This document shows positions 1 through 64,000 of a stretch of DNA of 64,000 nt, piece after piece; within the stretch, counting starts at the first letter, position 1, and every line of letters begins with the position of its first letter. The notes below the pieces were generated by a model. The model made no database searches and was not told where the DNA came from. It worked only from the letters and a program-made list of their open reading frames with translations. Source of the DNA: Campylorhamphus procurvoides (lineage: Eukaryota; Chordata; Aves; Passeriformes; Dendrocolaptidae). The translations under genes and the position numbers were made by a program. Where the stretch lies: positions 124,001 through 188,000 of the forward strand of contig WBMV01000074.1 in assembly GCA_013396655.1 (NCBI GenBank), in the 5' to 3' direction.

Positions 1-201
1 GAAATAAAACAGCTGGTACAGCACATCAACATCTTTTTGCAAGTCCATTCTTTTGTATTTTAAAATATAGCTTTAGAATTCCTTAAACAAGGATATATGA
101 GATACTGCCTCATTTCAGAAGGCCTTGTAGAATAATTTCTTGCTCCAGTCTGGTTTTGTGTAAGATCCACTGCATTCATTTTGTTTTGCAATCTTTTGCA
201 G

Positions 202-3200
202 TGCCGTGCTATAAAAGGTGTAAGCAGATGGAGTACTCAGATGAGCAGGAAGCAATTATAGAAGAAGACGATGGTGATGGGGGATGGGTGGACACTTTTC
301 ACAATGCAGGTACTCAAAGTCTTGCCTCAGGCTTTGCTTTTGGTAACCTGATTTTCAGTTTCCACCCTTAGAAAGTAAAATCTTCCTTATCTACAGATGA
401 CTGTGTACCAGTATCTGGTCTGGAAGAAATAAGTTACATTGCCAGCTAACCACTTGATTGGTGCATGACTGCTCAGGTGTTTAACTCTGTGGCTGTTTAT
501 GCCTGAAACAGGGTATTTTTCAGAGATGTTTGCAATAAATTATTTCAGTATTCTCTCGTTAAAGTTCTAGGAAGTTATATTAGAAAATGTGCTGTGTAGT
601 GGCTCATTCCTTAGTAAGGGAGTCCTGTGAAGATAATGGGGGTTTAAATTACTTGAAGAATACACAAATTTTTCTTTTTTTTCGGTAAGACTGCATGTGA
701 AGCACATTGAGATTTATATCTTAATGATGACCTCAACTAACTTAATTATTTCAGTGTTTCCTATTCTGTTGTTGTTGTTGGATTGAACTGAAAGGAGGAA
801 TCATTACAAAATAGCTATCTTAGTATCTGAGGTCACTAGAGGAAGGGGATGCAGTACTAGAAAGAAAGAAAATATTGTTTAAGTGGAGACATGAATGTGG
901 GAGATGATCCTTTTTTGCTATAAATCCTTAAATGAGCTTCTGTTTATAAAGAAGTTTAAAAATTACTGCTTACATGGATCTTTCCTACTGGCTTTTCTAG
1001 CACTGGCTCTTATAAATCCTTTTTTCTAAGAATCAGCAATTATATTAGTTTCAGTCTGGTTTCAGATATTCTATCACGATTTAATAAAATTCTGACCTTT
1101 GATGATGTTTTATCCACCATTTCCTAACCTAGAAGGTATTCCTCTCAAGTTTTACTTTCTTTGGTGTAAATTTTTTGCTGTAATGTGGAAAAAGCTCTCT
1201 GGATAGTTCAACCGGGTTGGGGAGAAAAAGGGTGGGAGATGATGGTGTCTTTTGTTTCATCATTGGCAGTTCTTAGATGCATCACAGCCCATAACTGAAC
1301 ATCCTACACCAAAGAAATTGTTTGAAAAAGCTTTGTCATGTCCTTGAATTTCAAGGATGCAGTCTTCATGCCTGCTGTGAATAGGCTTGTCTGCCAAGTT
1401 TTCCTTTTTAGGGTTGACTGGTTTGGGTACCATGCTGTGGTAGCACATCTGTAACACTGACTACACCTGGCCAAGTCTCCAAATGCTGTCAAGTGAGATA
1501 AAATCAAAATCTGTTTCCACCCCTCTGTATAGTTGTCTTTTGTAGCACCACTTTTTCTGGTAGGAAAAAATGTGTTCAGATAATCACACAGCCCCTGGAA
1601 ATGTATTATTTCCAAGCAGCATTCAACTGGCATTTCTTGTCTTTAAGTGGTTCTTTCTGATGAGTAGTTCCTTGATTCCAGGTTCATTCCCCACAATGAT
1701 GTAACTTATTTTCAGTTAAAGAGTTAATTAGACAAATGTATTCTGTCAAAGCAGAATTTTGGCATGTATCCCAAAAAGTACTGTGTGAGAGCTGCAGTAA
1801 AACTAGAAGGCTAATGGGGAGGAACTCGAGTTGACACTACTGGGATTTGGGATGGTTTTTACTCCCACTTTGTCTCAGCTAAAAGCGTGGAGTGTTCTAC
1901 ATTATGCTTTGTCATTGTTTTCAGGATACTCAGAAATACTCAAAAATGCATGCCTGTCTCATGAAGTTGTTTCATTATTGTGATGTGTCTATCCTGAACT
2001 CATTTTTATGCAAAAAAACCCTTAAAATAAAAGTTCAGATTTGCAGTGTTCCATCAATAAATTTTGTATGACATGCCACAGCTGTGCTGTGGTGCTCTGT
2101 GTTACTGGTGTGGTTTGCTTATGGATGTCCAGCACCAAGCATGTTACCAATACCTTGTGAACAGCCTTCTAAATAACAAAATTGTTGTGAGATGTAACGT
2201 GGAAAAATGATACCCTGTTTTCTGAAATCTTTGCAACCTCTTTCTAGGCTATTCTCAAACAAAGAAACAAGCTTTTCTAACACAGACTTCTTGTTCAATT
2301 AACAGGTATAGTGGGTGCAACAGAAGCAGTTAAGGAGATCACACTAGACAGTAAGGTACTTGTTTCTAAATTTTCTTGTTGCTTTATTGCAGGACTTAAA
2401 GGTAATTTACCTGTAGCAATATAGATCTCCCTGTGAAAGATTAAAATACACTTTGTCACTAGTTGTGTTGCAGATATACATTGACCCTCAGAGCCCATGG
2501 TATTAGTGTGCAAGCATGTGCACATAAGCATTATAAGCATGTACGTTTCCTTATTACTGTGTTTACTGAGGCATTTGTGTTTTTGAAATGTCTTTAGCCA
2601 ATGTGCTCTTGTGCCAAGATTCTACAAACTGAAAGTGAAATTCTGTTTACACTGATACTGCACATTTTGTGTTTCAAGAAACTACTGTTTAGAGATCCAG
2701 TGTAAAGAAACTTTAATATGGAAAAGTAGTGTAGGGATATAAAATCTTTCTTCATAATCTTTAACTACTGCAAGCAGCATTTTAACACATTTGGTCCTGT
2801 TTAACAGGCTTATGCCCTCCGATTTATAAGTACTAAAAGCTGCTTAAATATATTCATCTTACAAAGTCATAAGTTTCTGCATGTGTTTCCAAGAAGTCAC
2901 TGCAGTAGGAGAAAAATCTGAATGTTAAGTCCTCAGGAAACTCAGAACAGTTGGAAGTACTGGAAATGAAAATGTATGGACTAACATTTAAGAAACATGT
3001 AGAAAGTCACAGACACAAAATGCTTTTAAAGATGAGCTGGTTTTTAAAGTGAAATTCTGTCTGTGTGCTGTGAGAGTTTGTTCAGCCATCCAAGCACTAA
3101 CCTTTGGATTCTGGAAATTACAGGGAAGGAGAATGGACTGGCCCATGCTACCACACAATTGTAAACAGCTCAAAGTTATATTGATATGATGAACTGTGAA

Positions 3201-6200
3201 ATACGTGTATATCAAGTGAGACTGTGCTGAATATAGTAAAAATCCTGCTTTTTTACAAGTCAGTCACGTAAGGGTGGAAGAAACACTGAAGAATAGCTCA
3301 AGTTGATTACTCTTTCTGCAAAACACAATACCTGCAGAATGTTACTGTCATTCATAACTGCTGTTGTGTTTTGAATTGGATATCACTTCTAATCTATTGT
3401 ATGTAAAAAACTTGCTTGCTTGGACCACAGGTCCGATCCAGAACAATTCTTTTCTGCTAATGTTCTGTTTGACAATGCACTTTGGCTTTGGTGTTTTGGT
3501 TTTTTTAAATTAAAACCAGCCACATGATGCTTGCAGTTCGAGCAGCTTCTAATTGTATTAATTATTTGAAGTGTTCTCCTAAAGTCTTCACAAAACCTGT
3601 GTTAATTGAGACCTCTGCCTTCTGAATTTCACCAGAGTTGTCTGTTGGATTCAAATGCTGTGCAAAGTGCAAAAGCAAAAGTTGTCTGTGGCTTGTGCTG
3701 TATTCATTTCTGTTGCACTATGCTTCCTTGAACTATGATATCAAAATGTGATATCTTTTTGGAACCCTCTTGTGTTTTAAAAACAATTATGGAACTGGAC
3801 ACGGCTTGTAGTTTGTGGAAATGGGTGGCACTTCTAGTCATATGATTTAGTTTTATGTAGTCCCATGAGGAGCAGGGAATTTGACTCAAATCATCCATAT
3901 GGGTCCCTTCCTTGAGATATTTTATAACTGCTCTGCAGTTGGGCATGGGTTAGGACTTATAAAATCTTAACCTACATGTTTAGTCTTAGCTGTTTAGTCA
4001 TTGTCTTTCATTTGAGATAGGTGGGTCTTTTAACTGTTTAACAGCATGTTAATTCTTCTTTGCTTAGGAGTTAAATTATTCCAGATTGCATAGTCAAAGG
4101 AGAACTTAAGTGGATTTTTAATGTCGTGGACTTGAAATTAAGATGGGTTAATAAGCAAATATCTGAGTTCAGTGTGGTACTTCTTAATATTGCAGAAATT
4201 ATTTTTCTGATGCACCGAATGTATGGACTGGACTTACACCTTAAATTTGCTGGGGCTGTTAGGCTGTGTAGGTGCAATAGTCTTTAAAGCAGTGTTTTCA
4301 ATTTAACTTCTAAAGGATAATTTAAAAATACCAGAGTGTTCAGCATCTTGTGAAGATGATGATGAGGAAGATGAAGGAGAAGCTGCCGACATGGAAGGTA
4401 TTACCTTAAATTGTGTGGGACATACATTATTTCAGGCTTTTAACTAAAGCAGTACACTCTAAGAACTACTTTTTATTTTCATGGAGTGCATGCTGGAACA
4501 TTCAACAGGCATAGGCTCTTTAACATCTTTTGTATTGTCTTATTGATGCATGTTTACTGTAACTTGTGTGCCAAAACCTGTGTGAATGTTAGTGACCTGG
4601 AAATTAATCAGTGTAGCAGAACAGATCCAAGCAAGTATAAATTAGGGATATAGCACAGCTTCATTCCTGCTTCATCCCTACACTTAAATTCAATCTGCCT
4701 ATATAAAACCACTGAAGGACTGCTCATCATCTTACTGTAGTCTTGCTCAAATTTTTATGAAAAAAGGAATAGTCTGTTCTGGGGATTGGGAAGTCAACCT
4801 GAATAAAACATCTTTAGCTACATGTAGATTTTTTTTAAGGAGTTGTTTTTGAATGACAAATATGATGACTAGCTACAAGCTCAACATAGAATTTTGTGGG
4901 TCTTCTTTTCAGAGTATGAAGAAAGTGGGCTATTGGAGACAGATGATGTGAGTGAACAGTTCTCTATCTTGTCTGTTACGATATAAGCACAAGCAAATGG
5001 ATGAAAAAAAATCAAGGTTATGAGTAGTGGGATTACTAAGCCTGGTTTCCTGTGGATTTGTTTCCTGACAACCTACTGCAGTAACCTAAACCCTTGGGTC
5101 CTCATAGATTCTGTTAACAGAAATTTTGGTTGATTTTGCTAATTTTGTTTGCTCTGCTTACACACAGTGCTGTATTCACAAGAAGTAAAAAATGCAGTGG
5201 TTGTTCTTGAGGCCTACATGGGGAAGAGGAGTGGCTTGTAGGTTCAGTAGATTCCACTAATACATCAGACTGTCATGAGACAAAAGCATCGTTATTTGTG
5301 GTTCTGTCCTGAGGTATTCATGAACCTGCATGAACTGAGATCTCTTCCTTCTGAATTTCACTGGAATTGTCTGTTATTTGTGAAAGAAGGCAGGGGGATG
5401 TAACAATGTAGATACATACTTTCTTAATAAATCAAATATTTTTTGAAAAGTAAAAGAACCCCACAAAAATGAAAACAAAAAATACTTTATGGGAGAGAAA
5501 CCTGATACTCATAATTGAAAGATAAAAACAAATCCCAAAAGCCTAGGGATTTTTTAATGTCCTCTTAAGAACATTAATAAAAGTTCTACAGCTTTACATA
5601 GGTACTTAGGATGGAAAAGGAGAGAATCCAAACAAGACTATACTAATCTTGTCATTTTTATCTTGAAACAGGCAACACTTGACACAAGACAGATTGTAGA
5701 AGCTAACAAAGCTAAAGCTGATGTTGGAGGGGAAGATGCTATTCTACAGACTAGAACCTATGACCTCTACATCACTTATGACAAATATTACCAAACTCCA
5801 AGACTCTGGTTATTTGGATATGATGAGGTATAGCTGTGTTGGGTTTTATTCCCTACTTTTTTGAAATAGAGTCACTGTGTCAAATAGCAAAGCTATTTTA
5901 AGGCTAATTCACAGTAGAAATCTAAAGGAAAAAATTGTTTGAAAGCCATTAAACAGTCAGGCTTGTAGGCAGGACTTACTTGCGTGAAGTAGGAACAATT
6001 TCAGTGAAAATTGCATCTGGTAACTAACCACATTTGGAAGGAAGCAAATTGTGCTCTGTCACTGGAGTTTCTGTTATTACTGTAGAGCTGGTTATAGCCC
6101 CAGTAGACTCAGTCAAGTAAACAGGTAAATATTTCCATCATCTTCACAGAGAAAGTATTAGATAAATCCTTCTTCCCTTTAATGACTAAATTCCTTGAGT

Positions 6201-9200
6201 TAAAGTTGTTTGGGGCTTATGGCTCAAATGCCCAGGTAGGAACCTAGTTGTTTGTCAAATATATTGATTTTACCATTCAGCTGGTATATTAAAAAGAGAA
6301 ATCTGTGCAATACTAATTCTATACCATACGAATTTTAGCGCACTCAGTTCTTTAAGTGTACTTTCAGAACTGTTAAATTTAAGGTGCTTATAATTTATGG
6401 GGTGTCATCTGTTAATGATGTTAGAGAAGAGCAAGATTCTTTCTTGTTAATGCTTTTGTTCCCGTTCCTTTCTCCTCTGTAGCAACGGCAGCCCTTAACA
6501 GTAGAGCATATGTATGAAGATATTAGTCAAGATCACGTCAAGAAAACAGTGACCATTGAAAACCATCCTCATCTTCCTCCACCTCCCATGTGCTCAGTTC
6601 ATCCATGCAGGTAAGTCTTCATTTCTGTTCTGATTCAGCATGCAGACACAAGACACTTCACTGCCTGTTAAGGCTTTTGTTAAGGATATTGTTCAGGTTT
6701 TCTGGACATCTTCCACTGCTGGCTGCCATAGTGGTCTGTTAGCTTCTGAGACAGTATGAAGGGAAGATATCAGCAATTCTCTGAAGTCATTCCAGTGCTC
6801 ACTGCAGCAGGTGTGTTCTGCAGTTAGCATTATCTTGTCTCTGATCAACTTGCTTTTACTTGGCTTCTCTACAGATTCCAGAAGATGGCAGACTACTAGA
6901 ACTCTATGAAATGAAGTTCTGTCCTTTCATTTACTTTGGCAGCAGAAAAAGCTACTTGAACAGGAAATAATAATTTCTTATTTTATGTTATCTACTTTCT
7001 GCTCCCCCAGAAGTCCTTGAAATTTTGCACTGATAAATAGAGATCCTCTAATTGCCACACTGAAATGTTTGTTGAACACAAGTGCAAAACACACGTGTTT
7101 TTAGGGTGTTTTCTGTTGCATTTTCCATGTTTCTCACCTGAGACAGAGGGAGCATGTAGTTCAACTTGTTGCACAGACATTTTTCTAGATCTTTGAAAGG
7201 TGCATACGGGGAAAGGTGCATATAGGCTTTAAGATTCTTTTAGTTGTCTTGATGATGCAGAACCAGTATCTTAAACAGTGTAACTCCTCAGCTGTTATTC
7301 TTGTCAGTCTTGGTGCTCAAGAGTTGTAAAAGAAGCAGAACTTAGAAAACTGTTAGGAAAATAATAAAGAATAGAATAGAAACTAGCAAAAGGCCTCTAA
7401 TTAATCTGTGGGGCTACCCACATATTGAATACTTCAGTAAGGCTCAGATCATCTGTTTATAGTTTGTGAAGTGAAGAAAGACTAAAACTGGAAAAGATAC
7501 AGAGAGCTGTCTGGGGTATCTGGGATGTTATAAAGCTCTTTCCCATACGAAATTATTGAATAACCTGCGACCCTTCAGCTTTGGAAAATGCTGAGAGGAA
7601 GTTACAATTTCAGTGACTTTCGTTATGAATGACACAGAAGTTGAAGTAATAGGATTTAAGTTTTTTCCAGTAGTAAAACTGATGGCATTGAATGCTGCTC
7701 ACTGCTGGCATGTTCAGAGCCACAAAAGATTAATTTCTGTGCACAGCACCTAAATAAAGTAAATATTTATTTAAGCAATATGATGTTAATGAAATAAAAA
7801 TTTGTCAAGAGTTGTTAAAAGTGTTACTAGAATGGTTCAGAATTAGGAAGTCCCTGGGTTGTTGTGTACTGCTGGGAACTAGTAGGGCTTTGGATGGAGC
7901 ATTTATTTGGTGCTTGCTCTGACGTCTTCCTTGAGCACATGCTGTAAGATACTAAGCAGAACCAGGCAGACCTTTGATATGGTCCAGTAAGGTATTCTTG
8001 TACCTTGTGTGGACATACCAGTCTTAATGTCAACCTGTTGGTGACTTTGACATATTGTTTGCTGTCTGAAGGATTTTGGACAAAAAATGGATGCAGCTTT
8101 TCGTGCAACTAGTGTTTCTGAAGGAGCATCAGGTGGGGCAGATGTAGGACAACTTAACAGACTGACTAGAAAGATGATTAATAGGAGAAAATAAGGGGGA
8201 AAATCCTGAATCCAAAACTTAATTTAGTTTGTGTTTGCTGGAAGCCCTGCTAGTAAATTTTTTGGGAAGAAGCTCCTGTTGATGGATGCAGGCTGGGAGG
8301 CCACTCAGAAGAAACAGAGATGGCCACATATTGGGGCATGACTGCCCTCAATGACTCGGTAGAACTGTGGGTTTTATACTGGCCTGCTGTGGCTGCAGTG
8401 TAGTCTGCTTAACTTTGCTAACACCTTTGTAGAGTAAGAACCAGTGTAATGCTAATCCGTGAATTTGGATTGAATCTCTTCATGGGTGAGAACTCTGTGG
8501 TCATGTTTTTACTTCTTCCTCTGGAGCCAGTGAAGTGCCAGTTCCTTTGTTACGTAATCCACATCCACACTTGAAGGAATGGTTTACATCATGAGACTTG
8601 ATTCAATTTTAAGAATGAAAGAGAGAATTTATAGTGAAGTGAGACAGATTTGGTGCTAAGTCTTTAAATGTGGAGAAAACTGTCTAGTCCTTCTCAAAAG
8701 CAATCTAGTTGACCAGCAACTGCTTAACACTTGAAATGTTTGAAATGGTAACCTTGAGACTGGGAAGAAAGAGAAGAACAGTGCATCCAAAATGAAGGTT
8801 TTAAGTATATGTTCTATTACTCTACAATGTGAGCTATTCTGTTTTTTTTAATTGGTAAGGCTAGCAGCTAAGGAGGTCTGGGTTTCTGAGGTAAAAAATA
8901 ATAGCCAAAACTATTGTTTTGTTTTTAATTCAGCTAGAAAATACCCATGTTTAGCTACCTGTGTAGCTGTTGCTTACCATCATGTTACAAGAATTGTGTA
9001 ATGTAGGATATTTGTACGATCCTAAACTAATTCATCTGTTTCTTGTGACGTGACTATCCTTGTGTCATGCGTCAGAGAAAGGAAACAAACAGCAGTCGGA
9101 TGCCCTTGTCAGCTGCTTGAGATTGCTTCTATTTTGAGTAGTTGGTTGAAATTGTTCATCTTGCAGCTCTGCTGTAAGTTGTATTTCTTGTCAGCATTTT

Positions 9201-12200
9201 TATGGTACTGGGAGAAACATAGACAACTTCCTCAATTGCTGTAAGCTGCTTTAATCACAATTCTCAGCTTTTTATTTTGGGTGTTATGAAGGGACTGTCG
9301 AACAAGATAACTACTAGACACATGTACAATTAAATCATAATTACATGCACTGATTCTGAGGGCTTGTTTTTCTCCATTTCAGAATAAATGGGGGTAGGCC
9401 TCTGAACTCTTTTTCCTTTTTACGTACTCTATGTATCTGCAAGGAAATGACTAGACACAACTGCAAGGAGCAGTGAGTTGTAGACCTTGTGGTTAACTAT
9501 CATGGATTCTGAAATGTTACTCCTAATGATGACATTTTTTGATTTTACATGTCTTCTGTCTCTGTGTGTGAAGAGTTACAGACACTGAATCAAATTCATG
9601 GGTGATGTTTTTTCTTGAAAGTACATTGCCCCAAAATATCTTTCATTTTACCCTCTGCTATGGAAGCTTTGGTTGTTCTTGTCCACTACACTGAAAGTCC
9701 TGTGGAAAGCCTTTTATCTGTCTGAAATGGGGTCGGGGGTAGGGAAGTGCTGTGGGAATTAATAATTTCTAGTGTTGTGGCATTTTGTATCCCGTATGTC
9801 TGGAAGGCTTTTATTTTTAACTTTTACTTTCTGATGGTATATATTTCCCTTCCAGACCTGTGCTGAATTTCAGTGTGAAGTTAAATATTTTGACTGAGAG
9901 TTTTGGTCAATTGCAAAGCAGAAAGAGGGGTTCTTCAGCTGGAAAGTGAACATTCCTGATAAGAGAATAAAGGGTCATATAATGAATCTAAGAAATTAGC
10001 TGCTTTCAACCTATTTTTAAGCCCTTGATGTATGGTTTAAACTGTAGATCAATTTATTTTCCATAGAAACAGCAGCATTGCATACTTGGAATATGAATAC
10101 TAACTCATTTGTGTTACTTGAACCATCTCAAGAACTGGTTGATGTACCACAAAGTAGGTGATTTTAATATGTGTTTTAAATGTCTAATCTTCTTGATAGC
10201 CAAGTGATCTACAAACAGATCCTGGAATGAACAATGAAGGGCACACAGTGTATTTAGTCATCCGGAATTAAGCGTTATTTCTGGGGGACTTCTATTCAGA
10301 AGTTATAAAAGAAGGATTGCTAGATAGCAGGGTATTTTAGATTACCTTTCTTCCAAAGTTGTTTCTTTCCTTTGCATACATATTTCATATTAATTCCTAC
10401 AAGTTTTCTTACAGAAGAAAACAAGAAACAAACCTTACAAAGTTTATTAAGTACCTGCAAAGCTTTTCATGAATGACTGTATGACAGTAAGAATGACCAT
10501 TACTGTGATGCACTATAGAATTCCAGATATCTGACTAGTCCTTAGAAAACAGAAAAGAACAAATGTCATTAAGATGTATGAAGTCGACGCAGTATGCTGT
10601 TAGAGACTTAAAGTAGCTGCAGGGTGACTTGTATTCTGTGCCAGCAAAAAAAAAAATTGTCTACAGTTATGGATAAGGTCAAAACTGAAGTTTTGGCAAT
10701 GGCCAAGTTTCTGTATAGAAGCAACTGGCCTTGGCACCTGAAAGGGCATATGTTCTGCAGGGACATATGGGGATCCAGAATTGGAATCCTCTGTGAGGGT
10801 TAGTTGATTTGCAAAGACCAAGAGCAAATGACAAATGCTGACCTTTAGTATTTCCCCAGACTTGCATGTTCCCGTTTACAGTGTGCCTTGGTAACTTTGC
10901 AACAGCTTCCTTCCTTGTTTGCAGTTGCTGGCAGCACCATTAACTTTAGAGTAGCTCCTAAATGCCAGTTGCTAGTCAGCTATTTAGATTGACATACTGG
11001 TGTCAAAGCATGGTCTGAAAGTCATGCAAACTCTGCTTGCCACTCGTCCTTGCTGTCAGTCAGCATGTAGGTTGTTTTAGAATGGATATTCCAAACTACT
11101 GCTGCTCACTAACCTGCAGTGCTGTGTAGGTGGAGGTCCATAGCCCTGTGTGATGTGACTGATAAAGATTGCCTAAGGAAGTGTGTATTTAAAACAAAGT
11201 TGAATTATAGGTAAAAGAAAGTTTAGTCACACAACCTGAGAGTTTGTGTTAAAAATGTATAAATAAAATACAAATTAACATACAGTAGTTCTCCCCTCTG
11301 ATTTGGTATGTTCTTCATCCCCTGGTTTACGGGGTATAGGAACTGAACACAAGACTATTGACTATTGCAAATCGTAACTGATCATTAAAAGATTTTGAAG
11401 TCTTCATTACAGGTATTCAAAACCAGACCAGATAAGATCCTGAGCAATCTGTTCTAGTTTGCTGCTCTTTGAGCAAAGAGGATTAGCCTAGATGAAGACC
11501 AGACTCTTCCAACCTTAGCTACTCTGTAATTCTCTGTTATATTTGCAGAATCAGCCTTGTACATAAATCTTGTGTGTTTCATAGTAGGTTGGATAATTCA
11601 CTGATGACAGTGTAAAAACTCAGTGACTTGAGGAAAGGTTTGTCCTCCCCTATAGTGCTTTACAATAACACAGCCACAAGAGAGAAGAAATTACCTTAGA
11701 AACTGTGGATTTGCCATAGAACCCGAGTTACCCCCAGAGAAAATCTCCATACCCTAAATCAGTCCTAAAGCAACAGTTCTGAATGTATGCAGGGTTGCTT
11801 TAACCTGCCTAGGAAACTATGAATTGTTTTAGTGTTTGAAACCTCTTAAGCTTTACAAATTTAAGAGTGCAGCAAATTTAAGAGACACCTAAGAATGTTA
11901 GAGCAGATTCTAGGCACCTTCTTCAGGAGGCATCTGGAAACCTCTGGTGACTTGTTGCTTGTCAGGGTTACTTTCTGGGGGCTTACCTGGTGGCCTCCTT
12001 GGCATTTAGCACTTAAAAATTATACTAGTGTCAAGCATTATGTATTGACTCTCATTATAGCTCTGAGTCCCCAGTGTAGCATGGAACTTTTTTGCTTTCC
12101 TTGTGAACGTAAGGAGTTGGCGAATAATGTAACATTCATCACTTAATTTACCTTTCATTTATGGTTGGTATTTTATTTTCTCAGTAAACTGAACATTTCC

Positions 12201-14113
12201 GCTTGCTGCTTCTGAAACTAACAGTCCAAAATTATCTGATTTGCACAGAATGTAATCTTATTGAGATGAAGATAGAATTACTTTATCTTTAAAATATTTT
12301 CTGCTCTGTTTTTCAGGCATGCAGAAGTCATGAAGAAAATAATTGAGACGGTTGCAGAAGGTGGTGGAGAACTTGGAGTTCACATGTATCCTTTTTTGTT
12401 ACTACACTGATTCTTGGGAATTTCTCCAGTGTAAGGAGATGTTACCTCAAGGTTCCTAAACTGGAATGCAATTGTGTCTGAAAGTGCATGGGATAGCACT
12501 TGCTAGAGTTCTGGAATGAGCTCCCTTATGCAAACAGACTCTGTTAAGTAGCTGGGGAGCCAAGGGTGGTGTATGACAGGAGAAACAGGGAAAGTAGGTA
12601 GGATTGAAGGACAGAATCGAGCCTTTGTTTGTAGGAGTGTGAAGGAGGTATGTGTGAGTATGAAACAGAGATCCCAGTGTAGGAGGGTAAGACTGGAGAT
12701 TCACACACACTCTCTCCAGAGTGTAATCACTCCTTGGTATGGCAGCTTTTATATTAGCTTTGAATCTGAAATTAATTTCTGAAAGGTGTAGAGGTCCCAT
12801 TATTCTTTTTTCTGCATCTGAGCAATATCTTGGTAAAACATTTAACTGACAAAAAAGCAGTGGAAACTGCTGAAACCATTCTGAACATCCATATCTAATG
12901 CGTCACAATTAGAATTTTCTTTTACCAAGCTGCCTGATCTTAGTTATGCTTTGTAGTAATTGATACTATGCTTTCTGACTCCATGTCAGAAGCAAGTGTG
13001 TCCTTTCAGAATAGTATTCTCTGCTGCTATAAGGCAAGCAAGGAAGAAGTTCTGAGCAGCTATAGGTCCTGCATCAGTAAAATTCCCTTTTACTGTATAA
13101 GTTGAGACTTGCTCAATCTGTGCAGCAAGCAGTGGAAACTGAACTGGAAAATAACTATCTGGAAAGGTAGTTCAAGTCCCCTACTCCTCAGTAGTTATAA
13201 ATAGCTTATTTTCAAGATTTTTACCTTTTTTTTGTTATTACTTAACAAATAGAGACATTTTTAATATGTGATTTCTTTCCTCATTATCATGTAGCTTTGT
13301 ATTTGTAAATGGTCTATGCGACTGATATGTCAAAATAGTAGGGTTTCCTTAAATCCAGTACCAATGCAACTTAATAGGCAGATGAAAGTAGTGATTTATT
13401 TTAATTTTTCAGTTCCCTCTCTGCCTCATTCCCACATGGACAGGCACTTTAGATTATAATTACTCCAGACTGCAAATTCAGGCCCAACATGCATTTGAAG
13501 GTGATACATATACAAGGGAACTCTTTTCTGCAAAGGCAGACTGCTCAGCTTAGTCAGGCTAATCTACTTTCCCTTATCAACAGGAAGGACCTCTTTCAAA
13601 GGATGGTTCAAAACAGGAACTGATTTCTTTTTCTGAGCCAGAGACACACTTAGGAGGAGCCTGCTTTTCCTGCCACTGCAGGAGGGTAGCTAGGGATTAG
13701 CCTTGCTGGGTGCCATTCACCTTGGCATTTGTTAACAAATACTAAGTATGTAAATAGGATTGTAAATGTTAGTGTGGTGTCTGCAAGATTTATTGAAAAG
13801 AACTCCTAGTTCCCTTTGTTAACTTAAAACAGGAAGATCTGTATCTTTGGTCAGCATCTGATGTCATTACCAGAATTCTGTTGTATTAATTTCGCAGTCT
13901 CTAACTGCATAATTGCCAGGTATTATTTTCCTGTTGTCAAGAAATACTGTTGAACAGACCATTGAATGTGAATTTTGCTTTGTTTTACAGGATTTCTAGT
14001 TATTGTACATTTTCCTTAATAAGAAAATCAGGTACCTTCTTATTTTCTTGAAATTTGTACAGGCAGTCATTCCAACAATAGAATATGACTACACAAGGCA
14101 CTTTACAATGTAA
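202..14113 (+). CDS. ATG3: ATG3, E2-like enzyme of ATG8 lipidation (3' part of gene, eight exons)
   Basis: ATG3 accepts activated LC3/GABARAP (ATG8) from ATG7 on a catalytic cysteine and transfers it to phosphatidylethanolamine during autophagosome formation. Exons by splice sites and frame: 202-309, 2306-2355, 4316-4397, 4913-4947, 5672-5827, 6483-6610, 12317-12385, 14032-14113. They encode 236 residues, the same number as human residues 79-314 and nearly identical to them; the 5' exons lie upstream of the window. Visible landmarks are [14 protein letters not shown], the acidic flexible region ([19 protein letters not shown]), [18 protein letters not shown] of the E2 core, the HPC motif with the catalytic cysteine codon at 6606-6608 (human Cys264), and the conserved C-terminus ending DYTRHFTM. 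No frameshift or stop interrupts it, so it looks like a working intron-containing gene, not a retrocopy. Its position next to F5 is unexpected (see findings). Confidence 0.97.
6611..12316 (+). other. Large ATG3 intron (5.7 kb)
   Basis: This is AT-rich intronic sequence between the catalytic-cysteine exon and the next exon. Apart from a short CR1 remnant near 11.4-11.5 kb I see no gene, RNA or conserved open frame; the short open frames here have no splice context or recognisable protein. The other ATG3 introns (310-2305, 2356-4315, 4398-4912, 4948-5671, 5828-6482) likewise show nothing I can name. Confidence 0.6.
11414..11540 (+). mobile_element. CR1 LINE 3'-end remnant
   Basis: Contains the CR1 tail signature in sense orientation: GATCCTGAGCAA...CTAGTTTG, then GCCTAGATGA, then CTTCCAACC and a degraded end. 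It is diverged and short, so an old insertion. Boundaries are approximate. Confidence 0.6.
12386..14031 (+). other. ATG3: U12-type (minor spliceosome) last intron of ATG3
   Basis: The intron starts GTATCCTTTT, matching the U12 5' splice-site consensus (RTATCCTTT). It ends with a branch-site-like TTTCCTTAATAAG near 14010-14023, about a dozen bases before the terminal AG at 14030-14031. It splits the Met codon as AT|G, and joining here restores the conserved ATG3 reading [12 protein letters not shown]. The termini are GT-AG, so this is the GT-AG subclass of U12 introns. Confidence 0.88.
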
Positions 14114-14300
14114 CTAAAATAAGAGATGTACTCCTCTAATTATAAAATCTTTTTTTAAATAACCCATCTATGTGACTTACACAACATCGTACACAATTTC
14201 TGTAACTAATCTTTTATCAACTTGATGCATTAAAATAAAATGTTCCATTACCAGCCTTTTTAATAAAAATCTTTGTGTGTAATATAAATAAATCACTTTC
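14114..14300 (+). terminator. ATG3: ATG3 3' UTR with candidate poly(A) signals
   Basis: Follows the ATG3 TAA at 14111-14113. AATAAA hexamers are at 14234-14239 and 14262-14267, so a short 3' UTR of roughly 150-200 bases is likely. The actual cleavage site is not determinable from sequence alone. Confidence 0.55.
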
Positions 14301-17300
14301 ATTCAGATACAGACACTGCACTAATAAGTGGGATTTTTTCCTCAATAATTCCTTCAATTTCCTTTCATCAGAACACTATTTTTGTGTATGTTGGAAACTA
14401 AAATTTACTTTCTTATTGGAAGCCCCATGCTTTTCATTGCTGATTCCTGAAAATGTCAGTTTTCTTTTCTTTCCCCCTCCAATTTGAATTCACTTGAGAG
14501 TTATGTGGGCTTTTTACCTGGCTATGAATGGTTATGTTTTCTCCACCTGGAGGAGAATTTTGAAAGCTGAAAAAGATAAGTGATTGTCTTGTTAGGAAAG
14601 CTTGGCTAGATTTTAAACTAAAATAACTGTAACTAACCAATCTTTGAAAGGTGATTTAGATTTACATTTGAGTAAGACTAGTGTTTTGAGATTGAGTATT
14701 TTGGCAGACAAAGGGCTAATATTGGTATGTAGTCTGTTTGTCTTATAATAGAAACAAGAACAGTCTTATTGACAAAATTACAGCACGAGGGTAAAGGGAG
14801 AAGATTGCAATGGCAGAGCAAGGTTCAATCTTGATTGAGGTCTGCCTCACCTGCACTGACTGGTCTAATAGCATGGTTTTCTCTTTGAAGTAAGCGTACA
14901 CAGAGTTTATGAGGTCAGATATTGCACATGCATCCAGACTTTAGCAGCCACTTTGTGCTACATTGTAAAATGTAAGGTTTTTATTAATGAAAACGGGAAG
15001 TTAGAACCATTTATATATATGTGTATATATTTATAATCATTAGATTCACTTAAACAAGCTTTCAGGACAGCATCTTTGCCTCCCAAGCGTCCATCTTGCG
15101 TTCATCAGAAGTTGGGTGTCTTCAATGGACTGAATTTACTGTTGGGTAGGAAGTTTGGTCCCTGTCCTGGCACAACTGGTTCCTGTTTTGGCTGTCCTCT
15201 GTACCATGTTTTTACTTACATGAGAGCCTGTAATGAGGTTCTGTGTTCTGTGCTTAAATTGGCTTTCCTCTTGATAACTCTCTTCACTTCCTCTTTTTTG
15301 GACAATATCTTAAGCAATGTCTATGTAAGTGAAGAGCAACGCCAGCTGAAACCTGATAAAAAACTTAACCACACCCACTGAGTCATGTCATAGAAGTTTT
15401 CCGATCAGACTAATGCCAAAGATGTTTTGGGCTTTCTGGTAAAAAAGGAAGTAGTGTCCTCCACCCAATAAAGGGAGGTTTGGATGGGAGCAGGGAGAGG
15501 GAGTAGGACTAGTAGTGATGTGTTTTTTCCTTTGCTGTGTCAGACTTTTTTGAAACATCCTTCTCCCCAAAAGGTGTCTGTTCTCCCTTAGGAAGGTGAA
15601 TTAGTTTCACCAATCTGCAATAAGTTGTCAGGTAACCACATTCTTCCTTGTCAGGCTGTTGATGGAAGTAAGTGGCGTGATTTTTTTTTTTTTTTTAAGT
15701 ATAAGCCAGCGAAGGCTTTTTTCTCTGACCCAAGCAGAACAACAGTGACACAGCAGAACTGAAGAGAACTTGCCAATGGCTTCCATCAGCACCATGATAT
15801 TTAATGCCTTACAGCACTTTAGCACAGAAATGTCTGGTGTCATAAAACCCAGTGCTTGGTGACTAATATGTGGTGCTCTGCTTGGCTGCATATCAAGGTG
15901 GCTGTACCTGAGCAAGCAAATTTGACCTGAGTACCTTGACAGCAGTTGCACTGTACCTTAATCCTCCTCTTCTTTTCGACTAATAGTTAAGATTCCTGGT
16001 AGAACTGAAGATTGGAACTACTATAAACATATGCAAACATAGTAACCTGAGTTATAGCTTCTGTCAAATCCTATGTGGTCATTAATTGTCTGAATTTTGT
16101 CTGTACATCAGAACAGCTCCTGAGAAGTTCTGCTCTGCTGGAGTCCACTTTCTACTTCACATCTCTATCTCTTGATCTTGGACTTGGAGTACATTCCTGT
16201 TTACAGCTGCTGCATGCAGTGAAGGTGTGGGTGAAATTTTGATTGCAGTGAATCTGAAGGTTATGCACAAGGGATGGGTTATGGTGGAAAGGGAATAACC
16301 TCACAGATATGTGAAATAATGACCATCACAAGCACTATTGTCAAACTTCAGATACCTCATCCTCAATTTACATGAAATGTTTTTAAAGTACTTGCTTCCA
16401 ATAAAAAATATATGTTGAAGAAAAAAATCAAAGCAGTAACTTCCAAGTGATAGGTGGGAAGTGCAGTTCTGTATTTAGTCTTCTAAAAGTCTAATCGAAG
16501 TCTGAGCTATAAATACTGGAGGGTGAAAATAGTGTTAAACAAACAGGGTAATTTCAACTTTGTCCTTCTGTGGCTTCATTTCTGTGTATGGGAAAATAGA
16601 GCTTGTTTAACCAGCTTGCTAACAAACAGGCTGAGCCACTGCTGGAGAACTAGACTGCCCTGAATTGGTCTGTGTTGTGAAGTCTGTAGGGACAGATACA
16701 ATTTCATGTCTTACTGATTTCATGTTTGAGAAAGAAACATACCTATCCGCTTTTCTATTGGAAAGTAACCACCTCTGCTACTAACTTGTAAGAGGTGTTT
16801 GAAGTCTATTATTTGGGCAGAAAAGATACCTGGATGTAAAAAATTCAACCATATGAAAGAAAAAAGAATTTAATTTGTCCAGAATATCATACCTATTGTT
16901 GGAAGTAGGTATGTATACAACTTGATAAGAAGCTCTCTCTTTTGATAATCCAGTTTCAGTTGCAACAAGTATTTATGATAAGTCTTCCTAGTTGCAAACC
17001 ATTGCACTGATATCCTTACTGCTGTTATTCTCTACACAAAGAAATCCAAGTTGAGTATGCTGCTAGACTGACTTAGCATGAGGGCAGCTGCTCCCATGGT
17101 GCATATCAGCTGTAAGCCTGGGCAAATACAGAAATCTCTTAGTAAAGAAGACAAACTGGAACACAGAGAACACAAACATTTGGTAGGAACAAAATTCTTT
17201 GTTGAGCCAAACTGGAAATTTTCTAGCAAAAATTAAACACACTGAGGGAAAAAAAATATTTCATTTGGATCAGTCCAAAATTTTGAGTCGCACATCATTA

Positions 17301-20300
17301 ATGCAGTTTTTGAAGAGAGGAAGCTAGAGTATCCTCTTCCTTTTTTGTTCCTTAAAATGACTTTTTTTCCAGTCCACAAGCCAGTGGTCTCAGACAAATT
17401 TGTTAAAGCACTGAAATAAGGTTTTACAGTATTTAGAAAATAAACTTACTCCTTTTTCTCTGAAACTTCATTGAATTCAGCATTTCTGTGCAAATAGTTT
17501 TGGGTCCTGCTAAATATTTGGTTTTGGCAAACACTGACTGGAGAAACACTTGGTTCTAACAAAGGACACTTGCTTTCCTCCTAAGGCAAAATGCAGGTTT
17601 AAAACATGTGACTGTATTTAGGTTTAAATCAACATGATTATCTGTCTTCTGAACCCTTTAGTGCCAGGGAAATGAGAAACACCCCTCTACTTTCTTACTG
17701 CCCTGTAGTGTGTTTATGACCAAAGAAGTCACACGGCCTTCCTTTCTTGACAGTATACAGAATGTGTTGTTCTGTGGGCTGTCACCAAAACACACATCTT
17801 CCTTTTGTAGAAGTTGTTTTCTGAATGAAAGCTGAAGTTTCTCTGCCACCTTTTCTTTTTGCCTGCTCAAGTGGTTTTCAGCACAGCACATCTACTTTAA
17901 ACTTCCAAAATGAGTTATTTCACAGATTAACCTTTCTTGGCTTTAGTGTCCTCGTGCAGAAGTGAAGATATTCATCTGATGATTTCTGTTCCCAGTTCTA
18001 CCTGGAAGATTTGGTAAGTGCCCCGTCTGTGTTTTACCTATTTCAGACTCACGTGTTCACTGCTGATCAATAATTAACTCCTTGTTTGCCCATGAAATCC
18101 ATTCATTCTGCACTAAACAAAGTGTGCTCACTGGACTACTGTGCATCTATTTGTGTGTTTGGATGAGAGAGAGAGATCTCTGCTGGTGCATTATTAGTAA
18201 CCAATTGCAGAATTGTTTTACAGCTTTTTCTTCCCTCTCCATTAAGATCTCTAACTCCCTCTCCCAACTATAATACAGTTGTGAAAACTGATGGCAGCCA
18301 TCAGGATATAAGTGCCTGCTGGCACTTAGTGTTTTTGTTGAAGTAGAATGAAGTTTCTTGTGGTTCATAATGTATAATCTGCAGAAAGTTGCTTATCACT
18401 ACTTCACAACTCTTTTGAAACAACTGTTCTTGATTGCTCACTTGGCCTAGGCTATTCTGGCAATGAGGATATAATATGAAATTTAAAGCATGTGCAGTGT
18501 TGCGAAATAGAAGAGAGCTCAACACATAAATAGCCAATAAAGATGCATTGTCTTATAAGACTTTAGCCTGAAGAATGTATTATGTAGTCACTTGTTGCGT
18601 GACTAATAGTAATAGTCTGCAGGCAAACAATGCTAACTAAAAAAACTTATATATGTATTAGACTTTCACCACATCAGACAGAGGAAATAATTGCAAATAT
18701 TAGAAATTAATGGTCAGGTGGAAGGAAGCAAGATCTTTGGATTATTAATAATGATTTTCATAATGCTGTGAAACTTCTCAGAGCCTAGAGGATAACGTGG
18801 TATAGTAACTTAAACAAAACAAAAAGAAATCCAGACTGAGCCAGATTATTTCAGGCCTCTCAATTTCACATTGGTACCTAGAGTGTGGGAAGAAGAGAAA
18901 GTAAGCAAGCAGCCAGCACTGGACTCCCTGCTCTTTAAGGCTTAAAGAAGGGTAATACATGCTAATCAATGTCAACAGAAAGTATATCTAGTCCAATTTG
19001 ATGCTGTTCTTTAAAAATACCAATTTTATCAGCCACCCTTTAAAAAGTAATTCCTTTTACCTTTAGATTGGTAGTGCATGATTCATTGACTAAGAAATTT
19101 CAAAAATACCACTCCCAAATTCATCAAAATGGATAAAGAGAAGTAACAAATTGATGTCAGCTTTGATGATTCCCAACTCACAGACACAAAGCAATGGGGA
19201 TTAAACAGGTATTCTGGGCATTAATTTTTAGCCTGCAACATTTTAGCTTTTTATGGCAGGGAAGAATTATTAGAAACCTACTTAGAATGGAAATTTCAGA
19301 TGGAAACAGTTCATTAAACAGAATCACAGGAAAACTTTATTTTAAAGTGAAAAATATATTATGCTGTCTGTACTCTTGTGCTGTCTAAGTGATCACAATT
19401 GCTTTCAGGTTTAAGCATGAAATGATCCTGAAGTTTGGTAGGGTGCTATTCATCTTCATTAATTTTTATTCTTTTTTTCAACCATCTTCCCGATTTCTTC
19501 TAAGGCCATATGATACCATATAGTTTAGATAAAATTAATCAGGGTGCCAGGTAGGTTATTCTGATGTTATAGAATATATCAAACCTAGGATTTATCAGGT
19601 TTTCCTGAGAAGTAGTCTAGTTCTGGAGTGGAATTATTNGAGGTTTTCCTGAGAAGTAGTCTGAGGAAATGTTTTCCTTTTTGTCTAGTTCTGGAGTGGA
19701 ATTATTTTGATTTGAGGATTTAGATAATTTTTTCATGAAAGCATTATCAAAACAATGAAAAAGTTGTTTCCACCTTCTGACCATGAAAAAAATAGATAGG
19801 GATTTTTTCTTGTTCCAATAATCAAGTGTATGGGAAACATGATCAACAAATTTCTTGTTGTTTTGGCAAACTTCTCAGCACTGGCAAAAGCAGGGAAACA
19901 TTTTTGCTGATACAGTTGACATCAGTAATTAGCTTATCAGAAGGTATTTTCCTAATGATTTCTTGTTGATAAAAGTCAACAGACCATAGCCAAGACTAGA
20001 TGAAAAGTCTCCAGGCTGACCTGTTAGCTGCCACTGAAAAACGCATTTGTTACCCATTACCTGAGGTATTTGAGAGTGTAGTGGGAACCAAACTGAAGCT
20101 GACAACATGTTTGGAAAGGTTACTGGCTTGCTGTTTTGAGTATGCAGTATATGGTGATCTGAACTAGATTTACCTCTGCACCCACTTCTAATCCCCACAC
20201 CTAATGCCTCAGCATTTTGCTGTTAAACTGGGAATGGTTTCTTAGGAAGTGTAGCATCTACTCGGGAAATTTCCATCAGTGCCAGCCATGTTCTGGGGTT

Positions 20301-20640
20301 CTGTTTTCTGGGAAGATACAAAATATGCCCCCCTTCCTCCAGCCATGCAAGTCAAACATCCTGTAATTGAAGTAATCCAAATAATTGTCTTCTGCCTCTG
20401 ATATCCTGCTGCTTCAGTACACAATGACCCAACCACAGTCTGTAGTGGGGCTGAAGCTGCTTCTCCTTGGTGCTTGTCCCTCTGAAGGTGGTGTGGAGGA
20501 GGGGGAGGAAGGTAGTTTAAACAGTTTTTTTATCTCTGTTGGATCCCTGTCAGTAAGGGGAGGAGGAGGTGAAGAGCAATGACCTGAGCGCAGCAAATGC
20601 TCTTACCCTCTTGCATCATAATTATTTCATTTCTGAGGGG
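14301..20640. other. Intergenic region between ATG3 and F5
   Basis: About 6.3 kb of AT-rich sequence with no supportable gene. It includes simple TA-rich and poly(T) tracts (about 15007-15040 and 15680-15697). Human F5 has selectin genes upstream; I found no lectin, EGF or Sushi-like coding stretch here. Confidence 0.6.
19577..19708. repeat. Local duplication flanking a single N (likely contig join)
   Basis: The stretch TTTTCCTGAGAAGTAGTCT followed by CTAGTTCTGGAGTGGAATTATT occurs immediately before the N at 19639 and again after it. The second copy carries an extra segment of about 20 bases in the middle. This pattern is typical of two overlapping contig ends joined by a placeholder N instead of being merged. 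Confidence 0.7.
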
Positions 20641-20654
20641 AAGTTAGAAGCAGC

Positions 20655-20718
20655 AACAGCAATAAAAGCAGCAGTTTCTGCCTTGTCCTCCAGAGCAGCA
20701 TCAACAGGCATCTGTACC
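20655..20718 (+). promoter_or_regulatory. F5: F5 proximal 5' region with TATA-like box
   Basis: An AATAAAAG element at 20661-20668 lies about 58 bases upstream of the F5 start codon and could act as a variant TATA box, giving a very short 5' UTR. This is motif-level evidence only; an upstream non-coding exon cannot be excluded. Confidence 0.3.
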
Positions 20719-23700
20719 ATGGCACTGCACTGCACACGTCTGTTTCTCTTGCTTGTGCTGGGTTCGTGGTGGCCAGACTCAGAGAAACGTGTGGTGGGAG
20801 CCACGAAGGTCAGGGAGCACTATATAGCTGCTCAGATCACTAGCTGGACCTACAAACCTGCATCTGAGGAAAAGTCCAGGTAACGAAGTACAGGATAAGA
20901 AGGATGAAACTAGTCCTCCCTTGTGACTGAGAAGTGGTTTGTGTCTCCCGTCTCCTGTGAAATTGTAGAGCCCAGGAGGACTTTAGAGCCTGCTCTGTTG
21001 AGTTCGGAGGAACTTGGCTGGCTTTGAACAGCATGATCTGAACTGGAGCCAGTGAAGTATTAAAAGCTCCCTTTTATTTGCTCCAATAGTGGATAGAATT
21101 ATTTTTATGTTTTCAGAGCACTTTTGTTAAGTATGTTCCAGGGCTCACCTTTGTCATCTTCTATGTAGGTTGATGTTTGTTGTTCCAAGGTATTTATTTT
21201 ACATATATGGATTTTGAACAATGTTAAGTTGAGCTATGGTTTGTGAGATTGCAAACATTTTCAGATTTTAGAATTTGCTGAAGGAATAAGTATGTTCCAA
21301 TATGGATTCTATCACTTTCACTTAAATCAGAGCCTGATGAACTTTGGAACTAGCTGTTGTTTCTGACTTGTTCAGTAGCTTTGTGAAATGTGCATCCTGA
21401 GTTCTGCCGAGTAAAGGATCAAGCATTGCTGTACTTCATTAAGTGAAAATACTAATTTCACTTGTTTTCTGATAGCAGTGCAGAGTGGGCAGCCTACCTG
21501 CATACATCAATCAAGCATATAAAATTTGCTATTTGTATTACCAGTATTATTCCTAGGTTTATAAACACTGCAAGTGCAATGCTACAGATTACAAATGTGG
21601 ACTTAATTTAGAATTCTGCTTAAGTTAAGCAAAAAAAATTACTAAAAATTGAACACTAAAATTAATTAAAATTACTTGTTCTCCTACATTGAAAATGCAT
21701 TTGAATACTCATGCTTATATATATATAGGTGAAATACTTGTTTTCCTTATTTTTTAGTTTATGATTTTTTTTTTCTAAACATGTAATTGCATTTTGGGAT
21801 AAGATGGAAAAAATACTTTCACTTCAGATTGTGACTTTTTAACTATTTTTTTTCTCAAGACTTAATTAAAACAAAGTTTCTCTGATTTCTAAAATCCCCC
21901 TTGGAAATTTAATACAGCGGGTATAAGCATAATGTCAAAACCAGAATTTAAATGTAGGAATATGAAGCCAAAAGCCATTTCGATGCTGACCTGGGCATGT
22001 GAATGTGCTAATTGGAACTTCATTCTCTGCACTGGATGCATCAATATAAGCATCAACTGCTGTTTCATTAAATGTCACATTGTGGATAGACTTTCATGCA
22101 CAGTGAGTACAGACTCACAAGACTCTTTCAAACCTCAGCTGAAGTACTGTGGGATAACTCAGGAGTATTTCATATGCAAAGCCTAGTGAGCTGTTTGTCA
22201 TAAGTATTTTGAGCAAGTCACATCCCAAGGAGTCCAAAGAACTTTATAGAGCTTATAGAAGTTTAACTAAAAAACAAAACAAACAAATGAAAACCACACT
22301 AACAAAAAAAACAAAAACCAAAAAAAACAACAACAAAAACAAAACCCCAAAAACAACCAACCAACCAAAACACCAAAAATTCAAAAAAACTCCAACAAAA
22401 CCCACCCAGTTCAAAGATACTCCCTGAGGAAGAGCTAATGGCTTGGATCCCAAAACTATTGGGGTATGTAACTTGTGCTGATTTTGGTTGAAGCTGAATG
22501 TCTAAATACAGTGTAAGAATCTGATACTTTGCTGCTTTTGGTTCTAAATAACTGAAGATAGGCTGAAAAGAAAATGGTTCTTCCTGAACTCTTTCCTTAA
22601 TTGTCCAATCATACAGGCTAGAAAAGGATGCCTAACATCTCTGAGTGTCAGTCTTATCTTCACAGAGGTTTGTTACTGTTTACAAGTGATATTTATAAGG
22701 CACTTCTGAGCAAAGTGAAAATCCCTGCATGCAGTGTTGCTGCATTCCTAAAAGTTATGTAACTATGCTTGCATAGTCTGAGATTTCTAAAGTGTTAGTG
22801 AGCTATGTATTTGGTTCCTTGTAGCTGTACGATTGGCACTGATAAATTTAGTCTTCCATCCCATAGTCTTATGTGCATATTCTGTTGAATATTGCCATGC
22901 TAGGGCAGCACTTGTCAATGTATGTTATGGATGGGGTCTTTCTTTTTCAAGTAAAACACAATTTTACACTGGAATCAACATGAGAGAAATGCAGAGACAC
23001 AACCTGCTTCTGCCTGACTCTGCTGGTGCAAGCGAGTGTCGCAGGGGAATTTACAAACGATCTCTCAAAAAGAGGTCTCCCCCTTATGGACCCTGGATGC
23101 CACTGAAGTGAGATCCCTGTGTTATCTCTGCTCAGCCCCTCTGTGCTTGAGCAGCCCATCAGCTCCCCACTGTCAAATGTGATTGAAAGGGCATTGCAAA
23201 GAAAGCGAGTGGAATTACTGTTGGATTCAATTATCATACATACTACAATAAATCAACCAATAAATGTGAAAGGCTGTTATCCCTCTAGCCCTCTTCTCAT
23301 CATTTTTTCCATTTCCAGAAGTGTTGTGTGCTGGTTTCCTTCTGCTTGCCTAAGTATTTTCTAAGAAAACATCGTATGATCTACTGAGTGCCAAATCACT
23401 TATGTAATGAGACTAGGGGCACTTGCAGTGTTTCTCATTTTCTGCCTTGCTGTGAGAACTTTAGTTGTTGTCAGGGAATAGTTTTGTGCTTGTCTCCAAG
23501 GTCATTGCTCTGACTGGAGCTTGCTGTTAATGCTGTGGAATCCTTCTGGCGAGTCCTTAAGTTCAAGTGTGGGGCTGAGTAAAAACCTGAATTTCTTTCT
23601 TTCACTGTGTTTTGTCAGATGCTTTCTAGGTTAAGCACGGTTGAGACATTTTCCTCTGTGTCTCGGGCAAAACAAAGACATCTTCATCCTAGAACCAAAA

Positions 23701-26700
23701 GGATCTGTAGAAGCCATCAGCATAATCAGGGGTGCTAGGTACTGTAATTTAATGTCCCATATGAAATGATCTAGCTCAGGAACATCATAGATTCAACAGA
23801 GCAAGAGGGAGAGGGGAAGACACTACAAAGAGTTGGACTGTGTGCTTTGCCTTCAGCAAAATGTGCAAGTGATTAAATGTAATTCCAGGATTCATTTTCT
23901 GAGAATATCCATTTAGCAGCAATGGCATCACTGAGAATCTTTGTCCTTTCAATTTTTTTTTATTTTTTTGAACTCTTTTGGTTTCAGATTGGAATACTCA
24001 GATCCTGTGTTTAAGAAAATTTCTTACAGAGAATATGAAGGGGATTTTCAAAGAGAAAAGCCAGCAAATACATTTGCAGGTAAACAGAAGGGAAATGTTC
24101 TGAGTATTTCTGGTTTTCCTTGTTTGAAATGACAAGAAAAGTAAGCTTGTATTTTTGTGTCCATTGTTTGCACATAAACCAAATAGGCACAGGGCATGAG
24201 GTCTCTACAGTGCACGAGGCTTTCAAAGGCCGCAGAGAGTTTGGACTTTCAGAGGCTGTGACTGTCTGCAAATTAATTGTACTATACGGAGTTGCTCCCT
24301 TTGTTTTCAGCATCTGATGCAACTTCCCATATGCATTTAGATTTCTATGGCACGATCACAGTGGTGACACTATAAATTCACATGGAAAAAGCCCAAGGCT
24401 TGAGGCAAAATATGTTTCTGATAGACCAATGGGAAGGAAAAACTGAGGCTGAGTGTGACAGATGTCCCCTTGCCTTTGTGTCTGTTACTGCTTGAAGGTG
24501 CTTTAAATGCATGGAGGCAAGTTCTCATACTTATGCCAAACATAAGTATGATCCTTGTATTCTGATACTTAGAATACTTATGTAATCTGTCTGGGTTTCA
24601 TATTTATAGAGAAAATAACTTCAGATGTTAAATGTTCAGATTTAGATTTCAAAATAAACATGTGTGAGGTTGGTGATATGAAATTATTACAAGTTGCCCT
24701 GAAAGGTCTAGTACATAATCTGATTCCTTTCAGTTTTGTTTGTTCTGCTGTGTTTTCCAAATCTGCTTCTTTCTCTTCGAAGAAAGAGATTTATAAAATA
24801 GTTTACAAGAAAAGAGCCTAATAAGCCAAAAGCTGTCGTAGCAGTTTCATCCGTTGCTTATTTTTCCAACATTGGGAGTAAGGATAAAAGCTTCTCTTGA
24901 AACCTTTTGCAGGAAATGCCTCAAGAAATTTGCAACATGGATGTGATTATTTGTTTGGATAGCATTGTGGGATGGAAAAATCTCTTCATTCTGTGACTTC
25001 TAGCATTGAGAGTACTACTCAGAGAAATGTGCTTGAATGCCTTTCTCTATACTCTTAAACTGTAAAATGTCTGTCTTCCTAAAGCTGTTTAATTAAAATG
25101 TATTTGAAAGATTGCTAGAAATTTCTAATGAACCTCAACATTAATATTTTGTTGTGGGTTTTTTTATCTGAAAGTAACTTTTTTCCCCTGCCCTAAATCT
25201 ATTATTTTCCTGTAATTTTTTAGTGTTTGTTACCAGGTATTCAATGACTATGAGCTGCAGAATTTAAATCCCTATGTGTCTTTTTATGGGTAAATCTTTA
25301 TTGCAGTGGTATCACATTCTCCGTATTAATTTTGCAAATTGTCCTTTGAGAGCTGATGTTTCCTAATGGGGGATAGAATTCTTTGTTTCACTAAACATAC
25401 TGCTTTGCTCATGTTTTCCTCTTTCTTTATCTTGAATAACTACAGGACTTCTGGGACCAACTCTGCGTGCCGAAGTGGGAGATACTTTAGTAGTTCACCT
25501 TAAAAATATGGCTGACAAGCCAGTCAGCATTCATCCCCAAGGTCTAGCATACAGCAAAAATGAAGAAGGTAAATGCTGTAAAAACTCTGTGTTTGGTTAA
25601 TTTCCTGGTAGGCTGATGCATGAGATATTGAGAGAGGTCCAGGCCAATGTTTGAGGAGGTGTGTAACACAAATATCTGTTTTTCCTGAATTGAAACTTCA
25701 CATCCATTCTCAGTTCCTTTGCTGTTCATCAGTGTATCACTAGGAATATGAGCTTCACCTGACATGGACAGCCTCCTGACTAGATGTCTTCTGGAGGTCG
25801 TCTGGTCCACCCCCATGTAATTGCAAGATATTTTATTTCAGGATATGTAAACTCTTAAATACAAGGCTTAGAACCATTCCCAAATCCCTTGCATTAGCAT
25901 ACATCAAGGCATTATTGGTAAAGACAGTTAACAGTGCTGGTCATGCTGTTGTGATATTCAGCATTTAGTACTCAGCTTTGTGGTGTTTTGCTCCTGGAAC
26001 CCTTGTGAGACTAGCAAAAAGAGATCATAAGCTATGACCAAATGGACAGTAAAGTGTCTGCACCAGCACAAAGTGAGTTGATTGCTCATGCTTCTTGGAT
26101 TGCTCTGCCTTGGGTACTGAGTCAGAGCTCTGACTTGCAATTTACAAATTGATTCAAGGCTTTGTTTGCTGTGTGGGTACAAAGAGAGTTTTGCAACTCC
26201 ATCTCATGTAGCTGAACAGAACATCTCATTGGAAAGGATAGGCATTTCAGTTTGACTGTCTTATTAATTTATGTGCCTTTTGCACCTAGGATTTTGATTC
26301 TCTGGCTCCCCTTTGCCATATTGCAGATCTGTAGGATATGGCAGGAACAGATACGAGCCATTACTGCTCATTACCTGGAAATGCAGTGTACAAAAGACTT
26401 AAGGCAGCAAAACAATGCCAGCCCATGCAGTGGCTTTATGACAGACAGAAAGGTGACAAAGTGGGCAGTATTCCACTGCAGAGCATCAGTGGCTGAAGCT
26501 TCATGCCATCCTAACCCTAATCAGAGTGATGAAGAGCCCAACCTTTTGGCAGTGAAGATAGTTCTAGGAAATCTTTGATCTGTAAGAAACAGGGTGGTGG
26601 AGTAGCTACTCTCCCCACGCTACTCTCTCTAGTGTGAGTGGAATCATGAATTCTCTCTTTGAAGCTGACGTGTCATATGGGCAAGGAAAAAAGTCAAACT

Positions 26701-29700
26701 CTTGAAACAGAGGATATTCCAGCTGTTCTAGTTGCTCTTTGTCTTCATGCCACCCTACTCTTTTCTTTGCAGGTTCCCTGTATGATGACAGAACATCATT
26801 TGCAGAAAAAAAAGATGATGCTGTACTTCCAGGCCAGGTCTACACATACGTGTGGGATGTATCAGAAGAAGTTGGTCCAAGAGAAGCTGACCTTCCTTGT
26901 CTTACTTATGCTTATTATTCACATGAGAACATGGCAGTGGATTTTAACTCTGGTCTGATTGGAGCATTGCTTATCTGTAAGAAAGGTAATGAAATGCTTT
27001 ACGATTACTTTGACGTAATACAGTTTCATTTTCTCACAAAGTTAAGGTTGTATGATATTGAGGGAAAATACAGGTGGGGTTTTTTTCACATCTTTATATG
27101 CAATGTAAAATGAACATTTTTCAACATCATTCTTTTAGATGTTAAAAGTAATTAAATGCCAGCTTTCATGCAGTTCCATCCTATAATTACAGGATGGACA
27201 GAGAACATTATTAAATAGATACATTTGTCTGTACTGGTTGCATTTTCAGTTGCTTAACTACTAAATATATGACCTCAAATTTCCTGTCTTAGAATATTTT
27301 TTTAAACTTCATTCAAAGTGGTTCAGCCACTTCAGAGAACAATTCAAGAAATAACTGTTTTACCCATGCCTTTTAAAGGCTCTCTGATCAAGAGCCTGCA
27401 GCACTGTCTCTTCTGTAACAAGGGTTTAAAATTGCAGAGTAGTGTGTCTTTTGCTAGTCATTTGAAAACATGGCCAAATTTGAACAGATTATAAGTCTTA
27501 AAATTGTTTTTGCATTCAAACAGATACTTTAGATTTTAGCGGTCTGAACCACTGAATTCCATCTCCACTAATAAGAACTGGTGTGTTGGAGGACTTGTAA
27601 ATAGCTGCTAGATGCATATCACTGGTTTGAAGGACATTTGAGACAGAATGCCATCACATAAACTTCCTAACCTAATTGCTGGTGCCTTAAATTGAAAGTT
27701 TTTCCTGGTTATATATATCCTTGTTGTAGTGAAAGCACTGCGAGTTGTTCAGCTTGATCCTCTTTTCCTGCAGTTTGAATCAAAAATTTTGTGTAGACTG
27801 TGAACTGCATGGACTTGGACCTCAAAGCTTCCCAAAAGTAAACATAAAACTGGTTCAGTGTGCGGTTGCACAAGGACACTCTCTTGACTGATAGATATCC
27901 ATTTCATTGCAGAACACGCCTACTCATATCACCTCAAAGGAGTGGCATTAGTATTAATTATGTTCCTCCTGATTTTTATTTTTTTTTATTTTGAGGATTG
28001 GTACTCTTAGTATTATCTAGGACTTATTATTTTCCTTATTTCTTGGCTTTTCTTTCTCTGTGGTTCTGTGTATGTGTGCGTTTTATGGTATACTGGTGGA
28101 GCTAATCTGAACAATTACTTTGAAATTACTTCCTTCTCTGGCTTCTCAAATTCATGCATATATTGTGGGCTTCAACTGGATATAAGCTTGAGATGGACTG
28201 GTGTAACCACTGCCTTTAAGACAATTTGACCATATGTTTCTAGCTAGAGCAAAGACAAACAGTTCACTGTGCACATTTTTAAGATTTCTGAACACAGGTT
28301 CTTTGACTGGGCACTGTGTATGGCAGGTGTGCAATATACCTGTGTGTTTGGTCTGCCTCATACAGAGTTCAGTGTCTTCACTCATATGAGCAGTTCATAT
28401 GGTGCTGTATTTGGGATTTTTGGCTAAATAGCATTGATAATACACCCACCCATATTTGAGCTATTTCCTGCTCAGAACTCCCCGCTAGTTGGCTGGGGTG
28501 GGCGAGAGGTTGGAAGGGAACTCATCCGGACAGATGAACCCAATTGGCTAAAGGGATATTGTCTACCATGCAACACCATTCTCCAATAAAAACTGGAGGC
28601 AGAGGAAGAAGAAGCAATGTGGGGAGAATGGGGGGTGTTGACTTCCAAGGTGGCTGCTCCTGAGAGACTGGCTGGGCATCAGTCAGCTTGTGGGAGATGG
28701 TGAGTGATTTCTTCTGTGTTGTTTGTTTTTTTCCCCTCTGTCCTACACCTTTAAACCATCTTTATTGACCTGTGAGTTTTCTAATTTTTTGTTCTTCCTG
28801 TTTTGCCTCCTGTCCTGTTGGGGATGGGAAGGCATTGAAGTGGCTGTGTGGGTGTTTGGCTGCTGGTTGGGATCAGCTCACCACAGTCTGACACGTGAAG
28901 AGCAGCATAGGTGGTAAAGGTTATAAAAAGTGGACTTTTGAGTTAAAGCACTGTCTGAGTGTTCTTTTTGTGAAAAGTAGATAAATTCCTCTGTTGTTTT
29001 GACACTTCTTTTGTGAAGGAAAACAGGACTTTGTAGCCTCTCATAAATATTATATTAAAGATAATTACTTCCACTGCCTCTTTTCCTAAGCGGAATAATC
29101 AACAAGTTCTCAAATTTTCAGTTCCTTCAGTCTAGAGGGACTGGATTATGTATTGAAAGTAGCAAAAGAAAGGTTTTGATGTGAGCAATCTACAGAAAGA
29201 ACCAGTAAAATCACACCAGTTCTGTGTGGCATGTCCAGAATGAATACTGCTTCTTGGTAGAAATCACACCTGTATCACAAAACAAACTGGACAGTTTCTT
29301 GTAACTGATCCAGTTCAGCAGTATCTATTGAAGTATTTTGTATGTAAATGTTGTTTGCTGAGTGGTCAGTTTTAAGCTTTTCAAAGGAGCTGATGACCTC
29401 AGTATAGTTCTTGAAAAGGTACTGTCCACACTGCTGGTGACTCTGCCATCTTTGTGCTTCACAGTCTCAAAAAAGAGGGCAGCACCTGATTGTGAACAAA
29501 AGGTGTTTGGCACTCCCATTCATTAAGGCAATCCCTAAAACACATTGCCAGAATTATCTGAGACTATTCCTTGCATGGTGTTTATCTCCTCTGGATTTTG
29601 CAGTTACCCAACCCAAAAGTACTTTCAGAAATAAAATCACATTGTCAGTGTTCTTAAGGCCTTATTTTGGTCAGGCTCTGTCAGTACATGCTAACAGGGG

Positions 29701-31795
29701 AACAAGCTCATTAAATATACATTACTGCAATTACATGGATGTGAAAACTGCTTTACTTTGTATTAGGTTAAAACCTATTGTTTCTCCTTCATAGGAAGCC
29801 TAAATGAGGATGGGTCACAGAAACTTTTCGACAGGGAGTATGTACTGATGTTTGGTGTGTTTGATGAAAACAAGAGTTGGCAAAGATCAGCATCAGTCAA
29901 GTACACAATTAATGGCTATTCTGATGGAACATTACCAGGTACTGTTCAGGCTTCTGTGAAATGAAATTAACATCGAAGAACACTGAATATTACCTTTATT
30001 TGCTTTTCATGCATGTGAATAGAAATATGGAGAAATAGTAGAAAAAAGCTGTAGCCTTTTTTAGAATGTGTCTGTGAGCATCTAAATTCTATAAGAAAAG
30101 CTCTGCTGCTGGAAGGAAGCCATGCCAAATTGCTGATAGGAGCAATAAGATTACTTCTAAGAAGTATTCTGCTTGAAGGACAGGATCATTAACTCTAAAA
30201 AGAAATTAAACTCCATCAATTTTTAACTCAGCTGATGGGGAGAGAGTAATGTGATTAAGTGAACTGTTTGTTTTACAGCATATAGAGTATAATAGCTGAA
30301 GAACTTCCTGGAAGTAGAAAGTTAGTTACCAGTAAGAGAGAAGACTAGGAAGGTGGTAATGGGGCTATTCTATTACAGGTCTTTTTCCCTGGTTCCCCCA
30401 AGGAAATACTTTCATATCTCTCTCCCGTTCATTGAGCAAATACAAAAGGTCTTAAGTGAGTTTTTTAAAACAAATATTGGATGGGGCAGTTACTGTCACT
30501 AGACACCACACCATCCTTTAGCTTGCATCCTTGCCTTGTTCTCCTTCCCTGCCCTGTTCCTCTCCTCACCCCTCAAAGAAGGACAGATCAGCTTTCCAAA
30601 AGAGGGTTTTTTCCCTTTTGTGCCACCTCAGTGTAAGGTTGGCATTTGCAGGTAAGATATAAACACCTATGTGCCACTGACGTCCAGGATTTTGGTATCT
30701 GTTCCATTTATAACCTTCATCTTGTTGCAAACACTGATCCCAGGCATCAGAGACTTATTTTTTTTAACATTTTCAGTGAAGATTCACTTCAAACTTAGCA
30801 TGCATGGAGAACTTGAATGATTTGCCTGCATTATGAACCCTATTCTCATGTCTCTTTCAGATTTAGAGGCTTGTGCTTATGACAACATTAGCTGGCATTT
30901 GATAGGAATGAGTTCCAAGCCAGAAATCTTCTCCATTCATATCAATGGCCAGTCCATGGAGCAAAGACATCACCGAGTTTCTACCATTAACCTGGTGGGA
31001 GGAGCATCAACCACAGTAAACACGACAGTGAGTGAGGAAGGAAGGTGGCTCATATCTTCTCTTGTCCAAAAGCACCTGCAAGGCAAGGAAACATCTATTT
31101 ATTAGGCAGCTGTAGAGTTGTCCTTCTGTTTTTTATGTCCCAAAAGGCTTCTACTGTTTTGCAACATCACAGTTAATCTATTTCAGGGGGTTTTGTAATT
31201 TCAGTAAAAAAGCACTGGAGAACAGGGAATTCTGTTGAAATGAAAAATGCATGATGAACTAGAAGACTTATCTGCAGCTTTACTGCTGTGTGCAGGTCAC
31301 AGAACAACAGGGAGTCAATACTCAAGCATCTGAGTCTCTGTGAGCTGTTCAGATAAGCACCATTATGAAATGAGTAAGGAACCACCTGTTTCCTGAGAAA
31401 CTGAATACTTTCAGCTATGAGCAACTTAATCTGATGAAAATATTTGCTGTTCATCATCTGAAAGTGGTATTCTGATAATATCAGGAAAAAGTAGCTTTCA
31501 GGCCTGAAAAGGTGGCAGTCAGATGAACAAAGGCTTGCTGGCAGCCTTAGCTAAAGGAATGAGAAACACAGTTGGACTGGTAAGAGCTCATCAAATGGGA
31601 AATCACTGTGATACTTTCTTCTCAATTAGCTGGAATGCATGGTTATCTCACTGTAAGAGATTGTGGGGACAAAGAGGTGAAGAAGAGTCGTCTCTCCTAT
31701 AAAGAACGTCTTATGGTCAAAAACTGGGAATATTTCATTGCTGCAGAAGAAGTTACTTGGGATTACGCCCCGACTATTCCAGCCAGCCTTGATAG
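20719..31795 (+). CDS. F5: F5 exons 1-7: signal peptide and A1 domain
   Basis: Residues 1 to about 374. The hydrophobic core [11 protein letters not shown] of the signal peptide is followed by the mature N-terminus; the exact cleavage site is uncertain. Cupredoxin-like A1 landmarks are [61 protein letters not shown] and [17 protein letters not shown]. The segment around human Arg306 aligns without gaps over 33 residues (AGMHGY... to ...NWEYF), and the Arg306 position is Val335 here (codon 31677-31679). The nearest downstream arginine is four residues later. Confidence 0.93.
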
Positions 31796-34700
31796 GTAAA
31801 GTAATACTTTGTCAACATAATATGGAATGATAACATGAAATCACAGGATAATTCAAATTGGAGAGAGCCTCTGGGGATCTAACAGCGAAGTTGGATCCTG
31901 TTGTACCATATCTAGTTGTGGTTTTATTGAGTCCAAGGACAGGGACCCCTCAGCTTCTCTTGGCACCTTTGCAACCTCACACTGAAAATGTTTTTCCTTA
32001 TATCTGATCAGCCTTTCTCATGTTGCACCTTGTGTCTCTTGTGTCTCATCTCTTCACTATGCACCTCTGAGAAGAATATGGTCCTGCTTTCTCTATAATA
32101 TCCCGTTTGGTAGTTGAAGATAAAAATAAGATGCTCCTTTAGCTGTGTCTTCACATGGCTGAATAAATCTGGATTTTGCTTCTATATCAAGTGCTCTATC
32201 TCTCTGATCACCATGGTGGCCCTCCACTGGACTGTCACCAGCACCAATGACTTTCTTTGCTGAGAGGCCTGAAAGTGGACACCTTCTTTTGCCTCTCACA
32301 GGGAGCCCAAAATAGGAATATGACTCTAGGAATTGCCCAAAGTAGCATGCAAGCCTATTTTCTAAGATACTTTTTAACATGAATTCTGCTGAAATCAACA
32401 ATCATTAAGAGGAAGGGAAAGGGAAAGTGGCAATATTTCTGGAGATTAAAAGTTTCTTAGATGTTCAGTACAATAAAGTGTTTAGGGACTGGGAGAAAGC
32501 GAGTTCTCTCTATAAATGACCTTTGCATGGCATGTAGATGTAGTAGGAGTCATAACAAGTAAGCATAAAGGGCTATTTTGTTCAGCTTAAGATAAATAAA
32601 AGGAATTCTGTAACATACATGATGTTTCAGTGTACAGTGCTACCAGTGCACTGTAAGGCTAAATTTGCAATCGATCAATTCCCCGTTGCTATTCATGCCT
32701 TTACAAGCCTTTACAAGCTGATATTCGTAAGAACCTTTAAGGATCAAGCAGAACAAGACAAATGCCTTTTTCTGTAAGGGTTATAGTTTCAAATACCTCC
32801 TTAGAAATACAGTGTTCGTGTAACACTTCCTTCTTTGGCGTGATTTGCTTCCCTTATTTGCTTTTGGACTGCACGGAACAAGCTCTTACATCTTTCCTGC
32901 TAGTCACACAATTACTTAACCACCTCAGTGCTCTGACTTCTCCTCCTTTGTTGAAAACTACACAATTTATCCCTATTCAGTAACCTTTTTTGGACTGCAA
33001 GTCACAACAAACATTACTCGGTGTAACTTCCCAGTATTTATCGTAGTTTTGCTCTCAGCATTAAAAATTTTAATGTTTTAACCCTTAGCGTAGCACTACT
33101 TATTGTGTAGTGCTTGACTGGGGTTAAGTTTATCTGTTCCTGTTTCTCCTGAATTCTTTGCTACTGTAAGCAAATTGTTTATTTTTGCTATGCCTAACTA
33201 TGCCTTTTTAAAAGGAGAACAATGATTTCTGTTGTCTTACCTTGGAAATGTCCCTACTTCTTCAGCTTGTTTCTTTCTTATATGTATACCATGTTAAATT
33301 AAATGTAAACTCTGATACTAATGGGTCATGTGTGATATTGAAACACAAGTAATGGTCCAAGATTCTTCTTACCTAATTTAGGTTAGAATTTGGGGTGAAG
33401 AGCATTAGGTTAGTTTAGGGTTTGGATTTGTTTTCAAGCAGTGAGGTTTCTACTAGTAGTTTGAGTACTAACTTTATATTCTAAATGATGTCACTATTCA
33501 AATTTTGTTAATCATTTGTCTTTTCCTTTATTTTTAAGACACTATAAAACACAACACTTGGACAACTTCTCAAATCTAATAGGTAAAAGGTATAAAAAGG
33601 CTATTTTCAGGCAATACACTGATGCCACCTTCACAAAACGTCTGGAAAATCCCCGCCCCAAGGAAACTGGAATCTTGGGCCCTGTTATCAGAGCTCAACT
33701 CAATGACAAAGTCAAAGTAAGTAACATAAATACAGAGATTATCTCTACTGTAGTATAATTTTCATTGAGGCAGAGATACAAAAGAAGTAGTTTGATTTGT
33801 GTTTTTTGTCAAAAAACATAGCTAATGTTGTAAATATTTGCCCTATTAAAAGGTACAATCACAAGTTTAGCTGGCACTTTTGGGCATTCCCTCTATAGTT
33901 TCCATGACTGTGCTTTATTTTACTAAAATAAACATCCTTCATTCACAGTCTTTGTAAAATATATGTTGACACTGGTCCAAACTGGGAAAAAAGCTAAACC
34001 AGGGTAGACTTCCTGGGGGATTTTATATGTGAGGCCAAACTTCGTGAATCACTCATTTCTTAGGTTGATTTTTTTCCTGACTATTTTAGACAGTGGTGAT
34101 CAGTTCCTATAGTTCAATGTTCTTTCATGAAGTTATACTATGGAACTACAAAGTACTTGCTTTTTAAGCTTGTGCTGCTGTCACATCCACTTGTTTTTCT
34201 GTTGTCACTTAATGATGCATCACAAAGTTCCATGACTTTTAATTTCCATCATTTCCACCGTGGCTCTGTGATTCTGAGTTTAGGATGTTTTGTTGTTTGG
34301 GTTTTTTGATTTTCCCCCCTCCAGTTTTCATCAAGAATGGGCAGGACATTTTGCCTCTTCCTTACATATCCACATTAGGTCTTGGAATTGGTTTTAAAGA
34401 TTTGGTTTTAAATTTATTTTCTCCCATATTGAAGGTTCTGAAGGACTTTAGTCAATAACTTCATATTCCCAGAGATAGTGTGCGCCTAGTAAGTGGAAGA
34501 ACAAGTGTTCCTTTTAGACTTTCCAGAGAGCAGGTGTAAGCAGCTGAACTTCACTCAATGAGCTCTCCAAAGTCCAGAAGCAGGGTACTAGCATCATTTA
34601 GACTTTGGGTTTATATTATCAGACAATATTTAGTACATCCCTTTGCCTTTCTGGCACTTCCTGGGCTGAAACCAGGCAAATCCATTCTACCATAGTGAAA

Positions 34701-37700
34701 ACTTTGTTATGTATTCAGACAAGGATGTGTTGAATACTAATTTATTTTTTGTATTTGCCTATCAATATAGATTGTATTCAAAAATAAGGCTAGTCGACCC
34801 TACAGCATTTACTTCCATGGAGTGACACTTTCAAAGAATGCAGAAGGAGCTGATTATCCTCTGGATCCCACAAGTAAAAACTTTGTGAAGTATATTTTGT
34901 CTATCACTGACTGTTGTGGATGGTTTGCTTTGAAGGAGGTGCTGTGTGTAGGAATGTGCATGACTGGGGGACCTCTGTTCTGTGCTCTGCCTCTGCTTAC
35001 CTGTCTGTTGCCTTATAGAGAGACCAAGCTATTATCTGCAAAGCAGAGACAAATGCCTTTTTTTGCTGGCTTAGTTTTCTGTTCTTGTTTGTGGCTTTAG
35101 AGAGAGACAAAATTCATTCAGTTATCTCAAGGTGGCTTGAAATGGCCTAACTGCATCAATGTCATTACAAGGTGCAGCTTGATATTAAGATCTGGCTCTC
35201 AGTTTGTATCATTACTGCTCTCCTTCTTTGTTTTTCCTTAGGCAATGGCACCCAGAGTAGAGGAGTTGAACCAGGGAAGACATACACTTATGAATGGAAA
35301 ATCTCTAAAACAGACCAGCCCACTGCACAGGATGCTCAGTGTATTACAAGGCTATATCATAGTGCTGTAAATATTGAGAGAGATATTGCCTCTGGGCTGA
35401 TTGGCCCACTTCTGATCTGCAAAAGTGAAGCGCTGACACAGAAGGGTGTGCAGGTAACTTGCTTGGCAACCTCTGAGAGACAGATATGGCTCAAATAATG
35501 TTATTTGATCTACAGTGAATTTAGTTTTGCTTCCTTAAAGAACTCTTCTCTAAATTTTCCTGTCGCTATTTTATCTTCATCCTCTAATGACATCCAGGTC
35601 AGACCTGATCCCTTTCTGTAACAGATATAACTCAACAGTGTCTGACAATCTCAGGCATCAGTGAATCCAAACAGCATATGCTTAGATCAAGACAGAAGTT
35701 TGATCCTTTTATAGAGGGCCCAGCCATAAACCATCTGTGTATCAGCAGTGCAAGTGGCTTGCTCAGTGCTCCATGACAAGTTGGTTGCAGCAGTAGTATT
35801 GTGACCTTGAAGCCTTGAGCCCCCACTCCATTTCCCTGAGCCCTTGGATCATGCTTACCATTACTCTGGTGAAGCTTATGTTGCTTGCATAGTAGGAAAG
35901 ATTGTAAGATTGAGTCCTTAATACGTGTCTCTGCTCATAAAATGTGACTGCTGTGTTGATTGTCTTTCAGAAAAAGGCAGATGGGGAGCAGCAGGCAATG
36001 TTTGCTGTGTTCGATGAAAATAAGAGCTGGTACCTAGAGGATAACATCAAGGAGTACTGCAGCAACCCAGCCAGTGTTAAAAGGGATGATCCCAAGTTCT
36101 ATAACTCGAACATAATGCACAGTGAGTGGGATATCAAGATGAATAATATGAAAGCTTATATGAATGTGCACATTCAATGATTGCTTATTCTTAGAAGTAT
36201 GTGGTAATCAGGGAATTCTGTAGAGAGTCAGTCACCTTCTAACCATGCCAGGTGGCACTGTACAGAAACATTCAATATCATAGAATTATTAAGGTTGGAA
36301 AAGACCTCCAAGATGGAGTCCAACCTTTGACCTAATACAACTGAGCCCACTAAACCATATCACAAAGTGCCACGTCCACTTGTTCTTTGAACACTTGGAG
36401 TGATGGCAATTCCACCACTTCCCTGGGCAGCCTCTTCCAGTGGTTAACCACTGTCTCAGTGAAGAAAATTTTCCTAATGTCCAACCTGAACCTCCCCTGG
36501 TGCAACTGGAGGGCATTTCCCTTTGTTCTATCACTAGTTTTCTGGGAGAAGAGGCCAACCCCCACCTTGCCACTGGGGACCAGGCTGGCTCTGGACCTTG
36601 AAGCAAAGGCAAGGGCTAGTTAAACTTTGATGCAACATCCCCAATTGCCTTAGAGATACTGTTTCTAGAGATGGACTCTCCATCAAGGCTACTGTGATTT
36701 CATCCCGGTGCCAGTGTCTTTCCAGGTGAAAATGTGATTCCAGTTCAGTGGACTGACATCAAAGAGCAAGAGGTTTTAAAAGTCTTGCTCTGAAAATATT
36801 GAGACAACTTTTACTTTGCTTTCCTTTTAGCAATAAATGGCTACGTGTCTGACAGCAGTGAAATCCTTGGATTTTGCCAAGACACTGTGGTTCAGTGGCA
36901 CTTTTCCAGTGTTGGCACTCATGATGAGATTGTCTCTGTTCGCCTTTCCGGACACTCTTTTCTGTATCGAGGGAAATACGAAGACACATTGAACCTTTTC
37001 CCTATGAGTGGAGAATCGGTCACAGTGGAAATGGACAATGGAGGTAAGTGGTAGAATTATAGCGTTTGACAGCTCTTCTAAGACATTAACTAAATCTCCA
37101 GTCTATAAAGACTTACCTAAATAAGAAAAAAACACTTTTCAGATAAACACAGTGTTGGAAACGTTGAATCATTCCCCAGTGCAAATGATGTGTAGGGAGT
37201 TCTGTTGACTACACAGACTTAGCACACATAGCATAATTATAGCTATACTAAGGCTCTTTTTGTTGGTTGTCTTGTAGTTTGGTTTTTCTCCACTTCATAA
37301 TTTGTATTTGGGTTCATAATGATCATTTTAAGGCAATTTTAAGATTCTCCTTTGAAGTGATCCAGTATCCATTCCATTGCATGATTCCAAATTTTGCCAC
37401 ATACTTGTCCATCCTGAGCAGGCTTAAATGGACCAAAACTGTCAAATTTTGCTAATCACTACAGGACAAAATACCTACACCTCACCTTAGGCCTGTGGTC
37501 ATTTAGCAGCAGTAAAGTCTGCCTGGCTGAACTGGGTCAATGATCCATCGGATGCATCTCAGTGTCCAACTGGGATTAACACCATATCTTGAAAAGGGGG
37601 CACTAGAACCCATGTAGTCCACACTTGAAGAATCTCTGTCCTTTTGGAGGTAATTCCTTATCACTGAAGTCTATGAGCTTTTAGTGAACATCCTAAAATC

Positions 37701-40700
37701 CCACAAGGTTTAGGTATCCTTATCCCGTTTAAAATACCAATTTTCTTGTATGTTTTGTCTATTTAAATAATAGATTCTCTATGTTCTCAAAGGTTTTTTT
37801 CATTGATCGCACAGCATCAAGACCTTACAACTTACAAATGTATGGTGTGTTAAGTGGGTTTTAGTGTTCAAGACTAGGGAATCACTAAAAACTCCATTAG
37901 ACATTACAGAAACCTCCTCAGTAAAAAAGTTGTACTTTTGCTTGATACTGGTATGTGATCTATTCTTTCCATCTAGGGCGTGTTTTCTTTGATAAATCTG
38001 CTGCTGATAGAAATCAGGAAAGCTGTGCAGGTCACATCAAACTCTGATAAAGAGAGGAATAATTGTATGTGACCTTTTTAATAAAAAATACTGTTTTTCT
38101 CAAGCTCCATTAATTCTGTCTATTCTGTCATTTCCACTAGTTCCAAAAGCAAACTGTCAAGCAAACGACTTGATTTGATGTTGCTTAAAGAAACAGATTG
38201 TATTTTCTTCTCTGCAGATACTAGTTTCAAATAAAGAACTTAACTTCTTACTAGGTTTTGGAGCAATTATAAAACCTTTTAATTAATCTAAAATGCCTTA
38301 GATTGGCAGCTTAATGTTTTGTGTCAGATTAAAAATTCAAATTACTTTAATCTTATCATACATATACTTATTAAAGATCATTCTTTATGCATTCAAAAAC
38401 TTTTAAAACACTGTTTGTCAGATGTTTGACAACATTGCCTCAGAACCTATTTGTTCTATCTGTGTGCTAGTGCATCCAACAGTAAGGACAGGATTAAATT
38501 GAAACTTCATCTCAAGAGGTCCCAATCTCAGATGCAGATCTAAACATAGGATCCTTTATTTTCTTTCTTTCTTTCTTTCCTTTTCATATCCATCTCCTTC
38601 ATGGATTATGTTTGGACTCAGCTCCTAGGTGCAGCTTAATATGTGAAGAAGAGTTCCATCTCTTAGATGTATGTATTTATTTATAAGTGCTCTTATTTGT
38701 TTACATTTATTGCTTATTTTTCATTGCAATTATTGCTCCTGAAACTCCCCGATGACAATTAGCATTCTGCTATAGCAGGTGCTGTAGAAACAAACACAGC
38801 AACTTGCCTAGGCCACTTACGTGATAGACAATGTTCATTCTCCTAACACTTTCATTTCCATCACAGGTACTTGGCTTTTAGCATCCTGGGGTACCCCAGA
38901 GATGAGTTACGGCATGCGGCTGAGATTCAGAGATGCCAGATGTGACTATGAGGAAGACTACACTTTTGATGTGGTGGATGTCACTCCCACCAAGACTGAA
39001 AAAAAGGCTGTTTCCACCTCAGTTGAGGAAGAAAAAGAAGAAGAAGAAGATACGGAGGACTCAGATTATCAGGAATACTTGGCTTCTTTTTACTCCATCC
39101 GAAGCTCAAGAAAGGCAGCAGGTGATGAAGAGAAACAAAACCTTACAGCACTAGCCTGGGATCAGTATGAAGACACTGATGCCATGAATTCTGAGGTGGC
39201 AGCTGGCTCTGATCTGACAGCTATTAATAGCACTGAATCAACAAACAACTCTAAATTCTTAGAAACTCAGGTCACTCCTCTTCCCCTAGTCAAGACTGAA
39301 ACATTCGAGTCAAATCACACATCAATCACAACAGAAGAGGATTTATTTTTAGCTACCACAAGTGATGAAAAGGCTGACTTGGGATTTGAGAACAGAAGCC
39401 AAAGCAAATATGAAATAGCTCACAGTAACATGTCTGCAGGTGAATACTTGCTGAGCAAGGGGGAAGGCCCAGTGAATGTTGCAGAAGAGCTTTCAGCTGG
39501 TGGAAAGGACAGTAAATTTGTTTCAGAAGAAGATCAAGAGGAAGGCACAGGAAGAGGAAATGACACCATTAGGAGGAAAAGGCGACGCTCACTGGCCATG
39601 AAGTTTTACTCTGTCCAAAAGATGAATGCTCTTCTAAATCATGTACGGAACAAAAATGTCTCATTTTCTGACAAGACTACTGCACCTCCTTCTGTGCATC
39701 ACACAGAAAACACATCCAATACAGCCATGGTGGGAACTGCCCAGCTTCTGAGCGATTATGATGATGAATTGGAAGAGGAGGAAAACAATATGGAAAATGT
39801 TGTGCGTGCAATTAACTTGACTCTTTTTTTGGACCTCGTAGCAGAAGGCGGGTCTAATGCATCCAGCCTTTCTGAACCCAGGGTATCCAAACATCAACTA
39901 GCAGATGCATTATCTTTAGCTCATACTTTAGATGATAGAGACCCTAATTCCAGCCCTGCAGTGGTGAAGAACTTACTAGAAGAATCATTGCCCAGGACTG
40001 GGAAATACTCATCTAAAATGACTAGTGAGGAATGGAATTTGGTGTCTGCAAAGGAGAGTCTGGGAGTAGAGAATAATTTAGATAAATCTGTTGGTGGTAA
40101 GTTAAATCATCATGGCAGAAATGGTACAGCATTCATAAATAAGGAGGATATGAAGAAGTATCAAGAGTTCTCACATCTAATGGGGGAAAACCAGAAGGGA
40201 AGCCCAATGCACCCAACTGTGAAAGGAAAGGAGGGAAACAAGAATGATACTTTGAGTACATCTGGAACCTTCATCAAGATACGAAGGAAAAAGAAGGAAG
40301 ATCCAAAAATGACCCACTTGCTGGGCCCAAGGAGTAGAAAGTCCCAGATAGTCCCCAGTTCTATGGCAGGGTTTGGCCGTATGACGTCTTCAGGTGAGAC
40401 CAACCACACGGCACTGCTGTGTTGCATGAACACCACAGGGACACCCAGTGAGGCCGACAATGCAATGGATCTGAATCGGGCCAGGCACAGAGAGCTGCAA
40501 AATGACACACTCACCCCACGGCAGCTCAGGCCATCCATCACAATTGGGCTTCCCAAAGAAAATGGAGACTACGAAATCGTCACAGGAGACTCTTACTGGG
40601 ACGAAACCTCAGGTGTTGAATATGCGTACCATTATGTGAACATTGATGACCCATACATGACAGACCCCAAGGTGAATATCAACGAGCAGCGTAACCCGGA

Positions 40701-43700
40701 AAACATTGCTGAGCACTACCTGCGCAGCAGAGGGAATGAGAGGAGATACTACATTGCAGCTAAAGAGGTCTGCTGGAACTATGCAGGATCTAAAAAAAGG
40801 TTTGGCTAAACTGTTGGCTTTCATTTTGCACACCATCCTGACATGCACTAGCAGAATGCTGATAAAAGGAGGCTTGAACCCTCTAGAAATGTGATAGAGA
40901 TTATTACAATCAAGAGCAACACAGCTAAGACCTCTTCCTTTTCTCTTTTTTCTTAACCCACTTTTGTAGACTCATTAGAAACACTCTTTAATACAGAAGT
41001 TAAAAATCTCACTGTAAGACAGAAACTTGCAATTAGTTTTGTTATGCTTGAATTACCTATTCTAGTTCCAACTTGAATTCTTCATACCTGTAGTGGATTT
41101 TCAGAGACTAGTTGGAGTTTTTCAGTGATAGCTGACCAAATTGTTGAAGGATCTTATACAACTGTAGAGCTAGAATTGCTTAAACATTGCAAATCATAGT
41201 ATTTAGAATCATCCAACACTTTCTTCATGGAATCAGAGAATCATTTAGGTTGGAAAAGAACTCTAAGATCATAGAGTTCAACCTTCAACCCAGCACTGCC
41301 AAGTCCACCACTAAACCATGTCCATAAAAGCCACATCTGTATGTATTTTAAATACCTCCAAGGATAGTGACTTAACCACACTCCTGTTTCAGGGCTTGAC
41401 AATTCTTTTCTAAAGAAATTTTTCCTAATATCCAATCTAAACCTCCCCTGGCACAACTTGAGGCCATTTGAGTGTTTATTCTTTCTATTCTAAAATGTTC
41501 TTGCTGTATTAGTTCTCAGGTTTCATCAAAGCTGTTATTTCTGTTTCACTGTGTGAGTTTTTAATTGGGGCTTTCCTTTCAGTCCAATGATGAGTGACAA
41601 AACCTGTAAAGATGGCACCAGATATAAGGTGGTTTTCCAAAGCTATACAGACAGCACCTTTACGACTCTTCAGGATGAAGATGAATATACAGAACACCTT
41701 GGCATCCTGGGGCCAGTTATCCGAGCTGAAGTGGACGATGTTATCCTAGTAAGTCAGTGTTCTGAACATGTGTGCAGGATGAGATTCTTATGGTGGTCTT
41801 AGACTGTGACATAGAATGGATCAAAAAAACCCCACAAATTTTTAAAAGATGATGATGGGGAAACAGTTTTCAAGGCTAGAAATTGCACTGCTGATAAACA
41901 AGTACTGTGATGGGTTTCTTTGAAACATATCCTTTTTCTCTTCCATCCACAGTGAATTAAATTCTGTTTTTCTTTCTTATGTTTCCCAACATTAGATACT
42001 GGCTTATCAGTTTAATGTAAAATGAGACTTAGGTTTAATGTTAATGAAAAATTAGTTTTCTAAACTCAGATAGCACTGAAAATATTATTTTCTGTATGTA
42101 AAGGGAGCTTCTTAATTTTTTTAAAGAAAGGAGTAAATTTGTGTTGAAGATTAATATATAGTTTTTGGGAAAATATATAATTTCCTCCAAAAACCTTGTC
42201 TGTAAATGTTGGGAGATTTGCATTAGGAAGTACATTGCTGTAAAAATTCCGTTGTCTCCTTCTTCATCCAGTCTTCCAACACACAGGGATGGACTGAGAT
42301 AGGGAGAGTAGATCTTGTTGCTTTCTCCTTATCTCAGTAGGGACAGTGTGCAACAGGAGCACACTGAGCTACATTTAAAACATGAGTAAGAGAAGACAAA
42401 GGGTTTTATAGCTTGGGAGTGTCATTCTCTAAGGAGAGGTAAATATGAAATCTCTTTATCCTGGTGCTTCTCTGGGACAAGTGTGAAGCACTGATACCAG
42501 TGAGAATGATACAGAGGCCGAGTTACTATTTTGTGCCTTTCTTTAGTACAACTGCAGCAAAGCATAGGAGGGTGAAACTCCCCACCTGCCTGCCTGCAGT
42601 AACTAAACAGTTCCAGGTATGAGGGGCAGCAGCAGCAGTCCTAGGAGCTTAGGCTCAGTGGAAGACAGGGAGCTAGACTTGTGCTTTCTGATTTTTCATT
42701 ATCTACCTGCATCAAAGATGGTGACTCAGCATGAAGTGTCAAAAGCTATCCCTGCCAGCTTTCCCATGTACCATGTAACCTGTAATCATTATACAAATCT
42801 TGCCCCTGGTTTGAAGTCAGAGAAATGTATTTTGTGAGGACTTCAGTTTAGGCCTGAATTCGCTGAATAGAATCTACTTTTCTTTTAGGTTCATTTTAAG
42901 AATCTGGCATCCAGACCATATTCCCTCCATGCTCATGGACTCCTCTACGAAAAGTCTTCTGAGGGAAGCATTTATGATGATGAATCTACTGCTTGGTTTA
43001 AGGAAGATGATGAAGTCCAGCCAAATAACAGCTATATATATGTATGGTATGCAAACAGGCGATCAGGACCTGTGCAGCCAGGAGCAGCTTGCCGGTCCTG
43101 GATCTACTACTCTGACATAAATCTGGTAAGGAAACCAAAAGAGCAGTGGTCGTGTTGCTGGGGTTGATCCAAGAATCACAAAAGCATTTATGTTGGAAGG
43201 GATCACTGGAGATTGTCTAGTCCATCCCCACAACTCAAGCAGGGCTGGTCCAGGATTGTGTCCATTCGGGTTTTGAATATCTCCAAATGATGTTACTGTG
43301 TGGCTGTAGAAATGCAAGCTGCAGAACAATCTTCGGGTAGCTATCCTTCCTTTTGGACTCAGTGTTCCTATCTTACATTTAATCTCTTACATTCAGCTAA
43401 AGGAGGACATAAGCTGTTGAAGAATTCAAACTGGGGAGCTCTGGTAGTCTGAGCAGGGGACAGTAAAAATACAAGGCAACAGCAATTCTGGAGCCTGCTT
43501 CAGATATTCAGGGCCTGATGCAATCCTGCAGAATGCTATGGGGGGTTTTTACATCTTTTGGGAAATCCTCTTTTGCATCTAATATGAGTGTATTACATTC
43601 TAGGAGAAAGATATTCACTCTGGTTTGATTGGGCCAATACTGATCTGTCAAAAAGGAGCCTTCAGCAAATCAAACAACAGAGGGACATCTACCAGAGACT

Positions 43701-46700
43701 TTTTCTTGCTTTTTATGGTCTTTGATGAAGAGAAAAGCTGGTACTTTGACAAACATTCTGGAAGGCCTTGTAGTGAAAAGACCCAAGGAACGCAGCAATG
43801 CCACAAATTCTATGGTACTTACTTCATTTTGCCAATTATTCAGTTTATTGGAGTAGGGGGAAAGATGTTGTGGGAGGTATCTCAGATAAAAATCCTTTTC
43901 AAGATGTATAAATACTACATGTTAATTATGTGAATGACTTTTTTTTGTTATCCGTTGTACTCATAATCATCATGATTTTATATGTAAAGATTGGCAATGA
44001 CTGGAAATTTTCTATTAAAATGAAGAAAGGGCATACTAGACTGAAACTTGCAACAAGAAACTTCTCTCTTGCACTCATACACATCTATCTCCTACATTAA
44101 AAGGAAAAAAGCAAAAACAAAACCCACAAACAAACAAAAAATCCTCCTGCTTTCAGAATACCCCAACAACTTTTTGCAAGGAATTTAAAAATATCATAAT
44201 AATTTGGCAAACCAACTAGTTTTATTGAGGAATTCAAAGCAGCTGTAAAACAGCCCTTCGTATGCCTACCTTTTTGTGGATATAGATAGAGATTTTAGTG
44301 GTTGACACTTTTTTCTCTGTGAAATAATGGTCAGTAGTGAAACTCTTTGTTTCTGTCTTTGAAAAGCCGATGCTTGTGTGCTGTGAGTGACCATGTTTGA
44401 AAAGGACATGTTGAGAAGTGGAATCTGCCTTTCGAAAACATGGTCTGTAAAGTCAGGTATTAATCACAGATGTCTGTAGTATCTGTGTGCCTGTGGGAAT
44501 GTGAGCTACAGAACACATTTTGGATAGCTGTCCTTTCTTTTGGGCCTGCTATTCCCATCTGACATTTATTCTCTTTGTTCTCCTGGCTGCCATGTGCTGC
44601 TAGCAAACTGTGCTTAAATCCTCTGGTGAGGTCACTGGATTTTCTCAATTTATTTACATAGGCTGTAAAGTGTGTTGCACTTTGAATTAGAAAAAAGGTG
44701 CTGTTACTTCATTGAATATTTTACTAATTTTAATAATTACATTCTAGCACTTTAAGAGACCTGTTTTGTGAGAAGTTTTCCTTACTAATATTTTTTTTCC
44801 AGCCATTAATGGGATTACCTACAATTTGCAAGGCTTGAGGATGTATGAAGATGAACCAGTTCGATGGCATTTGCTGAATATGGGTGGGCCAAAAGACATT
44901 CATGTTGTTCATTTTCATGGTCAGACCTTCATAGAACAAGGGGAGCCAGAGCATCAGCTTGGTACATATACACTCCTTCCAGGTAAGTATCAGAGCAAAG
45001 TTCTGAGAGGTGATCAGTGCAGCCTGTTGTCATCATATCAGGTTTTTTGCAATCTTTTTGTAATGTCAAGGTGCGTGATACAGGACAGGAAGAACAAATG
45101 TGAGCCCTAGGAGAATTCTTATGTCCGGGGAGAAAGGAAATAGGCTAAAAATGTTAATTAGGCTACTGTGTCACTGTCAGCAGTGTGTGTGCAGTAGCAG
45201 CATTTATGAAGCCTGTGTTGCCAGCTACGAGAGGTTTAAAAACAGGGGAAAAAAAAGACCAGGAGATCAAAATAATGGGATTGAGTTAGAATAATAGGAG
45301 TTTGTTTTAGTGAACACTCATAGTTTATTCACTATTTTATTTCATTACTTTTAAGGTGGTGCTTTCCACTATGAAATCTACGTATTTTTGTTTAAATGGG
45401 AACCAGAATTATCATGTCTGCAGTAACTAGGAATATAGGAAAAGCAAACAGCCAAAACGGTACCTCCTTCCTGCTCAATGCCTGGCACTTCTGGGTCATG
45501 CAGAAAGTGGGGGGTGGGCCCATTGATCTGATTCTCCCACATCCACTTTTGGCTTCTTTACATCATCCTTTACATGACTTGAACAACCCACTGGGGCAGG
45601 AGGAGTGAGAACCTGCACCAGCACTGCAGAATTAACATCCCAGAATTATGTGATAGACTTGATAGCTCTGTTCATTACACAGCTCAGCACTGTAGTTAAT
45701 GTGCAGGTATCTGTTGTTACATACAGGCATCCAAGGTTTTGTACTTTGCACCAGCAGCAAAGGTAGGGTTTTGATCTGGCCATTTAAGTCCAGTCTCAGT
45801 CTCCAGCTAGAACTTCCTTGCTAAGAAAACAAATCTTTGAGATGGTGATAGTTATTGCTCTCTCTGCAATGTGTATTTAAATTTTCTGGATTAAGTCATA
45901 GGATGGTCTTTGGTTTAATGTCCAACCTCATAATGCTAATGTTTCTGATACATTTCTCTTCCTTTTTTTTTCAAGGCTCATTTAGAACAATTGAAATGAA
46001 GCCACAGAGACCTGGCTGGTGGCTTTTAGACACTGAAGTGGGAGAATATCAGCAAGCAGGAATGCAGACATCCTATTTGGTTATAGAGAAAGGTACTGAA
46101 CTAGGGTGGTTTTAGCCTGGGGGAGTCAAGCTATAAAGCCTTCTCTGCCCTTTCAAGATCACTAAAAATAATCTTGGGAGATTGTTCTGCAGAAAAACAA
46201 AGGAGATTGTCTGTGCATTCAAGGAGGGGGTAGAATGGTTACTGTAAATTTGTTGTAGAAAAAAAAAATTCTTGGCTTCCAGCAGTACTAACTTTTAATT
46301 ACTTTGCTTACTACCTTTATACCTTTAGCACAGTAGCTTTCAATTTGAGGTTTCCCCACAGTGAGAAGTGGATTAATCTATTGAGATTGCAGGCCTTAAC
46401 ATGGATTTCTCTGGGAAGGGAGTGGTGTCATAGTATTACTAAGAACTGTTTTGTGTGATGTTGTCTTTGATTTCACCGGCGTATATACTGGAATATCACT
46501 CATTTTCTTTAACAAACTTATTGTGCTCTCTTTAGGGTGCAGGATTCCAATGGGTCTGGCAAGTGGCGTTATACTCGATTCGCAAATTGAAGCTTCAGAT
46601 CACATAGGTGAGTTAATACTTGAAAAGGTCCATGCATGCTCCTCAATATCCCCAGAAAAGTGTAGTTGGTCCATATTCTTTCAGCATCTTATGATCTTCT

Positions 46701-49700
46701 TACATGATCAGTTCAGAAGTTAATCAACAGTCAGGTAAAAAATCTCTCCAATACTGCAAGCAGAGACTGTGAGCTGTATTAGGTAGACATCATAATTGTA
46801 TTTTAACAGTCACAGGTCTGCTTTCAGTATCACAAGCCTGAGAGTCCTATGGGTTCCCTGCTTGAAAATGAACACCAAGCATTCAAAAGACTTTTGAGAT
46901 TTGCATGTGGGATGAGATGTGAAAAGACAAAGTATATTTGTTATAAAAGGTTTGGGAACCCTGGCATTCAAAGCAAACACAGTCTTTAATTTATCAAGTT
47001 TATTCATGGTATAAAAGTGGGACCATTTGGTAGAGAAATTGTTAGACTTTTACTTGGACAGTGTCAAATCAGGTCACACACACATGCAGGAACATTTCCC
47101 TTGAAATAACAAATTATTTACTCTGTAAAACTCAATTTTCTGTGGATTTGGTTTTCTTCCTTTGTTTCCTGGCAAAGTGTTATGAAGGCTTGAAAGCTGT
47201 TTTGTCATATATATTCTGTACCAGTTGTTAACATGGAAACCTTGTTATGCAGAGGGGAGCTGTCTTCCATGAACGGAGAGCACATTTTATACCCATCCTG
47301 CTGGTGGCCAAAACTTGCTTAGCAAACTCTAGACCCTGGTTCCAAATCAGCAGGCAGTGTATTAAATAAAAGGCTGTTATTTTAAAAGTCATTCTGTCAG
47401 CGATAAAGCTTTGCATGGTAACAGCTGACTTTCAGTTGATGCCCATGTCCAGATTATCCTGGATTATGGTTTGAGTCTCTTGGTTGAGGATTGGGGTTTT
47501 TTTCCCCGAAACAGACTATGGGGGTAAAACGAAGCACTCAAGATCAGTAGGTAGTTACAGCCTTCTTTTTTTATTTTTCAGTGCCTCTCTTGTAATTCCT
47601 GCTTTATTCATATTTTCTGTCTAGACTATTGGGAACCTAAGTTAGCCCGATTAAACAATTCTGGAACATACAATGCTTGGAGTACTGTAATGAAGGAAGA
47701 GGAACTCTCTTGGATCCAGGTATGGTTGGTACAACATGCACTTGACCATCACCGAGCTGTGATTTTCCAAGTTTATTTTAGAAGGTCATGCTGTTCTTGT
47801 TGTCACTGAGAAGACTGCTGGGGGGAACTGAGAAGGTGTAGCAAGTGATGCTGTGGTGATGTCATAAACTGTCCATCTCTGGAGTAACCCAGGCTGTGCT
47901 GCTCTGAGGCCCATTGACTGGACACTTACCCACCCTCACAATTTAGTTTGTAACCACTTTGTAGGCAAACAGAGTCATTCTTTCTACTACTTTTTTTTTT
48001 CCTCTGTCTACCTAATAGCACATATTTACATATGTGTGTTTGTCAAGTGATCATTTAAAGTGTACTATTCTCAAGCATTGCTTCAAATAGCTTTTTGGTT
48101 GGTTGGTTTGTTTACTTCTGTCCAATGACACAGCACAGTTGGCTTCACAGGGAAATTAAGCTTATAATTGTGGCTTCAAGCACTATATCAATCAGTCACC
48201 TCACTTCTGTGTTTTATTTCCATCCCAGTGACTTTTGCACCAGATAGCAAATTTGCACATAAATTGAGGGAGAACAGTTGATTTCTTACAAATCTCATTA
48301 GAATTGGCAGTTGGGAGAAAAACCTCAAGCTAGTATTGCAGTGTAAGTTCAGCAGGTGGCTGCTGTGTCTGTCTCACTAGTAAGTTAGTGGAAGGTGGGT
48401 AGGGGGAGAAGATTGGGAGATCTGATGTGGAACTGGAAATAACATCGAGAGGAAAAAGAATTTGATTGGGGGGGGCATGGTAGTGAGCAGCTAAGATTAC
48501 TGCAGTGAAGCATGCAGAGATGTGGAGGCATATCCCAAAGAATGAGTTTCGCTGCTGAGTGGAACAACTTGCTAATTTGTTTTTATGTGCTAAGTGCTTG
48601 GATGTGATATAAGCAGGAAAAATAGCTTTTCAGCACATCAGAATGTCATATGCCTTTTTTGCAGCCTAGGTATCCAAAACTAGAGGTGGCTTGTGCAAGT
48701 GTGAACCTTTGATTTCTCTGTGCTCTTTTTGCCTATCCATAAAATGGGGTTAGTGGAGTTCTGCCTACCACAGACATGCAGATACTTTTGAGGTGCCTTT
48801 GTCGTGCAGTGCTGAAACCTGTAAAATGGCCTCTGCAATTAAATGGGCACACAAATAAATACACAAATGAAATGAGAGTGAGGCAGTGTCAATCTGGACT
48901 CTGACATCTAGTTGTTGTTCCTTTTGAGAGTGTTAAGTGTTGTGGGTGTTAAAATGCAGGGCTCAAAGCTATTGTGTAAATGCCAAAGAGTGATATGGAT
49001 TTTGCTGTGCATTATTGACTTGATAAATGTTGTTTTGCTGTTCCTAGGTGGACTTTCAAAGACAAGTTTTGTTAACTGGCATACAGACACAGGGAGCCAA
49101 GCAGTTTTTAAAGTCCTTGTACATCCAGAAGTTTTTTATTGTTTACAGCAAAGACAAACGGACGTGGCACACCTTCAAAGGAGATAGCTCGCCAGTACAA
49201 AAGGTCTGTCTGGGCCGTAGGGGTTGCAACAACCTTGGCAGCATCACTGGATGATGCAGTGAGATGAGAGTTTTGTTTTATGTTAAGAGAGAGTGGAAAG
49301 AGAATTAATTCTTCAGAGAATTAATAGTACAGCTTGGGGCCCAAAAAGGGCATTTACCAAACTAATAAAATTCAGACCAGAAGACAGATTGTCAGATGAG
49401 GAACCACCTGGACTGGTGTTTGGATTGGTCCTGAGATCATGACTGTAGAGTCTGGCTTCCCCACAAGCATCTTTCTCTCCTTTTATTTCCTAAGCTCATG
49501 TCAGCTTTTTTGAAGCAACCAGGAACCTGAACTAAAAATCAGACCCTACCTCACTTAGGATTAGACCCTCCTTGTCCCTCCCCTTCTGCTGTCCCAGCAG
49601 TAGAATGGTGAGCTGTCTGAATTGCCTGCAGAAGGCCAAGCTTTGTTGCACCCTGAAAGAGGTTTATCTTATGCCCAGCTGCCCCAGCCCTACCTATTAC

Positions 49701-52393
49701 AGCTCCCTTCAGTTTGCCTTGAGGTTTCTGTGGTACGATTCCCAAACTGAACACCTCTTGTCTTTTACCTCTCCTTTTCCCTCTTTGCTCATGTCTTCTT
49801 AGAGACTTATGTAGAAATGGGTTGCTTATTTAAACTGAGGCCTTCAGACACTTCCAAATGCACTAAGATGAGACCATGAGATATTTCAAGTTGCCCTGTG
49901 ATATAGAGTACTCCATCACTGTGGAGGGGATTAATGGCATAAAAGAGACTAGATTTGTAACAGAGCTGGCTTTCAGCATCCAAGCTTGTGTTTGAACCAA
50001 ATTAACTATATGTGGTTTTTTTTCTTTTTTGTTTTTAACAGATTTTTGAAGGTAATTCCAATGCCTATGAAGTAAAAGAGAACATATTTGATCCCCCTAT
50101 TATTGCTAGGTACATCAGACTCTACCCCACTGAGGTCTACAACAGGCCTACTCTCCGCATGGAGCTTCTGGGCTGTGAAGTAGATGGTAAGAATGAGTCA
50201 TGTACTGGTGCTTCCATAGTGACAAAGTTTTTACCTAATACTTTAAATTAAGCTAAAACTATGGGTGTTGTCAATTCCAATATTGTTCTTAGGTTGTGGA
50301 TACTTGGATGTACTGGAAATAACACGGTGCTTATCTCAACAGGTTGCTCTTTGCCACTTGGAATGGAAAATGGAGAGATCAAGAATACCCAAATAACAGC
50401 CTCATCTGTTAAGACATCCTGGTTTAACACGTGGGACCCTTCACTAGCTCGTCTCAATCAGAACGGAAAGGTGAATGCCTGGAGAGCCAAGGTAATGAGG
50501 GAAAGGCAGGGATGGCAACAAGACAGCTGGTTAATAAATTTGTGCTCTGTGTGATCACTGCACTTACTGCTCACTGTGTCCAGTGCCAAGCGCGTGACAG
50601 GGTTACTTCACAGCCATAATTTGGGAAGAAGCCCATTCACCTCTTCCAGTAGAAAACTTATTGAACTTCTGGCAGCAGCATTGAAATCATATTTTGAGAG
50701 ATGGATGGTGTCCTCTGGGCCACAGGCTGCAGCATTTCCCTACAGGAATAGCCTATTAAATATCAGGAGATGAGTGCAACTTGAGTATTTGTCTCAAATG
50801 GGTTAAAAAAGCCCATCCTGGGGTTGGCTTGCAAGCAGTGCAGCTTAGTGGATCTGGGGGTGGATGACCGTCCGCAAGGCATGTGAGCTTCTGTGTCTTC
50901 AGAATGGAGCTGCATTTCTCATTTCTTCATGCAGCACCTCGAGATTCCTGGAAGCTACTGTTCTGTATAAGCATTTGGTATGAGTATTACAATGTCTTAA
51001 TACTGGAGGTAAATCTCTGTTGGTTCTTGTTATGTATTGGAAATTAATGTGGAAATCTTAAGATTCAAAATACACCACCTGAAGTGATGAAGTTAATTTT
51101 ATGGTTCTTGGGACTTGTCTCAGCTTTACCCTTCAGCACTTCTTTAATACAGTTTTTATACATTTTGATGCAGTTTTAACTTTCTTTAAACAAGATTTTT
51201 CACTTAAGCAAATACAGACATAGACATGTTTGCTAATGGACAAACCTTTCTATCAATTGTAGCTGAACAACAACCAACAGTGGCTGCAAATTGATCTCCT
51301 CACAGTTAAGAAGATAACTGCTATTGCCACTCAGGGAGTCACGTCCATGTCTGCTGAATACTTTGTGAAAACCTATATTATCCTATACAGTGACGAAGGC
51401 TCAGAGTGGAAATCCTACACAGAAGGTTCAAGCTCAGTGGCAAAGGTATCATTCTCAGCTCAGGCAATTGTATCATTTCCTGGTTTTAGATGCTGAACAA
51501 TGCCAGGGCTCAGAGGCAGAATGCCCAGACAAATTGATAGGCTCACAGGACTTTAAAATGTTAGGGAGCTGGGGTTGCTACAGATAATGTCACAATATCC
51601 ACCTGATTTTAGTCATTGTAATTAAAAATAGTAGAAGGAAAGAATGCCATATCTGTAGAGAAGGCAGTCGTCAATATTGTGATAAAAGGAGCTGACACTG
51701 TGAAGGAGGACATTTAATTTGAATGAATAATGGATTCCCCAGGGCCTCTTTTCTATTTCTGCCATGATTTTGTAGATGAAATTAATGTTAGTGAGCAGTA
51801 TTTCTGTAACAGAGCTGGGGAACTTCAGGTACCCACAGAGCAGACACAGTACTTTGTATTTTTGCCCATGTAACCTTACACCAACCTAACCCACAAGAAC
51901 TACTGGCAGAGGTAAAATAAAGGAAGTTTGGTATTTTGGTCCATTAGAAATTAGAAGGGCAAATTTTGTGGTGTGGATGGAAACAGAGGCTGTTTCATTC
52001 ATTCAGACTCAAATATTGCTGGCCTGAACTACCTTTGATCCAGCATGTCAGGAAGAGCCTGGATATATCTTCTGTAAAATCAGAAATGAGCCAATCCATC
52101 CACCCTGGATGGCTAATGCAACAGCTTGGAAAGGTTTCAAAAGGAAAACACAGGGTTTTTTCAAGCACTGCCTTTCAACTAATTGTGTGGTTTTGTATTT
52201 GCAGGTTATCTTGGGTAATGAAAACAGCAGTGGGCAGGTCAAGCATTTCTTCAACTCACCCATCGTGGCCAGGTTTATCCGCATTGTTCCAAGAACATGG
52301 TATCGTGGCATTGCCCTTCGGGTAGAACTCTATGGCTGTGATTTTGGTGGGGGTCTGGCTGTGAAAAGGACTGCCAAGTCTGGGAGCTCCTAA
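20719..52393 (+). CDS. F5: Coagulation factor V, complete 25-exon gene
   Basis: Factor V is the secreted precursor of factor Va, the cofactor of factor Xa in the membrane-bound prothrombinase complex. Exons: 20719-20879, 23988-24079, 25446-25568, 26773-26985, 29795-29938, 30861-31082, 31630-31795, 33539-33716, 34771-34873, 35242-35453, 35971-36121, 36831-37043, 38867-40799, 41583-41748, 42889-43125, 43604-43814, 44803-44982, 45976-46092, 46536-46607, 47625-47719, 49048-49203, 50042-50186, 50343-50491, 51263-51445, 52205-52393. The sum is 5811 nt, in frame, predicting 1936 residues (human 2224); exon number and split-codon phases match human. The ATG sits in a strong context (ACCATGG) and opens a hydrophobic signal peptide. 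Domain order A1-A2-B-A3-C1-C2 is clear. Oddities: a GC-AG intron 6, a short B domain, loss of the activated-protein-C site arginines, extra cysteines and a C-terminal extension. The neighbour SLC19A2 downstream matches human synteny. Confidence 0.97.
20880..23987 (+). other. F5 intron 1
   Basis: A 3.1 kb first intron, AT-rich. It contains a TA tract (about 21716-21728) and a 150-base A/C-rich low-complexity tract at 22261-22412. No other gene or recognisable element is seen. Confidence 0.6.
22261..22412. repeat. A/C-rich low-complexity tract (almost G-free)
   Basis: Dense CAAA, AAAC, CCAA and AACC tracts with nearly no G or T on the + strand. The open frame on either strand here is an effect of composition (Lys/Asn/Thr on +, Phe/Val/Gly on -). 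Confidence 0.75.
28480..28890 (+). mobile_element. Degraded avian retroviral solo LTR in F5 intron 4
   Basis: Resembles the common avian endogenous-retrovirus LTR in sense orientation: ACCCAATTGGCTAAAGGGATATT, CTGGGCATCAGTCAG followed by GGTGAGTGATT, a T-rich stretch, TTTAAACCATCTTTATTGA, and an end resembling TGGCTGCTGGTTGGGATCAG. No internal genes are present, so it is a solo or truncated LTR. Family is by recall only and ends are approximate. Confidence 0.6.
31083..31629 (+). other. F5: F5 intron 6 with GC-AG splice sites
   Basis: The exon ends CTGCAAG and the intron begins GCAAGG. The acceptor is AATTAG at 31629. Joining G|CT gives the conserved Ala in HLQ-AGM, as in human factor V. No nearby GT donor keeps the frame, and the flanking AAG|GCAAG fits the usual GC-donor context. 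Confidence 0.85.
31838..32345 (-). mobile_element. CR1 LINE fragment in F5 intron 7
   Basis: Starts with the reversed CR1 tail (CACAGGATAATTCAAATTGG, then GAGCCTCTGGGGATCT). It continues with conserved CR1 segments such as CTTATATCTGATCAGCCTTTC, TGCACCTCTGAGAAGAATATGG and TTTGGTAGTTGAAGATAAAA. Inserted opposite to F5. Boundaries are approximate. Confidence 0.75.
33539..39102 (+). CDS. F5: F5 exons 8-13 start: A2 domain and acidic heavy-chain tail
   Basis: Residues about 375-738. A2 landmarks are [88 protein letters not shown] and INGYV. At the human Arg506 position the read is ALTQ-K-GVQ, giving Lys535 (codon 35442-35444), where human has LDRR-GIQ. The acidic tail keeps the same length from the conserved Cys to the thrombin site (54 residues) but has no arginine in between; the Arg679 position is Val708 (codon 39010-39012). 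The heavy chain ends at the thrombin site YSIR|SS, Arg738 (codon 39100-39102). Confidence 0.93.
36276..36620 (-). mobile_element. CR1 LINE 3' end in F5 intron 11
   Basis: Classic reversed CR1 end: ATCATAGAATTATTAAGGTTGGAAAAGACC, then GAGTCCAACC, CACTTCCCTGGGCAGCC, AATTTTCCTAATGTCCAACC, CTGAACCTCCCCTGGTGCAA. The open frame on the minus strand here belongs to the decayed CR1 reverse-transcriptase region. Confidence 0.9.
38559..38582. repeat. (TTTC)n microsatellite in F5 intron 12
   Basis: About five perfect TTTC units followed by a T/C-rich tail. Confidence 0.85.
39103..40725 (+). CDS. F5: F5 exon 13: B (activation) domain, 541 residues
   Basis: Residues 739-1279, released on activation. Many N-glycosylation sequons are visible (for example NLT, NST, NHT, NMS, NDT). 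Probable thrombin sites are LLGPR|SR at Arg1148 (codon 40330-40332, equivalent to human Arg1018) and HYLR|SRG at Arg1279 (codon 40723-40725, equivalent to human Arg1545). The basic stretch [13 protein letters not shown] just before Arg1148 corresponds to the inhibitory basic region of human factor V. An acidic/tyrosine-rich stretch lies before Arg1279. Human factor V has about 836 residues here with many nine-residue LSPDLSQT-type repeats; none are present. A polybasic RRKRRRS motif occurs at 39571-39591. Confidence 0.9.
40726..46092 (+). CDS. F5: F5 exons 13 end-18: light-chain A3 domain
   Basis: Begins after Arg1279 with [21 protein letters not shown] and runs through [100 protein letters not shown] and [11 protein letters not shown], all typical of factor V A3. 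Four cysteines are not at positions I recall in human A3: Cys1295 (KEVCWNY), Cys1312 (DKTCKDG) and a pair in exon 16 (RPCSEK...QQCHKF). Confidence 0.92.
41221..41475 (-). mobile_element. CR1 LINE 3' end in F5 intron 13
   Basis: Reversed CR1 tail with GAATCATTTAGGTTGGAAAAGA, CTCTAAGATCATAGAGTTCAACC, CCACTAAACCATGTCC, TTTTCCTAATATCCAATCTAAACCTCCCCTGGC. It is more diverged than the copy in intron 11 and ends about 110 bases before exon 14. Confidence 0.88.
43168..43300 (-). mobile_element. Diverged CR1 LINE fragment in F5 intron 15
   Basis: Reversed CR1-like tail: AATCACAAAAGCATTTATGTTGGAAGGGATC, then GTCTAGTCCATCCCC and AAGCAGGGCTGGTCC. Boundaries are approximate; the sequence after about 43300 may be a separate element. 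Confidence 0.7.
43307..44590 (+). repeat. Pair of related dispersed segments in F5 introns 15 and 16
   Basis: About 85 bases at 43307-43392 (GAAATGCAAGCTGCAGAACA...GTAGCTATCCTTCCTTTTGG...) reappear at about 44497-44580 as a diverged direct copy (GAATGTGAGCTACAGAACAC...ATAGCTGTCCTTTCTTTTGG...). They sit outside exons, so an unidentified interspersed repeat or an old local duplication. Only the two ends of this interval are the repeat copies. Confidence 0.55.
46536..50186 (+). CDS. F5: F5 exons 19-22: C1 discoidin domain
   Basis: A discoidin (F5/8 type C) fold bounded by the cysteines in [11 protein letters not shown] and LLGCEVD. Landmarks are [78 protein letters not shown]. The loop between NAW and WIQ is three residues shorter than in human. 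The domain takes part in membrane binding of the light chain. Confidence 0.93.
50343..52393 (+). CDS. F5: F5 exons 23-25: C2 discoidin domain and C-terminal extension
   Basis: The C2 domain runs from [11 protein letters not shown] to YGCDF and binds phosphatidylserine membranes. The first membrane-inserting loop reads SWFNTWDPS instead of the human SWWGDYWEPF, one residue shorter with Trp-Phe at the tip. After the terminal cysteine the human protein has three residues; here seventeen follow ([17 protein letters not shown]) before TAA at 52391-52393. Confidence 0.93.
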
Positions 52394-53720
52394 CCTCTCA
52401 GCAGTCGCCATGCAGAACAACGTGTTTTTTAAAAAACCCTTAAACCAGTCATGCTTAGTAGTTTGGATGTGTGCTATATCAAAGGAGATTAATATTTTGC
52501 CAGCAGGAATTGAGAGAAATTTCTCTGGTAGATGTTTCATTCCTACAAATACACATTTTAGTAAATAGCTTCTTTTCTCCAGGAAGAAGTAGAGGTCCAT
52601 TGTAATTTATATTGTCACTTCTTCATTTTAACCAGTAGTCTGTCTTACGTTTTACTGAATATTAAATTCTAGATCCTTAGGAATGGAGAGTTTGGCCTTG
52701 ATCTTGAGCCCTGCTTATCTCCATTTTGTAATGCTTTTGCAGCATAAAGGAAGAATAGAGAGCTATAGCAGGTGAATGTTCTCCATACGTAGGGCTGAGA
52801 GGGAAAACCAGTGCTGTGGTGCTGCATTCCAGCAATGCCTCGGTAAGATCTGATTCCAGGGGTGGCCTCACCTCCACATGTCTTTCACCTACACTGTGAC
52901 AAAGGTATGAGGCATGTGCAAACCCCTTTTCAGAGAATGTGGGTTAGCATTATTGGTTTGGTTCTTGCCTACCCAGCACACCTGAAATGCTGTGGATTTC
53001 ATGTAATTCGTCTTCAGAGCCCTGGCAAGGGCAGGGAGAATCAGCAGTGTCTTTCCACCCCAGAAACGCGAAGGAAAGTGTTTTAACCTGGCAGGTCATG
53101 GAACAGCAATGGTAGAACCAAAGTGAGAATCCAGAGCTTGTGATGTTCAGTCCCAGACACACTTAGAGACCATGGGGAGGGGAAGCTCCCTTGATTGGGA
53201 AAGCTTTGAGAACTGTAGCTGTTCAGTGACAGTACAACCTGGGGATAGCAGAGGAGGAATAGATGAAACTGGGTAATGGAAACATCTGGACCTTCTCTTA
53301 CAATTTATCTCTAATGGTGTTTTCACTCTTGTGTGTAGAGATTACATGAATTTTTCCCAGGATGACTATATCTGGTGAAAGGTAGGTACATAGTCCATGA
53401 GCTCATTATTTCCAGCAGAGTTCTAGATAAGCTTCTGGGCTTCTATTCTGTACATTGTTTAATTGCAGCACTTCACTTATCACACTAGGCAGCATTCAGC
53501 AGGGTTGATCTGTCAGAGTAGTTTGTCTTTGAACCTTGGATGGTGTTATCCAAGTTATTTCAGTAGTTTTTCAATTCTTTGTCTTATAGACCAAGCATTT
53601 CAAAAAGAAGGTTTAGACTGTGAGTGAAAAGAGTGTAAAAACTAAACAAATATTTTTTTTTATACTATGTCACAAACTTTTGTCATTTTCCACTGGAAAA
53701 TAAAGATAATATTGTAGCAT
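52394..53720 (+). terminator. F5: F5 3' UTR region with candidate poly(A) signals
   Basis: Follows the F5 TAA. ATTAAA at 52661-52666 would give a 3' UTR of about 290 bases. AATAAA at 53699-53704 would give about 1.3 kb. No other gene features are seen in the interval. Confidence 0.5.
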
Positions 53721-54284
53721 GAAGAGCATCAACATTTTATTTTGTTTATTAGCCTTGACAGTAGTAGCTCTTTGGCAATAGTTAGTGAAATTTTTCATCA
53801 TGGAAGTAAAATTTTCAGCTTGATGGGAATTTTCAGTGATAATTAGAATTCATTTGAAGCAGTGAAGCTGTATGAATAATTGCTTCTTCTTAAAAGATCG
53901 GTTTCTTAATATTTTGTAACGGTGCCTAGTTTATATTTGTTGCCATGGAATTGCAATACCAAGCCACATTCACTAAAAAAAGAAACCCAAAAAAGTAAAT
54001 TTTGGAATGAGGTTTTACCCTTGAAAACAGTTAATAAATGCTTGCTAACCTCAGCAGAACCAGGTTTTTATGTGATAGCTGTGAAACCAGAAGGCCTTGA
54101 TCTTAAATGCTCTAAATAAGTAATTAGTTCTTTATATATATATGTATGAGTCTCTATCTATGTAAAGTCACACAAATGCAAAACTGATTGCAGGAACACC
54201 ACTCAATACATCTGCATCAATTTTCCAAATTTTGAAAATTCTGCTTCTACTTACTAGTGAATAAGATGTTGGTTAGCTGAGATC

Positions 54285-55345
54285 AGCTGTCCTGGTTGCA
54301 CCTCTTCCCCAGCCTCTTGTCCACCCCCAGCCTCCACACTGGCAAGGCAGAGAGTGGAAAAGCAAAGGCCTTGGCGCTGTTCAGTAACAGCTAAAACACC
54401 CCTGTGTTGTTAATACTGTTCTAGTTCCAAATCTAAAACACAAGACCCCATAGCACTGATGTTCCAGCCTGTCCAGCCCAGCAGCACAGGTACAGCAGCG
54501 ATGCCTGGGCCCTGTGCCAGCCCAGGCATGTGGCCATTGCTGTTAACAAAATGTTCCCTGGCACAGCAGAGTAAGATGACAAGTGCTACAATAAACAGCA
54601 AAAGTCCAAAACAGTCACTAACAAGCACCAGAGTCTGGCATACAGTAAGTCAAGCAAGGACAGAACCCTGCCAGTTAACAGCTTAACAACTACCTCGCCC
54701 ACTCTGATCAGGGGTCTTGTCTCAAAGTCCTCTTGCCCCAGTTTGGACACCAAAAAAAGACTACAGTGGGTTGACCCCCTTTGCTAGCTAAGCCCCCACT
54801 CAATCACTTGATATCTTTCCCCTGACAGGCTCAAGGAAAGGACTGGAAGGGCAAAAGAAAGAAAATTTGTGGGTTGATATAAAATCAGTTTAGTAGGTGA
54901 ATCAAAGCTGCACCTGCAAGCAAAGCAAAATAATAATTCATTTGCCACATCCCATCAACAGGCAGATGTTCAGCTGCTCCCTGGCAAGCAGGGCCTTGGC
55001 ACACCTAGCACTTGCTTAGGAAGACAAACACCATAACTCTGAACATTCTCCCTTCCTCCTTCTCCTTCCCCCCAGCATTTCTTGCTGAGCACAATGTCAC
55101 ACAGGCTAGGATATTATATCCCCAGCTGTGCCCTCTCCCAGCCTCTTGTGCAGCCCCCGCCTATGCACTGGTGGGGCAGGATGGGAAAAAGAAAAGGCCT
55201 GGCTGCTGTGCAAACACTGTTCAGCGACAGCTAAAACGTCGGGTGTTATCAGTGCTGGTTTAGTCACAAACACAAAGCACAGCACTATGCAGCTGCTGTG
55301 AAGAAAATGAACTCTACCCTGGCCAGACCATGTACACAAAGTATT
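54285..55345 (-). mobile_element. Decayed ERVL-like endogenous retrovirus, two LTR copies with tiny interior
   Basis: Two related segments, about 54299-54460 and 55128-55300, share CAGCCTCTTGT, the GGCAAGGC / GGGGCAGG region, AAAGGCCT, GTTCAG..ACAGCTAAAAC and the run towards CACAAAGCAC, as expected of two LTRs. The orientation is minus: the right-hand, more complete LTR (about 54765-55345) is the 5' LTR, and a primer-binding-site-like stretch lies at about 54737-54753 directly inside it. Only about 280 bases of interior remain, with no coding capacity. Family assignment is by recall; it is an old defective copy. Confidence 0.6.
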
Positions 55346-58300
55346 TCTAAATGCAAATGTGGGGGCAAAGTCTTGCTCCAGGTTTACACCAAGGAAGATG
55401 TGAAAACATCTGCCAAACCACCATGATGTTTAGTGAGCGCATAGATGACTGGAAAACAACGAACTTGTACCAATTTTATGAAGCATACAGCATAGATTGA
55501 ATTTGCGAAGGCTTCTGGAGATTTGTGGTTAAAACAGTCAGCCTTGCACAACCTTTTACTTGTTGTGGCATGAAATGCTTTGTATGTTGGGATTATTTGC
55601 AAAATATGCAAGAAGAGCAAGAATTCCTTCCGTTTTCTCGAAGAATAAAGGTATGTATGATGGCGTGAAGGTTAGCAAACACAGGCTTTTTCGGTCTGAG
55701 GGAGAAATGTAGTGCCAAAGTTCAGAGTAATACAGCCAATAATTTCTTCACTCACAAATCTGGATGGATGCCTTCACAATGCTCCTTTGATCCAAAGGTC
55801 CAAAGTGAACTGCTTTTAGCCTCCAACAGCATTACAATGGAGTTGCTGCCCCCTAATGCTCATTCCAGCTTCCAGGAGGCTGCAGGGTGCCCAAAGCTGA
55901 CCATCTGTAGGTGACAATAGCACACAGATGGCTGTGTTTGCAGTCTGGTGCTTTACTCACTAGGTGCCACCAAATGCTTTCTTTGGCTTTCCAGAGGTGG
56001 TGGCTGTACTCCTTCACACAGATGTTGTGAAACTGGTTGTGCCTGCACCTGGATTGGAAAGGAGCTGGAAGTATGTGTAAAGAGAGTTGAGCAGCCCTAA
56101 AGCAGTTACTGACAACAGCACCACTGTAGTTTCTTCAGATCCTGATGCATTAATCCAGTATTCAGACAGGTTTGTACAGAGTGCCCTGGAAAGTCTAAAG
56201 CTGATGCAGGCACCTTCACGTGGATTGTAAGCACACCTTTTCCTTATAGAATAGCTGTAACCTCCATTTTTGCCAGTTTTTCTGCGAGTACTTCCGACCA
56301 TGACCATGACACGCAGGAATGGCTGGGCTGAAGCTGAGCCACCTCACCTTCACCAAAGTTCCCAGGAGTCTGCAAAACAGATGGTTCCCTCCACACCACT
56401 GACATAATAAAGCACATCAGAGACATAAAGCTGCATATTAGCCATGGATTAAAGTCAGTGCAGATCATGTTGCTGTGTTCACAGTCTAAGAAACTTCCTG
56501 AGCTGTGCAGCAACACAGATGCAAAGGGAAATCTGGGCTTTGGGGCTCTTCTCATATTAAAGACATCAGTGAGATGCATGGCAAAAGAATGCCTATGTGA
56601 AGTGGCAGGAGAACTCTACAGAAAAAGCATCAAGCAGGAATGTGTTTGGGACTTTAGACAAACAGCCAATCTTTTGAGCATCCTCCAGCATTCCCTGAAA
56701 TGGCCATAAACGCCGATGGGTAATGAGAATTTTAGGATGATGCTAAGGGGAAAAAAGAGGGCTTGCAACTTCATAAATACTCATGCTCATGAAGTGTCTT
56801 CCATCATGGCAAAATATTTTTTTGACACATACCTAAGGGAAGAAGGTAAAGGCTGTGCCCATGCCCACATATGTGCTAGATAAGACTGTTATCAGTATGT
56901 TACTGTTAAACACCATAGAAATGAGATGCAACACTGTCCTATGATGACCAATTGCTGTTTTGTATGAGTCAGTTACTCCACTTAATCAGCATAAAATAGT
57001 CCTCTTCTTGCTGTTTATTCATGCTAGCTGTGCATCATGACCAGTTCATCCACCTACACTTTCCTATCATTACTGTGCCCCATTCTCCATTTGTTTGTTA
57101 CACCCAGTGCTTGCGTCATGCTTTCATTATAATAATCTCCTTCTGGTAGCAACTTCATCTTCTTGAATGTTTGTACAGCACTCTCCAAAACAGGCCATAG
57201 GATCATTCTCAGGGTTCCTGGGCACATCTGTAACACCATTCCTAATGGGAGCAATACTGTGTTAAGCCCACTGTGACCTAAATACACCAAGCACCAAGTA
57301 ATTCAAACCAGCCTAAGTGTTTCTACATTTAAAAGTACAGGGTATGTTTCTTCCAGGTGTTTGTTTTTCTTTGTAACACCACTGTTATACTCTCTTTTAG
57401 CACTTCCCATGAAAGTTTGTTTACAATTTGTAGAACTCCTCAGTGGCTTTTCCATTTTGTTTCCTCATGACTGAAAAAGATTTTAAAATGTTATGTCCAT
57501 AATGGAAGTGTATAGTGCTGTACATGATCTTTATTAGCTCAGGAGTTATTCTGATATCCTGTGGCAAGTGATTCCACAAATTCAGCCACAAATAAGCCAT
57601 AAATGCCTTATTTCTACCAGCTGTCTGCTTCAGCCTGCTATGGAAAGTTCTCTGCCAGAGGCTTTGGATAGCAACCTGCCTCCTACCGACTCCTGTACTT
57701 TGGAGAGGTGGCTGCTATTTGTCCTAATGCTCCTGCAGGTCTTGATAGCTTGTCTTCTCTGACAGCTGTGTTCCAGTGAGCTGCAGTGCTGCTTTTTTCC
57801 TCCCACTGTACACAATTTCAGGACATATTTGGCACACCTGTCCTGTTGAACTCAAGATCTTGCATGTGTGGAACTACAGGTGATGAAGGCAGAGCGTGGT
57901 GGAAGGTGCAGGCATCAAGGCATGAACTACAGGTACAAACCGAAGTCTGAGAATGATTAAAACCAATAATTTGTGTTGAACTACAGTACCAAAATATCTT
58001 GGGCTTCCAGATAATGTTTAGTAAAATAGGAGCAGAAAACATGCTCTGTCCATTCTTCAAAGATCTGTTGCCTTCTCTTAGCAAGAGACAGTTTTATACA
58101 GGGCATGGATAATTGATCCAATTATAGCAATTCATTTATGACAATGACTGCTGACCCTCCCTTCACCTCTCTATGATACAAAATTAGAACGTACTCCTGA
58201 GACCTTTCTTGCTCTCAAAAAGCTGGAATGGCTCCATGATGGCTTCAAAACAGCTGTGGCATTCAAAGAACATCCTAGTAGGATTTATAGATCCTTATTT

Positions 58301-60955
58301 TATGAAGAGGGGAAGGAATTTTTAAAGAATTAAGACCGGATGAAGAAGATGAATCAATTCTGTTGTCTTTTTTAAAAACAGTATTTCACTAACGTCCTGA
58401 CATGGGAAAACACTTTGAAATAACCTTGTTCCATTGGTACTGATATCAGGGAAATACATGGTCTGTGCTTGTAGCCTTGAATGTGGGCTCATATTTACAC
58501 AACATGTGACATCTTAGGTGTCTGGAACCTTTGCAGATTAGGAAGCAACAGAAACAAAGCCATGCAATCAAAATAAAGTAATGAATGCCAAAGCTTTTTA
58601 ATTGACTCTTCATGGCTGCATAATATTTGTAAGTCTCCTGTTCAAAGCCCCCAAATTATCAAAGGATCATGTGGGGGAAGTAGAAGGCACAGACCTCCAA
58701 AGATATGTACAGCCCTCTGTTCTTACAGATATCTATAATCTATAGGCTTTTCCCTAAACTAATCATGCTGCATTTCAGAAATAATTTGGCTTTTTTTTTG
58801 TTCTTGCTAATTCTGTTTCATTCCAACATAAATACTAGTTAAGAGTCTACTTCTCCAGATTAGTTGCAACAGTCAATATCATAAAAACAAAGCAGTTGCT
58901 GCTGTTTGTCATGTTTATGTGCCTTTTTTCCTTCCATGCTCAGCAAAAGACAAATGTTTTACTCCCTCCATATGGTTTCTGAAATATTTGTACTGTCTTA
59001 GCACTTTCACCAACTGGGAAAGCATTCTGAACAAAAGATTCACAAGACTGCAGTTTTTAACTTACAGAAACTTTTCTCCACACTACTTGGCAAAACTTTA
59101 AGAGAATTTTCATGCACATATGTTTAGTAAATTCCTTCACAATACACTGCAGGCCAGAAGCTGAGAGAGGAAGGGAACAGGTAAGATTAAGGAATGAAAG
59201 TATGAAAAACCCCACTTTTCACAACTTATGCCTTTCATCTCAGAAAAATGTATTGGAAGTGTCCCTTACTTTTTCTAGTCTAGTGGGGAGATGGAAAGAG
59301 AAAATATAAAGGAAAGCTAGGGAAGAAAAGATAGAAGTAAAGATTCAGGGAATAAAATTTTATCTTGTTTCCAAAGGCTGAAAACATTCCAGGAAAACAA
59401 AATAAGGTAAGTTCTTTTGAGAACAAAAGAAGCCCTGAGAAAACCTGGAGTACCTAAATCAGAAGTTTTGCAGTTTCTTATGCAGTTTTTGCAGGAGAAA
59501 TCTAGGCTGCCTGACAGACAGACTGTTTATCTCCTCAAGGATACAGGCTGAGCTGATGTAACCCTTCTGCTAATACCCTGGAAACAGCAGTTGAGCTCCA
59601 GTGGCACAACTCCAGGGATTGTTGTTTTGGAAAGGACCAAGGTCACCTATCAGATCCTGTGAGCAGACTGGAAGTTGTGGGAACTGCTCCCTCTAGGCAG
59701 GGCACACCATGGGAACTCCAGGGTTTTATTCTTTCCTCCTGCACCTGTTAGGCTTGAAATGATGACCCAGATTGGTGACAAGGTGCTCCACACCTCATGC
59801 TAACAGCCCACATGCCTTTATCACCTGCTGCTGAGTCACATGCCAGCAGCACAAAGGTGCTGTTAAGAGCTAAGTGAGAGGGAACTCTGTGTTTCTGTTC
59901 ACTTCCCCATGGCAACATGTTTATCAGTCGTCGTTTTGGCTCATTTCACTCTAACCATGCTATGATAGAAGACTAGCAGCTCCTTACACATGGCTGAGAT
60001 AGATGCCAGTATTAACAGGAGCTAATTCTCTCTAGGTAGAGTTTTGCTTCAAGCTGAAGTGTAATGAAATGGCCATTGTCATCTTTTTTCCTTCTCTCTT
60101 TTTTTTCCCCTAATAAACCTTGCACATTTATTACAAAAGACAACATGCAGAAAAATGGAAACTTTGCTAAACTCAAAAGACAGGCAGAAAGCGACAAACC
60201 ACTGATGCCAAATGATACAGAACCAAAATATTTAGCTGCATTTTACAGACAGTTTAGTAATCTTATGGCCCCAAACTCTTTTGTAGCTATGTTTTTTAAG
60301 CTATGATGATGGAGATGGTAATAATATTCTGCAATTCAAGGAGTTCTGTTCTGGGGCTATGAGAAACCTATTTTTGCTCACTCAACTGTGTATATCCAGA
60401 TGCCCTCTGAGAGCTTTTATTTTGCTTCGTCAATCACTGACCCCAGATAGGAGGCAGGATATGCAGTTAATCAGGTGGGAGGCCTGATGTCTGGTGTGAA
60501 TTTTCTATGGCATCAGCCAATTTGTAGAACAAACTGTAGGTACAGGGTAGGAAGCCCTAGCAGTGGTATCAGTGTGATGGAGATCAAAGGAGTGGAGCAC
60601 AGGGAAAGGCAAAAAAAAGTAGATAAAAAGAAAATGTGGGATAGATTGAGAAGCAACACAGCAAATAGTTTTAGAAGGTTGGCAAAAAATTAAGAATAGT
60701 AGTCTTGGGCAAAGCTTTAGATAATGACTTTGAATGTAATGGTTTTATTTTCAACCCTTGTTTAATATTCCTTCTGGATGGACAACAGGGTGCTGCTTTA
60801 TTAAACCACAGAAGTGATTCCAGCACTTATCTTACTAAATGGAAGAATGTGGCAGAGGTCAGGAGCTGAAAGCCCTTGGGGCAGGATAGGAAGAACAAGC
60901 ACAGCACAGGAGGCAAAGGATCTCTTTGTTCAGGTAGTTTTCAGGAAAAGCTTGG
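55346..60955. other. Intergenic region between F5 and SLC19A2
   Basis: About 5.6 kb without a gene I can name. Several minus-strand open stretches at 56014-56579 and 57054-57290 contain membrane-like and glycosylation-like sequence but are interrupted and unrecognised (see findings). The rest shows nothing identifiable. Confidence 0.5.
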
Positions 60956-60958
60956 ACT

Positions 60959-61565
60959 TGCCCCTGAGGGGGAAGGGGTGATGAAGAATTTTGGAGGGCA
61001 CAGTGACCCACGCGGGTCCCCAGCCCTGTCCCCGGGGGTAAATATGAGATGAGGAATATGGGGGGCACAGTGACCCACGCGGGTCCCCAGCCCTGTCCCC
61101 AGGGGTAAATATGAGATGAGGAATATGGGGGGCACAGTGACCCACGCGTGTCCCCAGCCCTGTCCCCGGGGATAAAGGTGTGATGAGGAATTTGGGGGGC
61201 ACAGTGACCCACGCGGGTCCCCAGCTCTGTCCCCGGGGGTAAAGGTGAGATGATTAATTTTGGGGGGCACAGTGACCCACGCGGGTCCCAGCCCTGTCCC
61301 CGGGGGTAAAGGTGTGATGATGAATTTGGGGGGCACAGTGACCCACGCGGGGCGCCAGCCCTGTCCCCGGGGGTAAATGTGAGATGACTAATTTTTGGGG
61401 GCACAGTGAACCACGCGTGTCCCCAGCCGTATCCCCGAGAGTAAATGTGGCATGATGCATTTTGGGGGACACAGTGACCCACGCGAGTCTCAGCCCTGTC
61501 CNTGCCCCGGGGATAAATGGGAGATGATGAATTTTGGGGGGCACAGTGCCCCACGCGGGTCCCAG
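60959..61565. repeat. GC-rich minisatellite, about 67-bp unit, nine or more copies
   Basis: The anchor CACAGTGACCCACGCG recurs at 60999, 61066, 61133, 61200, 61268, 61334, 61402, 61470 and 61542. The spacings are 67, 67, 67, 68, 66, 68, 68 and 72. Each unit carries GGGGGGCACAGTGACCC, CACGCGGGTCCCCAGCC and TGTCCCCGGGGGTAAA. One N interrupts it at 61502. The long minus-strand open frames come from a unit lacking stops in all three minus frames; 67 is not divisible by 3, so the frame cycles. Confidence 0.95.
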
Positions 61566-61589
61566 CCCCCCCACCCCGCACACACGTGT

Positions 61590-61782
61590 TTCAAGCCCCG
61601 CCCACGGGGACGGTACTGACCAATCAGAGCGCGGCTCTCAGCCCCGCCCCCGCCGCGCCGGCCAATGGCGTTGCAGTGCCGCCCCAGGTGCCGGCGGCGG
61701 GAGGTGCTTCTCGGAGGTGACCCGGGACGCGCCCGCCGCGGCAGCGCCTCCCGCCCCGTCAGCGCCTCCCGCCCCGTCAGCG
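61590..61782 (+). promoter_or_regulatory. SLC19A2: CpG-rich SLC19A2 promoter region
   Basis: Very GC-rich with two CCAAT boxes (61620-61624 and 61662-61666) and GC-box motifs (CCCCGCCC at about 61596-61603 and 61642-61649). It lies directly before the sequence gap and before SLC19A2 exon 2, as expected of a TATA-less housekeeping promoter. Confidence 0.7.
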
Positions 61783-61979
61783 NNNNNNNNNNNNNNNNNN
61801 NNNNNNNNNNNNNNNNNNNNNNNNNNNNNNNNNNNNNNNNNNNNNNNNNNNNNNNNNNNNNNNNNNNNNNNNNNNNNNNNNNNNNNNNNNNNNNNNNNNN
61901 NNNNNNNNNNNNNNNNNNNNNNNNNNNNNNNNNNNNNNNNNNNNNNNNNNNNNNNNNNNNNNNNNNNNNNNNNNNNNNN
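61783..61979. other. Assembly gap (197 N), probably hiding SLC19A2 exon 1
   Basis: A run of undetermined bases between the CpG promoter and the end of intron 1. Human SLC19A2 exon 1 encodes the N-terminus and first membrane segment; no such sequence is readable on either side, so it most likely falls in this GC-rich gap. The true gap length is unknown. Confidence 0.75.
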
Positions 61980-62055
61980 GTCTCTGTGTGTGTGTGCCTG
62001 TCGGTGTGCCTGTCGGTGTGTCTCTGTGTGTGTGTGCCTGTCGGTGTGCCTGTCT
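61980..62055. repeat. TG-rich tandem repeat at the end of SLC19A2 intron 1
   Basis: Two roughly 38-base copies of GTCTCTGTGTGTGTGTGCCTG followed by TCGGTGTGCC units, directly after the gap. The repeat runs into the gap, which probably explains the assembly break. Confidence 0.8.
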
Positions 62056-62106
62056 GCTTTTGCTGGTGGGTGCTGGGGAGTCACTGCCGCCTTCCCCGCC
62101 CTGCAG

Positions 62107-62712
62107 GTGTTCAACGAGATTTACCCGGTGTGGACTTACTCCTACCTGGCGCTGCTGTTCCCGGTGTTCCTGGCCACGGACTACCTGCGGTACAAGCCCG
62201 TGGTGCTGCTGCAGGGCCTGAGCCTCATCGTCACCTGGTTCATGCTGCTGTACGCCCAGGGGCTGCGCGCCGTCCAGTTCCTCGAGTTCTTCTACGGCAT
62301 GGGCACTGCCACCGACATCGCCTACTACTCCTACATCTACAGCGTCGTCGATGTCAACCTCTACCAGAAGGTCACCAGCTACTGCCGCAGCGCCACCCTG
62401 GTGGGCTACACGGTGGGATCGGTGTCCGGGCAGGTCCTGGTGTCGGTGGCAGGATGGTCCCTCTTCAGCTTGAACGTCATCTCCTTAACCAGCATATCCA
62501 TTGCCTTCGGCACGGCGTGGTTCCTGCCGATGCCACAGAAAAGCCTTTTCTTTCACCACGTCTCAAGTCGGCAGCTCAGTTGTGAAATGAAGGTGATGGA
62601 TTGTAAAAATGGATCGGCTGTCCAAGATCATCCCGATGTGCAGAGGACACCTGGCTGGGAGGATGAGACTAAAGTTCCCTTAAATGGGGAGGATCATTCA
62701 GCAGAGAAGCAG
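62107..62712 (+). CDS. SLC19A2: SLC19A2 (thiamine transporter THTR1), exon 2
   Basis: A plasma-membrane carrier that imports thiamine (SLC19 family, 12 membrane segments). The exon is 606 nt, both ends phase 0, acceptor CTGCAG at 62101-62106 and donor CAG|GTGGGT. It encodes 202 residues closely matching human THTR1, from [20 protein letters not shown] through [60 protein letters not shown] and [13 protein letters not shown]. This covers membrane segments 2-6 and the first part of the central loop. Exon 1 is not readable (gap) and exons 3 onward are past the window. The first part is extremely GC-rich at third codon positions; the loop part is not. Confidence 0.95.
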
Positions 62713-64000
62713 GTGGGTTGAGCCCTGGGTTTTCATAAGGAGAAGATTCTGGGTTGCGTGATGTGGTTGTCACGCATGCATATGTGCACATATATACGTA
62801 GCAGCAGAGATGTAATATCTAACAGCAAAAAAGTATCCCTTTGCTTATCCCACTTCCTCATTTATGGCACAGGGGAAATTATTAATGGCATCTTTTTGCT
62901 GTTTGAGTATGGTAGGCTGCTCCTTAGTTTTCTGAAATTGTTCTCCACGTCTCCCAGTGCTGTAATTAAAATGCTCTGTGCATCAAATTGCTGTTCAATG
63001 GTACAAAGCAAGGCATATCTCTGGAGCACTAAAATTTCAGTATGCATCCAAATTCCACGTGTGCTTCTGGATGCATTAGTGACTTGCAGAAAAGAGGCAA
63101 TTCTTCCTGAACTCGCATTTTGACATTTGTTACTTAACTGTTGTGCAGTAATAAGCTGTGCAAAATTGGGGTTTATCTTATAACCCTGGAAGGAAACTTA
63201 TCTACAAAGGAAAAGACATTGATTAGTTATAGGTGGCCAGAATATGGATAAATTGCACTGAGGTAGTGCTTGTGGCTTTTGTGGGCTGCATAACCTCTAG
63301 CAAAGCCACGTGTATGGAAACAAGTCTGCAGGCACCACAAGGTGAGTGAGCAGCCTCCAGTTTTGAGACCCAGTGTGTGTGTGTGGTTGCCTGCTGGGCA
63401 GGTCTCTGCCACGCTGTTCCAGGTAACACACGTGTATGGAGAACCTCTAGGGAGATTCTCAGCAGGGGGATTTGAGGCCCTGGGGAGAGGTCAGCCTTGC
63501 TCCTCAGACAGAAGGAGGCTGTGCTTGTTCTGAGAACAAGCCAGAAGGTAAGGACGGCTGTTGGACTAGTCAGCAATGGGTATTTCACTTACCAAGGAAG
63601 CCACCGTTAGCTAGTTTGAGGTAGGCAGCATCCAGGGCTGCTTTCAGCTTCTCCAGCTGCAGCTGAGAATTAAAGGTATTAACATTCCAGGGACTTAATC
63701 CTGCCCCATCCAGCACGATCTTGTGTGAGCAAAGTCTTTGTAACTGTGTTATGCTTGTGTGCTGAAGGGTATTTGTTAAGACAAACTCTGTGCCAGTAAT
63801 GACTAAGGTATAACTTATCCATCCCTTTTGTTTATCCTCTTCCCACCCTGTGAGAGTACACGTGCTTCCAAAGTAATGGTGAAAAGTGTAAAAAAGGAGC
63901 AAGTAGACCTGTGTAGCTCCCCAGAGTTCAGTTAGACCAGGTGCTAAAAGCTGAGAAGCACTGGTGTGTGATGGTAGTCCTCCTTCGTGAGGTAATGACA
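62713..64000 (+). other. SLC19A2 intron 2 (partial)
   Basis: Begins with GTGGGT after exon 2 and runs to the window end without the next SLC19A2 exon (no recognisable LWNDF-type coding). A possible exon of an unknown minus-strand gene lies at 63593-63761. Confidence 0.7.
63593..63761 (-). other. Candidate exon of an unrecognised minus-strand gene
   Basis: On the minus strand a 169-base open stretch is bounded by an acceptor-like TACCCTTCAG and a strong donor CTTG|GTAAGTG. It encodes a peptide containing KIVLDGAGLSPWN and QLQLEKLKAALDAAYLKLAN, which looks protein-like (amphipathic helix). I do not recognise the protein, and one exon alone cannot establish a gene; a pseudogene or chance is possible. 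Confidence 0.25.

Follow-up and report, generated by a model that had tools for sequence, protein, structure and literature searches.

The factor V gene (F5) of Campylorhamphus procurvoides has Val, Lys and Val at the columns of human Arg306, Arg506 and Arg679, and so lacks the mammalian-type set of arginines at which activated protein C (APC) inactivates the cofactor. This is most probably (about two chances in three) an A1-A2 heavy chain of sauropsid type rather than a damaged mammalian one, with APC cleavage that would be slower and partly elsewhere and with other brakes that would carry more weight.

The gene and its cleavage columns

The window, the whole 64-kb stretch of DNA that was analysed, contains one intact F5 gene. 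Its 25 exons (Table 1) join in frame into a coding sequence of 5,811 bases and 1,936 residues, with a single stop codon at its end. The joins follow GT-AG rules, the sole GC-AG intron being intron 6; introns of the GC-AG kind form a small but recognised class.

Table 1. Exons and key codons of F5 in the window
Feature	Positions	Strand	Basis
Exon 1, start codon and signal peptide	20719..20879	+	
Exon 2	23988..24079	+	
Exon 3	25446..25568	+	
Exon 4	26773..26985	+	
Exon 5	29795..29938	+	
Exon 6, followed by GC donor	30861..31082	+	
Exon 7, A1-A2 linker, holds Arg306 column	31630..31795	+	
Val335, human Arg306 column	31677..31679	+	splicing and alignment
Arg339, end of KKSR, 4 residues past Arg306 column; candidate displaced APC site	31689..31691	+	
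Arg345, human Arg316 column; candidate back-up APC site	31707..31709	+	alignment, codon read
Exon 8	33539..33716	+	
Exon 9	34771..34873	+	
Exon 10, holds Arg506 column	35242..35453	+	
Gln534 (35439-35441) and Lys535 (35442-35444), human Arg505-Arg506	35439..35444	+	splicing and alignment
Exon 11	35971..36121	+	
Exon 12	36831..37043	+	
Exon 13, A2 end, acidic a2 region, B domain, A3 start	38867..40799	+	
Val708, human Arg679 column, within Arg-free residues 685-737	39010..39012	+	
Arg738, thrombin site, human Arg709	39100..39102	+	splicing and alignment
Exon 14	41583..41748	+	
Exon 15	42889..43125	+	
Exon 16	43604..43814	+	
Exon 17	44803..44982	+	
Exon 18	45976..46092	+	
Exon 19	46536..46607	+	
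Exon 20	47625..47719	+	
Exon 21	49048..49203	+	
Exon 22	50042..50186	+	
Exon 23	50343..50491	+	
Exon 24	51263..51445	+	
Exon 25 and stop codon	52205..52393	+	

Pfam identified two stretches of Cu-oxidase_3, one of Cu-oxidase_2 and two of F5_F8_type_C, and the product has the A1-A2-B-A3-C1-C2 architecture, the light chain being recognised by Pfam only. The B domain is 541 residues long, with a basic region and an acidic region. With phmmer the product matched human factor V along its heavy chain and at either end of exon 13. Against solved structures the scores were 1222 bits for snake factor V, 1155.6 for human factor V, 723.3 for the best factor VIII and 698.9 for the best ceruloplasmin; these, together with a separate F8 gene on contig C2362, place the window gene closer to factor V than to factor VIII or ceruloplasmin. 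Judged by its sequence, it is an intact sauropsid factor V orthologue, and the identification in the earlier note is borne out.

No second F5 copy bearing the arginines was seen in the genome, where an exon 13 query matched a single place. Besides F5 and F8, a factor VIII query picked out contigs C2602, C1275 and C145, which probably carry ceruloplasmin and hephaestin genes. A search for relatives in viral contigs gave one stretch that fitted a pattern, and none was confirmed. It is most improbable that a wrong exon choice, a pseudogene or an assembly error conceals the true arginines: the GC donor of intron 6 could hint at a misplaced boundary and is the one point in support, but such introns occur, all 25 exons are in frame with one stop, the surroundings of both 306 and 506 align without gaps and exon 13 has one genome copy.

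Gap-free phmmer alignments to solved structures place Val335 at human Arg306 and Lys535 at Arg506, with Gln534 in place of Arg505 just before it, as the earlier note had read them. Val708 stands at human Arg679 in both the phmmer and MAFFT alignments with no arginine nearby, and the 53-residue Arg-free stretch around it (residues 685-737) was also confirmed; this column is less certain, as in the phmmer alignment two one-residue gaps that offset each other lie upstream of it, where MAFFT has none. The thrombin arginines at human 709 and 1545 are matched by Arg738 and by the HYLR site (residue 1279). The stretch holding LLGPR aligned with that of the middle site (human 1018) only below significance, so its equivalence is likely, short of certain. 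The claim that all three thrombin arginines are kept thus stands clearly for the first and last, and probably for the middle one.

At heavy-chain positions 1-660, 17 of the 28 human arginines are not Arg in the window factor V and 11 are, and the loss of arginines is therefore no proof of selection. By hand calculation the chance of losing both 306 and 506 is about 0.36 (17x16/28x27), and loss above chance as a sign of selection was rejected on this counting. The notable point is that sites of known function were hit while at least two of the three thrombin arginines were kept.

Sauropsid factor V and the linker arginines

The only other sauropsid factor V compared was one venom sequence, from the brown snake Pseudonaja textilis (PDB 4bxs), to which the comparison across birds and reptiles proposed earlier is thus confined. 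It has Thr at 306 and Lys at 506, against Val and Lys in the window. The window heavy chain is identical to the snake at 440 of 662 positions and to the human at 397 of 660, the ungapped linker scores are 57 and 29, respectively, and a segment of the A2 loop (the end of exon 9 and the start of exon 10) matches the snake at 16 of 27 residues and the human at 7. The absence of Arg306, the presence of Lys506 and the snake-like A2 loop make this a sauropsid-type factor V, as judged against one other sauropsid sequence. Because the snake is alike at 306 and 506, a reptile-and-bird trait is more likely than a defect of one species.

The earlier note had proposed that this species carries a cofactor that should resist APC, and the three arginines are indeed absent; that this is its peculiarity is unlikely. 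A loss restricted to the species or its family, giving a Leiden-like APC-resistant factor V offset by another brake, would fit the absence of all three arginines and of any Arg in residues 685-737, and TFPI with a basic tail is present in the genome as a possible brake; another brake, as the note had suggested, is worth looking for. Such a loss is nevertheless improbable given the similar states in the snake and the reported conservation of Arg306 in mammals only and of an Arg306-less linker across snakes and reptiles (PMC8288481).

Nor does Lys at 506 amount to escape from APC, as had been supposed. Human APC cleaves snake factor V at Lys507, with 750 nM enzyme against 10 nM for human factor Va, and the activity of the recombinant snake protein survives even cleavage (PMC8288481). 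The cuts made by human APC in snake factor V are at Lys507, at Arg742 and at unmapped sites between 508 and 742 (PMC2994417).

The A1-A2 linker of the window factor V retains two arginines, Arg339 and Arg345, the latter at human Arg316. According to the title of a 2010 paper by Dirven, APC reportedly uses the R313-R321 region once the usual factor V sites are mutated. Within the 710 residues of the heavy chain there is a single KK[ST]R, four residues from the Arg306 column; among 200,000 shuffled linkers it arose in 1.15%, and [KR][KR][ST]R in 1.74%, the motif having been chosen post hoc. It is possible, with about one chance in three, that APC control is ordinary and its site has moved, the bird's own APC cutting after Arg339 or Arg345 and at Lys535 at sufficient rates, and the cleavage of snake Lys507 is also consistent with this. 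However, Arg339 is not placed at 306 by homology: a gapped realignment that forced KKSR onto human KKTR scored 73 against 87 and was rejected, and the alignment of the earlier note survived this attempt. The arginine of the snake linker (LTRKLS) is absent from the mapped human-APC cuts, which weakens the case for use of Arg339. The protein C of C. procurvoides keeps Ala190 (DAC), a mark of the Arg-preferring pocket, and so does not favour Lys. Human factor V with R306Q and R506Q is described in PMC9637641 as APC-resistant already, its loss of approximately 20% being assigned to Arg679, and back-up sites may therefore be slow; if that protein keeps Arg316, as its description suggests, Arg316 would be such a slow site. 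The alternative nearby arginine suggested earlier, Arg339, is present, but it does not align with Arg306 and the snake linker arginine is not a mapped cut.

The sauropsid heavy chain remains the preferred reading, under which APC would act on C. procurvoides factor Va at a lower rate and in part at other sites, cutting at Lys535 and then at Arg339 or Arg345.

Protein C pathway genes of C. procurvoides

The protein C exons span the Gla domain to the active Ser; the bait used did not recover the exon for the signal peptide. Encoded are the Gla, EGF1 and EGF2 domains, the activation Arg, and the His, Asp and Ser of the serine protease domain. This gene is the best genome match of human APC (215 bits, the next 141.5), and among solved structures human APC is its own best match (296.5 bits, with 196.4 for factor Xa). 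The earlier note had proposed to look for changes in protein C, and compared with human APC this protein C is poorer in basic residues in two loops. Basic residues number 1 in the 37-loop segment (human 3) and 1 in the autolysis segment (human 6); the calcium loop, with 4 (human 3), is not depleted. Cleavage at Arg506 requires all three of these loops, and the anticoagulant activity of 3K3A-APC is down by more than 90%, according to the part of PMC7293249 available. The basic-poor state of two of these loops in C. procurvoides was not found in print.

Enzyme and substrate therefore both differ from the human pair. Since the 37-loop and autolysis loop are basic-poor, the fast Arg506 route may be an arrangement peculiar to mammals that involves enzyme and substrate jointly. 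Protein S exons (in part), the C-terminal third of thrombomodulin and Kunitz 3 of TFPI with its basic tail are present, and factor VIII keeps Arg562 and has Lys for Arg336. Control of thrombin generation would lean more on factor VIIIa cleavage at Arg562, and TFPI-alpha, antithrombin and plasmin would carry more of it. A bolder version, rather unlikely at present, is that the Arg306/Arg506 shut-off and the basic APC exosite are a mammalian innovation, and that bird and reptile protein C, by nature resembling the engineered, signalling-selective 3K3A type of APC, would aim mainly at factor VIIIa and cell signalling, with factor Va stopped mostly by other means.

The Arg506/Arg306 switch is often assumed to be how factor Va is restrained in general. 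With a factor V that lacks these arginines, genes or gene parts for protein C, protein S, thrombomodulin and TFPI present, Arg562 kept and basic-poor protein C loops, C. procurvoides is a testable case for this brake being mammalian, and the question bears on the suitability of birds as thrombosis models. Among titles outside subscription papers, nothing was found in print on APC sites in bird factor V, and the available part of a vulture factor V paper (PMC13183543) has nothing on inactivation; passages of PMC3403913 and PMC13320979 likewise contributed nothing to the matter.

Comparison with known factor V variants

The human variants Leiden, Cambridge and Hong Kong change the same P1 residues (506 or 306) as in the window factor V. 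As described in PMC10883835, each of them replaces one residue within the human protein, and Leiden, a common inherited clotting risk, is carried by 5% of Europeans. The window factor V differs from Leiden in having Lys rather than Gln at 506, and the enzyme loops differ too. Like it, superFVa is without all three APC arginines; according to the available part of PMC4134195, that protein is man-made, with Gln at 506, 306 and 679 and a disulfide cross-link, whereas Val, Lys and Val are natural here. P. textilis factor V, whose liver form is described in PMC8288481 and PMC2994417, likewise keeps an arginine where thrombin cuts at human 709 (snake Arg742). It differs in its B domain, which in the venom protein has 46 residues (PMC2994417) against 541, in having Leu at the human Arg316 column where the window has Arg345, and in Cys642 of the A2-A3 disulfide, which is Pro in the window factor V.

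The factor V gene and its cleavage sites

A complete factor V gene, its exons put together from splice signals and the reading frame, is present on the + strand of the window. The 25 joined exons make 5,811 bases encoding 1,936 residues with a single terminal stop, and all introns are GT-AG except intron 6, which has a GC donor. A thiamine/folate-carrier exon (Pfam Folate_carrier, 237.5 bits) lies 3' of the gene on the same strand, as expected if SLC19A2 comes after F5. Just upstream of this exon are repeated GC-rich open frames on both strands, with a run of N.

The earlier note had described a factor V without the three arginines cut by activated protein C (APC) in human factor Va; this observation is true, and its site coordinates are exact. 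Phmmer aligns the heavy chain with human factor V free of gaps through the Arg306 and Arg506 sites, pairing Arg306 with Val335, Arg506 with Lys535 and Arg505 with Gln534. Two alignment methods place Arg679 at Val708, in a low-complexity region where phmmer opens 2 small gaps, and residues 685-737 contain no Arg. Arginine had also been reported as kept at the thrombin sites; the first and last align clearly with human, while the middle one is likely equivalent to the human site. In the 541-residue B domain a basic stretch starts near residue 1128, and an acidic one precedes residue 1279. The B domain also carries the basic run RRKRRRS, a furin-like motif in a part that the phmmer alignment to human leaves uncovered.

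Arginines turn over fast in the heavy chain. Of the 28 human arginines at positions 1-660, 11 are Arg in this protein and 6 in the venom prothrombin activator subunit of the brown snake Pseudonaja textilis (PDB 4bxs; hereafter snake factor V). On that background the chance of both 306 and 506 being lost is about 0.36 (hand calculation). The arginine count by itself is therefore silent on selection, and 306 and 506 are no more constrained than other arginines between the human and local lineages.

Candidate replacement sites

It is possible that the APC site has been relocated within the linker around the 306 column. The 710-residue heavy chain has a single KK[ST]R motif, and 1.15% of shuffled linkers contain one, although the motif was picked after being seen. 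Among human Arg313, 316, 317, 321 and 505, only the 316 column has Arg here (Arg345). Judging by paper titles, there are reportedly additional APC sites in R313-R321 and at R505, and human factor Va without all three sites is said to be still inactivated by APC. However, in the part of PMC2994417 available, the linker Arg of snake factor V is absent from the mapped cuts. The available part of PMC9637641 describes human R306Q/R506Q factor V as already APC-resistant, which argues against back-up sites, and ascribes a loss of about 20% to Arg679. Given the post-hoc motif and the snake Arg missing from the mapped cuts, a moved linker site is given moderate weight.

Protein C and other pathway genes in the same genome

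The genome of the same animal (1.02 Gb, 2,666 contigs) was searched for pathway genes. The protease domain of its protein C is closest to human APC (296.5 bits; factor Xa, 196.4). It keeps Ala190, with His in place of Glu192 and Lys in place of calcium-loop Glu70. The 37-loop segment has 1 basic residue to the human 3, and the autolysis-loop segment, 4 residues shorter, has 1 to the human 6; the calcium-loop cluster is not reduced (4 to 3). Two of the three basic loops behind fast human Arg506 cleavage are thus largely missing, which may alter cleavage there.

From EGF2 to the activation Arg (exon ends set by eye) no Lys-Arg pair was seen; cleavage in this stretch gives the human zymogen its two chains. 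The local protein C may circulate as a single chain. About 4 kb downstream, pieces of EGF, activation and protease regions make up a second protein C-like protease. Its last exon carries an in-frame TGA, and the whole resembles a tandem copy in decay.

Factor VIII keeps Arg562 (MDQRGNQ) and has Lys for Arg336 (LLKMG). Protein S gave 3 exon matches (63-73% identity). Thrombomodulin matched human residues 386-568 at 40% identity, a span that takes in the last EGF repeats, the membrane helix and the tail. About 0.4 kb past TFPI Kunitz 3 (74% identity), an open frame encodes a basic tail. The basic and acidic stretches of the factor V B domain make a TFPI-factor V brake plausible in this animal.

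In the favoured mechanism, thrombin would activate this factor V as usual, and the resulting factor Va would be a slower APC substrate than its mammalian counterpart, cut at other bonds. Control would shift more onto factor VIIIa, TFPI, antithrombin and plasmin, the last taken from PMC8288481.

Coordinates of features in the window and on other contigs of the same genome
Feature	Location	Residues
Factor V exons	window 20719-52393	1-1936
Intron 6 GC donor	window 31083-31084	
KK[ST]R motif	window	336-339
RRKRRRS run	window 39571-39591	895-901
GC-rich open frames, N run	window 60859-62080	
Protein C exons (Gla, EGF1, EGF2, activation, protease)	C258	
Protein C, EGF2 to activation Arg	C258:349122-349740	
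Second protein C-like protease (loci L008, L016)	C258:358853-362081	
Factor VIII, Arg336 column	C2362:164612-164863	
Protein S	C2157	
Thrombomodulin	C745	
TFPI Kunitz 3 and basic tail	C455	

Comparison with snake factor V

Snake factor V is the top match among solved structures (1222 bits, phmmer), with heavy-chain identity of 440/662 against 397/660 for human. It has Thr at the 306 column and Lys at 506, where the local protein has Val and Lys. The snake linker TLTRKLS has its Arg 3 residues past the 306 column, whereas in the local VKKSRLS it is 4 past; the ungapped score of the local linker is 57 with snake and 29 with human. Over a 27-residue A2-loop stretch, its limits chosen around human Arg439, 16 residues are identical to snake and 7 to human; the available part of PMC8288481 ties this loop to A2 retention after cleavage. 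The ancestor of birds and snakes probably already had Lys at 506. Arg may have come first in amniotes: the factor V comparison covers human, snake and the local protein, and factor VIII carries Arg at the equivalent position both in human and in the local genome.

According to the available part of PMC8288481, Arg306 is conserved in mammals only and the linker without it in snakes and reptiles. Human APC cuts snake factor V at Lys507, with 750 nM needed versus 10 nM for human factor Va, and human factor Va with the snake linker swapped in is only partly inactivated. PMC2994417, in the portion available, gives matching cuts and describes similar residues in the snake's liver factor V. PMC11511063, also available in part, describes the snake complex as without APC sites at 306, 506, 679 and 316. 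No paper on APC sites of bird factor V was found in a search that missed most subscription journals. That Arg306 is lacking outside mammals, and that a reptile has Lys at 506, is already published; the novelty may lie in the bird-side state of the APC columns and the matching difference in protein C.
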